Assembly: GCF_000807275.1 (NCBI RefSeq)
Contig: NZ_CP009056.1
Coordinates: 1,241,192 to 1,305,191 of the forward strand
Direction: 5' to 3'
Source: Frischella perrara
Lineage (GTDB): Bacteria; Pseudomonadota; Gammaproteobacteria; Enterobacterales; Orbaceae
DNA: 64,000 nt
The notes under the pieces are model-generated. The model was not told the DNA's origin. It did not search any database and was given only the letters and a program-made list of their open reading frames with translations. Position 1 is the first letter of the stretch; each line of letters begins with the position of its first letter. The translations under genes and the position numbers were made by a program. Shown here piece after piece: positions 1 to 64,000 of the stretch.

Positions 1-1
1 T

Positions 2-700
2 GATGTGCAAACGCAACCTAAAATCCGAATTAATGGCCATTTGATCTCCACTAGACTAAAAGAACAAGATATCTGTAGAGTGCTATTATATTATAAACCA
101 GAGGGCGAAATTTGTTCACGTAATGATCCACAAGGGCGTGCAACTGTTTTCTCTAATTTACCTAAATTAAAAAATGCTCGCTGGATTAATATTGGTCGTT
201 TAGATATTAATACCTCCGGCTTATTGTTATTTACCACTGATGGTGAATTAGCTAATCGTTTAATGCATCCGCGTAATGAGATCGAACGCGAATATGCGGT
301 TCGAATTTTTGGGCAAATCACTGATGAACAAATACGACAGCTTCAAAAAGGTGTACAACTAGAAGATGGTCCCGCATCTTTTAAATATATCCAAGCTCAA
401 GGTGGGCAAAATGCTAACCAATGGTTTAATGTCGTTATAACCGAAGGTCGAAATAGGGAAGTCCGTCGCATGTGGGAAGCTGTAGGGGTTAAGGTTAGCC
501 GCTTAATGCGTGTTCGATATGGGAATATCTATCTTCCTAAAGGTTTACCTCGTGGCGCTTATACTGAATTAAATATTAATGATGTAAATTACTTAAGAGA
601 CTTAGTCGGTTTAAATAGTGAAGAAAAAAGTTTCTTAACGCCAGAACAGCGCAAAAACAAATACAAACGACTCCGAGCTAAACGCCCAAGTCAGCGATAG
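2..700 (+). CDS. rluB: 23S rRNA pseudouridine synthase RluB, 5' truncated by window edge
   Basis: The reading frame is already open at the left edge, so the N-terminal S4 RNA-binding domain lies outside the window. What remains is the RsuA/RluB/E/F catalytic domain with the catalytic-Asp motif GRLDINTSG and the RluB-like stretches ICRVLLYYKPEGE and TDGELANRLMHP. From family knowledge, RluB makes pseudouridine 2605 in helix 89 of 23S rRNA during large-subunit assembly. The C-terminus ends in a short basic tail (KRLRAKRPSQR), shorter than in E. coli RluB. The GTG at position 5 is an internal valine codon, not a start. Confidence 0.93.
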   Translation, partial: DVQTQPKIRINGHLISTRLKEQDICRVLLYYKPEGEICSRNDPQGRATVFSNLPKLKNARWINIGRLDINTSGLLLFTTDGELANRLMHPRNEIEREYAVRIFGQITDEQIRQLQKGVQLEDGPASFKYIQAQGGQNANQWFNVVITEGRNREVRRMWEAVGVKVSRLMRVRYGNIYLPKGLPRGAYTELNINDVNYLRDLVGLNSEEKSFLTPEQRKNKYKRLRAKRPSQR

Positions 701-860
701 CACCAATTATTTTCAATCATTGGTTATGAGTCGATGACAAATAGCCAATGATTTTAATTATTGTCGATATTTTATATAAACAATCATAAAAATACTAAAA
801 TTCATTGACTGATTAAAATTGCTGAATATAATACCTAACGCAACAACAAATCCTATCTAA

Positions 861-937
861 GTCTCCTTAGCTCAGCTGGATAGAGCAACGGCCTTCTAAG
901 CCGTAGGTCACAGGTTCGAATCCTGTAGGGGACGCCA
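861..937 (+). tRNA. tRNA-Arg(UCU)
   Basis: A complete cloverleaf can be folded by eye. The acceptor stem GTCTCCT pairs with AGGGGAC with one G-U, the anticodon stem ACGGC/GCCGT encloses CTTCTAA (anticodon TCT), the T-arm is CAGGTTCGAATCCTG, and CCA is encoded. It sits between rluB and phage-derived DNA, so it is a plausible integration site. No second copy of its 3' end was found in the window. Confidence 0.95.
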
Positions 938-1132
938 TGAAAAACCTTAGTAATCAATCATTTATGAACACCAAGCCTAACTATTGATTATCCTTACTTT
1001 CATTTTGTGACCAAATTGTGACTGCATTTGAAAATTGGCTTAAGTGTCCCGCATTTAAATGAGCATATTTTTATACCTTTTCTAAAGTTTCCCAACCCCT
1101 AATTCTTTTAAGGTGAATAAAGGCGTTCCTCT

Positions 1133-1648
1133 TTGCACATGCCAACTCGTTCATGTGTGTCGCAAATCATGAAATACGGTAGATTTATAGGGATTGCTGA
1201 ATTTATTACTTCTGCGAATTCAACAATTGATAGTAATGGCTTTCTTAAAGCTGCTTCACCTATTTTTAGATTATTTGCTAGTGATGATGTTAATCCGGAT
1301 GAAGGTTTTATTAAATCCGGTTTTGCTCATGTAAATGATGAAGCTAAAAACGCGTATGCAAAGAAAATTGCTGTCGGTCATTATGAAATACACGGAAGCT
1401 TAGGATTTGCCAAAGATGGATGGTATATCACACTACCAGAAGACGCGAACGGTAATAAAAAATTCTTTGCTGACTATTCAGTTGATGAAAATAATATTAT
1501 TACTATTAAAACCTACACTAAAAAATTTGATACAGATCGCTGTGAAACTGTTGCAAATGATCCAATTGATATTACGAAAAGGCGTTGGATTGATGTGCGT
1601 CTACACATGATGATTAATGATCCACCTTATAAACAATCAGAAGAGTAA
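1133..1648 (+). pseudogene. C-terminal fragment of a phage tail-fibre protein
   Basis: From about residue 22 the product resembles the C-terminal module of enterobacterial phage tail fibres (NSTIDSNGFLKAASPIFRL, GSLGFAKDGWYITLP, ending RRWIDVRLHM). This is a family-level match from memory. The first 20 or so residues do not fit and there is no good ribosome binding site, so I read it as a 5'-truncated remnant. Degenerate copies of its last codons lie before the other two PAAR modules (3682-3771 and about 16485-16516), so this tail end travelled with the PAAR cassette during duplication. Confidence 0.6.
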
Positions 1649-1751
1649 TAAAGATTATCTAAACAATATAAATAATAGATTTTTTATTATAAATATATAA
1701 ACTATATACCCATTCCTAACAAATATAATAATTATAAAGTGAGGTTCTGAA

Positions 1752-3001
1752 ATGGGTAAACTTGTCGCAGTGGTAGGCGATCGAACCACGAAAGGCGGAT
1801 ATATACTTACTGGGTCAGGTCCGGCTACTTGTGGTGGACGGAGTATCGCTTTAGTGGGTGATTTGGTCACTTGTCCAAAATGTGGAAGTAAAGGACAAAT
1901 TGTTGAGGGCACACCTAATCTTACATTTCATGGTAAACCGGCTGCTTATAATGGTTGCCATGTAGCTTGCAAATGTGCTCCTGTAGGAAGTAATCAAATT
2001 ATAGCGGGTCTAAGCTGGATGTCCGTTGATGTTATCCCGCCAAAATCATCAGAAAGCACAAGCTATGTATCTAATTCAGAAACCCGCTCAAAAATTAGAT
2101 TAGATGTAAAAAAGCTATTAGATTTAGCTAAAGAAGTTAGCGAAAAGCATTTATATTACGAAGAGATAAAACAGCAGTTTATACAAGCTATAGAATCCTT
2201 TGCAAATAGTATAGTTACTCAGGTTGATAATGGCTCAATAAGTTATGCTGAAGGCTCGGAAGAAATCCAAAAAGAGAAAAAAGCCTCCTTAATCAAGCAT
2301 ATCTCTGGGTTAAAAATGGTCTTTCTGTTTTTGGTGGTATAGGTCAGATTGTGTCAGGGGTAGCATTTTGTGAGACGGGTATCGGTTGTGTATTTGCAGC
2401 GCCTATGGTTGCTCATGGATTTAATGGCGCATATGAAGGTGGGGCGGGTATTTATAATGGAGTTATGAATCAAATTGATGGCGGTAATAGGAGTTTGGAA
2501 GTTAAAGGTGACTTAAGGAAATTATATGAATCAGCCGCTGAAGCATTAGGTTTTGACGCTTCGGTAGGTTCTACAATCTATGATTCGGTAGATTTAGCAG
2601 TTTCAGTACGAGGTAAATTAAAGCTTGTGCCTAAATTAAACGAATTTGGAGATCCAAAATTTAAACTGTTTTGGTATGGAAGACAGGATCTATTAAGGGC
2701 TTATAAACAAATGAATATTAAACTACTTAATTTAGAGATGTTGGGTGATCTTTCATTGACCGTAGATATTATAAAACAGTTTAAAAATGCTTTCTTTTAT
2801 AACAAAGATAATGAACAGGTTATTATGGTTGTAAAAGAGCCAGAAACAATTACTAATGTAGGGCAAATTGTTGATGATTGTCATCTTGTAATAACTGTAA
2901 CGGGTACAGATGAAGATGTACCGGCTTATTATCGTTGTAAAGCAAGTGATAACTCGGAATATAGAAAAGATCTAGATGGCAATATAATTAAGGTTGATTA
3001 G
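1752..3001 (+). pseudogene. PAAR-domain effector, copy 1, frameshifted in a poly(A) tract
   Basis: Residues 1-95 form a PAAR domain (GDRTTKGGYILTGSG, VGDLVTCPKCGSKGQIVEG), the cone that caps the VgrG spike of a type VI secretion system and carries a C-terminal effector. The reading frame stops at 2342, while the rest of the protein continues in another frame at 2351-3001. The intact paralogue at 16620-17870 shows the cause: this copy has six A residues at 2277-2282 where the paralogue has seven. The C-terminal part has a glycine-rich hydrophobic stretch (FGGIGQIVSGVA in copy 2) recalling PAAR-linked DUF4225-like membrane toxins; that family name is tentative. SD GTGAGG precedes ATG 1752. It could be inactive, phase-variable or a sequencing error. 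Confidence 0.8.
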
Positions 3002-3005
3002 AACA

Positions 3006-3332
3006 ATGATAATTTTCACTTGTGCCCTCTATTATTTTTTAGTAATAGTAGGGTTCTTTTTTCAATATTATTTTAAAAAATTTACAGCTTCTGATTATTA
3101 CATGAATCCACAATTAAATCTTAAAAGGGTATTTTGCATTGCATATCATTATTTTATATTAGGTTACTCAATGTTATTATTTGAGTTAGTTGGAAATGAA
3201 GTAATACAAAGTTTTACCGTCCTAATTTCTGTAGTTATCATTTTCATAGTTTATATTTCTTTTTCTGGTAATTTAGAGTTTGCCATAAGTCCCAGAGAAA
3301 TAAAAAGAAAAAGAAAAAGAAAATGGAAATAA
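3006..3332 (+). CDS. Small membrane protein, probable immunity protein A to the PAAR effector
   Basis: A 108-aa protein with about three hydrophobic segments and a very basic tail (KRKRKRKWK). I chose ATG 3006, four bases after the effector stop, over an in-frame TTG at 2994 that overlaps the effector. It is nearly identical to 17875-18195 in the second module and shares the motif YYMNPQLNLKRVF with its downstream neighbour (YYSDKSLNLKRIY), so the two genes are tandem paralogues. A membrane location and a position directly behind a PAAR effector suggest it protects against a membrane-acting toxin. The role is inferred from context only. Confidence 0.65.
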   Translation: MIIFTCALYYFLVIVGFFFQYYFKKFTASDYYMNPQLNLKRVFCIAYHYFILGYSMLLFELVGNEVIQSFTVLISVVIIFIVYISFSGNLEFAISPREIKRKRKRKWK

Positions 3333-3360
3333 TGTATTAAGACTAAGGAGCTATCTAACA

Positions 3361-3657
3361 ATGATTATTCAATGGATATTATTTATTTGCTTTACGGTAT
3401 TCAGTGTTTACGTTAGGCTTTATTTTTTCTTACGTGCAACAAATTATTACAGTGATAAATCTTTAAATCTTAAGCGAATATATGCAATTATTTATTACAT
3501 TTTTACGCTTAGTTATTGTGTTTATATGTTTTTTGTAGTATTTGATAACTTGGATGTGTTCGGAGGGGATTTTTTATTCACATTCATTTCATGGCTTTTA
3601 ATTATGAACTTCACTATGAATGTGTTTTTTGTAATTAGCCTAACACAAAAATACTAA
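3361..3657 (+). CDS. Small membrane protein, probable immunity protein B
   Basis: A 98-aa protein, almost entirely hydrophobic, with three predicted membrane segments around the conserved core SDKSLNLKRIYAIIYY. The SD AAGGAG lies just upstream. It differs from the copy at 18224-18520 by one residue that I can see (VFGG versus VLGG). It follows its paralogue at 3006-3332 by 28 bases, in the same operon as the PAAR effector. The almost unchanged sequence beside a frameshifted toxin suggests recent duplication or retained protective value. Confidence 0.65.
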   Translation: MIIQWILFICFTVFSVYVRLYFFLRATNYYSDKSLNLKRIYAIIYYIFTLSYCVYMFFVVFDNLDVFGGDFLFTFISWLLIMNFTMNVFFVISLTQKY

Positions 3658-3868
3658 AATAAATAAAGGTAATTGGTAAGGTGATCCAATTGATATTACG
3701 GAAAGGCGTTGGATTGATGTTCGTCTGGACATGGTAGTTAATGATTCGCCTTATAAACAATCCGAAGAGTAATATAGATTACCCAAACAATATAAATAAT
3801 AGACCTTTTATTATAAATATATAAACTATATACCCATTCCTAACGCATATAATAACGATAAAGTGGAG

Positions 3869-4268
3869 TTCTGATATCACAGTGGTAGGCGATCGAACAA
3901 CGAAAGGCGGATATATTATTATTGGATCGGGTCCTGCTACCTGTGGAGGCAGAAGTATCGCTTTAGTGGGTGATTCGGTAACCTGTCCAAAACGTGGAAG
4001 TAAAGGACAAATTGTTGAGGGAGCACCTGATCTTACATTTCATGGTAAACCGGCTGCTTATAATGGTTGCCGTGTAGCTTGACAATGTACCCCTGTGGGA
4101 AGTAATCAAATTATAGCGGGTTTAAGCTGGATGTCCGTTGATGTTATCCCGCCAAAATCATCAGAAAGCACAAGATATGTATCTAATCCTGAAACTCGTT
4201 CAAAAATCAGAATAGATGTAAAAAAGCTATTAGATTTAGCTAAAGAAGTTTGCGAAAAGCAGTTATAA
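3869..4268 (+). pseudogene. Third, decayed PAAR-effector copy
   Basis: The DNA repeats the beginning of the PAAR genes at 1752 and 16620, but the start codon and the next residues are lost in a short deletion (GTTCTGATATCACAGTGG replaces the initiation region). An in-frame TGA interrupts the PAAR domain at 4081. Homology continues as GSNQIIAGLSWMSVD and LLDLAKEVCEK and then ends near 4265. The stretch just before it (3658-3868) repeats the tail-fibre remnant and leader found before the other copies. This is clearly a dead cassette. Confidence 0.85.
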
Positions 4269-4274
4269 AAGAAT

Positions 4275-4511
4275 ATGCTTTCTTATCTATTGTTATCTTG
4301 TAATTACCTACAGTGTATTTATATTAGTTTTACTAAAACAAGGGTATATATTAAGTTTTCTTGTTTTATTATCTGTATTGTGAATATTTATTATATATAT
4401 TTGTTTCACAGGTTTTTTAGAAACGCCCCCAAGATACAAAAAGCGGAAGAAGTAGGAGTAACCCAGACAAATCGAATTAAAGTGCGACATGCGCTTATTA
4501 ATAGATATTAG
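4275..4511 (+). CDS. Hypothetical hydrophobic 78-aa ORF behind the decayed PAAR copy
   Basis: The product has a hydrophobic N-terminal half (SCFIICIVNIYYIYLFHRFF) and a basic C-terminal half (PKIQKAEEVGVTQTNRIKVRHALINRY). No clear ribosome binding site precedes it and I do not recognise the sequence. By position, just after a PAAR-effector remnant, it could be the remains of an immunity gene. It may equally be a chance reading frame in decayed DNA. The sequence from 4512 to 4800 holds nothing I recognise. Confidence 0.25.
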   Translation: MLSYLLLSCNYLQCIYISFTKTRVYIKFSCFIICIVNIYYIYLFHRFFRNAPKIQKAEEVGVTQTNRIKVRHALINRY

Positions 4512-4800
4512 AGATTAAAGATTAAAAATATTTTGTTTTAAAAGATCCAGTCATTTTTTCCTATCAACGTGAAGAGATTTTGTTTTCGGTGATAGATAAC
4601 AATAAACCAATCTCAAGTGTTCATTCCTTAAACGTTATTTTTTTTATTTGAAATTTCCTCTCTAATTTCACGCAGTGTCATTGCTATTACCATTAAATTA
4701 GTAATAATTGAATTAAGCATGACTAAGAACATTATTGAAAAACATAATAAAGAGGCATAAATTAACACACATACAATAACTATTAATCAAGGAACTTGGC

Positions 4801-7152
4801 ATGGTAGATTTGAACAATAATTCAAAATGGGAAAATGATGTTTATATAAAACAATCGGGCGATGCTGTAAAAAAAACTCACGAAGCATTAGCAAACAGAA
4901 CAGAATATTTAAAGGAGAATTTAGAGGCTTTAACTGAAGAAGTTAAAAACAGTGTTAGCGCTAATGCACTCCAAGAAAACTTAATTAATACCAGTGATGA
5001 TAAACTTGGTGATGCTATGATTGGGGTTAAACAACCCTTTGCTGGTGCGGTGGCTCGAACTCAACATGATAAAAATACGGAACAACTTTCATCTGCGGAT
5101 TTTGGCGCGTTGGGTGATGGCACTTCAAATGAAACAGAAATATTTTTATTGATTGATAGTGTAGCAGCTAATCGAACCATCGACTTATTAGGTAAAACAT
5201 ACCTTGTAAATAAAATGCCCACCAAAGCACATTATTTTAATGGTTATTTTTTGATAAATGGTACTCTAAAAAAGGCAACATATAAAACATTAATTAAAGC
5301 ATGGGATCATGAAGCAAAAATATCAGGACCTGGAAACGGATTAATTGCAATAGGAACGAACACGGCCAAAAATTTACCATCGGATCAAATTGGTCATATT
5401 GCCGATAATATAGCAATGGGTCGAGATGCATTAGGTGCGGCAACACAGAGCAATATGAATATTGCCATTGGTGCACAAACAATGAGTAAAAATACACCAG
5501 GTGCAGCAAATATAGCTATCGGTTCATGGGCATTAACTAACATTACTGGTGATCCATCGAAGGTTTCAAATACTACGGGTTCTAGAAATATTGCAATCGG
5601 AGCGTTGTCTCTACATTTTTTGGAAAAAGGCTATAGAAATGTTTGTATTGGTAGAGACGCGGGGCATTCACTCGTTGATCAACATGATAACACGTCTGTT
5701 GGTTATGGTTCTTTATCTCACGGACATTGTACTATGTTTGTTGATGGTAAAATAACAAATCAACAAATACCGGTGGGAGGGAATGGCAATTCAGCATTAG
5801 GTTCACAAGCGGGTGCATATAATTCAGAAAATTATAATGTTTTTGTCGGTCACCAAGCAGCAAAGTACAGTAAAAACTTATATGCCAGTGTTTTTGTTGG
5901 TGCAGGCGCTGCGGGAACTGTTCAGAAAAACACTTCAATCAATGGACGAATTATTTCTCAAGTCGAAAGTATTGGTACCTACATACAAATTGATACAGAT
6001 ATTATTATTACAATGCCATCACATAATGTTATTGTTGGTAATTACGTAACGCTAAGATTCACATCAGGCGAAATTTATAATAACACAACCGAAAATGTTT
6101 GTATGAAGGTGAGTTCAATAGATGGTAATAGTTTTACAGTAGTTTCGCCAGTCGAACTTTCAACAAGAGGTGAGGTGATTTTAGTTAACTATGAAACCGA
6201 TGTTATAGATGATGCAGCTAATTCTAAATTCATTACTGTTGTTGGTCGAGGAGCTGCGTTATCAGCGCAACAAATTTATAACAATAATACTATTATAGGA
6301 GGCTATTCTACATATTCAGCAATAGCCATTAAAGAGGGTAATACTGTAATCGGAAGCCAGGGAGCTAGGAATGCAATAGAGATTGGCGCTCATAATGTCA
6401 TATTAGGTACAAACGCAGGTGCAAAATCAACATCAATTGGTACCCAAAATACAGTTGTTGGAGGGTACGCTGGTGAAAAAATGGTTGGTAATGGTAATGC
6501 GCTATTTGGTTATTCTTCGGGTGGAGCATTAATTACTGGAGATAGTAATACTTTAATCGGGCGTGATGCTGGATATCGAATGGTAACCGGGGAGACAATG
6601 AAGACCGCAAACAATGTCACTTGTATTGGCGCTTATTCATTCGTAAGCGGTTCAAATCAGGTACAATTAGGTAATTCAGAAACAACGCCATATGCATACC
6701 AACCACTACAGTTACGTTCTGATATTAGAGATACAACGGATATTAGAGATTCTGATTTAGGTATTGATTTTATTTTAGGTTTACGTCCTGTTCGTGGAAA
6801 ATGGAACATCCGTGAAGATTACTTAGAAAAGTCTGAGGTTCAAGTTGGAACAAGTAAAAATGGCCAACCAATTTATGAAACAAGAATTAAATTTAATAAA
6901 ACTGATTATCTAGCAAAAACTAAAAAACGTACCCGTGATCACGAATGGTTTATTGCTCAAGAAGTAGAAACACTTTGTAAAAAAATGGGCGTTGATTTTT
7001 CAGGATTACACCATTCTTTAGTTAATGGAGGGAGTGATGTGTACTCATTAGGTTATGACTCATTTATTCCACCCATCGTTAAAGCAATACAAGATTGCTG
7101 GAATAAAATTACTACTCTTGAAAATCGTATAAAGAAACTTGAGTCTAAATAA
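4801..7152 (+). CDS. Phage tailspike/fibre with YadA-like repeats and S74 self-cleaving chaperone domain
   Basis: 783 aa. Residues 1-90 are an attachment region (GDAVKKTHEALANRTEYL, MIGVKQPFAGAVARTQHDK). Residues around 100-110 carry the pectate-lyase-like opening DFGALGDGTSNET. A long run of NIAIGxxAL-type units from about residue 190 to 630 resembles the left-handed roll of YadA heads and many phage fibres. The last 145 residues look like the intramolecular chaperone of peptidase family S74: SDIRD with the candidate catalytic Ser640, then FILGLRPVRGKW, HEWFIAQEVE and a coiled-coil end (ITTLENRIKKLESK). In this family the chaperone trimerises the spike and cuts itself off. SD AAGGA precedes ATG 4801. 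It belongs to prophage debris with a broken holin and a split chaperone gene downstream. Confidence 0.8.
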   Translation: MVDLNNNSKWENDVYIKQSGDAVKKTHEALANRTEYLKENLEALTEEVKNSVSANALQENLINTSDDKLGDAMIGVKQPFAGAVARTQHDKNTEQLSSADFGALGDGTSNETEIFLLIDSVAANRTIDLLGKTYLVNKMPTKAHYFNGYFLINGTLKKATYKTLIKAWDHEAKISGPGNGLIAIGTNTAKNLPSDQIGHIADNIAMGRDALGAATQSNMNIAIGAQTMSKNTPGAANIAIGSWALTNITGDPSKVSNTTGSRNIAIGALSLHFLEKGYRNVCIGRDAGHSLVDQHDNTSVGYGSLSHGHCTMFVDGKITNQQIPVGGNGNSALGSQAGAYNSENYNVFVGHQAAKYSKNLYASVFVGAGAAGTVQKNTSINGRIISQVESIGTYIQIDTDIIITMPSHNVIVGNYVTLRFTSGEIYNNTTENVCMKVSSIDGNSFTVVSPVELSTRGEVILVNYETDVIDDAANSKFITVVGRGAALSAQQIYNNNTIIGGYSTYSAIAIKEGNTVIGSQGARNAIEIGAHNVILGTNAGAKSTSIGTQNTVVGGYAGEKMVGNGNALFGYSSGGALITGDSNTLIGRDAGYRMVTGETMKTANNVTCIGAYSFVSGSNQVQLGNSETTPYAYQPLQLRSDIRDTTDIRDSDLGIDFILGLRPVRGKWNIREDYLEKSEVQVGTSKNGQPIYETRIKFNKTDYLAKTKKRTRDHEWFIAQEVETLCKKMGVDFSGLHHSLVNGGSDVYSLGYDSFIPPIVKAIQDCWNKITTLENRIKKLESK

Positions 7153-7294
7153 AATATTTTTATTAAAACTATATGGATAATTTTTAAACTAATAAACTCT
7201 CTTCTGAGAGTTTTACTCCTTCAAAAAGACTGTCCTCTAACATCCCAATAGAACATTTAAATGGGTCGGGAATCGTTATGGCAGTCACCAAATC

Positions 7295-7351
7295 GGTGGC
7301 AACACTAGACACACATTAAACTAGTATTGACCAATCAGCTAGTACGCCGCC
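7295..7351 (+). ncRNA. Candidate structured RNA element upstream of holin, copy 1
   Basis: GGTGGC (7295-7300) can pair with GCCGCC (7346-7351), enclosing ACTAG/CTAGT as a second helix. The same architecture with different stem bases lies before the holin genes at 25.7 and 28.7 kb, and GCTAGTACG is common to all three. The fixed position 37-110 bases upstream of holin starts suggests a leader element. This is inferred from a hand fold and no known family is assigned. Confidence 0.45.
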
Positions 7352-7387
7352 ATCCTTTAAATAGCCCACTTCACGGAGGGCATAACG

Positions 7388-7605
7388 ATGAACATACACA
7401 AAATGAATAATAAAACTTCCTTATCAACATGGTTGTTTAGGGTGGTTAGCATGGTTTTTGACTCACTCTTAACGAATGGGCAGTAGTCATAGGTATGTCC
7501 GCAACAATTTTTAGTTTCTTGATTAATTGGTACTACAAACATCAGGAAGTTAAGATAAAAAAACAATCATTAGAGAATCACGGACATGGCCATAAAAAAA
7601 ATAGC
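7388..7605 (+). pseudogene. Phage holin remnant, frameshifted
   Basis: Starting at ATG 7388 the frame reads MNIHKMNNKTSLSTWLFRVVSMVFDSL and runs into a TAG. A one-base shift restores LNEWAVVIGMSATIFSFLINWYYKHQEVKIKKQ, a holin-like membrane segment followed by a charged tail. The second half now forms the start of a chimeric reading frame (7495-7809) that runs on into the tail-fibre chaperone fragment. A related remnant (ATFIINWLYKCRDFFHKK) lies at 25841-25921. Confidence 0.6.
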
Positions 7606-7607
7606 AA

Positions 7608-7806
7608 GAAAGCGAATGCTGAAAACAAAGTAATCTATAAACACGAAAATGGTGAGTATGAATTGATCGATCAGCTCACTTATCAAACTTGTAGCTATGT
7701 TAATAGCGAATGGATTGAAGATGCCACCAAGAAAGCAGCTTATCAACAAAAAATCATAAATATGAACAAATTGACTTCAAGTAATTTACTAGATGAGGCG
7801 AATAAT
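7608..7806 (+). pseudogene. Tail-fibre assembly chaperone, 5' part, split by insertion
   Basis: The sequence KANAENKVIYKHENGEYELIDQLTYQTCSYV matches the chaperone encoded at 47464-47853 nearly residue for residue, up to LDEANN. There it is cut by the insertion starting at 7807. The rest of the gene (ISILQDAIDLDMQAGNEEEQ) resumes at 16315. Upstream, the frame is fused to holin sequence, so the N-terminus is also missing. Confidence 0.85.
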
Positions 7807-8036
7807 TGAATGTCTACACTTCTTCATACAACAAAATTAAGGGGTAACTGTTTATTAAATGCCATCGGCATCAAATAACCTAATGATGAATGCAACCGAT
7901 TGTTGTTGTACCAATATGCATAAGCAGAAAAACCCGGTCTTAGTTCATTGCCGTTTTATTTTCATCGTATTTTCTTTTTTTAAGGTGGTTTATCTTATCC
8001 CTTAAAAAAGTTGTACGAATTAGTGTAACCTATCCA
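7807..8036 (-). mobile_element. Internally deleted IS3-family element (IS150-like), copy A
   Basis: Only 230 bases remain, with an inverted repeat at each end (TGAATGTCTACAC and GTGTAACCTATCCA). On the minus strand, 7824-7945 encodes the last residues of an IS3-type OrfB integrase (YWYNNNRLHSSLGYL, then MAFNKQLPLNFVV). The other 90 bases are the leader before orfA, nearly the same as 16225-16314 in copy B. Everything between is deleted, so it could move only if a transposase were supplied in trans. Confidence 0.8.
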
Positions 8037-8191
8037 AAAAGTAGCAGGACAAAGTGATGCTGAAGCACAATATCGTTTAGCGTTTATGTACGATAAAGGG
8101 GGGGTGTTAAGCAAGATAAATCTTTAGCTAAAAAGTATTACCAACAAGCTTGCGATGGAAATTATAAAAAGGCTTGTAATAAATTAAAGTA
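8037..8191 (+). pseudogene. 3' fragment of a Sel1-repeat gene
   Basis: Directly after the IS end the frame reads SDAEAQYRLAFMYDKG, then shifts at a run of seven G residues and ends with NKSLAKKYYQQACDGNYKKACNKLK in another frame. This is the end of a Sel1 gene like those downstream. It is followed by the same hairpin terminator as its intact paralogues. The remaining DNA to 8507 is the conserved leader of the next gene. Confidence 0.85.
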
Positions 8192-8243
8192 ACTAACAGA
8201 ATAATTAAATTATTTCAAAAAACACCTTAAATCACCGTTTTTC

Positions 8244-8277
8244 ACCAAAAGCACTCAATGAGTGCTTTTGGTGTTTT
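8244..8277 (+). terminator. Terminator after the Sel1 fragment
   Basis: ACCAAAAGCACT pairs with AGTGCTTTTGGT around the loop CAATG, followed by a short T run. The same hairpin follows every Sel1 gene in the array. Confidence 0.8.
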
Positions 8278-8507
8278 TCCCCTAGAATAAAAAATGAGTT
8301 GATGCATTTTTAATTTAGATAAAAATAGCCATTCTATTAATGATTTTTTCGGAAAAATTCGTTATAGTTTTCTTCGATTTTTTTATAAAAATCCTATTAA
8401 TAATTTTGTATAAATTTTATAAATATATTGATAGTTAACTCCTAAAATAACATTTAAAAAGTATAAGTAAGTTTTCGTTGTTATATAAATATAATATAAG
8501 GAAGATT

Positions 8508-11159
8508 ATGAAAAATGGATTATTAATCATATCATTATGCTTATTTTCTTTTGCCGGGTATGCAAATCAATGCAGTGAATATTGGCAAAAGGAAAATTAC
8601 GAAAAAGCCTTTACTCCCTGTAAAGAAGAAGCAGAGCAAGGTAATGCTGACGCCCAATATAATTTAGCGCTTATGTACGATAACGGTGATGGCACCGAAC
8701 CAGATAAGCAAAAGGCTTTTTATTGGTATACAAAAGCAGCGGAGCAAGGTTACCCCAACGCACAACATAATTTAGCGATAATGTATTATCAAGGTGAAGG
8801 CATAGAACAAGATAAGCAAAAGGCGTTTTATTGGTTTACAAAAGCAGCAGAGCAAGGTTATCCCGACGCACAATATAATATAGCAGTTATGTATAATAAT
8901 GGTGATGGCACCGAACCAGATAAGCAAAAGGCGTTTTATTGGTATACAAAAGCAGCAGAGCAAGGTAATCCCAACGCACAACATAATTTAGCGTATATGT
9001 ATGAAGAAGGAGACGGCATAAAGCAAGATAAGCAAAAGGCGTTTTATTGGTATACAAAAGCAGCAGAGCAGGGTTATGCTGATGCCCAAAATAATTTAGC
9101 GCTTATGTACGATAACGGTGATGGCACCGAACCAGATAAACAAAAGGCGTTTTATTGGTATACAAAAGCAGCGGAGCAGGGTTATGCTGACGCCCAATAT
9201 AATTTAGCGTATATGTATGATAAAGGAAACGGTATAAAGCAAGATTATCAAAAGGCGTTTTATTGGTATACAAAAGCAGCAGAGCAAGGTTACCCCAACG
9301 CACAATCTAATTTAGCGTATTTGTATTATCAAGGTGAAGGCATAAAGCAAGATAAGAAAAAGGCGTTTTATTGGTTTATAAAAGCAGCAGAGCAAGGTGA
9401 GTTTTATGCGCAAAACAATTTAGCACTTATGTATGATAATGGTGATGGCATAAAGCAAGATAAGCAAAAGGCGTTTTATTGGTTTACAAAAGCAGCAGAG
9501 CAAGGTTACCCCAACGCACAACATAAGTTAGCGGTAATGTATGATGAAGGAGACGGCATAAAGCAAGATAAGCAAAAGGCGTTTTATTGGTTTACAAAAG
9601 CAGCAGAGCAAGGTAACCCCAACGCCCAATCTAATTTAGCGTATATGTATGATAAAGGAGACGGCATAAAGCAAGATAAGCAAAAGGCGTTTTATTGGTA
9701 TAAAAAAGCTGCGGAGCAAGGTGAGTTTTATGCGCAAAACAATTTAGCGTATATGTATGATGAAGGAAACGGCATAAAGCAAGATAAGCAAAAGGCGTTT
9801 TATTGGTATACAAAAGCAGCAGAGCAGGGTTATGCTGACGCCCAATATAATTTAGCGAATATGTACGATAACGGTGATGGCACCGAACCAGATAAACAAA
9901 AGGCGTTTTATTGGTATACAAAAGCAGCGGAGCAGGGTTATGCTGACGCCCAATATAATTTAGCGAATATGTACGATAACGGTGATGGCACCGAACCAGA
10001 TAAACAAAAGGCGTTTTATTGGTATACAAAAGCAGCAGAGCAAGGTTACCTCTACGCACAATATAATTTAGCGAATATGTATTATGATAAAGGAAACGGC
10101 ACAAAGCAAGATAAGCAAAAGGCGTTTTATTGGTATACAAAAGCAGCAGAGCAAGGTGAGTTTTATGCGCAAAACAATTTAGCACTTATGTATGATAATG
10201 GTGATGGCATAGAACAAGATAAGCAAAAGGCGTTTTATTGGTATACAAAAGCCGCGGAGCAAGGTAACCCCATCGCACAATCTAATTTAGCGTATATGTA
10301 TGAAGAAGGAGACGGCATAAAGCAAGATTATCAAAAGGCGTTTTATTGGTATACAAAAGCAGCAGAGCAAGATAACGCCTACGCACAAGATAAGTTAGCG
10401 TATATGTATCATCAAGGTGAAGGCATAAAGCAAGATAAGCAAAAGGCGTTTTATTGGTATAAAAAAGTTGCGGAGCAAGGTTACCCCAACGCACAACATA
10501 AGTTAGCGGTAATGTATGATGAAGGAGACGGCATAAAGCAAGATAAGCAAAAGGCGTTTTATTGGTATACAAAAGCAGCAGAGCAAGGTTACCCCATCGC
10601 ACAACATAATTTAGCGTATTTGTATTATCAAGGTGAAGGCATAAAGCAAGATAAGCAAAAGGCGTTTTATTGGTTTACAAAAGCAGCAGAGCAAGGTTAT
10701 CCCAACGCACAAGCTTATTTAGCGTATATGTACAATAACGGTGATGGCATTGAACAGGATAAACAAAAGGCGTTTTATTGGTATACAAAAGCAGCAGAGC
10801 AAGGTAACGCCTACGCACAATATAATTTAGCGGTAATGTATGATGAAGGAGACGGCATAAAGCAAAATAAGCAAAAGGCGTTTTATTGGTTTACAAAAGC
10901 AGCAGAACAAGGATTAGCTGACGCTCAACGTAATTTAGCGTATATGTATTATCAAGGTGAAGGCATAAAGCAAGATTATCAAAAGGCGTTTTATTTGTTT
11001 ACAAAAGCAGCAGAGCAAGGTGACGCCTACGCACGATATGTTTTAGCGCTTATGTATGATGAAGGCGTTGGTGTTAAGCAAAATAAATCTTTAGCGAAAA
11101 AGTATTACCAACTAGCTTGCGATGGAGATTATAAAAAGGCTTGTAATAAATTAAAGTAA
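8508..11159 (+). CDS. Secreted Sel1-like-repeat protein, about 23 repeats
   Basis: 883 aa from ATG 8508, chosen over an upstream in-frame TTG because AAGGAAG lies six bases before it and a clean signal peptide follows ([19 protein letters not shown]). The mature part is about 23 near-identical 36-residue units of the type [36 protein letters not shown], then the cap [24 protein letters not shown]. Sel1 repeats are alpha-helical hairpins related to TPRs that serve as protein-binding scaffolds; in other bacteria secreted forms contact host or envelope proteins. Units 12 and 13 are identical in protein, which indicates recent expansion. The actual partner is unknown. Long antisense reading frames here are shadows of the repeat. 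Confidence 0.88.
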   Translation: [883 protein letters not shown]

Positions 11160-11213
11160 CTAACAGAATAATTAAATTATTTCAAAAAACACCTTAAATC
11201 ACCGTTTTTCACC

Positions 11214-11239
11214 AAAAGCACTCAATGAGTGCTTTTTTT
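11214..11239 (+). terminator. Terminator after the first Sel1 gene
   Basis: AAAAGCACTCA-ATGAGTGCTTTT hairpin followed by a T run, the same element as at 8244, 12566, 13921 and 15683. Confidence 0.8.
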
Positions 11240-11480
11240 GTTTTCTCCCCAGGATAAAAAATGCGTTGATGTATTTTTAATCTTAATCTTAATCAAAATA
11301 TCCATTCTATTAATGATCTTTTCTGAAAAACTCGTTATAGTTTTCTTCGATTTTTTTATAAAAATCCTATTAATAATTTTGTATAAATTTTATAAATATA
11401 TTGATAGTTAACTCTTAAAATAACATTTAAAAAGTATAAGTAAGTTTTCGTTGTTATATAAATATAATATAAGGAAGATT

Positions 11481-12521
11481 ATGAAAAATGGATTATTAAT
11501 CATATCATTATGCTTATTTTCTTTTGCCGGGTATGCAAATCAATGCAGTAAATATTGGCACAAGGAAAATTACGAAAAAGCCTTTACTCCCTGTAAAGAA
11601 GAAGCAGAGCAAGGTAATGCTGGCGCACAAGATAAGTTAGCGTATATGTATCATCAAGGTGAAGGCATAGAACAAGATAAGCAAAAGGCGTTTTATTGGT
11701 ATACAAAAGCAGCAGAGCAAGGTAACCCCATCGCACAACATAATTTAGCGATAATGTATTATCAAGGTGAAGGCATAGAACAAGATAAGCAAAAGGCGTA
11801 TTATTGGTTTATAAAAGCTGCGGAGAAAGGTAACCCCAAAGCACAATATAATTTAGCGTATATGTATCATCAAGGTGAAGGCATAAAGCAAGATAAGCAA
11901 AAGGCGTTTTATTGGTATACAAAAGCAGTAGAGCAAGGTGACGCCTACGCACAACATAATTTAGCGTATATGTATCATCAAGGTGAAGGCATAAAGCAAG
12001 ATAAGCAAAAGGCGTTTTATTGGTATACAAAAGCAGCAGAGCAAGGTAACCCCAACGCACAATCTAATTTAGCGTATATGTATGATGAAGGAGACGGCAT
12101 AAAGCAAGATAAGCAAAAGGCGTATTATTGGTATACAAAAGCAGCAGAACAAGGTGACGCCTACGCACAAGATAAGTTAGCGTATTTGTATCATCAAGGT
12201 GAAGGCATAGAACAAGATAAGCAAAAGGCGTATTATTGGTATACAAAAGCAGCGGAGCAAGGTAACGCCTACGCACAATATAATTTAGCGGTAATGTATT
12301 ATCTAGGTGAAGGCATAGAACAAGATAAGCAAAAAGCTGTATATTGGTATACAAAAGCAGCAAAGCAAGATGCCCCCTACGCACAATATTATTTAGCGGT
12401 TATGTATGATAAAGGTGATAGTATTGAGCAAAATAAACCTTTAGCGAAAAAGTATTACCAACTAGCTTGTGAAAGGTATCATGAAAAGGCTTGTAGTAAA
12501 TTAAAGCAACTAACAGAATAA
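11481..12521 (+). CDS. Secreted Sel1-like-repeat protein, about 8 repeats
   Basis: 346 aa from ATG 11481, with the same leader, AAGGAAG site and signal peptide as the gene upstream ([19 protein letters not shown], then [19 protein letters not shown]). There are about eight 36-residue Sel1 units, mostly ending [10 protein letters not shown] or [10 protein letters not shown], then the cap [28 protein letters not shown]. The first 60 residues match the neighbour almost exactly, while the repeat number differs. This fits tandem gene duplication followed by gain or loss of repeats. Each gene has its own leader and terminator and is probably a separate transcription unit. Confidence 0.88.
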   Translation: [346 protein letters not shown]

Positions 12522-12565
12522 TTAAATTATCTCAAAAAACACCTTAAATCACTATTTTTTTCACA

Positions 12566-12595
12566 AAAAGCACTCAATGAGTGCTTGTTCTGTTT
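12566..12595 (+). terminator. Terminator after the second Sel1 gene
   Basis: AAGCACTCA-ATGAGTGCTT stem followed by a T-rich stretch (GTTCTGTTTT). Confidence 0.7.
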
Positions 12596-12828
12596 TCACC
12601 CTAGGATAAAAAATGAGTTGATGTATTTTTAACCTTAATCAAAATATCCATTCTATTAATGATTTTTTCTGAAAAACTCGTTATAGTTTTCTTCGATTTT
12701 TTATAAAAATCCTATTAATAATTTTGTATAAATTTTAAAAATACATTGATAGTTAATATCCCTAAAATAACATTTAAAAAGTATAAGTAAGTTTTTGTTG
12801 TTAATATTAATATAATATAAGGAAAATT

Positions 12829-13876
12829 ATGAAAAAAGGATTATTAAACATATTATTACACTTTTTTTCTTTTACCGGGTATGCAAATAAACGCAGCAAA
12901 TATTTGCATAAGGAAAATTATGAAAAAACCTTTACTTCTTGTAAGGAAAAAGCAGAACAAGGTGATGCTGACGCTCAATATAATTTAGCGTATATGTTTG
13001 ATGAAGGAGTCGGCATAAAGCAAGATAAGCAAAAGGCGTTTTATTGGTATACAAAAGCAGCAGAGCAAGGTGACCCAAACGCACAATATAATTTAGCGTA
13101 TATGTATGATGAAGGAGACGGCATAAAGCAAGATTATCAAAAGGCGTATTATTGGTATACAAAAGCAGCAGAGCAAGGTTCCCCCATCGCACAACATAAT
13201 TTAGCGAATTTGTATGATGAAGGAAACGGCATAAAGCAAGATAAGCAAAAGGCGTTTTATTGGTATACAAAAGCAGCAGAGCAAGGTTACCTCTACGCAC
13301 AATATAATTTAGCGAATATGTATTATGATAAAGGAAACGGCACAAAGCAAGATAAGCAAAAGGCGTTTTATTGGTATACAAAAGCAGCGGAGCAGGGTTA
13401 TGCTGACGCACAATATATTTTAGCGTTTATGTACAATAACGGTGATGGCATTGAACAGGATAAACAAAAGGCGTTTTATTGGTATACAAAAGCAGCAGAG
13501 CAAGGTTACCTCTACGCACAATATAATTTAGCGAATATGTATTATGATAAAGGAAACGGCACAAAGCAAGATAAGCAAAAGGCGTTTTATTGGTATACAA
13601 AAGCAGCGGAGCAGGGTGATGTTAACGCACAATATATTTTAGCGTTTATGTACAATAACGGTGATGGCATTGAACAGGGATAAACAAAAGGAGTTTTATT
13701 GGTATACAAAAGCAGCAGAGCAAGGTTATCCCAACGCACAATATAATTTAGCGCTTATGTATGATAAAGGCGATGGTGTTAAGCAAAATAAATCTTTAGC
13801 GAAAAAGTATTACCAACTAGCTTGTGAAGGGCATCATAAAAAGGCTTGTAGTAAATTAAAGCAGCTAACAGAATAA
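12829..13876 (+). pseudogene. Secreted Sel1-like-repeat protein, interrupted by a one-base insertion
   Basis: The start at 12829 has the signal-peptide-like sequence [19 protein letters not shown] and about seven Sel1 units. The frame then ends at 13683. At 13677-13679 the sequence reads GAACAGGGATAAAC where sister repeats (for example 13456) read GAACAGGATAAAC, so one extra G shifts the frame. The last unit and the cap ([12 protein letters not shown]) follow in another frame to 13876. Signal peptide and repeats are otherwise sound, so this is either a recent mutation, a read error or slippage within repeats. The premature product would lack only the last repeat and cap. Confidence 0.85.
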
Positions 13877-13920
13877 TTAAATTATTTCAAAAAACACCTT
13901 AAATCACTATTTTTTTTCAC

Positions 13921-13945
13921 AACAAGCACTCAATGAGTGCTTGTT
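13921..13945 (+). terminator. Terminator after the third Sel1 gene
   Basis: AACAAGCACTCA-ATGAGTGCTTGTT stem with the loop in the middle, followed by CTGTTTTCC. Confidence 0.7.
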
Positions 13946-14180
13946 CTGTTTTCCTCCAGGATAAAAAATGAGTTGATGTATTTTTAACCTTAATCAAAAT
14001 ATCCATTCTATTAATGATTTTTTCTGAAAAACTCGTTATAGTTTCTTTGGATTTTTTATAAAAATCCTATTAATAATTCTATATAAATTTTATAAATACA
14101 TTGATAGTTAACTCCTAAAATAACATTTAAAAAGTATAAGTAAGTTTTCGTTGTTATATAAATATAATATAAGGAAGATT

Positions 14181-15641
14181 ATGAAAAAAGGATTATTAAA
14201 CATATTATTACACTTTTTTTCTTTTGCCGGGTATGCAAATAAACGCAGCAAAGATTTGCATAAGGAAAATTATGAAAAAGCCTTTACTTCTTGTAAGGAA
14301 AAAGCAGAACAAGGTGATGCTGACGCTCAATATAATTTAGCGCTTATGTATGAAAAAGGTTATGGCATAAAGCAAGATAAACAAAAGGCGGTATATTGGT
14401 ATACAAAAGCCGCGGAGCAAGGTGAGTTTAAAGCGCAAAACAATTTAGGGTTGATATATGATGGAGGTGAAGGCATAGAACAAGATAAGCAAAAAGCAAT
14501 ATATTGGTTTACAAAAGCAGCAGAGCAAGGTAACTCTACTGCACAAAACAATTTAGCGTATATGTATTATAAAGGCACAGCACAAGATAAAGTTAAAGCT
14601 GTATATTGGTTTACAAAAGCAGCGGAGCAGGGTGATGCTGAAGCTCAATATAATTTAGGGGTTATGTATAATAAAGGTGAAGGCATAGCGCAAGATAAAG
14701 TTAGTGCTATATATTGGAATACAAAAGCAGCAAAACAAGGATTATCTCAAGCCCAATATAATTTAGCACTTATGTATTATGAAGGCACCGAGCAGGATAA
14801 GCAAAAGGCGTTATATTGGTTTACAAAAGTAGCAGAACAAGGTGATGCTAACGCCCAACACAATTTAGGAGATATGTATTATAACGGTGAAGGCACCGAG
14901 CAAGATAAGCAAAAGGCGTTATATTGGTTTACAAAAGCCGCGGAGCAGGGTTATGCTGATGCCCAATATAATTTAGGGGTTATGTATGATGAAGGTGATG
15001 GCATAGAGGAAGATAAGCAAAAAGCAGTAAATTGGTTAACAAAAGCAGCAACACAAGGATTATTTCAAGCCCAATATAATTTAGCACTTATGTATTATCA
15101 AGGTGAAGGCATAGCGCAAGATAAAGTTAAAGCTGTATATTGGTTTACAAAAGTAGCAGAACAAGGATTAGTTGACGCACAACACAATTTAGCGATTATG
15201 TATGGTAAAGGTGATGACATAAAACAAGATAAAATAAAAGCTGTATATTGGTGTACAAAAGCTGCGGAGCAAGGTTATCCCAACGCACAATATAATTTAG
15301 CGGTTATGTATGATGAAGGCGATGGAATAGAGCAAGATAAGCAAAAGGCAGTATATTGGTTTACAAAAGCGGCAGAACAAGATATTGCTATCGCCCAATA
15401 TAATTTAGCGTTTATGTATTATGAAGGTAATGGCGTAGAACAAGATAAGCAAAAGGCGGTATATTGGTATACAAAAGCGGCGGAGCAGGGTGATCCTGAC
15501 GCCCAATACAATTTAGCGCTTATGTATGATGAAGGCGATGGTGTTAAGCAAAATCAATCTTTAGCGAAAACGTATTACCAACTAGCTTGTGAAGGGCATC
15601 ATAAAAAGGCTTGTAGTAAATTAAAGCAGCTAACAGAATAA
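14181..15641 (+). CDS. Secreted Sel1-like-repeat protein, about 12 divergent repeats
   Basis: 486 aa from ATG 14181, with the same leader and the signal-peptide-like start [19 protein letters not shown]. About twelve Sel1 units follow. They are clearly less uniform than in the upstream genes ([30 protein letters not shown]) and include two shortened units (YKGTAQD and YEGTEQD). The cap is [27 protein letters not shown]. The greater divergence suggests this is the oldest or least homogenised member of the array. Role as for the other Sel1 proteins: an exported interaction scaffold of unknown partner. Confidence 0.88.
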   Translation: [486 protein letters not shown]

Positions 15642-15682
15642 TTAAATTATTTCAAAAAACACGTTAAATCACTATTTTTCAC

Positions 15683-15707
15683 AAAAAGCACTCAACGAGT
15701 GCTTTTT
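15683..15707 (+). terminator. Terminator after the fourth Sel1 gene
   Basis: AAAAAGCACTCA-ACGAGTGCTTTTT; the loop-side base pair differs from the other copies (CAACGAG rather than CAATGAG). A further Sel1 leader begins after it and is cut at about 15832 by the IS. Confidence 0.75.
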
Positions 15708-15832
15708 CTGTTTTTCCCCTAGGATAAAGAATGAGTTGATGCATTTTTAATTTAGATAAAATTAGCCATTCTATTAATGATTTTTTTAAAAAAACTAGTT
15801 ATAGTTTTCTTTGATTTTTATAAAAATCCTTG

Positions 15833-16314
15833 GAATGAATACTTTTTTCTCAAGGCGCGTTTTGCACTGATAATAAAAGTAATGCCTTGATACACCTAAA
15901 CATCGACCCAACCAACTCAATAAATGGCGATGTCGATTTGATTGTATTACTGCGATTTTCGTGCCATTATCAGTGTGGCTTGCTTTAGGATATCGTTTTC
16001 CATCAATAACCGTTTATTTTCTTTGCGCAGGGCAAGTAACTCATTATCTTCAGTACTTAGATTATCTTTAGTTTTGAATGAACCCGTTGTGGAGTATTGT
16101 TTTATCCATCTATCTAATGCTGATGGCGTTAACTCATACTGTAAAACTAATTCACTGCGGGTTTTACCTTGTTGATATAGCATTACCATCTACTGTTTAA
16201 AATCATCTGTATAGGTTCGTCTTTCTGGTCGTTTTATTTTCATCATATTTTTCTTTTTTAGAGTAGTTTATCTTATCCCTTAAAAAAGTTGTACGAATTA
16301 GTGTAGCCTATCCA
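15833..16314 (-). mobile_element. Truncated IS3-family element (IS150-like), copy B
   Basis: The right end carries the terminal inverted repeat (GTGTAGCCTATCCA at 16301-16314) and the leader before orfA. On the minus strand come orfA and then only the first 40-odd residues of orfB (VIQSNRHRHLLSWLGRCLGVSRHYFYY), after which the element is cut inside the leader of a fifth Sel1 gene. It has the same orientation as copy A, and together the two bound the array. Confidence 0.8.
15947..16246 (-). pseudogene. IS3-family transposase OrfA with internal stop
   Basis: On the minus strand an ATG at 16246 or 16243 begins KIKRPERRTYTDDFKQ, then a TAG at 16192-16190, then MVMLYQQGKTRSELVLQYELTPSALDRWIKQY and a leucine-zipper stretch (NELLALRKENKRLLMENDILKQA). 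This is the helix-turn-helix and zipper protein that binds the IS ends. The stop replaces a residue inside the conserved FKQ-MVxLYQ motif. Translation could restart at 16189, but the element is also missing most of orfB. Confidence 0.85.
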
Positions 16315-16440
16315 ATAATAATATATCGATACTGCAAGACGCTATTGATTTAGATATGCAAGCAGGTAATGAGGAGGAACAGATTAAAAATGGAAAAAGT
16401 ACCGTATATTATTGACTGGTATTGATATAAAAATTCCCGA
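16315..16440 (+). pseudogene. Tail-fibre assembly chaperone, 3' part
   Basis: Continues the gene broken at 7806: ISILQDAIDLDMQAGNEEEQIKNGKS, then in another frame STVYY and LVLI. It matches the end of the chaperone at 47464-47853. The 180 bases between here and 16620 hold the degenerate end of the tail-fibre remnant and the PAAR leader, like the DNA before 1752. Confidence 0.85.
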
Positions 16441-16619
16441 TGTTGTTTCCCTTCAAAATTAATAACGTTTAACGATCATAATTAATAATACACCTTACAA
16501 ACAGTTTAAAGAGTAATATAGATTACCCAAACAATATAAATAATAGATCTTTTATTATAAATATATAAACTATATACCCATTCCTAACAAATATAATAAT
16601 TATAAAGTGAGGTTCTGAA

Positions 16620-17870
16620 ATGGGTAAACTTGTCGCAGTGGTAGGCGATCGAACAACGAAAGGCGGATATATACTTACTGGATCAGGTCCTGCTACTTGT
16701 GGTGGCAGGAGTATAGCTTTGGTGGGTGATTTGGTTACTTGCCCAAAATGTGGAAGTAAAGGGCAAATTGTTGAGGGTGCTCCTAATCTTACATTTCATG
16801 GTAAACCGGCTGCTTATCATGGTTGCCGTGTAGCATGCCAATGTACTCCTATAGGAAGTAATCAAATTATAGCGGGTCTAAGCTGGATGTCCGTTGATGT
16901 TATCCTACCAAAACCATCAGAAAGCACAAGATATGTATCTAATCCTGAAACTCGTTCAAAAATCAGAATAGATGTAAAAAAGCTATTAGATTTGGCTAAA
17001 GAAGTTTGCGAAAAGCATTTATATTATATGGTGATTCAACAGGAATTTATGAGGGCTATAGAAATCTTTGCAAATAGTATAGTTGCACAGGTTGATAATG
17101 GCTCAATGAGTGATACGGAAGGCTCGGAAGAGATCCAAAAAGAGAAAAAAAGCCTCCTTTATCAATCATATCTCTGGGGTAAAAATGGTATTTCTGTTTT
17201 TGGTGGTATAGGTCAGATTGTGTCAGGGGTAGCATTGTGTGAGACGGGTCTCGGTTGTGTATTTGCAGCTCCTATAGTTGCTCACGGATTGAATGGCACA
17301 TATGAAGGCGGGGCGGGTATTTATAATGGAGTTATGAATCAAATTGACGGTGGTAATAGGAGTTTAGAAGTTGAAGGACCTTTAAGAAAGGGGTATCAAT
17401 CAGCCGTAGAAGCATTAGGGTTTGACAGTTCGGTCGGTTCTATAGTCTATGATGTATTTGATTTAGCAGTTTCAGTACAAGGTAAATTAAAGCTTGTGGC
17501 TAAATTAAACGAATTTGGAGATCCAAAATTTAAACTGTTTTGGTATGGAAGACAGGATCTAGAAAGGGCTTATAAACAAATGAGTATTAACCTACTTAAT
17601 TTAGAGATGTTGGGTGATACTTCATTGACCTTTGATATTATAAATCAGTTGAACAATGTTTTCTTTTATAACAAAACTACAGAACAGGTTATTATGACTG
17701 TTAAAGAGCCTGAAACAATTACTAATGTAGGGCAGATTGTTGATGACTGTCATCTAGTAATAACTGTAACGGGCACAGATGAAGATGTACCGGCTTATTA
17801 TCGCTGTAAGACAAGTGATAACACAGAATATAGAAAAGATCTAGAAGGCAATATAATAGGGATTGATTAG
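16620..17870 (+). CDS. PAAR-domain effector, intact copy 2
   Basis: 416 aa. An N-terminal PAAR domain (residues 1-95: GDRTTKGGYILTGSG, CPKCGSKGQIVEGAPNLTFHG) would sit on the tip of a type VI spike. A linker and helical region follow to about residue 180 (KIRIDVKKLLDLAKEV). A glycine-rich hydrophobic stretch follows around residues 195-235 (FGGIGQIVSGVALC, GLGCVFAAPIVAHG), then a C-terminal domain of about 180 residues. The hydrophobic core suggests a membrane-acting toxin, perhaps DUF4225-like, but I cannot assign it firmly. Two small membrane proteins follow at once, as expected for immunity genes. No other T6SS gene is in the window, so this is an orphan cargo module. SD GTGAGG precedes ATG. 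Confidence 0.82.
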   Translation: MGKLVAVVGDRTTKGGYILTGSGPATCGGRSIALVGDLVTCPKCGSKGQIVEGAPNLTFHGKPAAYHGCRVACQCTPIGSNQIIAGLSWMSVDVILPKPSESTRYVSNPETRSKIRIDVKKLLDLAKEVCEKHLYYMVIQQEFMRAIEIFANSIVAQVDNGSMSDTEGSEEIQKEKKSLLYQSYLWGKNGISVFGGIGQIVSGVALCETGLGCVFAAPIVAHGLNGTYEGGAGIYNGVMNQIDGGNRSLEVEGPLRKGYQSAVEALGFDSSVGSIVYDVFDLAVSVQGKLKLVAKLNEFGDPKFKLFWYGRQDLERAYKQMSINLLNLEMLGDTSLTFDIINQLNNVFFYNKTTEQVIMTVKEPETITNVGQIVDDCHLVITVTGTDEDVPAYYRCKTSDNTEYRKDLEGNIIGID

Positions 17871-17874
17871 AACA

Positions 17875-18195
17875 ATGATAATTTTCACTTGTGCCCTCTA
17901 TTATTTTTTAGTAATAGTAGGGTTCTTTTTTCAATATTATTTTAAAAAATTTACAGCTTCTGATTATTACATGAATCCAGAATTAAATCTTAAAAGGGTA
18001 TTTTGCATTGCATATCATTATTTTATATTAGCTTACTCAATGTTAATATTTTGGTTAGTTGGAAATGAAGTAATACAAAGTTTTACCGTCCTAATTTCTG
18101 TATTTATAATTATCTTAGTTTATAACTCTTTTGCAACTACTTTAGAGTTTGCCATAAGTACCAGAAAAAGAAAAAGAAAAAGAAAATGGAAATGA
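17875..18195 (+). CDS. Small membrane protein, probable immunity protein A, copy 2
   Basis: 106 aa from ATG 17875, four bases after the effector stop. Nearly the same as 3006-3332 up to about residue 50. Most differences fall in the last third (FIIILVYNSFATTLEFAISTRKRKRKRKWK). It is mostly hydrophobic with a basic C-terminal tail, so it is probably an inner-membrane protein. Proposed to protect the producer from the effector at 16620; this rests on position and membrane character. Confidence 0.65.
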   Translation: MIIFTCALYYFLVIVGFFFQYYFKKFTASDYYMNPELNLKRVFCIAYHYFILAYSMLIFWLVGNEVIQSFTVLISVFIIILVYNSFATTLEFAISTRKRKRKRKWK

Positions 18196-18223
18196 TGTAT
18201 TAAGACTAAGGAGCTATCTAACA

Positions 18224-18520
18224 ATGATTATTCAATGGATATTATTTATTTGCTTTACGGTATTCAGTGTTTACGTTAGGCTTTATTTTTTCTTACGTGC
18301 AACAAATTATTACAGTGATAAATCTTTAAATCTTAAGCGAATATATGCAATTATTTATTACATTTTTACGCTTAGTTATTGTGTTTATATGTTTTTTGTA
18401 GTATTTGATAACTTGGATGTGTTGGGAGGGGATTTTTTATTCACATTCATTTCATGGCTTTTAATTATGAACTTCACTATGAATGTGTTTTTTGTAATTA
18501 GCCTAACACAAAAATACTAA
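18224..18520 (+). CDS. Small membrane protein, probable immunity protein B, copy 2
   Basis: 98 aa, one visible residue different from 3361-3657 (VLGG for VFGG). SD AAGGAG sits upstream. It shares SLNLKRIY with its upstream paralogue. Three hydrophobic segments make it an integral membrane protein. It is the last gene of the module; homology between the two modules ends shortly after its stop, at about 18540. Confidence 0.65.
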   Translation: MIIQWILFICFTVFSVYVRLYFFLRATNYYSDKSLNLKRIYAIIYYIFTLSYCVYMFFVVFDNLDVLGGDFLFTFISWLLIMNFTMNVFFVISLTQKY

Positions 18521-18629
18521 AAATAAATAAAGGTAATTGGTAGGTAGTGGTGAGTGTTTTATTAAAAATTATTTATCTTTTCTTTTATTATTCCATTTGC
18601 CACTACAATCGTGATTCACACAATATTGG

Positions 18630-19718
18630 TTATTGAACTATTCTAAATGTGGGAATAGCAGGCTTTAAGTTGTAAAGTTGTTCAACTTCTTTTGAAGACA
18701 GAAAAAATATTTTGGCTATATCGTCCAAATCATAATCCAATTCATTTCTCATATAATTTAATATAGCAGTTATAAGAGTTGGTTTTTCGCCAAGTATTTC
18801 AATTTCAACAGGCTCATTTATCCTATAACCTCGTAACGACATTTGTCTATTTAGATAATTTTCTTGTCCTGCTGTTATAACCTTAAGTGTTTTCGCTCTA
18901 TAAATTAGCGACTTCATAGAAGCCCGCCAGAAAGGTTTCAAATAAGCAGCCTTTTCTATAGTCATCTCTTTTAGGTCTGATTTTATGTCCGATGCTGGCA
19001 TTAAAAATTCTGCTGCAAATCGATCTGCTTCCTCTTCCATTGTTGGCGTTGGAATTCTATGCATAACTAAATGTCCTAGTTCGTGCGCTAGTGTAAATCT
19101 ATAATTGTCTTGAAATTGGTTTTTATTAATAAAAATTAAAGGAGGTAAACCAGATATATAATAACTCACGCCTGATAATCCAGTGTGCTCCATATCGCAG
19201 TCCATAACTATGCAGCCAGCACGCTCTAAAGCTGAAATGATATTTTTAATTGGACCAGACGGTAGATGCCATGCTTTTCTTACATTTTTAGCGATTTCTT
19301 CAACATTTCCGTCATAATCATCAAGATCATATTGTGGGAATATATATTCTGGCTCAAAATCAATAAATTCAAGTAGTTTACGCAAATGAATTATTCTAAT
19401 GTTGATCTCGGCCACCAATTTATCTAACACCTTTACGCCAATAGATGCATTTTTCTTAAACATAGGTATCGCGCTTAAAGGACCACCATATAATCTTGAT
19501 TTTTGGAAAAATAAAGATTTGGGGCACGCTAAAGCAGACGAAAATAAATCTATTTGTTTGTCAGTAATAGGGTTCAAACCTTGTTCTATTTTTGATAAAG
19601 TACCTTGAGTAATACTAACTCTTAAGGCTAATTCTTTTTGACTTAGCCCTAGCATTTTTCTTCTTAGCTCAATCATTTCAGGGTGAATTAATTCACTCTC
19701 ATTTATTAGCTTCGTCAT
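18630..19718 (-). CDS. XRE-family regulator fused to ImmA/IrrE metallopeptidase
   Basis: 362 aa. An N-terminal helix-turn-helix (residues 15-70: LRRKMLGLSQKELALRVSITQGTLSKIEQG) is followed by a zinc protease domain with HELGH at residues 212-216 and a downstream EEEADRFAAEFLMP that supplies the third ligand. This is the COG2856/DUF955 architecture. ImmA in the ICEBs1 element cleaves the element's repressor, and other members regulate stress or toxin-antitoxin genes. Its place at the left edge of the prophage regulatory region, on the same strand as the repressor, would fit an anti-repressor role. It could also be a stand-alone cargo gene. Confidence 0.85.
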   Translation of the reverse strand: MTKLINESELIHPEMIELRRKMLGLSQKELALRVSITQGTLSKIEQGLNPITDKQIDLFSSALACPKSLFFQKSRLYGGPLSAIPMFKKNASIGVKVLDKLVAEINIRIIHLRKLLEFIDFEPEYIFPQYDLDDYDGNVEEIAKNVRKAWHLPSGPIKNIISALERAGCIVMDCDMEHTGLSGVSYYISGLPPLIFINKNQFQDNYRFTLAHELGHLVMHRIPTPTMEEEADRFAAEFLMPASDIKSDLKEMTIEKAAYLKPFWRASMKSLIYRAKTLKVITAGQENYLNRQMSLRGYRINEPVEIEILGEKPTLITAILNYMRNELDYDLDDIAKIFFLSSKEVEQLYNLKPAIPTFRIVQ

Positions 19719-19963
19719 TTGTAACCTTAAGTTTCTTTAAAATATATCTTTTTCATTTTTAAATACTGAATATCATTTCAGAATGAGCAAGCATGATATT
19801 GCTAGTTTGTCATTGACCTTCAATATAAACTTGTGAGCCTTTTTACAATATTCACCTATAATCCCGGTTAACTTATCAATACCACAATTTAATGCTATGC
19901 TGTTTTATCGCAACTCTCGCTTCCGGAGGAGAGGTTTAAAGTCGGTATAGAATGAGGTGAGTT

Positions 19964-20335
19964 TTACGGCAAAGAGCAAGTCATAAATTGGTTAAACTTA
20001 GATATTCTACGATGTTTATCCATAAAATATCTGATTGCAAGTTCTGTCAATATTGACTTCATTACATCCCTTAATCGATTAAGGCGTTTGTAAGTTAACA
20101 GTTTTTTCTCCAATTTAAAAAGGCGAACAGCTAACTTCTCATCAATCCAAGTTATTTCGTTTATGAACTCATCATATTCTTTAGTATAGGATCCATTAAT
20201 TAGCTTTTTTGCTTCCTCAATAGCTTGATTTTCAATAATTAACTCTTGATTACGTTTTAAATCTTCTTCATGGTCTAACCTACGTAGATGTTGATTAGTT
20301 ATACAGTCATTTGCAGATATGGCTTCGGCGTACAT
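19964..20335 (-). CDS. Hypothetical early-left prophage protein
   Basis: 123 aa from ATG 20335. A GTG 12 bases upstream is also in frame, but GTGAGG there is the better ribosome binding site. The product is highly charged and helical (HEEDLKRNQELIIENQAIEEAKKL, then KLEKKLLTYKRLNRLRDVMKSIL). I do not recognise the family. Its promoter region (20550-20625) carries the same operator motif as the repressor-Cro region, so it is probably repressed in the lysogen. Confidence 0.55.
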   Translation of the reverse strand: MYAEAISANDCITNQHLRRLDHEEDLKRNQELIIENQAIEEAKKLINGSYTKEYDEFINEITWIDEKLAVRLFKLEKKLLTYKRLNRLRDVMKSILTELAIRYFMDKHRRISKFNQFMTCSLP

Positions 20336-20552
20336 GATCAACCTCACTCGTTATTATTAATTTCAAACTAAAAACCATTGGATAAAATGGGCTTTGATTT
20401 GAATGTTATGTAAAACATTAGCAATCTATTTAGTAAAAGAACTTGCTAGCTAGTCGATCTCTCTTTAAGGTTAGGGCTAGTAGTGGGTAAGTCGTTCACC
20501 CGATGCGTACTTTTATGATTGCTAATTTTTACTTTGTTATGAGGTATAAATA

Positions 20553-20623
20553 TTACCAAATGGTTATATTTTAGTAAATACCATTTAGTTAGATTGATTT
20601 AAATTTATTGACCAATAGGTAAT
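20553..20623. promoter_or_regulatory. Repressor-type operators upstream of the leftward gene
   Basis: TTACCAAATGGTTA at 20553-20566, the half-matching TACCATTTA at 20579-20587, and ACCAATAGGTAAT at 20611-20623 follow the same pattern TTACCnnnnGGTAA found between the repressor and Cro genes at 22193-22255. They probably form a second operator cluster of the same regulator, controlling leftward transcription into 20335. The rest of 20348-20755 holds only the terminator at 20715. Confidence 0.55.
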
Positions 20624-20714
20624 AATTTATTGTTTTGTTAGGGTTAATTTATTTTCTGATTGATTACTTTTTAATCTAAAATATACATGAAAGTGGATTC
20701 AGAGATGTTTTTGA

Positions 20715-20739
20715 ACTAAAAAAGCCCCAAAGGGGCTTT
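20715..20739 (-). terminator. Terminator for the leftward gene 20756-21031
   Basis: AAAGCCCC and GGGGCTTT pair around AAA; read on the minus strand the hairpin is followed by seven T residues. Confidence 0.8.
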
Positions 20740-20755
20740 GTCAATCATTATGATG

Positions 20756-21031
20756 TTAAGCCGCTATAGCTAAAGATAATGCAAATTTATATCCATCATT
20801 ATATGCAGCAAAAGCATCTTTATGACGAACATGACCTGCTTGACTATAAGGAATAGTAGCTAATACAGAATCATTTTTTGCTTTAGGTATTTGATTTATT
20901 GCATGAAAATAACCTAACTCATATGCGCAGCCAGCACATTTGTGTCGGCTGAACGTTCCTTGATAATTAGGTAACGATCCAAATGAATTATCATATCGAT
21001 GAGAGTTCTGACATATTGGTGAATAGGCCAT
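20756..21031 (-). CDS. Hypothetical small prophage protein with paired cysteines
   Basis: 91 aa with the motif FSRHKCAGCAYELGY and, later, IPYSQAGHVRHKDAFAAYNDGY. I recall similar small proteins in prophages of enteric and insect-associated bacteria but cannot name a function. The CxxC-like pair and histidines might bind metal. It ends at a strong terminator and has a clear ATG start. The 398 bases to the repressor contain a 9-bp inverted repeat (21152-21176) and the repressor terminator, nothing else seen. Confidence 0.6.
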   Translation of the reverse strand: MAYSPICQNSHRYDNSFGSLPNYQGTFSRHKCAGCAYELGYFHAINQIPKAKNDSVLATIPYSQAGHVRHKDAFAAYNDGYKFALSLAIAA

Positions 21032-21151
21032 ATATATTTTACCTTCTGATAATAGAAAGCATTAAATAGGGCTTTACACAAAAAGAAAACGAATATACAA
21101 TCATTTCGAGATCTCAAAATAAAAGCCCTAATGCTTTATGTTTTTATATTT

Positions 21152-21176
21152 GCCCGATATATCACACATATCGGGC
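21152..21176. repeat. Nine-base-pair inverted repeat
   Basis: GCCCGATAT and ATATCGGGC with a 7-base loop. No T run follows on either strand, so it is not an ordinary terminator; it may be a protein-binding site or an mRNA structure. Confidence 0.4.
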
Positions 21177-21387
21177 CCCCATATCTAGTAGCATAAAAAA
21201 TAATTAACCACTAAATATAGATCAAAGTTTATACGATAAAGGAAAAACTTTCAATAATTGATCGAATTAAAAACGCTCAAAATCAAAAAAAGTGATTCTT
21301 TTAACCTAATATTGCCCTTTGGATTACTTTAATTAGAAACTATGCTTAAAATGTCATTGAGGAGTAAATAGGCGTAGGTTAGAAATA

Positions 21388-21413
21388 GGGATAAAGAAAC
21401 CGCCGAAGCGGTT
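21388..21413 (-). terminator. Terminator after the repressor gene
   Basis: AACCGC and GCGGTT around CGAA (a stable UUCG-type tetraloop on the minus strand), followed on the minus strand by TCTTTAT. Confidence 0.7.
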
Positions 21414-21429
21414 AGGTATGAATCAAAGT

Positions 21430-22152
21430 TTAGTCAAAGTATATATAATCAATATTTTGGCCAATAAAAACTTTTCCTTGTATATAAAAATTTTTCATTA
21501 ACTGTTTATCAAGTCGCCATCTTTCATAAATGGCGTTATCAGAAATAACAATAATTTCTGTGCCAGTCATTTGTAATCTTTTAATATATATTTCATTATC
21601 AAAAACAAAGACATAAACACCATCACCATCAAAATAATTTATTTTTGTATCAACGAAAACATTTGCACCCGATTTAATTGTTGGCATCATGCTATCACCT
21701 TTAGCGGTAATTACTTTTATATATTCCGTTGATCTTTTCCCAAATATTTTCATAGCAAAATCATGTGTGAACTCAATTGAGCGCAAGACACTTACGAATT
21801 CGCGATCAGTTATAATTCCATTACCACAGCTCGCTTTTACATCTAAAACTTCTATTTTCACTCCGCTATTTCCATCGTTTTCGTTACCTGCCAAATCGTT
21901 TCCTTGTTTGACCATTTTATTATCATCGCTTAAGCCATCGAGCCATCCACGCGGTAAATTAAATGCTTTTTCAATATCGAAAACTAATTTGTCGGCTATG
22001 TTTTTTTTATATTTTTTACCTTCTATGTATAAAAGTCTCGATACGAAACCTTGATCCTTATTTAACTTCTTAGCAAGATTAACGATTTTTCCATCGCAAA
22101 ATTCATCTCTTAAGCGAATTAAATTTAATCTTCTAATTTCATATCTATTCAT
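21430..22152 (-). CDS. CI-like prophage repressor with S24 autopeptidase domain
   Basis: 240 aa from ATG 22152, chosen because TAAGGAG lies just before it; a GTG two codons upstream overlaps that site. The N-terminal DNA-binding region (about residues 1-75) is unusual for a CI protein. The C-terminal LexA/CI-type peptidase has Ser154 in KGDSMMPT and Lys191 in YIKRLQ, with a likely cleavage site Cys109-Gly110 (KASCGNG). RecA-stimulated self-cleavage after DNA damage is expected from the family. It is divergent to the Cro-like gene and flanked by TTACCnnnnGGTAA operators, so it is the master repressor of the 18.6-47.9 kb prophage. Confidence 0.9.
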   Translation of the reverse strand: MNRYEIRRLNLIRLRDEFCDGKIVNLAKKLNKDQGFVSRLLYIEGKKYKKNIADKLVFDIEKAFNLPRGWLDGLSDDNKMVKQGNDLAGNENDGNSGVKIEVLDVKASCGNGIITDREFVSVLRSIEFTHDFAMKIFGKRSTEYIKVITAKGDSMMPTIKSGANVFVDTKINYFDGDGVYVFVFDNEIYIKRLQMTGTEIIVISDNAIYERWRLDKQLMKNFYIQGKVFIGQNIDYIYFD

Positions 22153-22192
22153 ACGCACTCCTTAATATATATCGGTTAATACTAAAAAAAAA

Positions 22193-22275
22193 TTACCAAA
22201 AGGTAAATATAAAAAATTGTTGATTTAAATATTACCTATTGGTATCATTTGGTAATAAATAAAACCTAAAGGTCA
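22193..22275. promoter_or_regulatory. Operator region between repressor and Cro-like gene
   Basis: TTACCAAAAGGTAA (22193-22206), TTACCTATTGGTAT (22232-22245) and the weaker TATCATTTGGTAA (22243-22255) share the palindrome TTACCnnnnGGTAA. A further imperfect copy, AACCTAAAGGTCA, precedes the Cro-like start. Divergent promoters must overlap these sites, as in lambdoid phages. Confidence 0.65.
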
Positions 22276-22280
22276 TTGGA

Positions 22281-22505
22281 ATGGAAGAATTAAGAGCCTT
22301 TTTAAAAACATTAACGGTACCTGAAAAAAAAGAATTCGCGACTAAATGCGGTACTACTATTAGTTATTTAAGAAAACGATTAAGCGATCGTACCTCTAAT
22401 CTTGGCATAAAAATATGTATAGAAATTGAACTACATTCTAAAGGCAAAGTTAAATGTGAAGATTTAAGACCTGACATCAACTGGTCAGTTATTCGTAAGA
22501 GTTAA
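22281..22505 (+). CDS. Cro/YdaS-like regulator
   Basis: 74 aa. A compact helix-turn-helix protein (KKEFATKCGTTISYLRKRLSD) with the C-terminal signature ARP-like motif LRPDINWSVIR typical of YdaS/Cro proteins, which sit opposite the repressor in lambdoid prophages. It starts within the operator cluster and opens the rightward early operon leading to replication genes. In this family it would bind the same operators and favour lytic growth. Confidence 0.75.
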   Translation: MEELRAFLKTLTVPEKKEFATKCGTTISYLRKRLSDRTSNLGIKICIEIELHSKGKVKCEDLRPDINWSVIRKS

Positions 22506-22507
22506 AT

Positions 22508-22728
22508 ATGTGACATTAATAACGACAAAACTCAAAATCAATGTGAGCTAATTTTAGAACATCTACAAAGCGGTAAATCAATTAACCCAGTATAAGCGTT
22601 AGAGCAACATCATTGTATGAGAGTAAGTTTACATATTTATGATCCAAAAGAAGCAGGTTTTGACATTGATAGCAGATTGGTTTGTAAAAATGGAAAAATT
22701 TGCTGAGTATTTAATGGAGTGTTAATTA
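22508..22728 (+). pseudogene. Decayed helix-turn-helix phage protein
   Basis: Translation gives QCELILEHLQSGKSINPV, a stop at about 22595, then ALEQHHCMRVSLHIYDPKEAGFDIDSRLVCKNGK. This pattern matches small winged or HTH-type phage proteins usually found before the O gene. The in-frame TAA makes it a pseudogene. A second decayed copy is at 49310-49525 in front of another O remnant. Confidence 0.7.
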
Positions 22729-23466
22729 ATGACGAAGTTTATAACTAATTCCTTTCAGGTTCCTAACGCTGTTATAGATGAGTTAATGGCTGAAATGTCA
22801 GCAAATGCTTTACGTTGTTATCTGTTAATAACTCGTAAAACAACAGGATGGGGTAAACCGAGTGACAAAATCAGCATTTCACAGTTTATGGATTATTTAG
22901 GAATAAAGGACAAAAGAACTATTTATACAGCATTAACTGAATTAGTTAGTTTGGGATTGATTAACACGATAAAGAACAGTGGCACAATAACAGAATATTC
23001 ACTCGTTCTTGATTCATCAATACCAATAGCCAAAAATGTGGGTTCAAAAATTGCTACTGGTGGCAAAAAATGCATTGAACCAATAGCAAAAAATGTACCT
23101 GCTACCAGTGACAAAAAATGTACCTCTACAAAAGAAAATACAAAAAACAATATTACAAAAAAAAGAAATGTTAATTTTGATCCTCTGATTGTTAAGCCTA
23201 GAAACGTAAGTCTTGAGATTTGGAAAAACTGGATTGATTACAGAAGTAAAATAGGTAAAAAACTTCAACCGCAATCCTGGATAAAACAATCTCAAATGTT
23301 AGAGGAACAAAATAGCCCTGAGGCGATAATCAATCAATCGATTATGAACGGTTGGCAAGGACTATTTCCTACTAAAAATAAACCAATAACTATTACTTCT
23401 ACCAGAAATAACACCAATATACAGGACATATCTTGGATAGAAGATATCGAAAGGGATTTTTTCTAA
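22729..23466 (+). CDS. Phage replication initiator, lambda O-like
   Basis: 245 aa. The N-terminal 100 residues form a winged-helix domain typical of O-type initiators (NSFQVPNAVIDELMAEMSANALRCYLLITRKTTGW, then KDKRTIYTALTELVSLGLINTI). The C-terminal half carries a conserved IWKNWIDYRSKIGKKLQPQSWIKQ block. Four direct repeats with the core CAAAAAATG lie inside the gene at 23023-23125, as the origin iterons do in lambda O. It overlaps the P-like gene by one base (TAATG). It should bind the iterons and load helicase through P. Confidence 0.82.
   Translation: MTKFITNSFQVPNAVIDELMAEMSANALRCYLLITRKTTGWGKPSDKISISQFMDYLGIKDKRTIYTALTELVSLGLINTIKNSGTITEYSLVLDSSIPIAKNVGSKIATGGKKCIEPIAKNVPATSDKKCTSTKENTKNNITKKRNVNFDPLIVKPRNVSLEIWKNWIDYRSKIGKKLQPQSWIKQSQMLEEQNSPEAIINQSIMNGWQGLFPTKNKPITITSTRNNTNIQDISWIEDIERDFF
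23023..23125 (+). repeat. Iterons, probable prophage replication origin
   Basis: Four copies of a unit close to A-TAGCAAAAAATGTACC: cores at 23031 (five A), 23064, 23087 and 23112, spaced 33, 23 and 25 bases. They lie in the middle of the O-like gene, in the linker between DNA-binding and C-terminal parts. Confidence 0.65.
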
Positions 23467-24149
23467 TGAGAAACATTACTGAATTAGTACCTCAAATCAA
23501 AATCATTAATAGTGATGATTCTGAAAAAAAACAAAAGAAGGAAGAGATTGCTGAGATTGTAAATAAATTATTTAGACAACTTAAAGCAGCATGTCCGGCC
23601 ATGTTTCACACACTGAATAATAATGATGAGAATGCGGTTAAACGTCAATGGATTATTGGATTTATAGAAAATGGCATTAATCCCACAATGATTAATTCAG
23701 GTATGCGAATAGCAAGACGACAAAATAATCCATTTATGCCGTCAGTAGGGCAATTTATTGAATGGTGTGAAAAGGGAATGTCAGAAATCTACGGATTACC
23801 CACCCCCGATGAGTTAGTCAAAAATGTTATTAGATTTTGTGAATGCAAATGGTCTGATGATTTTTGTAATTATGATTATGGCAGTGACGCTAATTATTGG
23901 TTGGTCAATGATCTATACCGAGCAATGCAAGATGAATATTTAAGTAGAGATAAATTACTGATTAAAGCTGAGAAGTTAATAGCAATACTCACAAAAAAGA
24001 TGATGACGGGTTATGTTATTCAACCTGCTAAAAAAGCAATAACTCAAACAATAAAAGTAAAACGCGAGCCATTATCGCGTGAAGCACAATTATCAAAACT
24101 TAATGAGATAAAACAAAAATTTGGATTTATCCATGCGCAAGGACGTTAG
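23466..24149 (+). CDS. Phage replication protein P-like helicase loader
   Basis: 227 aa from ATG 23466, which overlaps the O stop. A 33-base upstream in-frame ATG lies inside O and was not chosen. The product has the P-type features FRQLKAACPAMFHTLNN, RQWIIGFIENGINPTMINSGMRIARRQNNPFMPSVGQFIEWC. In lambda, P brings the host DnaB helicase to the O-origin complex. Remnants of this start (AATATTACTGAATTAGTAC) are scattered at 50.7, 53.4, 54.4 and 56.5 kb, showing that the same early region was once repeated there. Confidence 0.82.
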   Translation: MRNITELVPQIKIINSDDSEKKQKKEEIAEIVNKLFRQLKAACPAMFHTLNNNDENAVKRQWIIGFIENGINPTMINSGMRIARRQNNPFMPSVGQFIEWCEKGMSEIYGLPTPDELVKNVIRFCECKWSDDFCNYDYGSDANYWLVNDLYRAMQDEYLSRDKLLIKAEKLIAILTKKMMTGYVIQPAKKAITQTIKVKREPLSREAQLSKLNEIKQKFGFIHAQGR

Positions 24150-24220
24150 TTAGAAACATTTTTCACATAAACAGATTTAATAACATTCGACAGATACAAA
24201 GAACAATTATTCAAGGTAGC

Positions 24221-24361
24221 ATGATGGAACAATTAGAAACATTGGACAGGCTCATAGCCGAAACGGAACAATATTTAGAGCGATTATATGAACAACGTAG
24301 AGAAATCGTTAATCGAAATGATTTGAACAAAGTAAGGGATGAGCAATTAAATGTTAAATAA
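24221..24361 (+). CDS. 46-aa coiled-coil-like early protein
   Basis: Reads MMEQLETLDRLIAETEQYLE and on through RLYEQRREIVNRNDLNKVRDEQ to LNVK, then TAA overlapping the rusA start by 11 bases. A possible SD (AAGGT) precedes ATG 24221. The charged helical sequence and translational coupling argue for a real small gene. Function unknown. Confidence 0.55.
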   Translation: MMEQLETLDRLIAETEQYLERLYEQRREIVNRNDLNKVRDEQLNVK

Positions 24362-24701
24362 AGTGACTCTACCTTATCAGCCATTAGTCAATCATTATTG
24401 GCCGGTATCTCATGGACATGTTTATATTAACGAACAAGGCATTGATTTGAGAAATGCCGTCATCGCGATAGTAATTAAAGAAAACGTTGCCCACAAATTA
24501 ATTGGCAAGTTAAAAATAGAAATTTACACAATTATGCCAGATTGGCGAGTTAGAGATTTTGATAATTTAAATAAGGTTATTTTGGAATCATTAACCTACG
24601 CAAAAGTGATTGAAGATGATAAGTACATTGATGATTTACGTATCGTTAGAGCAGGTTTTGAGAACAATAATGACACGTTGAAATTTATATTAGCGAATTA
24701 A
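24351..24701 (+). CDS. rusA: RusA-family Holliday junction resolvase
   Basis: 116 aa. The acidic metal ligands of RusA are present at Asp69, Asp71 and Asp90 in PDWRVRDFDNLNK and VIEDDKYIDDLRI, matching Asp70, Asp72 and Asp91 of E. coli RusA. The enzyme resolves four-way junctions made during phage replication and recombination. In lambdoid phages it is regularly found just before the late regulator, as here. Confidence 0.9.
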   Translation: MLNKVTLPYQPLVNHYWPVSHGHVYINEQGIDLRNAVIAIVIKENVAHKLIGKLKIEIYTIMPDWRVRDFDNLNKVILESLTYAKVIEDDKYIDDLRIVRAGFENNNDTLKFILAN

Positions 24702-24711
24702 AGGAGGCAAA

Positions 24712-25065
24712 ATGAGAGGAACTAAAGATATTCTAATGGCGTGGAAGAATACACGTGTTTTAAAGCGTATTGGAACAGAATATCCATCAAAATCAGCGGG
24801 TATTGAGGGAGCTTTAAGAGATTTTGACTATCGCCAATATTTGACAGAAGACGAGGCACAGATTGTTGATAATGCCGTGTTAGCGCTTAAGGCTGATAAC
24901 TTTGAGTATTGGACTGTACTGACTTCTTTTTATTTACGTGAAATATCATGTACTAAGCAGGCTAAAGTTTTAGGTAAACAGACAACTGAAATCACAAAGA
25001 TATTACTTGCAGCTGAATGTTTTATCAGAGGTCACATCATTGAACTATTTTCAAAAGCTGCATAA
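24712..25065 (+). CDS. Q-like late antiterminator
   Basis: 117 aa with SD AAAGGAGG. It has the size, charge and helical pattern of the antitermination Q family of DLP12-type prophages (ILMAWKNTRV, then YYLREISCTKQAKVLGKQTTEI and AAECFIRGHI). Immediately downstream is a promoter followed within 50 bases by a strong terminator, exactly the arrangement Q proteins act on. The last codons (SKAA) are repeated at 28128 with the same promoter-terminator, so the 3' end of the gene is part of a duplication. Confidence 0.75.
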   Translation: MRGTKDILMAWKNTRVLKRIGTEYPSKSAGIEGALRDFDYRQYLTEDEAQIVDNAVLALKADNFEYWTVLTSFYLREISCTKQAKVLGKQTTEITKILLAAECFIRGHIIELFSKAA

Positions 25066-25095
25066 TTATGGTTGGTTAAAAATAACTAAATATAC

Positions 25096-25124
25096 TAGAC
25101 TGTTTAAACGTTTAAATATATAAT
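25096..25124 (+). promoter_or_regulatory. pR'-like late promoter, copy 1
   Basis: -10 TATAAT at 25119-25124 and -35 TAGACT at 25096-25101 with 17 bases between them. The spacer holds the palindrome GTTTAAACGTTTAAA. The copy at 28186 has a better -35. Confidence 0.7.
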
Positions 25125-25173
25125 ATGTTAATAATGCGGTGTTGAGCGTACGAAATACCGAAAAAGTTCAAAT

Positions 25174-25199
25174 AAAGCCTCTCATGAGGCTTTTTTCTT
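25174..25199 (+). terminator. tR'-like terminator, copy 1
   Basis: AAAGCCTC pairs with GAGGCTTT around TCAT, followed by a T run. It lies about 50 bases after the promoter, so late transcription needs antitermination. Confidence 0.8.
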
Positions 25200-25682
25200 T
25201 TCTTTAAAGAATTTTATCGTTTCTATTACAAGCTTGACTTTTGACCATATTCAAATCTATGGCAGTTTGTTTGATTTTAGTAAACTGAGAAACTCGAACC
25301 TACTAACATCAAGAGAATTAAAACTTGGACCATCTTCTTTATCTCTTCATTTCTCTTCTGACTTACTCTTTGGTAGGTTTAGCACTACTGCATTAACATA
25401 TAAACAAAATTTCAATAATACTAAAACTCACTTTGTTAAAACTTAGAGAACCAATCCTGGATAAACTACTTTTTATTTTGGCTGTGAGTTTTGATTCAAT
25501 TATAAAAAAGTAATGTGGATTTCAGTTAAGGGCGATAGGTCAAATTACCCTTACTTGAAATTTACCAAGACATGTAACTAATACGGTCAATGTCAATTTG
25601 CCGTAGATTTTAAAGCCCGAAAATGTCAGCCGAGGGACGAGGTATATTTCTTAATGTTGAGTTATTCTCTCAACACCAAACC

Positions 25683-25734
25683 GATAACAACACCAGACTC
25701 ACACACATTACTAATCATGAGCTAGTACGCTGTC
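25683..25734 (+). ncRNA. Candidate structured RNA element, copy 2 (degenerate)
   Basis: Contains ACACCAGACTCACACACATTAC and GAGCTAGTACGCTGTC in the same order as the other copies. The outer stem is weak here (GATAAC against GCTGTC). It precedes a broken holin fragment, so the element may be decaying with its gene. Confidence 0.35.
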
Positions 25735-25840
25735 ACATCGTTAACTAATAAGAAGATTTAATCTTAGAAAGAAACTCATCACCAATATCTTATTTCTGTG
25801 GTTGTAATATGCACGCTTTTAGGTGTGATTATCTTAAATG

Positions 25841-25921
25841 ATGGGGATCGCGACATTTATTATTAATTGGTTGTATAAATGCCGAGATTTTTTTCATAAA
25901 AAAACTCGTTTACACAGCTAA
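25841..25921 (+). pseudogene. Holin fragment
   Basis: Reads MGIATFIINWLYKCRDFFHKKTRL, the last membrane segment and charged tail of a holin like the one at 7388. The N-terminal part is out of frame or lost. This is the lysis gene that would have stood behind the first late promoter. Confidence 0.5.
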
Positions 25922-26029
25922 ATTGATAAAAGAATAACTTTGGGGACAATGTTAAGTTCTTTACTCAGAGTTGTTGAACGAACTTAGGCAATGCAATGCG
26001 AATAAAATTACTATTAAGGAGATAATTAA

Positions 26030-28060
26030 ATGAATTCATTACAAGAGTATGATAAAAAATCAAATATTATTTCAGTTAAAGAATTCGGAGCCGTAGGGGA
26101 TGGGTTACAGGATGACACTTTAGCTATTACTAAGGCAATTGATGAAACGTATAAGAGTGGTGGAATTTTACTATTCCCGAGCGGCACTTATATTATTTCA
26201 TCAGATATTGAATTAAAAAGACAGTTTATTTCCACAGGCGTTGTTTCTTTTAAGGCTCCTGACAATAAAGATCTTTCTCCTAGTGTGGTTTTTTATATTG
26301 GACGTAGAATGAATGTTTCAAATGTAACATTTTATAATCTGGTAGTGAAAATTGCGCCAAAAGATAATGAACAAATCTATACTCCGGTTGAGTTAAACGG
26401 TGTGAATTTTTTACATTCGAGCCTTCAAATTGGTCAATCGCGTACGATAACAAGTGGATATTCTATTCGTTGTTGTAAATTTACTTCGATTAAGAGCCGA
26501 GCATTCAATGGATTAACTGTTCTAAATGCTAATCACGTATTAATCGACAATTGTGAATTTCAAGAGTTCCTAACAGGGATCTATATTGAACCAACAATGT
26601 CATTTGCTGCTACTGAAATTCGTATCCAAAATACCCGTATAACAAATTGTGTCGTTTCTGGTATATCTTTAATTGGTACGAATACAGCAAGACTATCTAA
26701 AATAATTTTAGATAATTTGGTTATTACAGGTTCATTGCGTGATAGGGATATGTTAAAGCATGGCGGGATTAGAGCATACTTTTGTAATGGTCTTATGATT
26801 AATAATATTACAGCCAGTACAATAACAGACACTATAAAATTAGAGGCCTGTACTGATGTAAAAGTTCATAACTCGAATTTAACTTCTAACCAAAGAGCGA
26901 GTAATATTAGGGCAACGGGATGTGTTAATGTTGATTTATTCAATTGTGTATTTGATCGTGGTATTGAAGCAGGTTACGCCGTTATTATTGGTGATGCTAA
27001 TTTCAATGCACAAACAAAAGCAAATACTTATCCAAGTAAATTCTGGCGAATACATGATTGTAGATTTCATTGTATAGCAGTAGGCGTAAAAATTGAATCC
27101 ACTGATAGTATTTCTGTTTTTAATAATAAATTTTACACAGATATTGCAAAAACAAATACAGGATTATTATGGTTTAGTAAGGAAGTAACAAATGGCCAAT
27201 ACTATAACAATGAATTCTATGCCCCTGGAGAAATAAAAACCATTAGAAATGATTCTTCTGCTAACGTAACAAATACTTATAATGAGCAAAAATTAAATAT
27301 AATTAAGCCGTCAAGAAATGATTATATTTCAGAACCAATTATAAAAGAGCGTGATTCAGATCTTAATGATGCAACTTCATACCTTATTGAGTTTCGAGTC
27401 AATGATTACCGAAATATACGACAAGCAGCTGATAACTATGATTTTAAAACACTATCAGACTGGATGAAATCTATTAATAATGCAACCTTAGCATGGAATA
27501 GCAGTGCTTGGCATGTTCCAAGTAAAAAACTTGGTGATATCGTCGTAAATGGGACTGTATATGATACTTATGGCACAGAAAATTTTTGGTGGGCACGTAG
27601 CATGCTTGTTATTGATAGATACAATAGATTAACATGTCGCGATTTTTCAACACCTAGTTATAGTTCCAATAACCCATTAATGATTGCTTCAGCTAGTATT
27701 GCTGAAAATGCATGGCAAACAGCAACATTCCAATCTCCACTTGTTGTAGATGGTGAGGTATATGATCCGCTTCCATATGGATTGGTAACTCATTATGGTT
27801 GGTTTAAAAATTTATCCGCTAGAATGTGTTTAGGACAGAAAAATGATGGAAGTTATATATTGCTTGCGGTTGATGGTAAATCTGGATTTGCTGGTTGTAC
27901 AATGGATCAAATAGCTAGAAAAATGAAAGATCTTGGTTGCATTCATGCATTTAATCTTGATGGAGGTGGTAGCGCATCATTGTGGTACAAAGGAAAAATT
28001 ATAAATAATCCTAGTATAGGTGAAGGAGAAAGGAAAATACCAGCAATCATGTATATTTAA
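26030..28060 (+). CDS. Tailspike-like protein: beta-helix fused to phosphodiester glycosidase (NAGPA) domain
   Basis: 676 aa with a perfect SD (AAGGAG). Residues 13-60 open a pectate-lyase-like right-handed beta-helix (SVKEFGAVGDGLQDDTLAI, IDETYKSGGILLFPSGTYI) that continues to about residue 420 with short N-rich turns. From about residue 500 the protein matches the NAGPA phosphodiester glycosidase family: RSMLVIDRYNRLTCRD, LVTHYGWFKNLSARMCLGQ, and NLDGGGSASLWYKGK at residue 642. That family cleaves sugar phosphodiester bonds. The fusion suggests a phage or tailocin enzyme attacking a phosphodiester-linked surface glycan. It lies between two copies of the late promoter-terminator, so it entered as a cassette. 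No typical tail-attachment domain is obvious at its N-terminus. Confidence 0.8.
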   Translation: MNSLQEYDKKSNIISVKEFGAVGDGLQDDTLAITKAIDETYKSGGILLFPSGTYIISSDIELKRQFISTGVVSFKAPDNKDLSPSVVFYIGRRMNVSNVTFYNLVVKIAPKDNEQIYTPVELNGVNFLHSSLQIGQSRTITSGYSIRCCKFTSIKSRAFNGLTVLNANHVLIDNCEFQEFLTGIYIEPTMSFAATEIRIQNTRITNCVVSGISLIGTNTARLSKIILDNLVITGSLRDRDMLKHGGIRAYFCNGLMINNITASTITDTIKLEACTDVKVHNSNLTSNQRASNIRATGCVNVDLFNCVFDRGIEAGYAVIIGDANFNAQTKANTYPSKFWRIHDCRFHCIAVGVKIESTDSISVFNNKFYTDIAKTNTGLLWFSKEVTNGQYYNNEFYAPGEIKTIRNDSSANVTNTYNEQKLNIIKPSRNDYISEPIIKERDSDLNDATSYLIEFRVNDYRNIRQAADNYDFKTLSDWMKSINNATLAWNSSAWHVPSKKLGDIVVNGTVYDTYGTENFWWARSMLVIDRYNRLTCRDFSTPSYSSNNPLMIASASIAENAWQTATFQSPLVVDGEVYDPLPYGLVTHYGWFKNLSARMCLGQKNDGSYILLAVDGKSGFAGCTMDQIARKMKDLGCIHAFNLDGGGSASLWYKGKIINNPSIGEGERKIPAIMYI

Positions 28061-28185
28061 GCAAAATTGAGGAAAGATTATGAAAAAGGGCAAAAGAAAA
28101 AAATAGTTTGCCCAAGTGAATCCGACTTTAAAAGCTGCATAATTATGGTTGCTTAAAAATAATTTAATAAAAAAACATTAAATAC

Positions 28186-28214
28186 TTGACCGTTTAAACG
28201 TTTAAATATATAAT
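28186..28214 (+). promoter_or_regulatory. pR'-like late promoter, copy 2
   Basis: -35 TTGACC (28186-28191), 17-base spacer with GTTTAAACGTTTAAA, -10 TATAAT (28209-28214). It is nearly consensus and stands directly before the lysis and tail genes, so it is the likely driver of the late operon. Confidence 0.8.
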
Positions 28215-28263
28215 ATGTTAAAAATGCGGTTTTGAACGTAAAAAATACCGCGAAAATTTAAAT

Positions 28264-28289
28264 AAAGCCTCTCATGAGGCTTTTTTCTT
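28264..28289 (+). terminator. tR'-like terminator, copy 2
   Basis: Same hairpin AAAGCCTC-TCAT-GAGGCTTT plus T run as copy 1, about 45 bases after the expected start of transcription. Confidence 0.8.
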
Positions 28290-28566
28290 TTGTTTAAAGA
28301 GTTTTATCGTCTCTACTATAAACTTGACTTTTGACCCTATTCAAATCTATGGCAGTTTGTTTGATTTTAATAAATTGAGAAACTCAAACCTACTAACACC
28401 AAGAGAATTAAGATTTGGATCATCTTCTATTTTTAACTTCTTGCTTTGTTCCAGCTCTATGAGCAATTTGTCATCTTAAAAACTCACTTTGTTTCACTAT
28501 CCCTCAGTATTGCTTTGAGACATGATTAAAATAAACAAAAATGTTATTTTTTTTTAAAAGATCATT

Positions 28567-28655
28567 GGATGGTTTGCTGAGCAGGTTAATGTACTGGTCT
28601 TGAAAATTAGCAAGGGCTAGCACTCTGCGTGAGTACGAATCTCACACATCCACCA
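28567..28655 (+). tRNA. tRNA-Ser(UGA)-like gene, probably degenerate
   Basis: Long-variable-arm form: GGATGGT, D-arm TTGCTGAGCAGG, anticodon stem CTGGT/ATTAG with loop CTTGAAA (anticodon TGA), T-arm GTGAG-TACGAAT-CTCAC, ending A plus CCA. The 3' acceptor strand reads ACATCC where ACCATCC would match the 5' strand, so one base is missing, and two anticodon-stem pairs are G-U. Function is doubtful. Confidence 0.55.
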
Positions 28656-28662
28656 CAATTAT

Positions 28663-28739
28663 ATGAGCTTAGTTTAACGGTATTAAAACGATGGTCTCCA
28701 AAACCATTGATAAGGGTTCAATTCCTTTAGCTCATGCCA
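28663..28739 (+). tRNA. Phage-borne tRNA-Trp(CCA)
   Basis: All four stems pair: acceptor ATGAGCT/AGCTCAT, D-stem GTTT/AAAC, anticodon stem ATGGT/ACCAT with loop CTCCAAA (anticodon CCA), T-stem AAGGG/CCTTT with loop TTCAATT, then G and CCA. It starts with an unusual A1-U72 pair. It sits seven bases after the tRNA-Ser-like gene inside the late transcript. Confidence 0.75.
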
Positions 28740-28743
28740 AATC

Positions 28744-28798
28744 GACAGCAACCTAGAACACTCACTGAAATGACTTGGTCATTAGCTAGTACGCTGTC
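28744..28798 (+). ncRNA. Candidate structured RNA element upstream of holin, copy 3
   Basis: GACAGC (28744-28749) pairs perfectly with GCTGTC (28793-28798). Inside are CTAG/CTAG and the hairpin AATGAC-TTG-GTCATT. Compared with copy 1 (GGTGGC/GCCGCC) the outer stem changed on both strands and kept pairing. It ends about 34 bases before the holin start. Confidence 0.5.
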
Positions 28799-28831
28799 AC
28801 TACTATTAACCGCCTCACAATGGAGGCCTTT

Positions 28832-29155
28832 ATGAAGAAAAAGAAAATGCCTATAAAAGACCCAAACAACATAAATTGGACGGTTGTTATATATTTATTT
28901 TTTATAACATTACTAGGTTCCCTAGCTAGTTATTGCTATCACATTATGAATGGTGATACGTTCCGCATTGGTATGCTATTGGCACAAATATTAGTATCAA
29001 CATTTGCAGGCGCATTAGTTGTGCTAGGCGCCAGTTATTTCAATCTGGATTTTGAGCTAGCAGGTGGTATAGCTGGGTTGGCCGGTTGGTCAGGCGCAAC
29101 ATTGATAAAAGCGTTAGAAGAACGACTAATTAAGAAAGCCAGTGGAAAGGATTAG
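28832..29155 (+). CDS. Phage holin
   Basis: 107 aa from ATG 28832; GGAGG lies five bases upstream, which rules against the in-frame ATG at 28820. There are two clear membrane segments (VVIYLFFITLLGSLASYCYHI and ILVSTFAGALVVLGASYF) plus a third weak glycine-rich one (GGIAGLAGWSGATL) and a charged tail (EERLIKKASGKD). Size, topology and position directly before the lysozyme identify it as the holin that sets lysis time by opening the inner membrane. Confidence 0.82.
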   Translation: MKKKKMPIKDPNNINWTVVIYLFFITLLGSLASYCYHIMNGDTFRIGMLLAQILVSTFAGALVVLGASYFNLDFELAGGIAGLAGWSGATLIKALEERLIKKASGKD

Positions 29156-29158
29156 GAC

Positions 29159-29590
29159 ATGATCATTAGTAAGAATGGTTTAGACTTAATTAAACACTTC
29201 GAATCATTGCAACTAAAAGCCTATAAATGTTCAGCCAATGTATGGACGATTGGCTATGGTCATACGAAGAACGTCAAAGAAGGCGACCGTATATGTGAAG
29301 ATCAAGCTAATTGTTTTTTGATGCAAGATTTATATTCGGTTGAACGGGCAATTATTCGTTTGGTTAAGGTGAAAATTAATCAAAATCAATTTGATGCGTT
29401 ATGTTCATTGATATTTAACATTGGTATTTCAGCATTTAACAAATCTACATTATTAGCCAAGCTTAATACAAGTGATTTCGTTGGAGCATCTAATGAGTTT
29501 AAACGTTGGAACAAAGCAAACGGAATGGTTTTGTGTGGTCTAATTCGTCGTAGACAAGCAGAAGAAGATTTGTTCAATGCTAAGCTCTAA
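29159..29590 (+). CDS. Endolysin, GH24 lysozyme
   Basis: 143 aa. The family signature E-8-(D/C)-5-T is present as Glu15, Cys24 and Thr30 (HFESLQLKAYKCSANVWTIGYGHT), so this is the Cys variant of the catalytic triad. Downstream blocks QFDALCSLIFNIG and RRRQAEEDLF are standard. It hydrolyses the peptidoglycan glycan strand. There is no signal-anchor sequence at the N-terminus, so export should depend on the holin. It follows the holin by three bases and overlaps the Rz gene. Confidence 0.9.
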   Translation: MIISKNGLDLIKHFESLQLKAYKCSANVWTIGYGHTKNVKEGDRICEDQANCFLMQDLYSVERAIIRLVKVKINQNQFDALCSLIFNIGISAFNKSTLLAKLNTSDFVGASNEFKRWNKANGMVLCGLIRRRQAEEDLFNAKL

Positions 29591-29933
29591 TAAATTCTTG
29601 ATGATAAGTGCCATTATTGGCGTTTTATTAATGTGTCTTGTTTATAACCTATGGCAAGACAATAGAGTGGCCCATCAAAAAATCAATGAGTTGTCCGCAA
29701 AGTTACTACAGTTAGAAAATAACGCAATCAAGCAAAACAAAATCATAACAGAGAATGAAAATGCAACGCGTGAATTAGAAAACACATCACAAGAACAGCA
29801 GGAAAAAATCAATGAATTACTTAAAAATAATGATTGTGCTGATCAGCCTGTGCCTGTTTCCATTTCTAACAGCCTGTACAACAGAGCGAAAAGTCTACGT
29901 CAATCAACCGATACCAGCAAACCTGCTAAGTGA
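29577..29933 (+). CDS. i-spanin (Rz-like)
   Basis: 118 aa starting inside the lysozyme gene (14-base overlap). An N-terminal membrane anchor (FLMISAIIGVLLMCLVYNLW) is followed by a long charged coiled coil in the periplasm (KINELSAKLLQLENNAIKQNKI). That is the layout of inner-membrane spanins, which join the outer-membrane spanin to fuse the two membranes in the last step of lysis. The Rz1 partner is nested in another frame. Confidence 0.82.
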   Translation: MLSSNKFLMISAIIGVLLMCLVYNLWQDNRVAHQKINELSAKLLQLENNAIKQNKIITENENATRELENTSQEQQEKINELLKNNDCADQPVPVSISNSLYNRAKSLRQSTDTSKPAK

Positions 29934-30060
29934 TTGCCTCCCCAATATACCGCCTAAAACAATGACCTTTGGTGATAGTGTTAGATATAACGAACATCTA
30001 TTAAATGTTATTGAGATATGTAACCAGGATAAAAAAGCGATTAGGTTAATTAATCAATAA
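29812..30060 (+). CDS. o-spanin (Rz1-like lipoprotein)
   Basis: 82 aa, embedded in the Rz gene in a different frame and running past its end. The signal sequence ends in the lipobox LTAC with Cys22 (MIVLISLCLFPFLTAC). The mature part has prolines near the start (NQPIPANLL, LPNIPPK), as in Rz1 proteins. It is anchored in the outer membrane and pairs with the i-spanin. Confidence 0.85.
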   Translation: MNYLKIMIVLISLCLFPFLTACTTERKVYVNQPIPANLLSDCLPNIPPKTMTFGDSVRYNEHLLNVIEICNQDKKAIRLINQ

Positions 30061-30165
30061 TTATTAATTCTTACTACATAAACTATAAAAATTTGCGTGT
30101 ATAGCAATATAACCAGTTAATGCATATTTTAATCAGCTTGATATCGTCAACAATCAAAGGAAGTT

Positions 30166-30547
30166 GAATGTAAAGGGCGATAAGAAAAAAGCCTTGATTT
30201 ATGAGTTTGGCGTACCGGAAAGAGGGATCCCTAAGCGATCATTCTTGCGCTCTAACGCTTCAAAGTAGTCAGGAAATTTAACGCAGTTAAGTAAACAGCT
30301 ATTAAATGAATCTTTAGCGGGTAATATCTCTCATTATGATGCTTATGCAACGATTGGCTCATATTTTAGGGGAAAATCGTGGATAAAATCACTGACGGTG
30401 ATTTTGAGCATAACACCACAGAAAAACCACAAGACGAAAGTTAGCTACTGTTAGAAATAACATAAGGAGGTCACCCGATGCAAACATACCACTGATTAAC
30501 ACGCGTCAATTACATGCATCCATAACATATGAGGTCAGGAAAAAATG
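30166..30547 (+). pseudogene. Decayed head-tail junction gene (HK97 gp10/Mu gpG-like)
   Basis: Broken frames read YEFGVPERGIPKRSFLRSN, a TAG, then LTQLSKQLLNESLAGNISHYDAYATIGSYFRGKI, and end PLINTRQLHASITYEVRKK. This order is typical of the neck/tail-completion proteins that connect head and tail. Several frame changes and a stop make it dead. DNA from 30061 to 30165 has no recognisable gene. Head, portal and terminase genes that normally stand here are absent. Confidence 0.7.
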
Positions 30548-30871
30548 AAACGTGAATTTATATCACAGGTTCTAAGTGATGCGTTTTTCGCAAATAAAGT
30601 TAATGTTGACGGGTTAGGTGATATCACATGCATTATTCGACCGACCTGTAATGACGATTTGCAAATTCTGTCCGAAAGCGAAAGGTTTAATCCCACAGTT
30701 CGGCTATTTTCTTAAACTGCATTAACTAATGGGATGCTATTTCATTATCACGATATGAAAAACAAAATCATATCTAAATCAATATGGAGTGATTATGGCT
30801 ATTACGACTGTTTGGCAACTCGATATGGAGGAAGTCAGGCGCATGATAGCGGAGATTTTAACGTTACCTGA
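30545..30871 (+). pseudogene. Phage neck/tail-completion gene with internal stop
   Basis: Starts MKREFISQVLSDAFFANKVNVDG and runs to NPTVRLFS, then TAA at 30713-30715. The frame continues TALTNGMLFHYHDMKNKIISKSIWSDYGYYD, so only one codon is altered. It overlaps the next gene's start, as is usual in tail operons. A second broken gene at the head-tail joint, while everything downstream is open. Confidence 0.65.
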
Positions 30872-31289
30872 TGAGCGAGTATTTGATGCTAACAATATGC
30901 AGGATGTTTCGGAACTGGATTATTTTGTTACCGTTTTAAATTCACACCAGTTGGATATCGGTACTGAAATAAAGTTTAACGGTAAGGATGAGGAAGAAAT
31001 CATATCGACATTGAAAGAGGTCAACATCTCGATTAATGCCTACGGTAAAAATTCCTATCAGCTACTGTGTAAATTAACACAATCCATGCGATCAACGTCA
31101 GTTTGGCAACGATTAAAGCGTATGGGTATGGGTTATTTACGATGTTCAGAGATTCGAAGTCTGCCGACTGCTATTGATGGCGGTGAAGAACAACGTGCAG
31201 AGGTTGATCTTATTTTTTCAATTAATTCAATCATTAAAGCCAACGTTAAATGTGGCAAAACAGTAAATTTTAAATTAATACGAGGTTAA
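30795..31289 (+). CDS. Tail terminator/neck protein (LIC_12616-like)
   Basis: 164 aa from ATG 30795, preceded by GGAG; a GTG two codons upstream overlaps the SD. The sequence (TTVWQLDMEEVRRMIAEIL, then SINAYGKNSYQLLCKLTQSM) fits the neck/tail-terminator proteins placed before the DUF3383 sheath in this class of myophage. The family assignment is from memory and moderate. It would cap the tail tube after it reaches full length. It is intact, unlike the two genes upstream. Confidence 0.55.
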   Translation: MAITTVWQLDMEEVRRMIAEILTLPDERVFDANNMQDVSELDYFVTVLNSHQLDIGTEIKFNGKDEEEIISTLKEVNISINAYGKNSYQLLCKLTQSMRSTSVWQRLKRMGMGYLRCSEIRSLPTAIDGGEEQRAEVDLIFSINSIIKANVKCGKTVNFKLIRG

Positions 31290-31291
31290 CA

Positions 31292-32803
31292 ATGAGTTTA
31301 CCAATTAGTCAGGTTGTAGATGTAATTCTACAACAGTCCCCACAAGGCGCACAGAAACGCGATTTAAGCGTTGTGGCAATTTTTACTAATGAAATGTGCG
31401 ACGAGTATAACAACCCTGATTCACGTTATATCGTTGTGTCAGATGCTAATCAAGTTGCATCACTATTCGGTACTAATTCGGATGCATATAGAGCAGCATC
31501 AGCATTATTTTCAGCAAAACCTAAGCCTAAAACGGCGATCATTGCTAGATATGTTCAAGAAACAGTAACGATCCCCGCTACCTATTCTAAAATTAACGGA
31601 TCAGCTTTAGCGATAAGTTATATTCATTTTAAAACCATCACTGATGGCTATTTATCTTTTTATTATGGCTCAGACCAAATCGATATTAGTGGCTTAGATT
31701 TTTCTAAAGTATCGAATATGGATGATGTAACAAAGATCATTAATGCAAAATTAGAGGATCACCAAGTCAAATTTATCTTTGATTCGGTCGGTAGGCGTTT
31801 TATTTTATCGTCTAAAACAGAAGGTAAAGGATCTAATTTTGGTTATGTTTTTAATGCTGAATTAGGTGGTACTTACATCGGTCATTTAACTAACCTAGTT
31901 GACGGTAAATGTACGCTAATTAATGGTGAAGACGCGGCAAGTTATAACAAAGAAACGCCAGCCGAAGCACTGAGTAAATTACAAAATCAATACCAGAATT
32001 GGTACGGTGTTTATTTTGCAAATACGATTAATGACGCTGAATTAATCGAAGCACATGATTGGATCATTGCTCAAGGGGTCGAAAATGCGAAGGTTATGGC
32101 ATTTACTGAGACGCGACCTGCTAACATTGAATACGTTGATACGAATGTACTTAAAACACTTTCTATGCGCAACAGTGGTCGTTTAATGGTTCAATATAAC
32201 AATAAAGGTAATACACATGCTGCTGCGGAATTAATGGGTATTGCATTAACTACAGTTTGGAATGGAATCAATACTGCAAAAACAGTTAAATTTAAACAGC
32301 AAGTTAGCGTAACATCTGACGATAAAATCACCATAAATGAGGCTAACAAATGCCGCCGTTTAGGTATTAACTATTATACCGATTATGCAGGTGTCAATAT
32401 GTTGGCGGAAGGTGTCATGCTAGGTGGTACATTTATTGACGAAACAACCGGATTAGATGCATTTATTAATGCCGTCCAGATTCAAGCTTTCAATACGTTA
32501 CAAGGTCAGCCAACTAAAATTCCTCAAACCGACAGAGGTCAAGAAATTCTCATCAGTTCTATTAAAGTGATAGGTGAGCAGTTTATCGATAATGGCTTTT
32601 TAGGTTCAGGTAAATGGACATTAGGCGATTTGGGTGGCTTGTCTTATGGTGACCAAATCAATGGCTATTATTTTTATTCTGATTCATTTGATACGCAAGA
32701 TATAGCAGACCGTGAAGCACGCAAAATGATGCCAATCAATTGTGCATTAAAACTTGCTGGTGCAGGTCATAGCGTTGATATTATTGTCCAATTTAATCGA
32801 TAA
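31292..32803 (+). CDS. Contractile tail sheath protein (DUF3383 type)
   Basis: 503 aa. The start (MSLPISQVVDVILQQSPQGAQKRDLSVVAIF) and end (DREARKMMPINCALKLAGAGHSVDIIVQF) match the DUF3383 sheath-like family of Bcep781-type myophages. The middle includes the TETRPANIEYVDTNVLKTLS and GRLMVQYNN blocks. This is the protein that contracts to drive the tube through the target envelope, so the particle encoded here is of the contractile type. It is the largest intact structural gene after the tape measure and has an SD before ATG. Confidence 0.85.
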   Translation: MSLPISQVVDVILQQSPQGAQKRDLSVVAIFTNEMCDEYNNPDSRYIVVSDANQVASLFGTNSDAYRAASALFSAKPKPKTAIIARYVQETVTIPATYSKINGSALAISYIHFKTITDGYLSFYYGSDQIDISGLDFSKVSNMDDVTKIINAKLEDHQVKFIFDSVGRRFILSSKTEGKGSNFGYVFNAELGGTYIGHLTNLVDGKCTLINGEDAASYNKETPAEALSKLQNQYQNWYGVYFANTINDAELIEAHDWIIAQGVENAKVMAFTETRPANIEYVDTNVLKTLSMRNSGRLMVQYNNKGNTHAAAELMGIALTTVWNGINTAKTVKFKQQVSVTSDDKITINEANKCRRLGINYYTDYAGVNMLAEGVMLGGTFIDETTGLDAFINAVQIQAFNTLQGQPTKIPQTDRGQEILISSIKVIGEQFIDNGFLGSGKWTLGDLGGLSYGDQINGYYFYSDSFDTQDIADREARKMMPINCALKLAGAGHSVDIIVQFNR

Positions 32804-32812
32804 GGAGGTTAA

Positions 32813-33244
32813 ATGTCTAAATCATTTTCTTTAGAAGATGCAATCGTGACTATTGATGGTGTTGAAATAACAGGTTACGAGAATGCACAAGATTCAATCT
32901 CAATCGCTCCCGCTGGCGATGATGGTAGTATCACCCATGGTATTAATGGGCAAGGTGTTTTTGTCCACTCAAGTAATCGTGGTGCGACTGTTACGATTAA
33001 AACATTACAGCACAGTGAAATTAACGAAACACTCAATAGATTACGTGAGCAACAAATTAATAACCCGACTAATGCAACAGCAAAATTAATTACCTATAAA
33101 GATATGCGTAATGGCGATGAAATTTTATTATCGGGATGTTGGTTTTCCACACCGCCAACTATCAGTCGTGGAACGTCACACAATGGTATGACATGGACAT
33201 TTGTAGCAACTAAAGCAGAAATAAAAATTAAAGGTGGTTTATAA
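32813..33244 (+). CDS. Tail tube protein (DUF3277-like)
   Basis: 143 aa with SD AAGGAGG. The sequence SLEDAIVTIDGVEITGYENAQDSISIAPAGDDGSITHGINGQGVFVHSSNRGATVTI is typical of the DUF3277 tube proteins that follow DUF3383 sheaths. It polymerises into the inner tube surrounded by sheath. The stop codon overlaps the next start (ATAATG). Confidence 0.8.
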   Translation: MSKSFSLEDAIVTIDGVEITGYENAQDSISIAPAGDDGSITHGINGQGVFVHSSNRGATVTIKTLQHSEINETLNRLREQQINNPTNATAKLITYKDMRNGDEILLSGCWFSTPPTISRGTSHNGMTWTFVATKAEIKIKGGL

Positions 33245-33660
33245 TGCAAAACAAAGATTTTATAATTGATGATGTAACCTATACATTCAAACAAGCCGAT
33301 TTTTTCAAAGCCAACAAATATCTTAAAAAATTAACAGCCCTTTTAAAGGGCTGTTTTTCATTGGAAGGTAATCAAACAGGCTTTGATATTGGTCAGCTCG
33401 CATCCAATATTGGTAGTGAAGAATTTGTTGAGATTGAAAAGTTTGTTCTGGATTATGTATCCGCGGTTGATGAAAACGGTAAAACGATTTTATTTCAAAA
33501 TCCTAAAGAACAAGGTGAATTTTTTAATACACATCGAAACCATTATTATCAAATTATTATTGAAGGTCTGAAGTTCCATTTTTTGGGTTTTTTACCAAAT
33601 GGCATATTGTCCAATCTAAGTACGCTCAGCTTGGCGGAAATAACCAAGAAAGCGATATAG
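33244..33660 (+). CDS. Tail assembly chaperone, short (G-like) form
   Basis: 138 aa from the ATG that overlaps the tube stop. Helical and rather acidic (FFKANKYLKKLTALLKGC, VEIEKFVLDYVSAVDENGK). It stands between tube and tape measure, where phages encode a pair of tail assembly chaperones by ribosomal frameshifting. A slippery site lies near its 3' end and the -1 frame is open up to the tape measure start, so this is the non-frameshifted product. Confidence 0.7.
   Translation: MQNKDFIIDDVTYTFKQADFFKANKYLKKLTALLKGCFSLEGNQTGFDIGQLASNIGSEEFVEIEKFVLDYVSAVDENGKTILFQNPKEQGEFFNTHRNHYYQIIIEGLKFHFLGFLPNGILSNLSTLSLAEITKKAI
33588..33594 (+). promoter_or_regulatory. -1 programmed frameshift site T TTT TTA
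   Basis: In the zero frame the codons are GGT TTT TTA CCA, a canonical X-XXY-YYZ heptamer. A -1 slip gives FFTKWHIVQSKYAQLGG and stays open to 33803. Confidence 0.7.
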
Positions 33661-33803
33661 ATTGGTTTCTATGGGGCGTTGTCGTTAATAAATACGCAAC
33701 GCTTCACGAATTGAGGACTGTTTATTCGCTTGATGATGTCATTGATATGCATAACGTCATAGCAGAACTGAAATTAGCCGAAAAACAACAGAGTGAGGCA
33801 TAA
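33594..33803 (+). CDS. Tail assembly chaperone, T-like extension reached by -1 frameshift
   Basis: Open -1 frame without its own start: WHIVQSKYAQLGGNNQESDIDWFLWG, then NKYATLHELRTVYSLDDVIDMHNVIAELKLAEKQQSEA and TAA one base before the tape-measure ATG. About 70 residues are added to the chaperone when ribosomes slip at 33588-33594. In lambda the fused form recruits the tape measure. The good coding character of the extension argues against a simple pseudogene. Confidence 0.65.
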   Translation, partial: TKWHIVQSKYAQLGGNNQESDIDWFLWGVVVNKYATLHELRTVYSLDDVIDMHNVIAELKLAEKQQSEA

Positions 33804-33804
33804 T

Positions 33805-35610
33805 ATGATTTTAGAGGAAATTTTAATAAAAATAGGTGTTGATGCTTCTAAAGCCGCTGAAATTTCTGGTGTCATCAATAATTTAAAAACAGGCTTTTCA
33901 GAGTTGAATAATGTTGCCGTTACATATGGCAAAATGATGTGGAATGCATTTAACGGGGCAATAGAGAATGCGCAAATTCTTGCTTTACAAAAAAATGCAC
34001 TTTTTGACATCTCTGAAAAAGAGCTGCTTCAGGCAGAACAGTATAAAAGTGTAATGTGTAAGGTAGGGCTCGCGGTTGAAACTATAAAGACCAAAATTGC
34101 GCTTGGTCTTGCACCGGCTGTTACTGATTTAATTTTAGTCTTTAGTGATTGGCTCATTGCCAACAAAGAATTGATCGCGGATGGGATCGACATAATCGTT
34201 AAAGTGGTTGGTAATATTATTCAAGTTATAAAGCATTTTTGCGAATTCTTGGATTTGGTTATTACTAATACGATTGGTTGGAAAAATGCAATTATTGCCT
34301 TTATCGCTATATGGGCATTATTTAATAAGGCTTTTTTACTGAGTCCTGTGGGACTTGTGATTGGGGCGATTACGGTTTTACTGTTACTTATAGATGACTT
34401 AATGGTTTATCTGAAGGGCGGTAAAAGTCTTTTGGGCAGTTATTGGCAACCACTCATTGATGGCGCAAAAGCACTGTGGGAGCATATCAAATTAATTTTT
34501 CAATTTATAAAAGCTCTTTGGAGTGGTGATTCAGAAGCTATCAAATCAACATCGAAAAAACTCATTAGTTCTATTATACAAATATATGAAGGCTACATAA
34601 ATGGAATTAAAACCATACTATCAAATTTGTTAAAATACATTTTTGTTTTTTTCGGTATGTCAGAAAGTAAAGCCAGTAAAACAGTAGATAGAATAGGGAA
34701 AATATTTAGTTATCTATTTGATCTGATTATTTTTCCTTTCCGTGCTTTATACAAAGCAATTTGTTATATCATGGATATGCTTGGGCTTGATATCGGTGAT
34801 GTTATAAATGGTATTTATTTATCATTTATAAGACTTTGTGAGTCAATAATTGCACCTTTCAAAGCAGCGTGGGAATTGGTCAGTTCACTGTTTGATATTT
34901 GGGAGGATGACACCACAACGTTTATAGATAAAATTTGTCAAACATTTAAAGCTATCTTAACTTTCTTGTTGTTTCCTTTTGTACAACTTTGGCAGAATAT
35001 TAAAGGTCTTGGTAAAGCCATTTTAGAGCTATTTGAGCTGATCATCAATGGCTTAATTAATTGCATAGATTGGGTAATCGGTAAAATTATAGAGACATGT
35101 AAAGATATTTTTGCTTTCATTACATCTACTTTTACACAATTTTGGCAGTATATTAAAGACGGGTTTGAGTCTTTGGTGACGGATGTTAGCGAGATCTTTA
35201 CAGGTCTATATGAATCGTTAATTAATCCAGTTAACGATGGCATAGATTGGATAAAAAATAAGTTTTCCGAATTAATTGATTGGTTTAACAATATTTATTC
35301 CAATTTAAGTAAAAAGTTCACATCCAAATTCAAAAAATATTTTTCTTGGACAGGATTATTTGATGATGATAAGGACAAAGAACAGGTTAAAACTACTATA
35401 ATTGAGCACCCTAACTCGTTAAATACTAATAACGCAAACGCAGCAGCCATGAATCGAGTTTCATCAAAGGTGAATAATAATGCTGTGACAATTAATAACA
35501 CCATGCACGTTAGTACACCGCAAGAAGGGTTTGATAATTTGAATAATCTTGCCAAAAATGAGATTCAAAATGTCGCTGATAATACACAAACCGCACTCGG
35601 AGCAAATTAA
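33805..35610 (+). CDS. Tail tape measure protein
   Basis: 601 aa from ATG 33805. A long, mainly helical protein with hydrophobic stretches (GWKNAIIAFIAIWALFNKAFLLSPVGLVIGAITVLLLLIDDL) and repeated helical blocks containing FPFRALYKAI, APFKAAWELV and LFPFVQLWQNI. Length in this family sets tail length; 600 residues predicts a short to medium tail of very roughly 90 nm by the usual 0.15 nm per residue. It follows the chaperones and overlaps the next start (TAATG). Confidence 0.8.
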   Translation: MILEEILIKIGVDASKAAEISGVINNLKTGFSELNNVAVTYGKMMWNAFNGAIENAQILALQKNALFDISEKELLQAEQYKSVMCKVGLAVETIKTKIALGLAPAVTDLILVFSDWLIANKELIADGIDIIVKVVGNIIQVIKHFCEFLDLVITNTIGWKNAIIAFIAIWALFNKAFLLSPVGLVIGAITVLLLLIDDLMVYLKGGKSLLGSYWQPLIDGAKALWEHIKLIFQFIKALWSGDSEAIKSTSKKLISSIIQIYEGYINGIKTILSNLLKYIFVFFGMSESKASKTVDRIGKIFSYLFDLIIFPFRALYKAICYIMDMLGLDIGDVINGIYLSFIRLCESIIAPFKAAWELVSSLFDIWEDDTTTFIDKICQTFKAILTFLLFPFVQLWQNIKGLGKAILELFELIINGLINCIDWVIGKIIETCKDIFAFITSTFTQFWQYIKDGFESLVTDVSEIFTGLYESLINPVNDGIDWIKNKFSELIDWFNNIYSNLSKKFTSKFKKYFSWTGLFDDDKDKEQVKTTIIEHPNSLNTNNANAAAMNRVSSKVNNNAVTINNTMHVSTPQEGFDNLNNLAKNEIQNVADNTQTALGAN

Positions 35611-36545
35611 TGTATAAATCTATACTGAATGAATCATCCTTAAATTCTGGTTTAATCATTACCGATGATTTTACTTTTAATTTGGACATAAATACGGTAG
35701 AACAGCATACATCAAAGCTAAGATTGACAGAAAATCCGATAGAGAATGGGGCAAATATCGCAGATCATGCGGTGTTAGAGCCTAAAGAGGTGACCGTTAA
35801 TGGACTGGTTGTTAGTTATAATCCTAATAATAACATAGACAAAAGCGTGACGAGTTATGACATTAAAGACTATCCGTCACCCATACCGGTAAGATCTATC
35901 ACACCACAAGCTGAAAAAACGGTTAAGGGGTACTATACATCACTTAATCAGACTAAGGAAGAAAACTTAGTTCAGCCTGTTGCCGACTTTTTGCCGGATT
36001 ACCAATCACCTAAATTCCAAAAACTATCATCTGATAGGATCGCTGATGCTCATGAGAAATTATTAGCTATCCAGCGAAGCGGTAAACCAGTGACGCTACT
36101 AACCAATGCACGGCAATACAAAAATATGATTATTACGTCTATTGGTCTTACGCAAAAAGAAAGTACCGTCGGTGAATTTATCATAACATTTCGTGAGATA
36201 TTCATTGTTGAAACTCAAATCTTTAACGTTCTAAGGATCTCTAAACTTGAAAAGACTAATTCAGGTCACATTCAGCTCGAAAATAAGGGGAATTTCAGAA
36301 GTGTGTTTGCAAAAACGGCTGAAGGGGATTTCTCCTTAAACCCGATTTTTTATCCAAATCAGGGATCATATGATAACTATTGGATTTATGAGAGACTCAA
36401 CAGTAACAATGGTAACAGTGTTCAGAATAAACAGGTTAGATTTCCCCAGAATCAAAAGGATACAGGTAACCCGAGTAACAAGGGTAACAAGGGTAACAAG
36501 GGTAACAAGGGTAACAAGGGTAACAAACAGGTTAAATTTCCCTAA
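35610..36545 (+). CDS. Dit-like baseplate/tail protein with repeat-encoded C-terminus
   Basis: 311 aa. The core (DFTFNLDINTVEQHTSKLRLTENPIENGANIADHAVLEPKEVTVNG, then VTLLTNARQYKNMIITSIGLTQKES) matches the N-terminal domain of distal tail proteins placed after the tape measure in this phage group. The last 15 or so residues are GNKGNKGNK repeats from a 9-base tandem repeat. DNA on both sides of the repeat is itself an imperfect duplication (36430-36470 and 36527-36566), which seems to have created the present stop codon. The C-terminus may therefore be shorter or altered relative to the ancestor. Confidence 0.65.
   Translation: MYKSILNESSLNSGLIITDDFTFNLDINTVEQHTSKLRLTENPIENGANIADHAVLEPKEVTVNGLVVSYNPNNNIDKSVTSYDIKDYPSPIPVRSITPQAEKTVKGYYTSLNQTKEENLVQPVADFLPDYQSPKFQKLSSDRIADAHEKLLAIQRSGKPVTLLTNARQYKNMIITSIGLTQKESTVGEFIITFREIFIVETQIFNVLRISKLEKTNSGHIQLENKGNFRSVFAKTAEGDFSLNPIFYPNQGSYDNYWIYERLNSNNGNSVQNKQVRFPQNQKDTGNPSNKGNKGNKGNKGNKGNKQVKFP
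36465..36527 (+). repeat. Seven tandem 9-base repeats inside the Dit-like gene
   Basis: Units GGTAACCCG, AGTAACAAG, four GGTAACAAG and GGTAACAAA. Because the unit is nine bases, changes in number keep the reading frame and only lengthen or shorten the GNK tail. Confidence 0.9.
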
Positions 36546-36629
36546 AATAAACAGGATACAGTTAACCCTTATCCATCGATTTTGACGAAAGACTAGTAGT
36601 GTATCAAAGGATAGAAGGAACAAACAAAC

Positions 36630-36956
36630 ATGTATATCATACCTATAACATCAGATGATATTCTAGTGCAATCATTTTCTTTGTACGATATCAATTTGCG
36701 ATTAACACTGCGTTACAATTCTGTCTTGAGGGGGTATCAATTCGATTTATTTGATATAAATAAAAACCAGTATATTACGAGAAATAAAGGACTTGCTGTT
36801 GGTAGTCCTTCACTCATTGAGTTTAATTTGCCTTTTGTGCTAGTTCTTTATGATAAATCAGGTAAAGGTATTAACTCAATTTCGAAAGATGATTTTAATA
36901 ATCGTATGCAATTGCTAATCATGATAAAGGAGGAATACCGTGCGTCAATTTGGTAG
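36630..36956 (+). CDS. Baseplate plug-like protein
   Basis: 108 aa. A compact beta-rich protein (DILVQSFSLYDINLRLTLRYNSVLRGYQFDLFDI, then GSPSLIEFNLPFVLVLYD) that fits the phage baseplate plug family found between the Dit-like and hub genes of such myophages. SD AAGGAAC precedes it and it overlaps the next gene's start by 17 bases. The assignment rests on position and a moderate sequence impression. Confidence 0.55.
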   Translation: MYIIPITSDDILVQSFSLYDINLRLTLRYNSVLRGYQFDLFDINKNQYITRNKGLAVGSPSLIEFNLPFVLVLYDKSGKGINSISKDDFNNRMQLLIMIKEEYRASIW

Positions 36957-37764
36957 AATGTTGCAACTTAAAATTGGTAATCAAAATGAGAGCATTATTA
37001 TTGATCACCTGCGTGTCACATTCTCAATAAAAAAAACGTTATCCTCCAATCCCAATGCTGCAGAAATTAGTATTTATAATCTCAACGATTCAAATCGTAA
37101 TCTAATCGCGACTAAACAATATCATTTATTAGAGTTAAGCGTATGTTATAAGGATGATATGCTTAGGTTAATATTTTGCGGAGACATTATTAACGTAGAA
37201 AACAAATTAAATGATAAAGATATCATCACGGTTTTACGTTGTGGAGATGGATATAAGGCTTTTACTGAAAAAACGATCATTAAAACAGTGGCAAAAGGAC
37301 AAACTGATAACGACTTGTTGAATGAAGCGGCAAACAGTTTCGGTATACAAAAAGGCAGTGTCAATTTACCGAATGATAGAGTATTACCTCGAGGCAAAGT
37401 AATGATGTGTGATACCCGAGAAGTTATGCATGAAATAGCTATCAACCAAAATGCTGATTGGTTTATTCAAGACGGTCAACTTTTTATTATTCCTAAAAAT
37501 AAGGGACTGGCTAATAACCAGGGTTGGGTTATTTCTCGGACAACAGGCATGATAGGCATCCCACAAAAAAATAATGAGGAAGTAGAGGTGAAAACGCTAT
37601 GCAACCCTCATTATAAAGTTGGTTCAATTGTCCGTATTGAATCGAGAGTATCTGAATGCAATGGCGATTATAAAATTAAATCAATAGAGCATAATGGCGA
37701 TCTTTACGGTTCAAATTGGTATAGTAAATTGGTTTGTACGAGTGGAAAATTTGAAGAGATTTAA
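36940..37764 (+). CDS. Baseplate hub protein (gp27/gpD-like)
   Basis: 274 aa from GTG 36940, which has the strong SD AAGGAGG six bases before it. The sequence (LRVTFSIKKTLSSNPNAAEISIYNLNDSNRNLI, GDIINVENKLNDKDIITVLRCGDGYKAF, REVMHEIAINQNADWFIQDGQLFI) is typical of hub proteins that form the torus on which the central spike sits. The neighbours, plug before and spike after, agree. Confidence 0.72.
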   Translation: MRQFGRMLQLKIGNQNESIIIDHLRVTFSIKKTLSSNPNAAEISIYNLNDSNRNLIATKQYHLLELSVCYKDDMLRLIFCGDIINVENKLNDKDIITVLRCGDGYKAFTEKTIIKTVAKGQTDNDLLNEAANSFGIQKGSVNLPNDRVLPRGKVMMCDTREVMHEIAINQNADWFIQDGQLFIIPKNKGLANNQGWVISRTTGMIGIPQKNNEEVEVKTLCNPHYKVGSIVRIESRVSECNGDYKIKSIEHNGDLYGSNWYSKLVCTSGKFEEI

Positions 37765-37823
37765 TTATTTAAATTTCACGACAATACAACCCGTAAAAGA
37801 TTAATATAAATGTTTGAATTACG

Positions 37824-37846
37824 ACCCTCTTAATGAGGGTTTTTTA
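37824..37846 (+). terminator. Hairpin terminator inside the tail operon
   Basis: ACCCTC pairs with GAGGGT around TTAAT, followed by six T. It would reduce expression of downstream baseplate and fibre genes unless transcription is antiterminated from the late promoter. Confidence 0.75.
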
Positions 37847-37871
37847 TTATCTAATAAATCATAGGTAATTT

Positions 37872-38546
37872 ATGACAGTTTCATTATATACCGCAATAGA
37901 AAATCAAATTAAACGCGCACAATCAAATATCTATACTGCGTTACCGGCAAAAGTAATTAACTTTAATGGTCATACGGTTAGTTGCCAAATTATGATTAAC
38001 CGAATTATTGCAAATGGACAAGAAATCACGATCCCCCCTTTAGTGGATGTCCCCGCTCAGTTCCCACATGCTGGCGGATTTTGTATTACTGTACCAATAA
38101 AAGCTGGGGATGAGGGGTTGGTCGTTTTTTCAAGTCGCTGTATTGATGGTTGGTATATAAGCGGTCAACAATCAAAACCACTAGATAACAGAATTAATGA
38201 TCTAAGTGACGGCTTTTTTATTGTAGGTTGCAATAGCGTACCTAATAAAATCCCTGATTTTTATCATAATGGCGCATCAATGCAAACTGATGATGGCTCA
38301 ACTCATATTCGACTAACTAAGGGGACTATTTACATAAAAGGTAACATTATTCATGAGGGCAGCACGGAACAACTGGGCAATTATAACCAAGTTGGAAGTT
38401 ATAACCAAACTGGAGGAAATACAGTAAGCTCAGGTACGCTAAAAGCTGAAAATGTTATTACTAATAAAGGCGTGAGTTTAAATACACACGTTCACAATGG
38501 TGTACAGAAAGGAAACAACAATACAGGAGCGCCAAATGAAGGTTAG
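37872..38546 (+). CDS. Baseplate central spike protein (Gp138 N-terminal type)
   Basis: 224 aa. The N-terminal OB-fold region (VINFNGHTVSCQIMINRIIANGQEITIPPLVDVPAQFP, then GDEGLVVFSSRCIDGWY) matches the Gp138/gpV group of spikes. A beta-prism-like C-terminus follows (STEQLGNYNQVGSYNQTGGNTVSSGTL) and ends THVHNGVQKG, a histidine pattern seen in metal-binding spike tips. It trimerises beneath the hub and pierces the target membrane. Overlaps the next gene. Confidence 0.75.
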   Translation: MTVSLYTAIENQIKRAQSNIYTALPAKVINFNGHTVSCQIMINRIIANGQEITIPPLVDVPAQFPHAGGFCITVPIKAGDEGLVVFSSRCIDGWYISGQQSKPLDNRINDLSDGFFIVGCNSVPNKIPDFYHNGASMQTDDGSTHIRLTKGTIYIKGNIIHEGSTEQLGNYNQVGSYNQTGGNTVSSGTLKAENVITNKGVSLNTHVHNGVQKGNNNTGAPNEG

Positions 38547-38901
38547 ACAGCTTGATGACGATCATGACTGGATGTTTGGGCGAGGTTATGCTGATTATCT
38601 TAATTCATCTCAAGCCATAACGCAATGCATTAAAACAAAGTTACAAGCACTAAAAAGTGATTGGTTCATGAATCGTAATGATGGTATTGCCTGGTTTGAC
38701 TATCTCACCAAAAATCCGAATACGAAACAATTAGAAATTGATGTTAGGACAGAGATTTATAAGGTTGAAGGTGTTGTAAGTATTGATGAATTCGATATTT
38801 TACTCGATCCAGAAACTCGCCAATTTCAGATTCACATTACTTATACTGATAAATTCAATAATACTAATGGGGCATCATTCAATGTTACAAATAACAGATA
38901 A
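38536..38901 (+). CDS. Baseplate wedge protein (gp25/W-like)
   Basis: 121 aa from ATG 38536, which overlaps the spike stop. WMFGRGYADYLNSSQAITQCIKTKLQALKSDWFMNRNDGIAWFDYL and GVVSIDEFDILLDPETRQFQIHI are typical of the small wedge proteins related to T4 gp25, which form the inner baseplate and start sheath assembly. The gene overlaps baseplate protein J by 20 bases. Confidence 0.78.
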   Translation: MKVRQLDDDHDWMFGRGYADYLNSSQAITQCIKTKLQALKSDWFMNRNDGIAWFDYLTKNPNTKQLEIDVRTEIYKVEGVVSIDEFDILLDPETRQFQIHITYTDKFNNTNGASFNVTNNR

Positions 38902-40000
38902 AGGTATAGAAATAGACGATATATTAACGATTCAGAATCGATTAGTGAATGCGTTTAAGTCCATTTATGGCGATGATGTAAACCTAGATAGCGATACCCC
39001 CGATGGACAATTATTAGGTTTGTTCTCACAAGAGCTTGCAAATATCCACCAGTCGATTTCTTTTATTGTTCAGATGTTAGATCCCTACCAAGCAACAGGG
39101 CAGTGGTTAGAGCAGCGTGCAATGTATGCAGGAATAACACGAATAACCGCATCCTATTCATATTTAGATCAAGTTATTTTTAACGGTGAACCTAAAACTC
39201 ATATCCCGGCCAATTCAATTTACCAGGATAAAAATAAAAATAAGTGGGTTACAACCGAGCCAATAACGTTAAATGATTTAGGTAGTGCGACAACGACATT
39301 AAGATCGTTAGAACTAGGTTGCTTCAATGTTAATGCGCAAGAAGAACTAATGCCATGCGCTATTATTCTGGGTGTAGAAAAAGTCACAGCGAGCAAGGAA
39401 AGTTACGGCGGTGTTGATGAAGAATCCGATCCTCAACTATTAAAGCGCTTTATGCTATCTCATTCCATTAATAATTATGATGACAGACAAGGCATACAAT
39501 CTGCATTATTAAATATCACAGGTGTGACTAAATGTGTTGTTTATGAAAATTTTACGGACATAACAGACGAAAAAGGAGTACCTGCGCATTCATTAAATGC
39601 AGTTATTCTTGGCGGAGTTAATGAAAATATAGCTGAGGTCATTGCCAAGAAAAAAATAGGTGGGTGTGGTCTATTTGGCAAGATAGAAAGTGCTTACCTA
39701 TTGGATGGACTACTCCGAAAAGTCTTTTTTGATCGTCCGAAAAAAATAGACGTTAACGTATCAATGATCATTGGTCGTTATCAATTATTTAGTGATATTG
39801 ATATTGAACAAATCAAAGATAATTTAATCACACTAGAATTTGATATTGGCGAGAACGTTTATGCATCTCGGATTATCTCTGATATTAATTTAGTGGATGG
39901 TTTTTATATTAAATCTCTTACTGTCAATAATTCCAATATTGCCGATATCGGTTTTAGAGAATATGCACAGATTAATAATGTAGAGGTGATCATTGAGTAG
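38882..40000 (+). CDS. Baseplate protein J-like
   Basis: 372 aa from ATG 38882; a longer in-frame start inside the wedge gene was rejected. The family marks are the DSDTPDGQLLGLFSQELANIHQSI block near the N-terminus, IPANSIYQD, then VTASKESYGGVDEESDPQLLKRF. J-type proteins form wedge arms of contractile baseplates and link tail fibres. Its end overlaps the next gene by eight bases. Confidence 0.85.
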   Translation: MLQITDKGIEIDDILTIQNRLVNAFKSIYGDDVNLDSDTPDGQLLGLFSQELANIHQSISFIVQMLDPYQATGQWLEQRAMYAGITRITASYSYLDQVIFNGEPKTHIPANSIYQDKNKNKWVTTEPITLNDLGSATTTLRSLELGCFNVNAQEELMPCAIILGVEKVTASKESYGGVDEESDPQLLKRFMLSHSINNYDDRQGIQSALLNITGVTKCVVYENFTDITDEKGVPAHSLNAVILGGVNENIAEVIAKKKIGGCGLFGKIESAYLLDGLLRKVFFDRPKKIDVNVSMIIGRYQLFSDIDIEQIKDNLITLEFDIGENVYASRIISDINLVDGFYIKSLTVNNSNIADIGFREYAQINNVEVIIE

Positions 40001-40682
40001 GGAAAATTTCTTAATATGGCAATATCGTACCAAGCCAAAAGCGCTTAAAACTATCAAAGCAATCAACAAAGAAACTGAAAATACCTTTAAAAATGCAATT
40101 CAAATCGCTGATATTCTAAACATAGAGACAGCAACTGGTTACGCACTTGATTTAATCGGTCGACATGTTGGCGTGTCACGGGTTTTACCAACGGCTCTTA
40201 AAAAAGAGTATTTTGGTTGGCTAGAAGATGAAAGTGCACTTCCATTTGGAATAGGTGACTTCTATCGATATGGTGATGCGTTATCCGCATCAGTTATTTT
40301 GAATGATAGTGATTATCGTTTTTTTATTAAAGCGCGAATAACTAAGAATTATCAAATCGGCACATTATCAAATATCGTCAAATCAATAAAATTTGTCATA
40401 GGTGCGAAGGGTAATGTGATAGATCTACAAAACATGTCCATGAATATCATTCTTAATAGTGATCATCTCAATTCATTATTATTTTATGCTATAAGCAAAA
40501 TGGATATTTTAGTTAGACCCGTAGGCGTTAATTATCAATCAATAGTTTTAGTAAATCATACACCTTTTGGATTTTCTAATGATAGTCAAGCAAAAGGCTT
40601 TGGTATCGGTAGATTCGTAAGGATTCAAAATGTAGGAGGCAAGCAATGTCAAGAGAAGTACAAGAAACCCCAGATTATTTAA
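39993..40682 (+). CDS. DUF2612-type baseplate protein (tail protein I-like)
   Basis: 229 aa from TTG 39993, supported by GAGGTGA upstream and overlap with J. Marks are ADILNIETATGYALDLIGRHVGVSR, FGIGDFYRYGD and NDSDYRFFIKARITKNY. It connects the baseplate to the fibre. The last 20 residues run into the start of the fibre gene in another frame. Degenerate copies of its 3' half stand before the second and third fibre genes, showing that the whole fibre cassette was duplicated together with this segment. Confidence 0.75.
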   Translation: MSRENFLIWQYRTKPKALKTIKAINKETENTFKNAIQIADILNIETATGYALDLIGRHVGVSRVLPTALKKEYFGWLEDESALPFGIGDFYRYGDALSASVILNDSDYRFFIKARITKNYQIGTLSNIVKSIKFVIGAKGNVIDLQNMSMNIILNSDHLNSLLFYAISKMDILVRPVGVNYQSIVLVNHTPFGFSNDSQAKGFGIGRFVRIQNVGGKQCQEKYKKPQII

Positions 40683-42199
40683 TTTTTGCTGAGGAGGCAA
40701 AACAAGGAGAATTCATCGCATTTCCTGATATTAGTCGTGGATGGGGTGTAACAAGTGAACGAACCGGGAAAAAGCCACCAATGGAATGGTTTAATGGGGC
40801 ATTTAATAGGGTTGATAGGCATTTGCTTTATTTACTTCAACAAGGTGTGCCCGAATGGAATGATAAGGTCACATATCCCGTTAATGCCGTAATTAAATAT
40901 AACGGTATTTTATACATTGCGACAAATGAAAATAATAATGCTAAACCTTCAACGACTACAACAAAATGGAAAAAATTGTTAGATGATGCCAGTTTAACTA
41001 AAAAGGGGATTGTTCAGCTTAATTCAGCAGTGAATAGCGTATCAGAATCCGAAGCTGCTACACCTAAAGCGGTTAAGGCTGCATATGATAAAGCGCTTAA
41101 TGCATTCCCTAAAACTGGTGGAATCGTTAGTGGATTAATAAAATCTAACCAACCAAAAACATATGATATTGTTGCTTCTAAGAATTGGTTACGAGCTGTA
41201 GAAAACACTTTCCCAAATGCCATTCTTGCACATGAAGCCGGAGGTGGTGGATTTGCTATTGTTACCGGTGCCGATGATGCCAGACTAGGGAAAACAGCCA
41301 ATTTAACATTTGCATCATGGAACGGTGTTGGTTTCGCTCCGATGCATGCTTCAGGTCAAGAAGATACTGCTATTAATAGTACTGTTGTCATTAATTGTCG
41401 CAACGGGGAGGTTAATGCATTAAAGGGATTTTATGAAAAAGGTATTAAATTAATAAAGCGAGGTGAGTATGGCGTAGGTCATCAAAACTTATCTCTTACA
41501 AAGATATCGGATAATTTGAACGAGCAGAACGCCTCTTTTTTTGGTAGTACATATGTCAATATGCCAGAATCGATTAAACCATATGTTAACAAAGGTTCAG
41601 GTGTAGTTGGATTTGTTTTGCCATATCGAGCGACAGACAAAGGATGGAATTTTTCGGCTAGGATTTACGCAGAAGTAGGCGTGACACCTTTAAACCTATG
41701 CTATCAAGAAAACAGGGATGATACTTGGCAAAAACCAATAAAATTAATAACTGAAGAAAACGTCAATGATATATTGCCTGTAGGTATTCCCCAACCTTGG
41801 CCTACAACGACACCACCCACAGGCTGGCTTAAATGTGATGGGTCAGCATTCAATAAAAATAAATACCCATTATTAGCTAAAGCTTATCAATCGGGCTTTC
41901 TTCCTGATTTGCGAGGTGAATTTATTAGGGGGTTAGATAGTGGTGCTAATATTGATTTAAATCGAAATATATTAAGCAAGCAAGGTGACCAAGCTCGAAA
42001 TGCTACTGGTTTTTGGTTCTGTAAGAACCGAGGAGGAGTAGACGGTGAGCTTATCACTGCTGAACCTGGTGGAAAAACTGGTGGAGACGCCGGAGGACAG
42101 GCCATGAAACATACAATTGATTTCTCAAATGTGTGGCCGACAGGGGACGAGTTCAGACCAAGAAATATTGCATTTTTATATATTGTTAAAGCCGCATAA
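40646..42199 (+). CDS. Tail fibre 1, collar-domain C-terminus
   Basis: 517 aa with SD GGAGG. Residues 1-110 form an attachment domain common to the three fibres (SREVQETPDYLIFAE, PPMEWFNGAFNRVDRHLLYLLQQGVPEW). A fibre repeat follows (SLTKKGIVQLNSAVNSVSESEAATPKAV), then a shared shaft region (AHEAGGGGFAIVTG). The last 140 residues are a phage tail collar domain (WPTTTPPTGWLKCDGSAFNKNKYPLL, LPDLRGEFIRGLD), which the other two fibres lack. It should bind the cell surface of the target and needs the chaperone encoded next. Confidence 0.85.
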   Translation: MSREVQETPDYLIFAEEAKQGEFIAFPDISRGWGVTSERTGKKPPMEWFNGAFNRVDRHLLYLLQQGVPEWNDKVTYPVNAVIKYNGILYIATNENNNAKPSTTTTKWKKLLDDASLTKKGIVQLNSAVNSVSESEAATPKAVKAAYDKALNAFPKTGGIVSGLIKSNQPKTYDIVASKNWLRAVENTFPNAILAHEAGGGGFAIVTGADDARLGKTANLTFASWNGVGFAPMHASGQEDTAINSTVVINCRNGEVNALKGFYEKGIKLIKRGEYGVGHQNLSLTKISDNLNEQNASFFGSTYVNMPESIKPYVNKGSGVVGFVLPYRATDKGWNFSARIYAEVGVTPLNLCYQENRDDTWQKPIKLITEENVNDILPVGIPQPWPTTTPPTGWLKCDGSAFNKNKYPLLAKAYQSGFLPDLRGEFIRGLDSGANIDLNRNILSKQGDQARNATGFWFCKNRGGVDGELITAEPGGKTGGDAGGQAMKHTIDFSNVWPTGDEFRPRNIAFLYIVKAA

Positions 42200-42216
42200 G
42201 AGAAAGGAGTTTATAA

Positions 42217-42828
42217 ATGGGTTATCAAATAAAACCTACACAAGCCGTATTTGATCCAGCAACAGGTTTTGCAAAAATTGCAGGCTGGGCAGAAGTCTAT
42301 CACTATGATTCAAAAACTAAAGAGTTTACCGGCGTCACCTATGAATTTATCAATGAAGGGGTAAGCGTTCCTGCAAATTCATGTACAGATGAACCTTCTC
42401 CGGTTGAAAATGGAAAGGCAATAGTTAGAGAAAATAACCAATGGGTTTATTTAAATGATTATCGAGGACAAACGATTTACTCAAAAGAAACACTTGCCGA
42501 ATCAATACAAATTAAAATTGGCGAGATTTCTGATGAGTTTACATTACTTAAACCGACTAGCGATTTTGATAGGTGGAACGGGAAAGGATGGGAGCTTGAT
42601 AAGCAAAGAAAGCACCAATTTTATGTTGAACAAGCCACAACTAAAAAAGCTGATTTAATTAAAGAGGCAACAGATCAAATTAATTATTTTCAAGATGCAA
42701 TTGATACTGAAATAGCTACAGAAAAAGAAAAAATGCTATACACAGAGTGGAAAAAATATCGGGCGCTATTAAATCGCATTGATGTTAATCAAAATTCCGA
42801 TATCACGTGGCCAGCGAAACCTGAATAG
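42217..42828 (+). CDS. Tail fibre assembly chaperone for fibre 1
   Basis: 203 aa with SD AAAGGAG. The C-terminal half has the caudoviral Tfa signature (FDRWNGKGWELD, then a helix with DAIDTEIATEKEKMLYTEWKKYRALLNRID and TWPAKPE). Tfa proteins help fibre trimers fold and may remain on the tip. This is the longest of the chaperones here; the other two keep mainly the C-terminal part. A hairpin terminator follows. Confidence 0.82.
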   Translation: MGYQIKPTQAVFDPATGFAKIAGWAEVYHYDSKTKEFTGVTYEFINEGVSVPANSCTDEPSPVENGKAIVRENNQWVYLNDYRGQTIYSKETLAESIQIKIGEISDEFTLLKPTSDFDRWNGKGWELDKQRKHQFYVEQATTKKADLIKEATDQINYFQDAIDTEIATEKEKMLYTEWKKYRALLNRIDVNQNSDITWPAKPE

Positions 42829-42830
42829 TA

Positions 42831-42855
42831 AAATGGGTGCATGCGCCCATTTTAT
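42831..42855 (+). terminator. Terminator after fibre cassette 1
   Basis: AAATGGG pairs with CCCATTT around TGCATGCG, followed by TATATTC; a similar hairpin with a different stem follows cassette 2. Confidence 0.65.
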
Positions 42856-42964
42856 ATTCTATCCCATGAAAGGAATTTGTAAGTTGCCTTTATTATTAAG
42901 ATAAGTGTTTTTATTCATTTATCAACAATTGCTAATCTCATTACTTCTTATTCCATACTGAAAT

Positions 42965-43235
42965 TAGTCAATTAAAACAATCAACCAACTACCGATATTA
43001 CAAAATTTTTGTATATTTCCAATATTGGTTTTAAAGAATATGCATAGTTAATAATGTAGGGATGATTGTTGAATAGGGAAAAGGCTGTATCTCACTAACC
43101 CCAAAATGCTTATTACCATCAAGGCAATCATTGAGTTAGACCAATTGGCGTCATTTATCAATCAATAGTTTTAGTGAATCATACACCTTTTGGATTTTCT
43201 AATGATAGCCAAGTAAAACGACTTTGGTATCGGTA
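42965..43235 (+). pseudogene. Degenerate DUF2612/J segment before fibre cassette 2
   Basis: Short stretches repeat the end of the J gene and parts of the DUF2612 gene (for example ATTATCAATC-AATAGTTTTAG and CACCTTTTGGATTTTCTAATG), with frame changes and large gaps. It is the 5' end of a duplicated fibre cassette. The segment 42856-42964 matches the DNA at 45291-45426. Confidence 0.85.
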
Positions 43236-43269
43236 AATTCGTAAGGATTCAAAATGTAGGAGGACAGCA

Positions 43270-44751
43270 ATGTCAAGAAAAGTACAAGAAACCCCAGATT
43301 ATTTAATTTTTGCTGAGGGTGCAAAACAAGAAGAACTTAATGCATTCCCTGATATCAATCGTGGATGGGGTGCAACAATTGAACTAACCGACTCAAAGCC
43401 ACCAATGGAATGGTTTAATGGGGCATTTAATAGAGTTGATAGACATATGCTTTATTTACTTCAACAAGGTGTGCCGGAATGGAGTAATAAGGTTACATAT
43501 CCCGTTGATGCCGTAATTAAATATAACGGTATTTTATACATTGCGACTAACGAAAATAATAACGCTAAACCTTCAACGAACACAACAAAATGGAAAAAAT
43601 TGTTAGACGAAGCAAGTTTAACCAAAAAGGGGATTGTTCAGCTTAATTCGGCAGTGAATAGCGTATCAGAATCCGAGGCAGCAACGCCATCAGCTGTCAA
43701 AAAGGCATACGATTTAGCATCAAATGCGCAAAACAGTGCAAATACGGCGAATGATACTGCAAAAAAAGCATATGATAAAGCAAATAATGCATACCCAAAA
43801 ACTGGTGGAATCGTTGAGGGATTAATAAAATCTAACCAACCAAAAACATATGATATTGTTGCTTCTAAGAATTGGTTACGAGCTGTAGAAAACACTTTCC
43901 CAAATGCCATTCTTGCACATGAAGCCGGAGGTGGTGGATTTGCTATTGTTACTGGTGAGGATGATGCCAGACTAGGAAAAACAGCCAATTTAACATTTGC
44001 ATCATGGAACGGTGTCGGTTTTGCTCCGATGCAGACAGGAGACAATGAAGATAAGGCTATTAATAGTACTGTTGTCATTAATTGTCGCAACGGGGAGGTT
44101 AAAGCATTAAAGGGATTTTATGAAAACGGTATTAAATTAATAAAGCGAGGTGAGTATGGCGTAGGTCATCAAAACTTATCTCTTACAAAGATATCGGATA
44201 ATTTGAACGAGCAGAACGCCTCTTTTTTTGGTAGTACATATGTCAATATGCCAGAATCGATTAAACCATATATTGATAATGGTGCTGGTATTGCTGGCAT
44301 AAATCTACCTTATAGAGCAACAAGTGAGGGATGGAAAGTTTCATCAAGATTTTTTACAGTAGTAGGCGGGATCCCGTCAAAAATATTCTATCAAGAATGC
44401 CACAATGGTACTTGGCAAAAACCCGTACAATTAATAACTAATGAAATAATAAACAATTACCAAAATGGCATTGGAATAGGTCAGACCTGGCAAAATGTCA
44501 AAAAATTGAGAGCTTTTGGCGTAAATTATACAAATACAACAAATAAACCAATATTAGTAAATGTCTCTTTTTTACCGAGTGATGCTGGTTTTAGTGAAAA
44601 TGCACTATATGTTGATAATATTGCGGTTGCAAAAATTTGGCGGAATTCAAGTTATAACAATGGGGGAACATTATCCGCTATAGTACCAGTTGGTTCAGTA
44701 TATTGTTTGAAAGGTTATTGGGTCATTGAGACTTGGACTGAATTAAGATAG
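43270..44751 (+). CDS. Tail fibre 2 with alternative C-terminus
   Basis: 493 aa. The N-terminal 330 residues are close to fibre 1, with an added helical stretch (NAQNSANTANDTAKKAYDKANNAYPK). From about residue 345 (ITNEIINNYQNGIGIGQTWQNVKKLRAFGVNYTNTTNKPILVNVSF) the tip is unrelated to fibre 1 and resembles bacteriophage tip domains of the GQTWQ type. SD AGGAGG. Same attachment, different tip: an alternative receptor-binding protein for the same baseplate. Confidence 0.83.
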   Translation: MSRKVQETPDYLIFAEGAKQEELNAFPDINRGWGATIELTDSKPPMEWFNGAFNRVDRHMLYLLQQGVPEWSNKVTYPVDAVIKYNGILYIATNENNNAKPSTNTTKWKKLLDEASLTKKGIVQLNSAVNSVSESEAATPSAVKKAYDLASNAQNSANTANDTAKKAYDKANNAYPKTGGIVEGLIKSNQPKTYDIVASKNWLRAVENTFPNAILAHEAGGGGFAIVTGEDDARLGKTANLTFASWNGVGFAPMQTGDNEDKAINSTVVINCRNGEVKALKGFYENGIKLIKRGEYGVGHQNLSLTKISDNLNEQNASFFGSTYVNMPESIKPYIDNGAGIAGINLPYRATSEGWKVSSRFFTVVGGIPSKIFYQECHNGTWQKPVQLITNEIINNYQNGIGIGQTWQNVKKLRAFGVNYTNTTNKPILVNVSFLPSDAGFSENALYVDNIAVAKIWRNSSYNNGGTLSAIVPVGSVYCLKGYWVIETWTELR

Positions 44752-44761
44752 GAGTTTTTTT

Positions 44762-45130
44762 ATGAAATTTTACAAAAATGATGATAATCAAGTCTATGCT
44801 TACGAAGATGATGTGCCTGAATATGGAGAGTCCGATGGTTCCGAAATAACCGTTCAATCGGGATTAAAGCGAATTACTGAAGAAGAATTTTTAGAATTAT
44901 CAAAACCGAAAATAACAAAAGAAGATATTATTTTTAATAATAAAATTAGAAAGGATAATCTAATCATTGAGGCTAATGAGAAAATAAAAATATTAGAAGA
45001 TATTATTGAGCTTGAAATGCAAGAAACTAATGAGGAAGAGCAACTTAAGGAGTGGAAACGGTATCGTATTGTTTTAACTCGTATTGATACCAATAATATT
45101 GATATAAAATTTCCATCCAAACCAAATTAA
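44762..45130 (+). CDS. Tail fibre assembly chaperone for fibre 2
   Basis: 122 aa. N-terminal beta part (KFYKNDDNQVYAYEDDVPEYGES) and a C-terminal helical part (NEKIKILEDIIELEMQETNEEEQLKEWKRYRIVLTRIDTNNIDIKFPSKP) that aligns with the other chaperones here. It lies ten bases after fibre 2. Its N-terminus differs from those of the other two, as expected if each chaperone is matched to its own fibre tip. Confidence 0.78.
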   Translation: MKFYKNDDNQVYAYEDDVPEYGESDGSEITVQSGLKRITEEEFLELSKPKITKEDIIFNNKIRKDNLIIEANEKIKILEDIIELEMQETNEEEQLKEWKRYRIVLTRIDTNNIDIKFPSKPN

Positions 45131-45263
45131 TTTTTTCATGATACTGTAATAGCTACAGAAAAGAAAAAAGGATTTCCAGATATGAAATAATGTCAGGTGC
45201 TATTAAATCGCATTGATATTAATCAAGAGTCTGATATCACATGACTATCGAAATCTGATTAAT

Positions 45264-45290
45264 AAAATGGGGGCATGCCCCCATTTTTAA
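45264..45290 (+). terminator. Terminator after fibre cassette 2
   Basis: AAAATGGGGGC pairs with GCCCCCATTTT, then TTAAA. The DNA between 45131 and this hairpin repeats a decayed end of the cassette 1 chaperone. Confidence 0.75.
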
Positions 45291-45426
45291 ATTCAACCCG
45301 ATGAAAGGAATTTGTAAGTTGCCTTTATTATTAAAATGACTGTTTATATTCATTTATCGACAATTTCTATTCTCATTACTTCTTATTCAATACAGAAATT
45401 AGTCAATTAAAACAATTAACAAACTA

Positions 45427-45906
45427 CCGATATTACAAAATTTTTATATATTTCCAATATTGGTTTTAGAGAATATGCATTGTTAATAATGTAGAGATGA
45501 TTGTTGAATAGGGAAAAGGCTGTATCTCACTAAGCCAAAAGTGCTTAATACCATCATGGCAATCATCTGGAATAGATGACTTCTATTAATATGATGATTA
45601 TTGCTTTTTTATTAAACGCGAATAACTAAGAATTATCGAAACAGCACACGATCAAATATCGTCAAATTAATTAAATTTGTTATAAGCTTGAATGGTAATG
45701 TGATAGAGCAGCAAACCATGTCCATGAATATCATTCTTAATAGTGATCATCTCAATTTGTTATTATTTTATGCCATTAGCAAAATAGATATTTTAGTTAG
45801 ACCAATTGGCGTTAATTATCAATCAATAGTTTTAGTGAATCATACACCTTTTGGATTTTCTAATGATAGCCAAGTAAAACAGCTTTGGTATCTGGTAAAT
45901 TCGTAA
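45427..45906 (+). pseudogene. Degenerate DUF2612/J segment before fibre cassette 3
   Basis: A longer remnant than the one before cassette 2. From 45688 it still encodes MNGNVIEQQTMSMNIILNSDHLNLLLFYAI, then ILVRPIGVNYQSIVLVNHTPFGFSNDS, the C-terminal half of the DUF2612 protein, before drifting out of frame. The upstream parts carry many deletions. Confidence 0.85.
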
Positions 45907-45931
45907 GGATTCAAAATGTAGGAGGACAGCA

Positions 45932-47452
45932 ATGTCAAGAGAAGTACAAGAAACCCCAGATTATTTAATTTTTGCTGAGGGTGCAAAACAAGAAGAACTC
46001 AATGCATTCCCTGATATCAATCGTGGATGGGGTGCAACAATTGAACTAACCGACTCAAAGCCACCAATGGAATGGTTTAATGGAGCATTTAATAGAGTTG
46101 ATAAACATATGCTTTATTTACTTCAACAAGGTGTGCCGGAATGGAGTGATAAGGTCACATATCCCGTTAATGCCGTAATTAAATATAACGGTATTTTATA
46201 CATTGCGACTAACGAAAATAATAACGCTAAACCTTCAACGAACACAACAAAATGGAAAAAATTGTTAGATGATGCCAGTTTAACCAGAAAGGGGATCGTT
46301 CAGCTTAATTCGGCAGTGAATAGCGTATCAGAATCCGAGGCAGCAACCCCATTAGCTGTCAAAAAGGCATACGATTCAGCATACAATTTAGCATCAAATG
46401 CACAAAATAGTGCAAATACGGCGAATGATACCGCAAAAAAAGCTTATGATAAAGCGCTTAATGCATTCCCTAAAACTGGCGGAATCGTTAGTGGATTAAT
46501 AAAATCTAACCAACCAAAAACATATGATATTATGGCATCAAATAGTTGGATACAAGCTGCAGCAAACACTATTCCGAATGCCATTCTTGCACATGAAGCC
46601 GGAGGTGGTGGATTCGCTATAGTTACCGGTGCGGATGATGCCAAACTAGGGAAAACAGCCAATTTAACATTTGCATCATGGAACGGTGTTGGTTTTGCAC
46701 CGATGCATGCTTCAGGTCAAAAAGATACTGCGATTAATAGCACTGTCGTAGTTAATTGTCGCCTTGGGACAGTTTATGCAATGGGTGATTTTTATGCACA
46801 AGGTAAAAAATTAATAAAGCAAGATGAATATGGCGTAGGTCATCAAAACTTGTCTCTTACAAATATATCCGATAATTTAAACGAGCAGAATGCCTCTTTT
46901 TTTGGTAGTACCTATGCCAATATGCCAGAATCGATTAAACCATATATTAAAATTGGTTCTGGAGTTGCTGGGGTAATCTTACCCTACAGAACAACAAGTG
47001 ATGGATGGAAATTCTCATCTAGATTTTTTACAGAAGTAGGCGTGTCTCCTTCAAAATTATTCTATCAAGAATGCGACCAAGGTACTTGGAAAAAACCTAC
47101 ACAATTAATAACTGATGAAAATATAAAAAGCCATATAGGGTCAGCGCATATTATAGAAACATACGCTAGCGAAGACGGTAGCAGTTGGTATAGAAAGTGG
47201 AGTAATGGCTTTGTTGAGCAAGGAGGGATAAAGCAAGGTATATTTAATATGTCTACTGTTCACAACTTGGTCACTCCATTCTCATCTAATAAATACGTTA
47301 TTTTGGTCAATACGCTAGCATTAAATGACACTGTAAGTACAACTAGTGCTGCTCAAGACAAACAGCCTTCTACATTTAGATGCGAAGCATCAAGATCGCA
47401 GGGTTACAATTATACCTATTCCACCCTTACATTTTTAGCTTATGGATTTTAA
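45932..47452 (+). CDS. Tail fibre 3 with a third type of C-terminus
   Basis: 506 aa. Attachment and shaft are shared with fibres 1 and 2. The tip from about residue 395 (SAHIIETYASEDGSSWYRKWSNGFVEQGG, ending YTYSTLTFLAYGF) is distinct from both and resembles tip domains of the WYRKWSDGWIEQGG type found in many enterobacterial fibres. SD AGGAGG. Followed at once by its own chaperone. The set of three gives one baseplate three alternative or simultaneous binding specificities. Confidence 0.85.
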   Translation: MSREVQETPDYLIFAEGAKQEELNAFPDINRGWGATIELTDSKPPMEWFNGAFNRVDKHMLYLLQQGVPEWSDKVTYPVNAVIKYNGILYIATNENNNAKPSTNTTKWKKLLDDASLTRKGIVQLNSAVNSVSESEAATPLAVKKAYDSAYNLASNAQNSANTANDTAKKAYDKALNAFPKTGGIVSGLIKSNQPKTYDIMASNSWIQAAANTIPNAILAHEAGGGGFAIVTGADDAKLGKTANLTFASWNGVGFAPMHASGQKDTAINSTVVVNCRLGTVYAMGDFYAQGKKLIKQDEYGVGHQNLSLTNISDNLNEQNASFFGSTYANMPESIKPYIKIGSGVAGVILPYRTTSDGWKFSSRFFTEVGVSPSKLFYQECDQGTWKKPTQLITDENIKSHIGSAHIIETYASEDGSSWYRKWSNGFVEQGGIKQGIFNMSTVHNLVTPFSSNKYVILVNTLALNDTVSTTSAAQDKQPSTFRCEASRSQGYNYTYSTLTFLAYGF

Positions 47453-47463
47453 TAGGGACAATT

Positions 47464-47853
47464 ATGATAAGTAATAAAGAATATGCTGATTTAGCCGTAA
47501 AAGCAAATGCTGAAAACAAAGTAATCTATAAACACGAAAATGGTGAGTATGAATTGGTTGATCAGCTCACTTATCAAACTTGTAGCTATGTTGATGGCGA
47601 ATGGGTTGAGGATGTAACAAAGAAAGCATCTTATCAACAAAAAATCATAAATATGAACAAATTAGCTATAAGTAGTTTACTAGAAGAAGCTAATAACAAT
47701 ATATCGATGCTGCAAGATGCTATTGATTTAGATATGCAAGAAGGTAATGAGGAGGAACGGATTAAAGAATGGAAAAGGTATCGTATATTATTAACGCGGA
47801 TAGACGTTAATAATATAGTAAATATTGAATATCCGGAAAAACCTATCTTTTAG
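47464..47853 (+). CDS. Tail fibre assembly chaperone for fibre 3
   Basis: 129 aa from ATG 47464; the longer in-frame start inside fibre 3 was rejected. NAENKVIYKHENGEYELVDQLTYQTCSYVDGEWVED forms the N-terminal part, and DAIDLDMQEGNEEERIKEWKRYRILLTRID the shared C-terminal helix. The broken chaperone at 7608/16315 is a close relative, so block 1 once held a similar fibre end. Confidence 0.82.
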   Translation: MISNKEYADLAVKANAENKVIYKHENGEYELVDQLTYQTCSYVDGEWVEDVTKKASYQQKIINMNKLAISSLLEEANNNISMLQDAIDLDMQEGNEEERIKEWKRYRILLTRIDVNNIVNIEYPEKPIF

Positions 47854-47861
47854 TAATAATA

Positions 47862-47891
47862 GGACTAATATATAGTTAAGTATATTAGTCC
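47862..47891. terminator. Bidirectional terminator at the end of the tail operon
   Basis: GGACTAATATA pairs with TATATTAGTCC over 11 bases with an 8-base loop, followed on the plus strand by CTTATTTTTT. It separates the rightward tail operon from the leftward glycosyltransferase gene. Confidence 0.8.
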
Positions 47892-47921
47892 CTTATTTTT
47901 TAATAAGTTATTTGAAGGTAA

Positions 47922-49007
47922 TTAGATTAAAGCTCGTTGTATCTCTTGATAAAGTTCTCTTTGATCGACATCATCCATATTTTCACTTTTTGAAAATAAT
48001 TGAGTAGAATTATTGTAATTCGGAGACCAAATTAAATTGTTATTAAACCGACCCCACATTAAATTATTATAGAGACTAATTAATTTTTTATTGAATATTT
48101 TAGAAAAATGAACGATTGATGTATCAACACTTATAACAATATCGCTAAGAGAAAGTAACGCAATTGCATCACTTATATCATTACTAATAAATTTAATAAC
48201 ATTATTAAAACATGGTAATGAATTAATTAAACGTGGGTCTCCAATTATGATAGTTTTATGATCATATACAGCATTTAGATATGTCATAATATTGATTGTT
48301 TTTTCAATAGACAAACTCCTTTTATCATTTGCAGCAAATGGATTGAAGATTATAATTTTTTTGCCATCAAAGTTTGAAACAAAATTTTTTGCATTAGACA
48401 AATTATTTTCTTTTAAATTAAAAATATAGCTTAGTTTTCCATAGTTTGTAATGTTTAATCGTTCTAAGATATGTTTATATATATTTTCACAATGCTTATT
48501 GTATTCTTTATAAATTATTGCTTCGTTGTGTATTCGAGTTAATTTTTCGTATGATGGCTCTTTTCGTGTGCTAGTATGAAGATAAAGATAAATCGAATAA
48601 ATTGGATTTATTTTTTCTTTTAGTATTATTCTATGATATTCAGTCAGAGTGTTATAGGTAAGATCAATCAATAAATCAATGTTAAGATGATTATATTCAT
48701 CTATATGCTTCAAACTTTTAATAATAATCAACTGATCTAGATATTCATTGTTTTCTAAAATTGTTTTGGCTTTATCATCACAGAAAATAAATATTTTGAA
48801 ATTATTTTCTTTAAGAGGTCTTAGTATTGAACTCATAACCAATGTATCTCCCAACTGCTTGCCATAAAATAAGATACCAATATTTCTACATTTATTTATT
48901 TCTAATATGGCAGGGGTAGTTTTATAAGAGAAAAATATTTTAAAGTTGAATTTAATATTTCTTGTAAATTTAATTCTTTCTCTATTTATCTTTTTTAAAA
49001 TTTTCAT
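47922..49007 (-). CDS. Glycosyltransferase family 9 (heptosyltransferase-like), prophage cargo
   Basis: 361 aa. Family 9 marks are GILFYGKQLGDTLVMSSILRPLKE near residue 50, IIFNPFAANDKRSLS around residue 220, and the donor-site region SLSDIVISVDTSIVHFSKIFNKKLISLYN with the following WSPN. Such enzymes add heptose or related sugars to lipopolysaccharide core. It is very AT-rich and stands alone on the opposite strand next to the fibre genes, the usual place of cargo genes that alter the host surface. A role in hiding the producer's own receptor from the particle is an inference. Confidence 0.82.
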   Translation of the reverse strand: MKILKKINRERIKFTRNIKFNFKIFFSYKTTPAILEINKCRNIGILFYGKQLGDTLVMSSILRPLKENNFKIFIFCDDKAKTILENNEYLDQLIIIKSLKHIDEYNHLNIDLLIDLTYNTLTEYHRIILKEKINPIYSIYLYLHTSTRKEPSYEKLTRIHNEAIIYKEYNKHCENIYKHILERLNITNYGKLSYIFNLKENNLSNAKNFVSNFDGKKIIIFNPFAANDKRSLSIEKTINIMTYLNAVYDHKTIIIGDPRLINSLPCFNNVIKFISNDISDAIALLSLSDIVISVDTSIVHFSKIFNKKLISLYNNLMWGRFNNNLIWSPNYNNSTQLFSKSENMDDVDQRELYQEIQRALI

Positions 49008-49214
49008 AATTCAAGGTTTATAGTTAGTTATATTATTTATATTTTACATCATTATTTACTATCGGAACGTTTGAAATAAAAGTGGGAGCAGTACTAAGTT
49101 TTTAATTTTCTAAGACTTTTTTGCATAATATGCAATTTTAAATCGTTCATTAAATGTATTCATAGAGACTCTCACTTTCTAATTATATAATTTTGGTTAT
49201 AAAAAATTAATAAA

Positions 49215-49302
49215 TATAAGTTATCGCAATATTGATATCATTTTCAATAACTTTAGTTATCGGATTTATTGTTAATTGGTTAATTATTCGTAGAAAGTGA
49301 TT
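49215..49302 (+). pseudogene. Membrane-peptide remnant, perhaps of a holin
   Basis: Reads IAILISFSITLVIGFIVNWLIIRRK and stops, without a convincing start. It resembles the last membrane segment of the holins at 7388 and 25841. The surrounding DNA from 49008 to 49310 holds no other recognisable gene. Confidence 0.3.
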
Positions 49303-49309
49303 TTTATGC

Positions 49310-49525
49310 TGAAAATCAAAAAATACAAAGCCATTGCGAACGGATATTAATTCATTTGCAGATTGGTAGAGCCATTAACTCATTACAAGCATGGAATTTA
49401 TACGGTTGTTATTGATTGAACGTTCACATTTATGACCTTAAGAAGGCTGGATTTGATATTGATACCGATTTGGTTAGTAAGAACGGTGCTCAATAAGCCG
49501 AGTACACTATGATGGATGTTAAATA
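49310..49525 (+). pseudogene. Decayed helix-turn-helix phage protein, second copy
   Basis: Broken frames contain ENQKIQSHCERILIHLQIGRAINSLQAWN, a stop, and VHIYDLKKAGFDIDTDLVSKNGAQ, matching the remnant at 22508-22728 block by block. Several stops make it dead. It precedes an O remnant in the same order as in block 2. Confidence 0.7.
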
Positions 49526-49830
49526 ATGAATCATTTTATAGCTAATCCCTTCAGGTTTCTAATGCCGTTATAGTTGAGTTAATGGTTGAAATTCATCAAA
49601 TGCTTTACGTGTGTATCTGTTAATAACTTGTAAATCAACAAGATAGGGTAAAACGAGTAACAAGATTAGCATTTCACCGTAAATTGATTATTTAGGTATA
49701 AAGGATAAAAGCGCCATTTATCAGTATTAAATGAATTAGTTAGTTTAGGACTGATCAACACTCTAAAAAATAGTGGTCAATAACTGAATAGTTGCTAGTT
49801 CAAGTATTGTCCTTAAATACAGAAATAGCC
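49525..49830 (+). pseudogene. Decayed O-like replication gene
   Basis: ATGAATCATTTTATAGCTAA and the following text (NALRVYLLIT, KISISP, IDYLGIKDKS) repeat the first third of the O-like gene at 22729, with missing bases and stop codons throughout. The replication function of this second early region is lost. Confidence 0.75.
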
Positions 49831-49897
49831 AATTGAAATCACAATCTAGCTATGGAAGCTACTTCATTCCTAAAATAAAATAGTTATAACAATAAGC

Positions 49898-50578
49898 TCA
49901 TATTAGCCGTGTTTTTTTAAGCATCATTGATTGGCTTAACATTACTTTGCCGTGTATGTATAAAAGGTCAAATTCATTTTCGTTAATATTCCATTCTTTG
50001 TATTTTTTATTATCCGATATAACAAATAACTTGTTCTTAATCATTTGTAATCGTCTAACATATAAGTTTCTATCAAATGAGAAAACATATATGCCGTCAC
50101 CATTAAACTCTTTTTTTGATATATCTACATAAATTGAATCGCCACTTTCAAAAGTTCCCATCATACTGTCACCAACGATATTGATTACTTTTAAATTATT
50201 AGCGTCAATATTATTAAATAAAATTTTTGCTTGATCCGAATCATATTCTATCGATTTTATCACTTCCATAACATCCGAATTAAGATATCCATTGTCGGTG
50301 TTAGCTGTAACATCTAACCCTTCAATATAAAAATTATTTTTATTATAATTTAGTTGCGAGTTTGTTTCATCGGCAGAACCATCTGAACTTATTGTTATAC
50401 TCTTAATTCCAACTGCTTTTATTATTGATGCTACTATATCTATATCAGGTTTTCTCCGGCCAGATAACCAATGAGCAATACTGCCTTGGGTAACATTCAA
50501 TTTTTCCGCTAATCCTTCTTGAGTTTCACCAATACCCTTCATTTTTTTCTTTACTAAGCTTTGCCATGTGTTGCGCAT
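49898..50578 (-). CDS. S24-type repressor 2, catalytic lysine replaced by arginine
   Basis: 226 aa. N-terminal XRE helix-turn-helix (GETQEGLAEKLNVTQGSIAHWLSGRRKP) and C-terminal S24 fold with Ser138 in IVGDSMMGT. The position of the catalytic lysine (YIKRLQ in the repressor at 21430) reads YVRRLQ here, Arg175, and the cleavage region is TANTDNG without the usual Ala/Cys-Gly. It may therefore be unable to cut itself and thus insensitive to DNA damage. It lies in reverse between O and P remnants, the normal site of a prophage immunity gene. SD AAGGAATG precedes the start. Confidence 0.82.
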   Translation of the reverse strand: MRNTWQSLVKKKMKGIGETQEGLAEKLNVTQGSIAHWLSGRRKPDIDIVASIIKAVGIKSITISSDGSADETNSQLNYNKNNFYIEGLDVTANTDNGYLNSDVMEVIKSIEYDSDQAKILFNNIDANNLKVINIVGDSMMGTFESGDSIYVDISKKEFNGDGIYVFSFDRNLYVRRLQMIKNKLFVISDNKKYKEWNINENEFDLLYIHGKVMLSQSMMLKKTRLI

Positions 50579-50699
50579 AAAGCATTCCTTTTTAAAATTT
50601 AAATACTATAGTTTGAGTTAAACACGTAACTAGCAAAATATAATATTAAATAACCCAATGATGAAAATATCTATCTTAACTATAAATTGGTGGAAAAAC

Positions 50700-50765
50700 C
50701 AATTTGCTAAAGGAATTGAAGGGGATTTTTCTAATGAAAAATATTACTGAATCAGTACCTTAATC
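50700..50765 (+). pseudogene. O-P junction remnant
   Basis: GAAGGGGATTTTTCTAATGAAAAATATTACTGAATCAGTACC repeats the end of O and start of P at 23445-23490, then homology stops. Further copies are at 53.4, 54.4 and 56.5 kb. It marks where the replication genes of this region were deleted. Confidence 0.7.
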
Positions 50766-50813
50766 TATTTTATTTGCAAGTAATAGTAGAATTTATTGAA
50801 TTTTGGACTACAT

Positions 50814-50999
50814 TTAATTTAGATATATTCTAACGTTGAAAGGATAATCACCTTCAATCGAACGTCCCATGAATTGTACAGTAAATTCTTTTTGTTCTAT
50901 ATCAGACATTTTATTAACCGATGCTAGAAAATAGGGTATAACTGTATTATTAAATTCAAAAAATAGCAGATAGCATTCGAGTCCCTTGTGGTATGTGGA
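50814..50999 (-). pseudogene. C-terminal coding remnant, unidentified
   Basis: A 60-residue open stretch on the minus strand without a proper start: GLECYLLFFEFNNTVIPYFLASV and SDIEQKEFTVQFMGRSIEGDYPFNVRIYLN. Its codon pattern looks like protein-coding DNA but I do not recognise it. Part of its 3' end (50789-50830) is repeated just before the membrane gene at 51990. Confidence 0.35.
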
Positions 51000-51093
51000 T
51001 TTCCGTGTTTAATTGCACAAAAATATAGCTAAAATCGTATTTGATGTTTTAAAGGATTTTATATATTATTGTTCCAAAAATAAGGAGAATGGT

Positions 51094-51540
51094 ATGAAAA
51101 AGGTATTTTCGATTGGTTTGGTTAGTTTATTTTTGATTGGTTGTGATAAGACTGTTACAAAAGAAATGCTTGTAGGTGATTGGAAATGTGAAGCTATCGA
51201 ATATAAATCTACTTGGGATGGAAATAATTTCGGTGAATTTACAATAAATGGAACACATGAAGCATCAATAAAATACAAAAATAAAAATAATTCTTTGTAT
51301 GTACGGAAACAAGATGATAGAGGATGGCATGAAGCTAATGACTTACTTGATAAGTATACAAATGAAACAAAGACATTTGAAGGGGACGATTACATTGCTA
51401 AATCAACTAAAACCTTAAGAAAAATAAATGATAATAAATTTCTTGTAATTGAGGAATATGAAAATATCCAAAAATATGATAAAGACAGTTCAAGTAATAA
51501 AAAAGATAAAACTGAAGTTACTTGTACTAGAATAAAATAA
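51094..51540 (+). CDS. Lipoprotein of unknown function
   Basis: 148 aa from ATG 51094, six bases after AAGGAG; an upstream in-frame start has no ribosome binding site. The signal sequence ends in the lipobox LIGC with Cys17. The mature protein (VTKEMLVGDWKCEAIEYKSTWDG, then EYENIQKYDKDSSSNKKDKTEVTCTRIK) looks like a small lipocalin-type or META-like envelope lipoprotein, without a firm family. As a stand-alone lipoprotein in an immunity region it might be a cargo gene for superinfection exclusion; this is speculation. Confidence 0.65.
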   Translation: MKKVFSIGLVSLFLIGCDKTVTKEMLVGDWKCEAIEYKSTWDGNNFGEFTINGTHEASIKYKNKNNSLYVRKQDDRGWHEANDLLDKYTNETKTFEGDDYIAKSTKTLRKINDNKFLVIEEYENIQKYDKDSSSNKKDKTEVTCTRIK

Positions 51541-51724
51541 TTATCTAACGAGCAACTCAATTAATGATGAATATAAATAAAAACATGAACTAATAAATGA
51601 TTAATTAGATATAACGATTATAGGTTTTATTTTCCATGGGTGACATGTGAAACTTTACCAACTTCCTATCAGAAATTTTATTAATCCATTAGTTTTTTAA
51701 ATTTTATTTAAAGTTATTATTTAT

Positions 51725-51757
51725 AATCAACTATAGAGAAATTGACTATAGTTGATT
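51725..51757. repeat. Twelve-base-pair inverted repeat
   Basis: AATCAACTATAG and CTATAGTTGATT with a 9-base loop. It lies 185 bases after the lipoprotein stop and lacks a strong T run; it may be a weak terminator. The rest of 51541-51989 is AT-rich with no gene seen. Confidence 0.55.
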
Positions 51758-51989
51758 TATCTTCAATTATATATTCCCCGCAATTTTATAGACTAATTTC
51801 TTGTACTGATTTATTTTATCTAATTAGATTTGTTGAACCAACAGATTATTTAATTTATATAAAATAATTCGGGAATTTATCCTAAAATAGAGAATAATTA
51901 TTAATAAAAGCTATTTTATATGTAAGTAATAGAAAAATTAATTGAATTTTGGACTACATTTAATTTAGATATATTACAGCGTGGGAATA

Positions 51990-52382
51990 ATGAATATTTT
52001 AAACAAACTAGCTAGGGGTGAATTAAGTTTAGCGGTCACTTTTTGGATATTTTATATTTTAGTTCGTCTCATTGTAAATAGTATTTTTGGCATATGTTAT
52101 ATCCTATCTCTTGAAAGTTGGATTTTTTTTATTTCAATTCGCTTTATTGTGGAAAATATTTTTGGAATATGTTACACCTTATTTTTTGCAAATAGAATAC
52201 CCGCAACACCTTTCTTTGAAATTCTTTTGGTAACCAGCATTATTGATTTTATTATAATAATAATGGTCATTATCGGTATATTTAATATGCTGAGAAAAAA
52301 AGTAACATTTTGGGGAATAATAGCATTATTAATATGTTTGATAAATTTTATAGCTATTTTTATAGTTCCCGTTGCTGACTAA
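51990..52382 (+). CDS. Paralogous small membrane protein 1
   Basis: 130 aa from ATG 51990. Starts NILNKLARGELSLAVTFWIFYILVRLIV and has three to four hydrophobic segments, ending KKVTFWGIIALLICLINFIAIFIVP. The shared family marks are ILKKxxxGxLSLAVxFW near the start and VTFWxxxALIVC near the end, both present. Three decayed copies of this particular type occur at 53525, 54552 and 56668, each in front of another member. I do not recognise a named family; location next to repressors hints at immunity or exclusion. Confidence 0.6.
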   Translation: MNILNKLARGELSLAVTFWIFYILVRLIVNSIFGICYILSLESWIFFISIRFIVENIFGICYTLFFANRIPATPFFEILLVTSIIDFIIIIMVIIGIFNMLRKKVTFWGIIALLICLINFIAIFIVPVAD

Positions 52383-52489
52383 TAAACTAAATTGATATGA
52401 TAATGATTAGATAACTGTTAAGAGATTTATAATTAAAATATAATAAACTCTATTAGGTTAAATATAATAAGACAATAAGGATGAATATA

Positions 52490-52876
52490 ATGGGTATTTT
52501 AAAAAAACTAGTTGATGGTAGATTGAGTTTAGCGGTAACTTTTTGGATATTTTATTTTGTATTTCGAACTGTAATGAATATTGGCATTATCATAGGTTAT
52601 GTAGTAGCTCTTTTAGGTGTGATAACTGAACCTGTGCTTTATAGTATCATTACTGTAATTGTTATACTCGAATTTATCATGCTTATTGTAGTAATTATTG
52701 GTATATCTAATATTTTAAAAAATAAAGGAGTTACATTTTGGCCTATTGTTGCATTGATTGTATGTGGTTTTAACTGGATATTTATGATGCAATCTTTCTT
52801 TGATGGTTGCTATTCTTATGATGTTTTTTTAGACACTTATGCAATCGCTCTTGATGCATTAGAATCCCTAAATTAA
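52490..52876 (+). CDS. Paralogous small membrane protein 2
   Basis: 128 aa. The start is taken at ATG 52490 because AAGGA stands at the same distance from this codon in all members, and in two of them the upstream ATG is absent. Sequence GILKKLVDGRLSLAVTFWIFYFVFRTVM, then IGISNILKNKGVTFWPIVALIVC. Three membrane segments. The C-terminal tail (YSYDVFLDTYAIALDALESLN) is acidic and soluble. Confidence 0.6.
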   Translation: MGILKKLVDGRLSLAVTFWIFYFVFRTVMNIGIIIGYVVALLGVITEPVLYSIITVIVILEFIMLIVVIIGISNILKNKGVTFWPIVALIVCGFNWIFMMQSFFDGCYSYDVFLDTYAIALDALESLN

Positions 52877-52991
52877 CTATAACATTTTTTAATTTTATTG
52901 AATTATATAGTTTTTACATAAAACTTAACATGATCAACCATTAAGCTAAATGGAAAAATTAACAAAATAAAAATAGTCATTCATTTTATAT

Positions 52992-53025
52992 AATTCTCTT
53001 CTTAAGATCTTTTTAAAAGAGAATT
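52992..53025. repeat. Hairpin of the array unit, copy 1
   Basis: AATTCTCTT and AAGAGAATT around CTTAAGATCTTTTTA-type DNA, about 120 bases after the membrane gene. Identical copies at 55332-55365 and 57462-57495 mark the repeated unit; it may end transcription. Confidence 0.6.
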
Positions 53026-53118
53026 ATTAAAAGTGAATAAGATTCAATGGTTAGTTTTCATATTTCACTCTGATTTTCTTTTAATTAATCGCCTTTACTT
53101 GAAAAAACATCGCATACT

Positions 53119-53178
53119 ATTTGAAAACCATAGTTTTAAATTTTTAGATCTACGCGTTTGTAATTGGTTTTTCTTCAT
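53119..53178 (-). pseudogene. N-terminal fragment of an S24-type repressor
   Basis: Minus strand reads MKKNQLQTRRSKNLKLWFSN, the same as the first 20 residues of the repressor at 55639-56316 with one change, then homology stops where the rest of the gene is deleted. The leader after it (53179-53400) repeats 56317-56540. Confidence 0.8.
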
Positions 53179-53399
53179 AGTTGCTCCTATTTTTTATTTT
53201 TATTCACTACACAAGCAAATGCTAAACTTTAATTTTAAATAAACCAATGGTGAAAATAAATTCTTAAAATATTTATCTTAGCTTTAAAGAGGTGGAAAAA
53301 ATTTATTAAAGAAATTGAAATCTCAAAATCATTTTATATCAGCTTAAGTTAGGTGTCGTTTATATTTCAACAAGAGATACCACCAATAACACTAGTTAC

Positions 53400-53738
53400 A
53401 TCTTGAATTGAAGGAGTTTCTCTAATGAAAAATATTACTTAATTAGTACCTTAAGTCAAAATTATTAATAGTGATGATTCTAAAAAAATATGAAAAAAGA
53501 AGAGGTTGCCTAGACTCTTAATAAGGCATATGTTATACCTTATTTTTTGCAAACAGAATTCTTGCAACACCTTTCTTTGAAATCCTTTTAGTAACCAGCA
53601 TTATTGATTATTTTTATAATGGTCATTATAAGTATATTTAATATACTAAGGAAAAAAGTAACATTTTGGGGAATAATAGCATTAATAATATGTTTGATAA
53701 ATTTTATAGCTTTTTTTATAATTCCCGCCGCTGATTAA
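53400..53738 (+). pseudogene. P remnant and decayed membrane-protein copy
   Basis: Begins with the P-start remnant (AAAATATTACTTAATTAGTACC). From 53525 it encodes, with one or two frame changes, the C-terminal two thirds of the 51990-type protein (ICYTLFFANRILATPFFEIL, VTFWGIIALIICLINFIAFFIIPAAD). It then leads into the next intact member. Confidence 0.75.
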
Positions 53739-53845
53739 TAAACTAAATTTTATATGATAGTAATTGGATAATGGCTAAGAGATTTATTATTAAAATATAA
53801 TAAACTCTATTAGCTTAAATATAATAAATATTAAGGATGAATATA

Positions 53846-54208
53846 ATGGATATATTAAAAAGAATAGTTAGTGGTAAATTGAGTTTAGCGGTAATTTTTT
53901 GGGGATATTATTTTGGATTTATAATTATAGCTAATATCTGCTTGGGCATAAGTGGTGGAATAGCCCTTAGTAGTGGTATAATTAATGAATCTGTGCTTAA
54001 TTGTATCGTTATAGTGACGGTGATCCTTGAATTAATCATGATTATTGCAGTAATAGTTGGTATATCTAGGATTTTAAAATATCAAGGAGTTACGTTTTGG
54101 CGTATTGCTGCATTGATTGTATGTGCTATTCACTGCCTTGGAATAATCGGATGTTTGATAAATGGTGAGTATTCTTATTACGTTCTTGTAATTGGCATTT
54201 CTTCATAG
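53846..54208 (+). CDS. Paralogous small membrane protein 3, C-terminus altered
   Basis: 120 aa from ATG 53846 (AAGGA upstream). DILKRIVSGKLSLAVIFWGYYFGFIIIANICLGISG, then ELIMIIAVIVGISRILKYQGVTFWRIAALIVC. The last dozen residues (YYVLVIGISS) come from DNA that elsewhere is the antisense of a repressor start (compare 56300-56316), so a deletion fused the gene to that segment. Three membrane segments remain. Confidence 0.58.
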   Translation: MDILKRIVSGKLSLAVIFWGYYFGFIIIANICLGISGGIALSSGIINESVLNCIVIVTVILELIMIIAVIVGISRILKYQGVTFWRIAALIVCAIHCLGIIGCLINGEYSYYVLVIGISS

Positions 54209-54419
54209 TTACTCCTATTTTTTATTTTTATTCACTACACAAGCAAATGCTAAACTTTAATTTTAAATAGACCAGTGGTGAAAATAAATTATTAAAATAT
54301 TTATCTTAGCTTTAAATAGGTAGAAAAAATTTGTTAAAGAAATTGAAATCTCAAAATCATTTTGCACAGCTTAAGTTAGGTATCGTTTATATTTCAACAT
54401 GAGATACCACCAATAACAC

Positions 54420-54756
54420 TAGTTACATCTTGAATTGAAGGAGATTTCTCTAATGAGAAATATTACTGAATTAGTACTTTAAGTCAAAATTATTAATAGT
54501 GATGATTCTAAAAAATATGAAAAAAGAAGAGGTTACCTAGACTCTTAATAAGGCATATGTTATATCTTATTTTTTGCAAACAGAATACCTACACCACCTT
54601 TCTTTGAAATTCTTTTAGTAACCAGCATTATAATTATAATGACCATTATAAGTATATTAAATATACTAAGAAAAAAGTAACATTTTGGGGAATAATAGCA
54701 TTAATAATATGTTTGATAAATTTTATAGCTTTTTTTATAATTCCCGCGCTGATTAA
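54420..54756 (+). pseudogene. P remnant and decayed membrane-protein copy, second
   Basis: Same composition as 53400-53738: P-start remnant (AGAAATATTACTGAATTAGTAC) and, from 54552, the decayed 51990-type protein with further short deletions. The DNA from 54209 to 54419 repeats the repressor leader without the repressor. Confidence 0.75.
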
Positions 54757-54852
54757 TAAATTAAATTTTTTATGATAGTAATTGGATAATAGCTAAGAGA
54801 TTTATAATAAACTCTGTTAGCTTAAATATAATAAATATTAAGGATAAATATA

Positions 54853-55197
54853 ATGGATATTTTAAAAAAAATAATTAGTGGTAAATTGAGTTTAGCGGTA
54901 ATGTTTTGGGGATATTATTTTGGATTTATAATTATAGCGACTGCCTGCATGGGCATTACTTACGGATTCGGATTTAATAAACCTATGCTTTATTGTATCT
55001 TTTTAGTGACTACTATAATTGAATTATTAATGATTATTGCAGTAACAATTGGTATATCTAGGATTTTAAAATATCAAGGAGTTACGTTTTGGGGGCTTGC
55101 TGCATTGATTGTATGTGTTCTTCACTGCATGGGAATAATCATATGTTTCTTAGATGGTTCGTATTCTTATAATGAATTTTTAGATAAACATTTATAA
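54853..55197 (+). CDS. Paralogous small membrane protein 4
   Basis: 114 aa from ATG 54853; the upstream ATG of members 2 and 3 reads ATA here, which fixes the start. DILKKIISGKLSLAVMFWGYYFGFIIIATACMGITYGF, then IGISRILKYQGVTFWGLAALIVCVLHCMGIIICFLDG. Three membrane segments and a short soluble tail (YSYNEFLDKHL). Nearly the same as member 5 apart from the central loop. Confidence 0.6.
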   Translation: MDILKKIISGKLSLAVMFWGYYFGFIIIATACMGITYGFGFNKPMLYCIFLVTTIIELLMIIAVTIGISRILKYQGVTFWGLAALIVCVLHCMGIIICFLDGSYSYNEFLDKHL

Positions 55198-55331
55198 TTT
55201 GAAGAATCCGCAAATTAACTATAACATTTTTTAATTTTATGAATTATATAGTCTTTACATAAAACTTAACTGATCAACCATTAAGCTAAATGGAAAAATT
55301 AACAAAATAAAAATAGTTATTCATTTTATAT

Positions 55332-55365
55332 AATTCTCTTCTTAAGATCTTTTTAAAAGAGAATT
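55332..55365. repeat. Hairpin of the array unit, copy 2
   Basis: AATTCTCTT/AAGAGAATT as at 52992. The DNA from 55198 to 55638 also holds, at about 55590-55635, the remnant of an O-gene start (ATGACTAAGTTTATAGCTAA) just before the repressor stop. Confidence 0.6.
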
Positions 55366-55638
55366 ATTAAAAGGGAATTAGATTCAATGATTAGTTTTCA
55401 TATTTCACTCTGATCTTCTTTTAATTAATCGCCTTTACTTGAAGAAACATCGCATACTATTTTGTTGTGCAAGGAATAAAAAATCAATTAATGGTATTTT
55501 TCTACCAAAGCAATAAAAATAAGATTATTTTATGACAATTTTAAACAATAAAAACACAAAGTCAGTGTGAATGATATATAGTACTCAAGTATTCAATGAG
55601 GGTATTAATTAATGACTAAGTTTATAGCTAAGTTCATA

Positions 55639-56316
55639 TTAGCCATGCTTTTTAAGCATCATAGATTGACTTAATATTACTTTACCATGTATACCTAATT
55701 GATCAAACTCATCAGTTAATATTTCCCAATCTCTATATTTCTTGTTATCTGATAACACAACAAGCTTATTTTTTATCATTTGAAGACGCCTTACATATAA
55801 TCTATTTTCAAAGGTAAATATATATATACCATCATTTTGGAATTGATTAACTGTAATATCTATATAAATAATGTCCCCATTCTCAAACGTTCCTTGCATC
55901 GAATCATTGGAAACATTAATAATCTTTAAGTTGTTAGATGGCATTCCGTTAAATAATGTTTTTGCTAGCTGATTGTCATATTCGATACATTTTATAAGTT
56001 CTACTATATCTTTATTTAAATTTCTATTTTCTGAAAATGCAGTTACGTCCAAAACTTCTATTACATACTTATTATTATCGATGTAATCTTCATTAACATT
56101 ATTAGTTACACTTAAATCTTCGTTAAGTAATTTATCTAAATAAAACGGAGGCATACCATAATCAGATTCTAAACGACGTGCTGATCTTTCCCCGAAAGGG
56201 GCTTTACCATGAGTTAGCTGAGAAATATAGCTTTTCTCTTTTGGTGGTATTGATCTATTTGAAAACCATAGTTTTAAATTTTTAGATCTACGCGCTTGTA
56301 ATTGGTTTTTCTTCAT
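55639..56316 (-). CDS. S24-type repressor 3, catalytic lysine replaced by arginine
   Basis: 225 aa. The N-terminal DNA-binding part (QARRSKNLKLWFSNRSIPPKEKSYISQLTHGKAPFGERSARRLE) differs from repressor 2, while the C-terminal S24 part is close to it (FNGMPSNNLKIINVSNDSMQGTFENGD with Ser139; LYVRRLQMIKNK with Arg176 in place of the catalytic lysine). No Ala-Gly or Cys-Gly cleavage pair is visible (TAFSENR). Different operator specificity but the same possibly uncleavable regulatory domain. The SD on the minus strand is AGGAGC. Confidence 0.82.
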   Translation of the reverse strand: MKKNQLQARRSKNLKLWFSNRSIPPKEKSYISQLTHGKAPFGERSARRLESDYGMPPFYLDKLLNEDLSVTNNVNEDYIDNNKYVIEVLDVTAFSENRNLNKDIVELIKCIEYDNQLAKTLFNGMPSNNLKIINVSNDSMQGTFENGDIIYIDITVNQFQNDGIYIFTFENRLYVRRLQMIKNKLVVLSDNKKYRDWEILTDEFDQLGIHGKVILSQSMMLKKHG

Positions 56317-56539
56317 AGTTGCTCCTATTTTTTATTTTTATTCACTACACAAGCAAATGCTAAACTTTAATTTTAAATAAACCAATGGTGAAAATAAATT
56401 ATTAAAATATTTATCCTAGCTTTAAAGAGGTGGAAATAATTTGTTAAAGAAATTGAAATCTCAAAATCATTTTATATCAGCTTAAGTTAGGTGTCGTTTA
56501 TATTTCAACAAGAGATACCACCAATAACACTAGTTACAT

Positions 56540-56883
56540 TAAATTGAAGGAGATTTCTCTAAAGAAAAATATTACTGAATTAGTACTTTAAGTCAAAATT
56601 ATTAATAGTGATGATTCTAAAAAATATGAAAAAAGAAGAGGTTACCTAGACTCTTAATAAATAGTATTTTTGGCATATGTTATACCTTATTTTTGCAAAC
56701 AGAATACCTGCAACACCTTTCTTTGAAATTCTTTTAATAACCAGCATTATTGACCATTATTATAATGGTCATTATAAGTATATATAATATATTAAGGAAA
56801 AAAGTAACATTTTGGGGAATAATAGCATTAATAATATGTTTGATAAATCTTATAGCTTTTTTTATAATTCCCGCGCTGATTAA
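56540..56883 (+). pseudogene. P remnant and decayed membrane-protein copy, third
   Basis: P-start remnant (AAAAATATTACTGAATTAGTAC), then from 56661 a decayed 51990-type gene beginning NSIFGICYTLF and ending FFIIPALIN. The leader 56317-56539 is the fullest version of the repressor upstream region in the array. Confidence 0.75.
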
Positions 56884-56979
56884 TAAACTAAATCTTTTAT
56901 GATAGTAATTGGATAATAGCTAAGAGATTTATAATAAACTCTGTTAGCTTAAATATAATAAATATTAAGGATAAATATA

Positions 56980-57345
56980 ATGGATATTTTAAAAAAAATA
57001 GTTAGTGGTAAATTGACTTTAGCGGTAATTTTTTGGGGATATTATTTTGGATTTATGATTATATCTACCATCTGCATGTTCATTAGTCGCCGTTTCCCAT
57101 TTAATAATACTATGCATTATTTTATCTTTTTAGTGACTATTATAATTCAATTATTAATGATTATTGCAGTAATAATTGGTATATCTAGGATTTTAAAATA
57201 TCAAGGAGTTACGTTTTGGTGTCTTGCTGCATTGATTGTATGTGTTCTTCACTCCCTGGGAATAATCGTAGGTCTTTTCGAAGGTAAGTATTCTTATGAT
57301 GTATTTTTACATAAATATTTATCAATTAAAGAATCCGCAAATTAA
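56980..57345 (+). CDS. Paralogous small membrane protein 5
   Basis: 121 aa. DILKKIVSGKLTLAVIFWGYYFGFMIISTICMFISRRF, then IIQLLMIIAVIIGISRILKYQGVTFWCLAALIVCVLHSLGIIVGLFEG and a soluble tail (YSYDVFLHKYLSIKESAN). Start at the codon with AAGGA nine bases before it. Last member of the array and of the phage-derived region. Confidence 0.6.
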   Translation: MDILKKIVSGKLTLAVIFWGYYFGFMIISTICMFISRRFPFNNTMHYFIFLVTIIIQLLMIIAVIIGISRILKYQGVTFWCLAALIVCVLHSLGIIVGLFEGKYSYDVFLHKYLSIKESAN

Positions 57346-57461
57346 CTATAACATTTTTTAATTTTATGAATTATATAGTCTTTACATAAAACTTAACATG
57401 ATCAACCATTAAGACAAATAGAAAAAAATTAACAAAATAAAAATAGTCATTCATTTTATAT

Positions 57462-57495
57462 AATTCTCTTCTTAAGATCTTTTTAAAAGAGAATT
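57462..57495. repeat. Hairpin of the array unit, copy 3
   Basis: Third identical AATTCTCTT/AAGAGAATT hairpin. From about 57560 to 57802 the DNA is no longer repeated and holds no gene I can see; chromosomal genes resume after it. No copy of the tRNA-Arg 3' end is present there. Confidence 0.6.
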
Positions 57496-57802
57496 ATTAA
57501 AAGGGAATTAGATACAATGGTTAGTTTTCATATCCCACTCTGATCTTCTTTTAATTAATTGCCTTAATTACTTAATTATAACTTCTTCATTTTTTAATCA
57601 TCTTTTTAACAATCCAACTTAAATTTTCAATATCGTTCATTTCTTATTTTATATTCATTGAATTGATTTTATGTAATAAAAAGGATGTTATTTTGTCATT
57701 TTTCAATCCAAATTCAGCATTTAAATTAGTTGTATAATATTGATTTTTAATGATATTCTAATAAAACAATGACTTAACTTTTAAACTGTTCGGAGAGTGG
57801 TT

Positions 57803-58576
57803 ATGTATTTAGTAGAGATGACACCCAAATTTATATTAGCGCTTATAATATTACTTATCTATGTAAAATTATCTGGTAAAAGTCAAATTGCACCGATGTC
57901 CCAATTAGATCAAGTCGGTAGTATGGTCATTGGTGCTTTAGTTGGTGGTGCACTATTAAGTCCATCTGTATCGGCTATAGATGCATCTTGTTTAGTTATC
58001 ATTTGGGGAGCTTTATTAATTCTCATTCGTTATATTAAATCGAAAAATTCTCGTTTAAGAGATGCCATCGATGGTAAACCGATTCAGTTAGTTAAAAATG
58101 GTCATTTGATTTCAACAAATTTCACAAAAGCGAATTTACCAGTTAGGGATTTTGAAACTTTAGTCAATATCCAAGGGGTATATAGCTTTAATCAATTGAA
58201 AGAAGTCTGGTATGAATTAAATGGTTCATTAACCATTATCAAAAAAGGCGATAAAGATATTGCCGTATTAGTGATTGAAGATAGTGCAATAAGTCAAAAT
58301 AATCTTGAACAGTTACATAAAGATGAAAATTGGTTAAATGAAGAAATCAAAAAACAGGGATACAAAGAAGTGAGTGAAATTTTCTGTGCAGAATGGTTTG
58401 ATAATAAATTATGGATATATCCTAACGATGGAGTTGTCGTTCAACCTCCTAAAGCACATCATGAAGTTCGCCATGAAAATACTTTGACAGAAACAGAGGA
58501 TAAACCCGTTAAAAAAACCGCTACTAAAAGAGCAACAAAGCCAAGAGTAAGCAAAAAAACCACGCCAACGGAATAA
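57803..58576 (+). CDS. DUF421/YetF-like membrane protein
   Basis: 257 aa from ATG 57803 with GGAG upstream; an in-frame GTG two codons earlier was not chosen. There are three N-terminal membrane segments (FILALIILLIYVKLSG, VGSMVIGALVGGALLSP, CLVIIWGALLILIRYI) followed by the DUF421 cytoplasmic domain (DGKPIQLVKNGHLI, then NLPVRDFETLVNIQGVYSFNQLKEVWYELNG). The C-terminal tail is rich in Lys and Thr (KPVKKTATKRATKPRVSKK). The function of the family is not established; Bacillus YetF members act in spore or envelope processes. A chromosomal gene, unlike its left neighbours. Confidence 0.82.
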   Translation: MYLVEMTPKFILALIILLIYVKLSGKSQIAPMSQLDQVGSMVIGALVGGALLSPSVSAIDASCLVIIWGALLILIRYIKSKNSRLRDAIDGKPIQLVKNGHLISTNFTKANLPVRDFETLVNIQGVYSFNQLKEVWYELNGSLTIIKKGDKDIAVLVIEDSAISQNNLEQLHKDENWLNEEIKKQGYKEVSEIFCAEWFDNKLWIYPNDGVVVQPPKAHHEVRHENTLTETEDKPVKKTATKRATKPRVSKKTTPTE

Positions 58577-58623
58577 CTTAAATAAGGTGGAAATAATTCC
58601 ACCTTACCCAATAAATTACTTAT

Positions 58624-58896
58624 TCAACGTAATTGACTATCTTTATTACCACGTCGATTAAATAATGAAAAATTTTTTTCAAGTTGTTTATCGATTTGAT
58701 ATTGACAATCTATACAATATTTTACGCCTTTTATAGCTTTTCTTCTTGCTTCTGGGATTAATTCTCCACATTCAAAACAATACTTTGCACTGATTGAATT
58801 TTGATTTAACTGACGTCGCGCGTTTTCAATTCCATCAGTTATTGTACTTTCAATTTGTTGATTAACGGCATCATCAGACGCCCATCCAACTGCCAT
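58624..58896 (-). CDS. ybiI: YbiI-like DksA/TraR C4 zinc-finger protein
   Basis: 90 aa from ATG 58896; the frame is open further upstream but the family starts MAxGWAxDDAVN, as here. It has the CxxC-17-CxxC zinc finger (CFECGELIPEARRKAI, CIDC) and the characteristic end FNRRGNKDSQLR shared with E. coli YbiI. Related to DksA but lacking the long coiled coil, so a role at RNA polymerase is only suggested. Confidence 0.88.
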   Translation of the reverse strand: MAVGWASDDAVNQQIESTITDGIENARRQLNQNSISAKYCFECGELIPEARRKAIKGVKYCIDCQYQIDKQLEKNFSLFNRRGNKDSQLR

Positions 58897-59080
58897 ATAC
58901 TTATTACTCCTGATAGATTTTATATTGCCTATATATGGGTATAAATTGTTAAATATCAATAGGTTATATTGATTTTAGTAATAAGTTTGGCTTGTGGTTA
59001 ATTACTTTAATGATATGATAAAATGAAAGTATATAAATAACTGAATTTTAAATATAACGGGTTAAAAATTGGGTGATAGG

Positions 59081-59614
59081 ATGAAAAACTATGAACTTGC
59101 AACTTTTGCGGGTGGTTGTTTTTGGTGTATGGTAAAACCATTCGATCAGTATGATGGCGTAATTAAGGTTATATCAGGTTATACTGGTGGTCATTTGATT
59201 AATCCCACTTATCAACAAGTATGTAAGGGAGATACCGGACATACTGAAGCTGTACAAATTACTTATGATCCAAACAAAATTAGCTATTCACAATTATTAT
59301 CAATTTTTTGGCAGCAAATTGATCCTACCGATGGAAATGGACAGTTTGCCGATAGGGGAGATTCTTATCGGCCCGTGATTTTCTATCATAACGCTGAACA
59401 GCAGAATCTGGCATTAGAATCGAAAAAAGCATTACAAGACAGTAAACAGTTTAATAAACCTATAAAGGTAGCGATAGAACCCGCTCAACCTTTTTATCCT
59501 GCAGAAGATTATCATCAAAATTTTTATTTAAAACAACCTAATCATTATCAACGTTATAATCAATTATCTGGCCGAGCGGATTTCATCACTAAACATTGGT
59601 CTCATAAGAAATAA
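59081..59614 (+). CDS. msrA: Peptide methionine (S)-S-oxide reductase MsrA
   Basis: 177 aa from ATG 59081; an in-frame TTG four codons earlier is less likely. Catalytic motif GGCFWC with Cys13, then the family blocks [28 protein letters not shown] and [26 protein letters not shown]. It reduces the S epimer of methionine sulfoxide in proteins. It is encoded just before a b-type cytochrome and msrB, making a small oxidative-damage repair cluster. Confidence 0.94.
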
Positions 59615-59650
59615 CCTCTATAACATGACTTTTTAGGAAAAGGAAAGAAA

Positions 59651-60169
59651 ATGCAAAATTATCCACAATATACTAATAAGCAAAAATATTTACACTGGTT
59701 TTCAGCATGTTTAGTTTTCATCGTTATTGCTTTACCGCTTTATAAATTATATTTCGTAAATTGGTTAGGTTCGATGGCTAATTTATTTTCTTTGCATAAA
59801 TCTCTTGGGATCATCATTTTATTATTGACCATATGGCGTATTATAATCATCAGAAAAAACGGGGTACCCGATGTCATACCCAGAGAGCATAAATTACAAC
59901 GTATTTTAGCTAAATCTGTTCAAGGTTTCATCTATTTACTATTGTTTCTTTTACCTCTTTCCGGCTATTTAATGAGTAGTAAAGCACTTAATTTTTTGGG
60001 GATAATTTCCATACCCGCTGTCTCATTGCCTAACAATGGCTATGTAATATTTCATCTTATTCATAATTATGGTTCTTACTTATTAATTATGTTTCTTTTT
60101 TTACACATAATTGGTGCATTATTTCACTATTTTTGGGTAAAGGATAAGGTACTTCAATCTATGCTATAA
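59651..60169 (+). CDS. Cytochrome b561 family protein
   Basis: 172 aa with SD AAAGGAAAG. Four membrane helices with histidines at the expected places: His15 (YLHWFSA), His49 (SLHKSLGIIILLLTIWR), and two near the C-terminus (FHLIHNYGSYLLIMFLFLHIIGALFHYF). These would hold two b hemes in the inner membrane. The family moves electrons from quinol or superoxide. Placement between msrA and msrB suggests a link to oxidative stress or to supply of reducing power. Confidence 0.85.
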   Translation: MQNYPQYTNKQKYLHWFSACLVFIVIALPLYKLYFVNWLGSMANLFSLHKSLGIIILLLTIWRIIIIRKNGVPDVIPREHKLQRILAKSVQGFIYLLLFLLPLSGYLMSSKALNFLGIISIPAVSLPNNGYVIFHLIHNYGSYLLIMFLFLHIIGALFHYFWVKDKVLQSML

Positions 60170-60226
60170 ATTTGTATCAACGAATATGATGAAGATTCGT
60201 TGTTTTGTATTTTAAAGGGGAGATTT

Positions 60227-60673
60227 ATGAATAATGTCAGTAAAAAACAAGCAATATTAGCTTTGAATGCTATGCAACGATATGTGACACAGCAAGATGG
60301 CACTGAACCTCCCTTTGATAATGAATTTAATAGTCACAAAGCAGAAGGATTGTATGTTGATATAGTCTCCGGCGAACCTTTATTCTCATCTTTAGATAAA
60401 TTTGATTCGCGTTGTGGGTGGCCAAGTTTTAGTAAACCTGTTGAACCTAACAATATTGTCGAGAAAGCTGATAATAGTTACGGTATGCATCGTACCGAGG
60501 TACGATCCGCTGATGCAGATTCCCATCTAGGGCATGTATTTAATGATGGGCCTAAAGCAGCAGGCGGTTTGCGTTATTGTATTAATTCGGCAGCATTACG
60601 TTTTATACCCAAAAATGAATTAGAGAAAGAGGGGTATGGACAATATCTGAAATTATTTACGAAACAAAAGTAG
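60227..60673 (+). CDS. msrB: Peptide methionine (R)-S-oxide reductase MsrB
   Basis: 148 aa from ATG 60227 with GGGGAG upstream. Catalytic Cys118 in LRYCINS, probable resolving Cys63 in RCGWPSF, and the block [22 protein letters not shown]. The two CxxC pairs that bind zinc in E. coli MsrB are missing: the first site reads [11 protein letters not shown]. It is thus the zinc-free form known in many bacteria. It repairs the R epimer, complementing msrA. Confidence 0.94.
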
Positions 60674-60714
60674 CTTTTTAATTTGATTCACTTTTTTACT
60701 AAGACAGGTATTGT

Positions 60715-62148
60715 ATGGCTGTGCATTTAGTATGGTTTCGTAATGATCTACGCATTAATGATAACATGGCACTTTATCATGCTTGTACAGACCCAAATGC
60801 ATTGGTAATTGCTGTTTATTTTGCGACGCCCAAGCAATGGCATAAACATAATTTATCAGCGCGACAAGCTTGGTTTATTTATCAACATTTGCAATCGCTT
60901 AATGATCAATTATCTGAATTAAACATTCCACTAATTTATAAGGAAGTTGCATTATTTGAAGATTCAATTCCAGTAGTTTTATCTTTATGTCAACAATATA
61001 AAGTGACTGATGTTTATTTCAATCGACAATATGAATTTAATGAACAGCAACGTGATAATAACTTAAAAAATCAACTAAGTTTGTATAACATATGCTGTCA
61101 TCATTATGATGATTCAGTATTGCTACCACCAGGAAAAGTTGTCACTAGTAGTGGTAATATGTATCAAGTTTTTACACCTTTCAGACGGCGCTATCAAAAA
61201 TATTTTTTACAACATTCGATAACTGTATTGCCTAAACCTAATAAACGTTGTCAATCGCTATTATCTGAACATCATGCAAAACAGATTAGATCATTTAATT
61301 ATCCCATGTTGAGTAGCACATTTTTTGCAATAGGTGAAAAGCAGGCTATAAACCTTTTAGATAAATTTTGTGAACAGTCGGTAGAGAACTATCTAGCATT
61401 TCGGGATATTATGTCCATAAATGGCACAAGTCAATTATCAGCCTATTTAACAGTTGGTATACTATCCCCAAGACAATGTTTATCGAATTTATTATCAAAA
61501 CATCCAAACTTACTACATTTCAGCCAATCAGGTGCTTATGGTTGGTTTAGCCAATTAGTTTGGCGGGAGTTTTATCGTCACCTTCTGGTTGCTTATCCTA
61601 AATTATCTAAAAATTTGCCATTTATTGATTGGACTTGTCGTATTATCTGGCGCAATAATGAAGCTGATTTTTTAGCATGGCAAAAAGGATTAACCGGTTT
61701 TCCAATTGTTGATGCAGCTATGCGACAGTTAAACTCTACTGGTTGGATGCATAACCGTTTAAGATTGATTACTGCTAGTTTTCTTGTAAAAGATTTACTG
61801 ATTGATTGGCGTCAAGGTGAATCCTTTTTTATGTCGCAACTTATTGACGGTGATTTAGCAGCGAACAATGGTGGGTGGCAATGGTCTGCATCGACTGGAA
61901 CAGATGCAGCTCCTTATTTTCGGATTTTCAATCCTACAACTCAGGGAAAACGTTTTGACCCGCAAGGTAAATTTATCCGGCAATACTTACCCGAATTAGC
62001 CGATGTTCCTGATAAATTTATTCATCAACCGCATAAATGGGCTGAGCAACAGCATTTAAATCTTGATTATCCTAAACCTATAGTCGATCATAAACAAGCA
62101 AGACTACAAACCTTAACTGCATTTGATATGGCTAAATTAACATCTTGA
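60715..62148 (+). CDS. phrB: Deoxyribodipyrimidine photolyase
   Basis: 477 aa, close to the 472 of E. coli PhrB. The N-terminal antenna-pigment domain opens HLVWFRNDLRINDNMAL. The FAD domain contains SQLVWREFYRHLL, FPIVDAAMRQLNSTGWMHNRLRLITASFLVKDLLIDWR, and NNGGWQWSASTGTDAAPYFRIFNP. It splits cyclobutane pyrimidine dimers using blue light. Continues the repair-gene cluster. Confidence 0.95.
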   Translation: MAVHLVWFRNDLRINDNMALYHACTDPNALVIAVYFATPKQWHKHNLSARQAWFIYQHLQSLNDQLSELNIPLIYKEVALFEDSIPVVLSLCQQYKVTDVYFNRQYEFNEQQRDNNLKNQLSLYNICCHHYDDSVLLPPGKVVTSSGNMYQVFTPFRRRYQKYFLQHSITVLPKPNKRCQSLLSEHHAKQIRSFNYPMLSSTFFAIGEKQAINLLDKFCEQSVENYLAFRDIMSINGTSQLSAYLTVGILSPRQCLSNLLSKHPNLLHFSQSGAYGWFSQLVWREFYRHLLVAYPKLSKNLPFIDWTCRIIWRNNEADFLAWQKGLTGFPIVDAAMRQLNSTGWMHNRLRLITASFLVKDLLIDWRQGESFFMSQLIDGDLAANNGGWQWSASTGTDAAPYFRIFNPTTQGKRFDPQGKFIRQYLPELADVPDKFIHQPHKWAEQQHLNLDYPKPIVDHKQARLQTLTAFDMAKLTS

Positions 62149-62293
62149 TCTGAAAGATCAGTATTGTCTTATTGGCACATTTTTAAAAGAAATGATAGAA
62201 TTAGTTGCTTTTTTAACATTAAAAATTAAATGAATTTATTTTGTTACATATCAACATGTAATAAAAATGTTATAAAATTATTGAGACAAAATT

Positions 62294-63499
62294 ATGATAA
62301 TTAAACCAAAAATTCGTGGCTTTATCTGTACAACCACACATCCAGTGGGTTGTGAGGAAAATGTAAATCAACAAATTGCTTATGTTAAGTCAAAAGGGAA
62401 AATTGCCAATGGACCTAAGAAAGTATTAGTCATTGGTGCTTCTACAGGTTACGGATTGGCCTCACGTATTACAGCAGCATTTGGTTCTGATGCAGCAACA
62501 ATTGGCGTATTTTTCGAAAAGCCAGGAACTGAATCTAAACCGGGCACAGCTGGATGGTATAATTCTGCAGCATTCGATAAGGCAGCTAAAGCGGCTGGTT
62601 TATATGCTAAAAGTGTAAATGGCGATGCATTTTCTAATGAATGTCGTCAAACAGTGATTGATTTAATCAAACAAGATTTAGGTCAAGTTGATCTTGTCAT
62701 TTATTCTTTAGCTTCTCCTGTTCGTAAAATGCCAGACACAGGTGAAGTGGTACGTTCTTCACTTAAACCAATCGGACAACCTTATAAATCAGTCGCTGTT
62801 GATACTAACAAAGATGTTTTAATTGAAGCAACGGTTGAACCGGCTAATGAACAAGAAATCGCTGATACCATAAAAGTAATGGGTGGTCAAGATTGGGAAT
62901 TATGGATGAATGCATTAGCAGATGCAGGTGTATTAGCTGACAATGCCCAAACGGTTGCTTATTCTTATATCGGTACAGAATTGACATGGCCAATTTACTG
63001 GCATGGAACATTAGGTAAAGCAAAAGAAGATTTAGATCGAGCAGCTCATGCAATTGATCATCAATTAGCTGCAAAACACGGTCATGCTTATGTTGCTGTG
63101 TTAAAATCAGTTGTGACACAAGCTTCTTCAGCTATCCCTGTTATGCCATTATATATTGCTATGTCATTTAAGGTGATGAAAGAGCAGGGCATTCATGAGG
63201 GTTGTATAGAGCAAATTCAACGTATGTTTTATACTAAACTTTATGTAACAGGTGAACCTGAAACAGACGATAATCATCGTTTACGTTTAGATGATTGGGA
63301 ATTACGTCCTGAAGTACAAAACGCTTGTAAAGAAATTTGGTCAAAAGTGACTAATGATACCATTTATCAAGTGACTGATTACCAAGGTTATAAAGATGAG
63401 TTTTTACGTTTATTTGGTTTTGGTATTAGTGGTGTTGATTATGATGCTGATGTTAATCCAGACGTTAAATTTGATGTTATTGATTTAACTGCAAATTAA
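62294..63499 (+). CDS. fabV: Enoyl-ACP reductase FabV
   Basis: 401 aa. Starts [20 protein letters not shown]. The NADH-binding glycine motif is GASTGYG (residues 48-54), and the active site Y-x8-K of the FabV type is Tyr235 and Lys244 ([11 protein letters not shown]). It carries out the last reduction step of fatty-acid elongation and belongs to the triclosan-tolerant class. It ends at a strong hairpin terminator. Confidence 0.95.
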
Positions 63500-63520
63500 C
63501 CCGTAAAAACCATGGCTTAA

Positions 63521-63545
63521 TCCCCCAGTGCTGGGGGATTTTTTA
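63521..63545 (+). terminator. Terminator after fabV
   Basis: ATCCCCCAG and CTGGGGGAT around TG, followed by six T. Confidence 0.9.
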
Positions 63546-63606
63546 AAACAATTAAAACAGTATCAATTAATTATTATCCGTTTAGTCAATATCTTAATTA
63601 TTGCTA

Positions 63607-64000
63607 TCATTGCTTAATCTCTTTAAGATGACTTTTTTTATTTCGCGTTGCTAACCAACATAACATAGCGCCAAAACAAACTAACCCCGTACCTTGCCAA
63701 AAACTGTAAGTTAAAGTCAGATTTAACAAAATCGAAGATAAAAATGCTGAAATGATTGGAATAAAATAAGATGCGCCAGCTAGTATTGTAACATTGCCAT
63801 AAAATACCCCATAATTCCATGCCGCATAGCCAACGCCAATGGCAAATGCAGCTAAAAAACTATATAAAATTAAACTGAAACTATTAATTGATAAGGCAGG
63901 TTCTGAAGAGAAAGCATATTGAACCCACATAATGATCGCAGTGAAAATAAGGAAAAGTGCTACACCATTTTTTCCATCAGCTAATTTGACTGTTACCATA
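63607..64000 (-). CDS. yddG: EamA-family aromatic amino acid exporter YddG, N-terminus outside window
   Basis: About 130 C-terminal residues are present; the frame is open at the right edge and the ATG at 63999 is not necessarily the start. Membrane segments include VALFLIFTAIIMWVQYAF and FLAAFAIGVGYAAWNYGVFYGNVTILAGASYFIPIISAFLSSILL, then SFWQGTGLVCFGAMLCWLATR, as in E. coli YddG, which exports aromatic amino acids. Ten-helix DMT fold, half of it visible. Confidence 0.85.
   Translation of the reverse strand, partial: MVTVKLADGKNGVALFLIFTAIIMWVQYAFSSEPALSINSFSLILYSFLAAFAIGVGYAAWNYGVFYGNVTILAGASYFIPIISAFLSSILLNLTLTYSFWQGTGLVCFGAMLCWLATRNKKSHLKEIKQ

Follow-up and report, generated by a model that had tools for sequence, protein, structure and literature searches.

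The window, the whole 64,000-nt stretch of Frischella perrara DNA analysed here, encodes a 676-aa protein in which a tailspike-like beta-helix is followed by a predicted NAGPA/DUF2233 phosphodiester glycosidase domain. The protein lacks a virion attachment domain, its gene lies between two direct repeats in the gap between the antitermination gene Q and the holin gene, and the same cassette is present in other prophages. The fusion of the two domains is not unique; it is the reduced, anchorless form and its position that are unusual. The protein may be a late-expressed tailspike enzyme that is set free at lysis to degrade, as a diffusible depolymerase, glycans on neighbouring cells, a role to which we give about an even chance.

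Domain organization of the spike protein

The open reading frame is intact, begins with ATG and is preceded by AAGGAG. The protein and its two parts are placed as follows:

26030-28060, + strand: beta-helix and NAGPA protein, the main subject, 676 aa (Pfam, AlphaFold, Foldseek, VIA-align)
26066-27301, + strand: right-handed parallel beta-helix, tailspike-like, residues ~13-424 (PF12708 at 13-65; VIA-align)
27338-28057, + strand: NAGPA/DUF2233 domain, residues ~437-676, with the Pfam match at 496-676 (Pfam, conserved columns, fold)

Both ends score well above the curated Pfam cut-offs. Residues 13-65 match Pect-lyase_RHGA_epim (PF12708; E 3.1e-13, 50 bits, cut-off 27 bits) and residues 496-676 match NAGPA (PF09992; E 4.4e-25, 89.3 bits, cut-off 25 bits). 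In an alignment of 23 sequences R598, G602, D615, G616, N642 and D644-S648 of the NAGPA domain are invariant, and profile alignment places this motif on that of animal NAGPA enzymes, including 6PKI, 6PKU and 6U11. The AlphaFold monomer model, built on a 23-sequence alignment, has a mean pLDDT of 84.8 and falls below 50 only at residues 1-10 and in two loops; it consists of a long beta-helix up to about residue 424 and then an alpha/beta domain. When the model was compared with the PDB by Foldseek, NAGPA catalytic domains ranked first (TMt 0.65-0.69), with E 8e-11 for 6pky and TMt values of 0.69 for 6pku and 0.58 for 3ohg. The VIA-align list is taken up by the helix and so consists chiefly of matches to that part, which superposes on the Sf6 tailspike (Z 33, 2.6 A, 336 residues), on the phi92 colanidase gp150 (Z 30) and on alginate epimerases (Z 34). 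The NAGPA half was assigned from Foldseek, Pfam and the profile search.

The initial annotation had proposed, from the letters alone, a pectate-lyase-like spike fold followed by a NAGPA-type C-terminus, and had suggested structure prediction as a check. The helix match to the Sf6 tailspike bears out the former, the NAGPA enzymes at the head of the Foldseek matches, in place of any other fold, bear out the latter, and the model reproduces the two-part structure. By Pfam cut-off, modelled fold and conserved motif, the protein can be placed in the NAGPA/DUF2233 phosphodiester glycosidase family. Its NAGPA domain is predicted to hydrolyse sugar-1-phosphodiesters; for the substrate, a surface glycan with phosphodiester links is the natural guess. 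Adhesive-only or inactive tailspikes also exist.

Relatives of the fusion and known systems

The combination of a helix and a NAGPA domain occurs as a tailspike in Justusliebigvirus coliphages, in Erwinia phages, in a Rodentibacter Mu-like prophage and in three viral contigs (L112, L113 and L114). The spikes JLBYU50 gp134 (UGL62151) and PHB05 ATI15877, from phi92-like Justusliebigvirus phages of E. coli, resemble the window spike over their full length, with a beta-helix-like region and a C-terminal NAGPA domain; identity is 27% over the whole protein and reaches 40-42% in the NAGPA part. On the other hand, they have 857 aa and an N-terminal extension, in which Tail_spike_N was found for JLBYU50, and are encoded in large virulent phages among tail fibre and baseplate genes. 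The best relative outside the close copies is the 810-aa spike of the Rodentibacter prophage, with 40% identity over residues 12-676 of the 676-aa protein; it differs by an N-terminal tail-fibre domain and by its place directly after baseplate genes. The Erwinia phage spikes VL73 gp50 and MIF8 gp81 share the NAGPA C-terminus and align from about residue 126-146 on (24% identity), whereas their helix start could not be aligned by BLAST and MIF8 carries Tail_spike_N. The L112 and L113 spikes directly follow a tail protein (phrog_469), and that of L112 also matches the central tail fiber J. Tail_spike_N was found by Pfam in three of the relatives, namely JLBYU50, MIF8 and L113. As the spikes of JLBYU50, Rodentibacter, L112 and L113 lie among or directly after tail genes and three relatives carry Tail_spike_N, the fusion is an existing, apparently uncharacterised, type of tailspike. 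Beta-helix matches in other relatives were rejected as the same protein, since they cover only residues ~8-60 in ORFs of ~450 aa.

Outside tailspikes, the NAGPA uncovering enzyme and BACOVA_00430 (6PKI/6PKY, 3OHG) share the fold and the motif (RtaiG, DG, NLDGGGS) of the C-terminal domain, but are cellular and have no phage spike attached. NAGPA-like proteins are also encoded by phages and prophages of Gram-positive bacteria. One is YomE of SPbeta, with a match limited to the C-terminal part. NAGPA depolymerase-like proteins have been predicted in Curtobacterium prophages (PMC9862828); they too are phage-encoded but have an N-terminal helical domain. The phosphodiester-hydrolysing role of NAGPA is summarised in PMC12419801. 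Literature searches on the phosphodiester glycosidase family (NAGPA, DUF2233) and on tailspikes found no study of the spike-NAGPA fusion. The initial annotation, which made no search, knew of no described phage enzyme of this kind; the fusion is already present in sequenced phages, and in the record OK272470 it is annotated as 'putative phosphodiester glycosidase family protein'. The architecture is therefore uncharacterised rather than unknown.

The cassette between Q and the lysis genes

Upstream of the cassette lie genes for an S24-type repressor, O, P, RusA and Q; the lysis genes and a contractile tail cluster follow it:

24712-25065, + strand: antitermination protein Q (PF06530, E 9.5e-9; phrog_79)
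25050-25338, + strand: flanking direct repeat, upstream copy, with weak similarity on to ~25750
25096-25124, + strand: promoter-like TAGACT-17-TATAAT in the upstream repeat (consensus match only)
25174-25193, + strand: intrinsic terminator-like hairpin (tR'-like) in the upstream repeat
25922-26033, + strand: decayed 3' end of an Rz1 gene, its stop overlapping the start codon of the spike gene (ATGA); the G033 copy shows the same overlap
28127-28428, + strand: flanking direct repeat, downstream copy, with weak similarity on to ~28815
28186-28214, + strand: promoter-like TTGACC-17-TATAAT in the downstream repeat (consensus match)
28264-28283, + strand: intrinsic terminator-like hairpin in the downstream repeat
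28566-28739, + strand: tRNA-Ser(tga) and tRNA-Trp(cca), lying within the downstream repeat, between cassette and holin
28820-30060, + strand: lysis module with holin (from 28820), lysozyme, Rz-like and Rz1-like genes
30789-47853, + strand: contractile tail cluster with terminator-like, sheath, tube-like, tape measure and baseplate genes and three fibre-chaperone pairs

The cores of the flanking repeats are 88-91% identical and the copies lie 3.08-3.09 kb apart. They are two copies of the Q-holin intergenic region with the spike gene between them. Toward ~25750 the upstream copy seemingly holds decayed remains of the tRNA-Ser/tRNA-Trp pair. In each repeat a terminator-like hairpin lies 50 nt downstream of a promoter-like site whose last bases are TATAAT. 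Such promoter-like sites are not in excess in the cassette region (15 found vs 21 expected in shuffled sequence). In lambdoid phages, Q proteins antiterminate at a pR'-tR' arrangement; the paired sites of the repeats resemble it, and their use here may be Q-dependent. The Rz and Rz1-like genes of the lysis module were assigned by position, overlap and relatedness.

The close copies of the window spike are those of genome G033 (93% identity), of a prophage in a MAG of the bee-gut bacterium Gilliamella (90%) and of an IMG/VR prophage (89%). In G033 and in the Gilliamella prophage an open Rz1-like frame overlaps the spike start in the same manner as the decayed one, which ties the gene to the lysis operon. 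Equivalent repeat-flanked cassettes were found in two prophages. That of the Gilliamella prophage (9.6 kb) holds the same spike together with an S74 spike and a GDSL hydrolase; that of the IMG/VR prophage (6.85 kb) holds the same spike and an ORF that matches the GDSL hydrolase in length. This GDSL-type hydrolase has 596 aa (14278-16068 in the Gilliamella prophage), and the ORF of equal length is at 56901-58691 in the IMG/VR prophage. At the DNA level the cassette had no match in the phage collection searched. In the simplest history, a spike downstream of lysis genes lost its anchor and spread among prophages of the bacterial family, and recombination in the Q-lysis region brought it into the tail cluster.

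A further spike is encoded at 4801-7152 of the window. It has 783 aa, matches phrog_4636 (a tail spike family) and carries an endosialidase-like N-terminal stretch; in both G033 and the Gilliamella prophage the NAGPA spike is followed by a homologue (40%), which in the Gilliamella prophage has Peptidase_S74.

Loss of the attachment domain

Of the marks of a tailspike, the 676-aa protein has the beta-helix fold, and neither an attachment domain nor a location in a tail module was found. Only ~12 residues precede the helix, and Pfam detected no Tail_spike_N (PF18668), although relatives have this domain or other extensions at the N-terminus. The initial annotation was thus right that an obvious virion attachment domain is missing. 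Its statement that the gene lies away from the tail genes stands in part: the ORF is outside the tail block, in the Q-holin gap, and the first tail gene begins ~2.7 kb further downstream. With the attachment domain lost, the protein is probably not a normal part of the virion. This copy is best described as anchorless cargo in the lysis region of a tail cluster in which no head genes were identified.

All four close copies begin at the same residue, ~12 before the helix, and have no attachment domain. The reading frame is unbroken in all of them (4/4), and the start and ribosome-binding sequence are conserved. The dN/dS of the whole gene is 0.20-0.26 in the divergent pairs among the four copies, and pairwise values per domain are 0.17-0.28, with both domains alike. 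The anchorless spike gene is thus under purifying selection; the reduced form predates the split of the four copies and has been maintained by selection. A decaying, functionless tailspike remnant, to which the decayed upstream Rz1 and the missing anchor would point, is for the same reasons very unlikely: intact frames, similarly low dN/dS in both domains and conserved translation signals all argue against it.

The tail cluster downstream

No terminase, portal or capsid gene was identified among the scanned ORFs of 22-48 kb. Sheath, tube-like, baseplate, fibre and lysis genes are present, as for an R-type tailocin; no gene was matched by the name 'tube', and 32813-33244 matches a 'virion structural protein' family. 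Judged by its genes, the cluster looks tailocin-type. In G011, a genome of the same family, repressor, O, P, Q, lysis and tail genes follow one another in the same order (L120/L121); its tail cluster likewise appears headless, with no room for head genes between lysis and tail among ORFs of at least 70 aa. Sheath homologues occur in 13 of the 60 relatives searched. The cluster, in which no head genes were identified, probably represents a family of tailocins within this bacterial family. A literature search restricted to 'tailocin' with 'Gilliamella' found no paper on such a tail cluster. At 40646-47853 the three consecutive tail fibres have a common N-terminal part, differing C-terminal parts and a chaperone each.

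Possible role of the anchorless spike

As a diffusible depolymerase, the spike would be produced upon induction by Q-dependent late transcription, along with holin, lysozyme and tails. Lysis would then free it to act on the glycans of nearby cells. Its beta-helix would bind, and may cut, a surface polysaccharide, while the NAGPA domain would hydrolyse sugar-1-phosphodiester linkages. Once these glycans are cleared, the tail fibres would have access to the cells, as would virions in the case of the Gilliamella prophages.

The spike could still be structural, its trimer being held on the tail or baseplate by a separate adaptor or a non-covalent contact, with the anchor in another gene. The spike fold, the clear tailspike relatives and the tail cluster with three fibres just downstream are in keeping with this. 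However, the short segment before the helix is of low confidence in the model (residues 1-10), a fused N-terminal extension is seen in the full-length relatives from tail modules, and both G033 and the IMG/VR prophage have the same gene and yielded no homologue of this tail sheath; a structural spike is possible but rather unlikely. It is less probable still that the gene is a lysogenic-conversion (moron) gene that alters the producer's own surface glycan, for instance to block superinfection or to change colonisation. The Q-holin gap is a known place of accessory genes in lambdoid phages, and both this cargo position and the variation of the cassette between prophages would fit. Yet no hydrophobic leader is visible in the sequence, the first residues running straight into the helix, and a cytoplasmic spike could not reach surface glycans before lysis; the upstream terminator-like site also suggests low expression without Q.

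A more specific version of the diffusible depolymerase would be a two-part weapon: the tailocin-like cluster would have captured the anchorless spike, which would open the hexose-1-phosphate-linked capsules of neighbours so that the tails reach their receptors, both being freed by the same lysis event. Taken as a whole, this is a long shot. It is set beside the distribution of Stealth-type hexose-1-phosphate transferase genes. The producer lacks them, as do the Gilliamella MAG and G033; of 34 same-family relatives that belong to other genera than the producer, 6 carry them. The Rodentibacter carrier of the fusion has a Stealth gene; among 140 genomes of its family the fusion occurs in 1 and Stealth in 25, a single event from which no association can be read. 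A Stealth capsule link common to the carriers was rejected, as the Rodentibacter carrier has such a gene and the other three genomes do not. The TagF-like polymerase PF04464 is also absent from the window genome.

Many Gram-negative capsules contain sugar-1-phosphodiester linkages, as do teichoic-acid-like polymers. If the predicted activity is true, NAGPA tailspikes would add these linkages to the chemistry of phage depolymerases. An anchorless spike under selection beside lysis genes is a testable case of a phage-derived depolymerase that may serve as a public good or as a weapon in a gut community.

Other genes of the window

A weak glycosyltransferase family 9 (heptosyltransferase-like) gene lies at 47922-49007, on the opposite strand and just past the last fibre chaperone. 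At 16620-17870 a protein is encoded that has a PAAR motif and ends in a DUF4225 domain; it may be a type VI secretion cargo. Four large Sel1-repeat genes, with up to 23 repeats, stand in a row at 8478-15641; similar genes are found in the IMG/VR prophage, at one end of its record.
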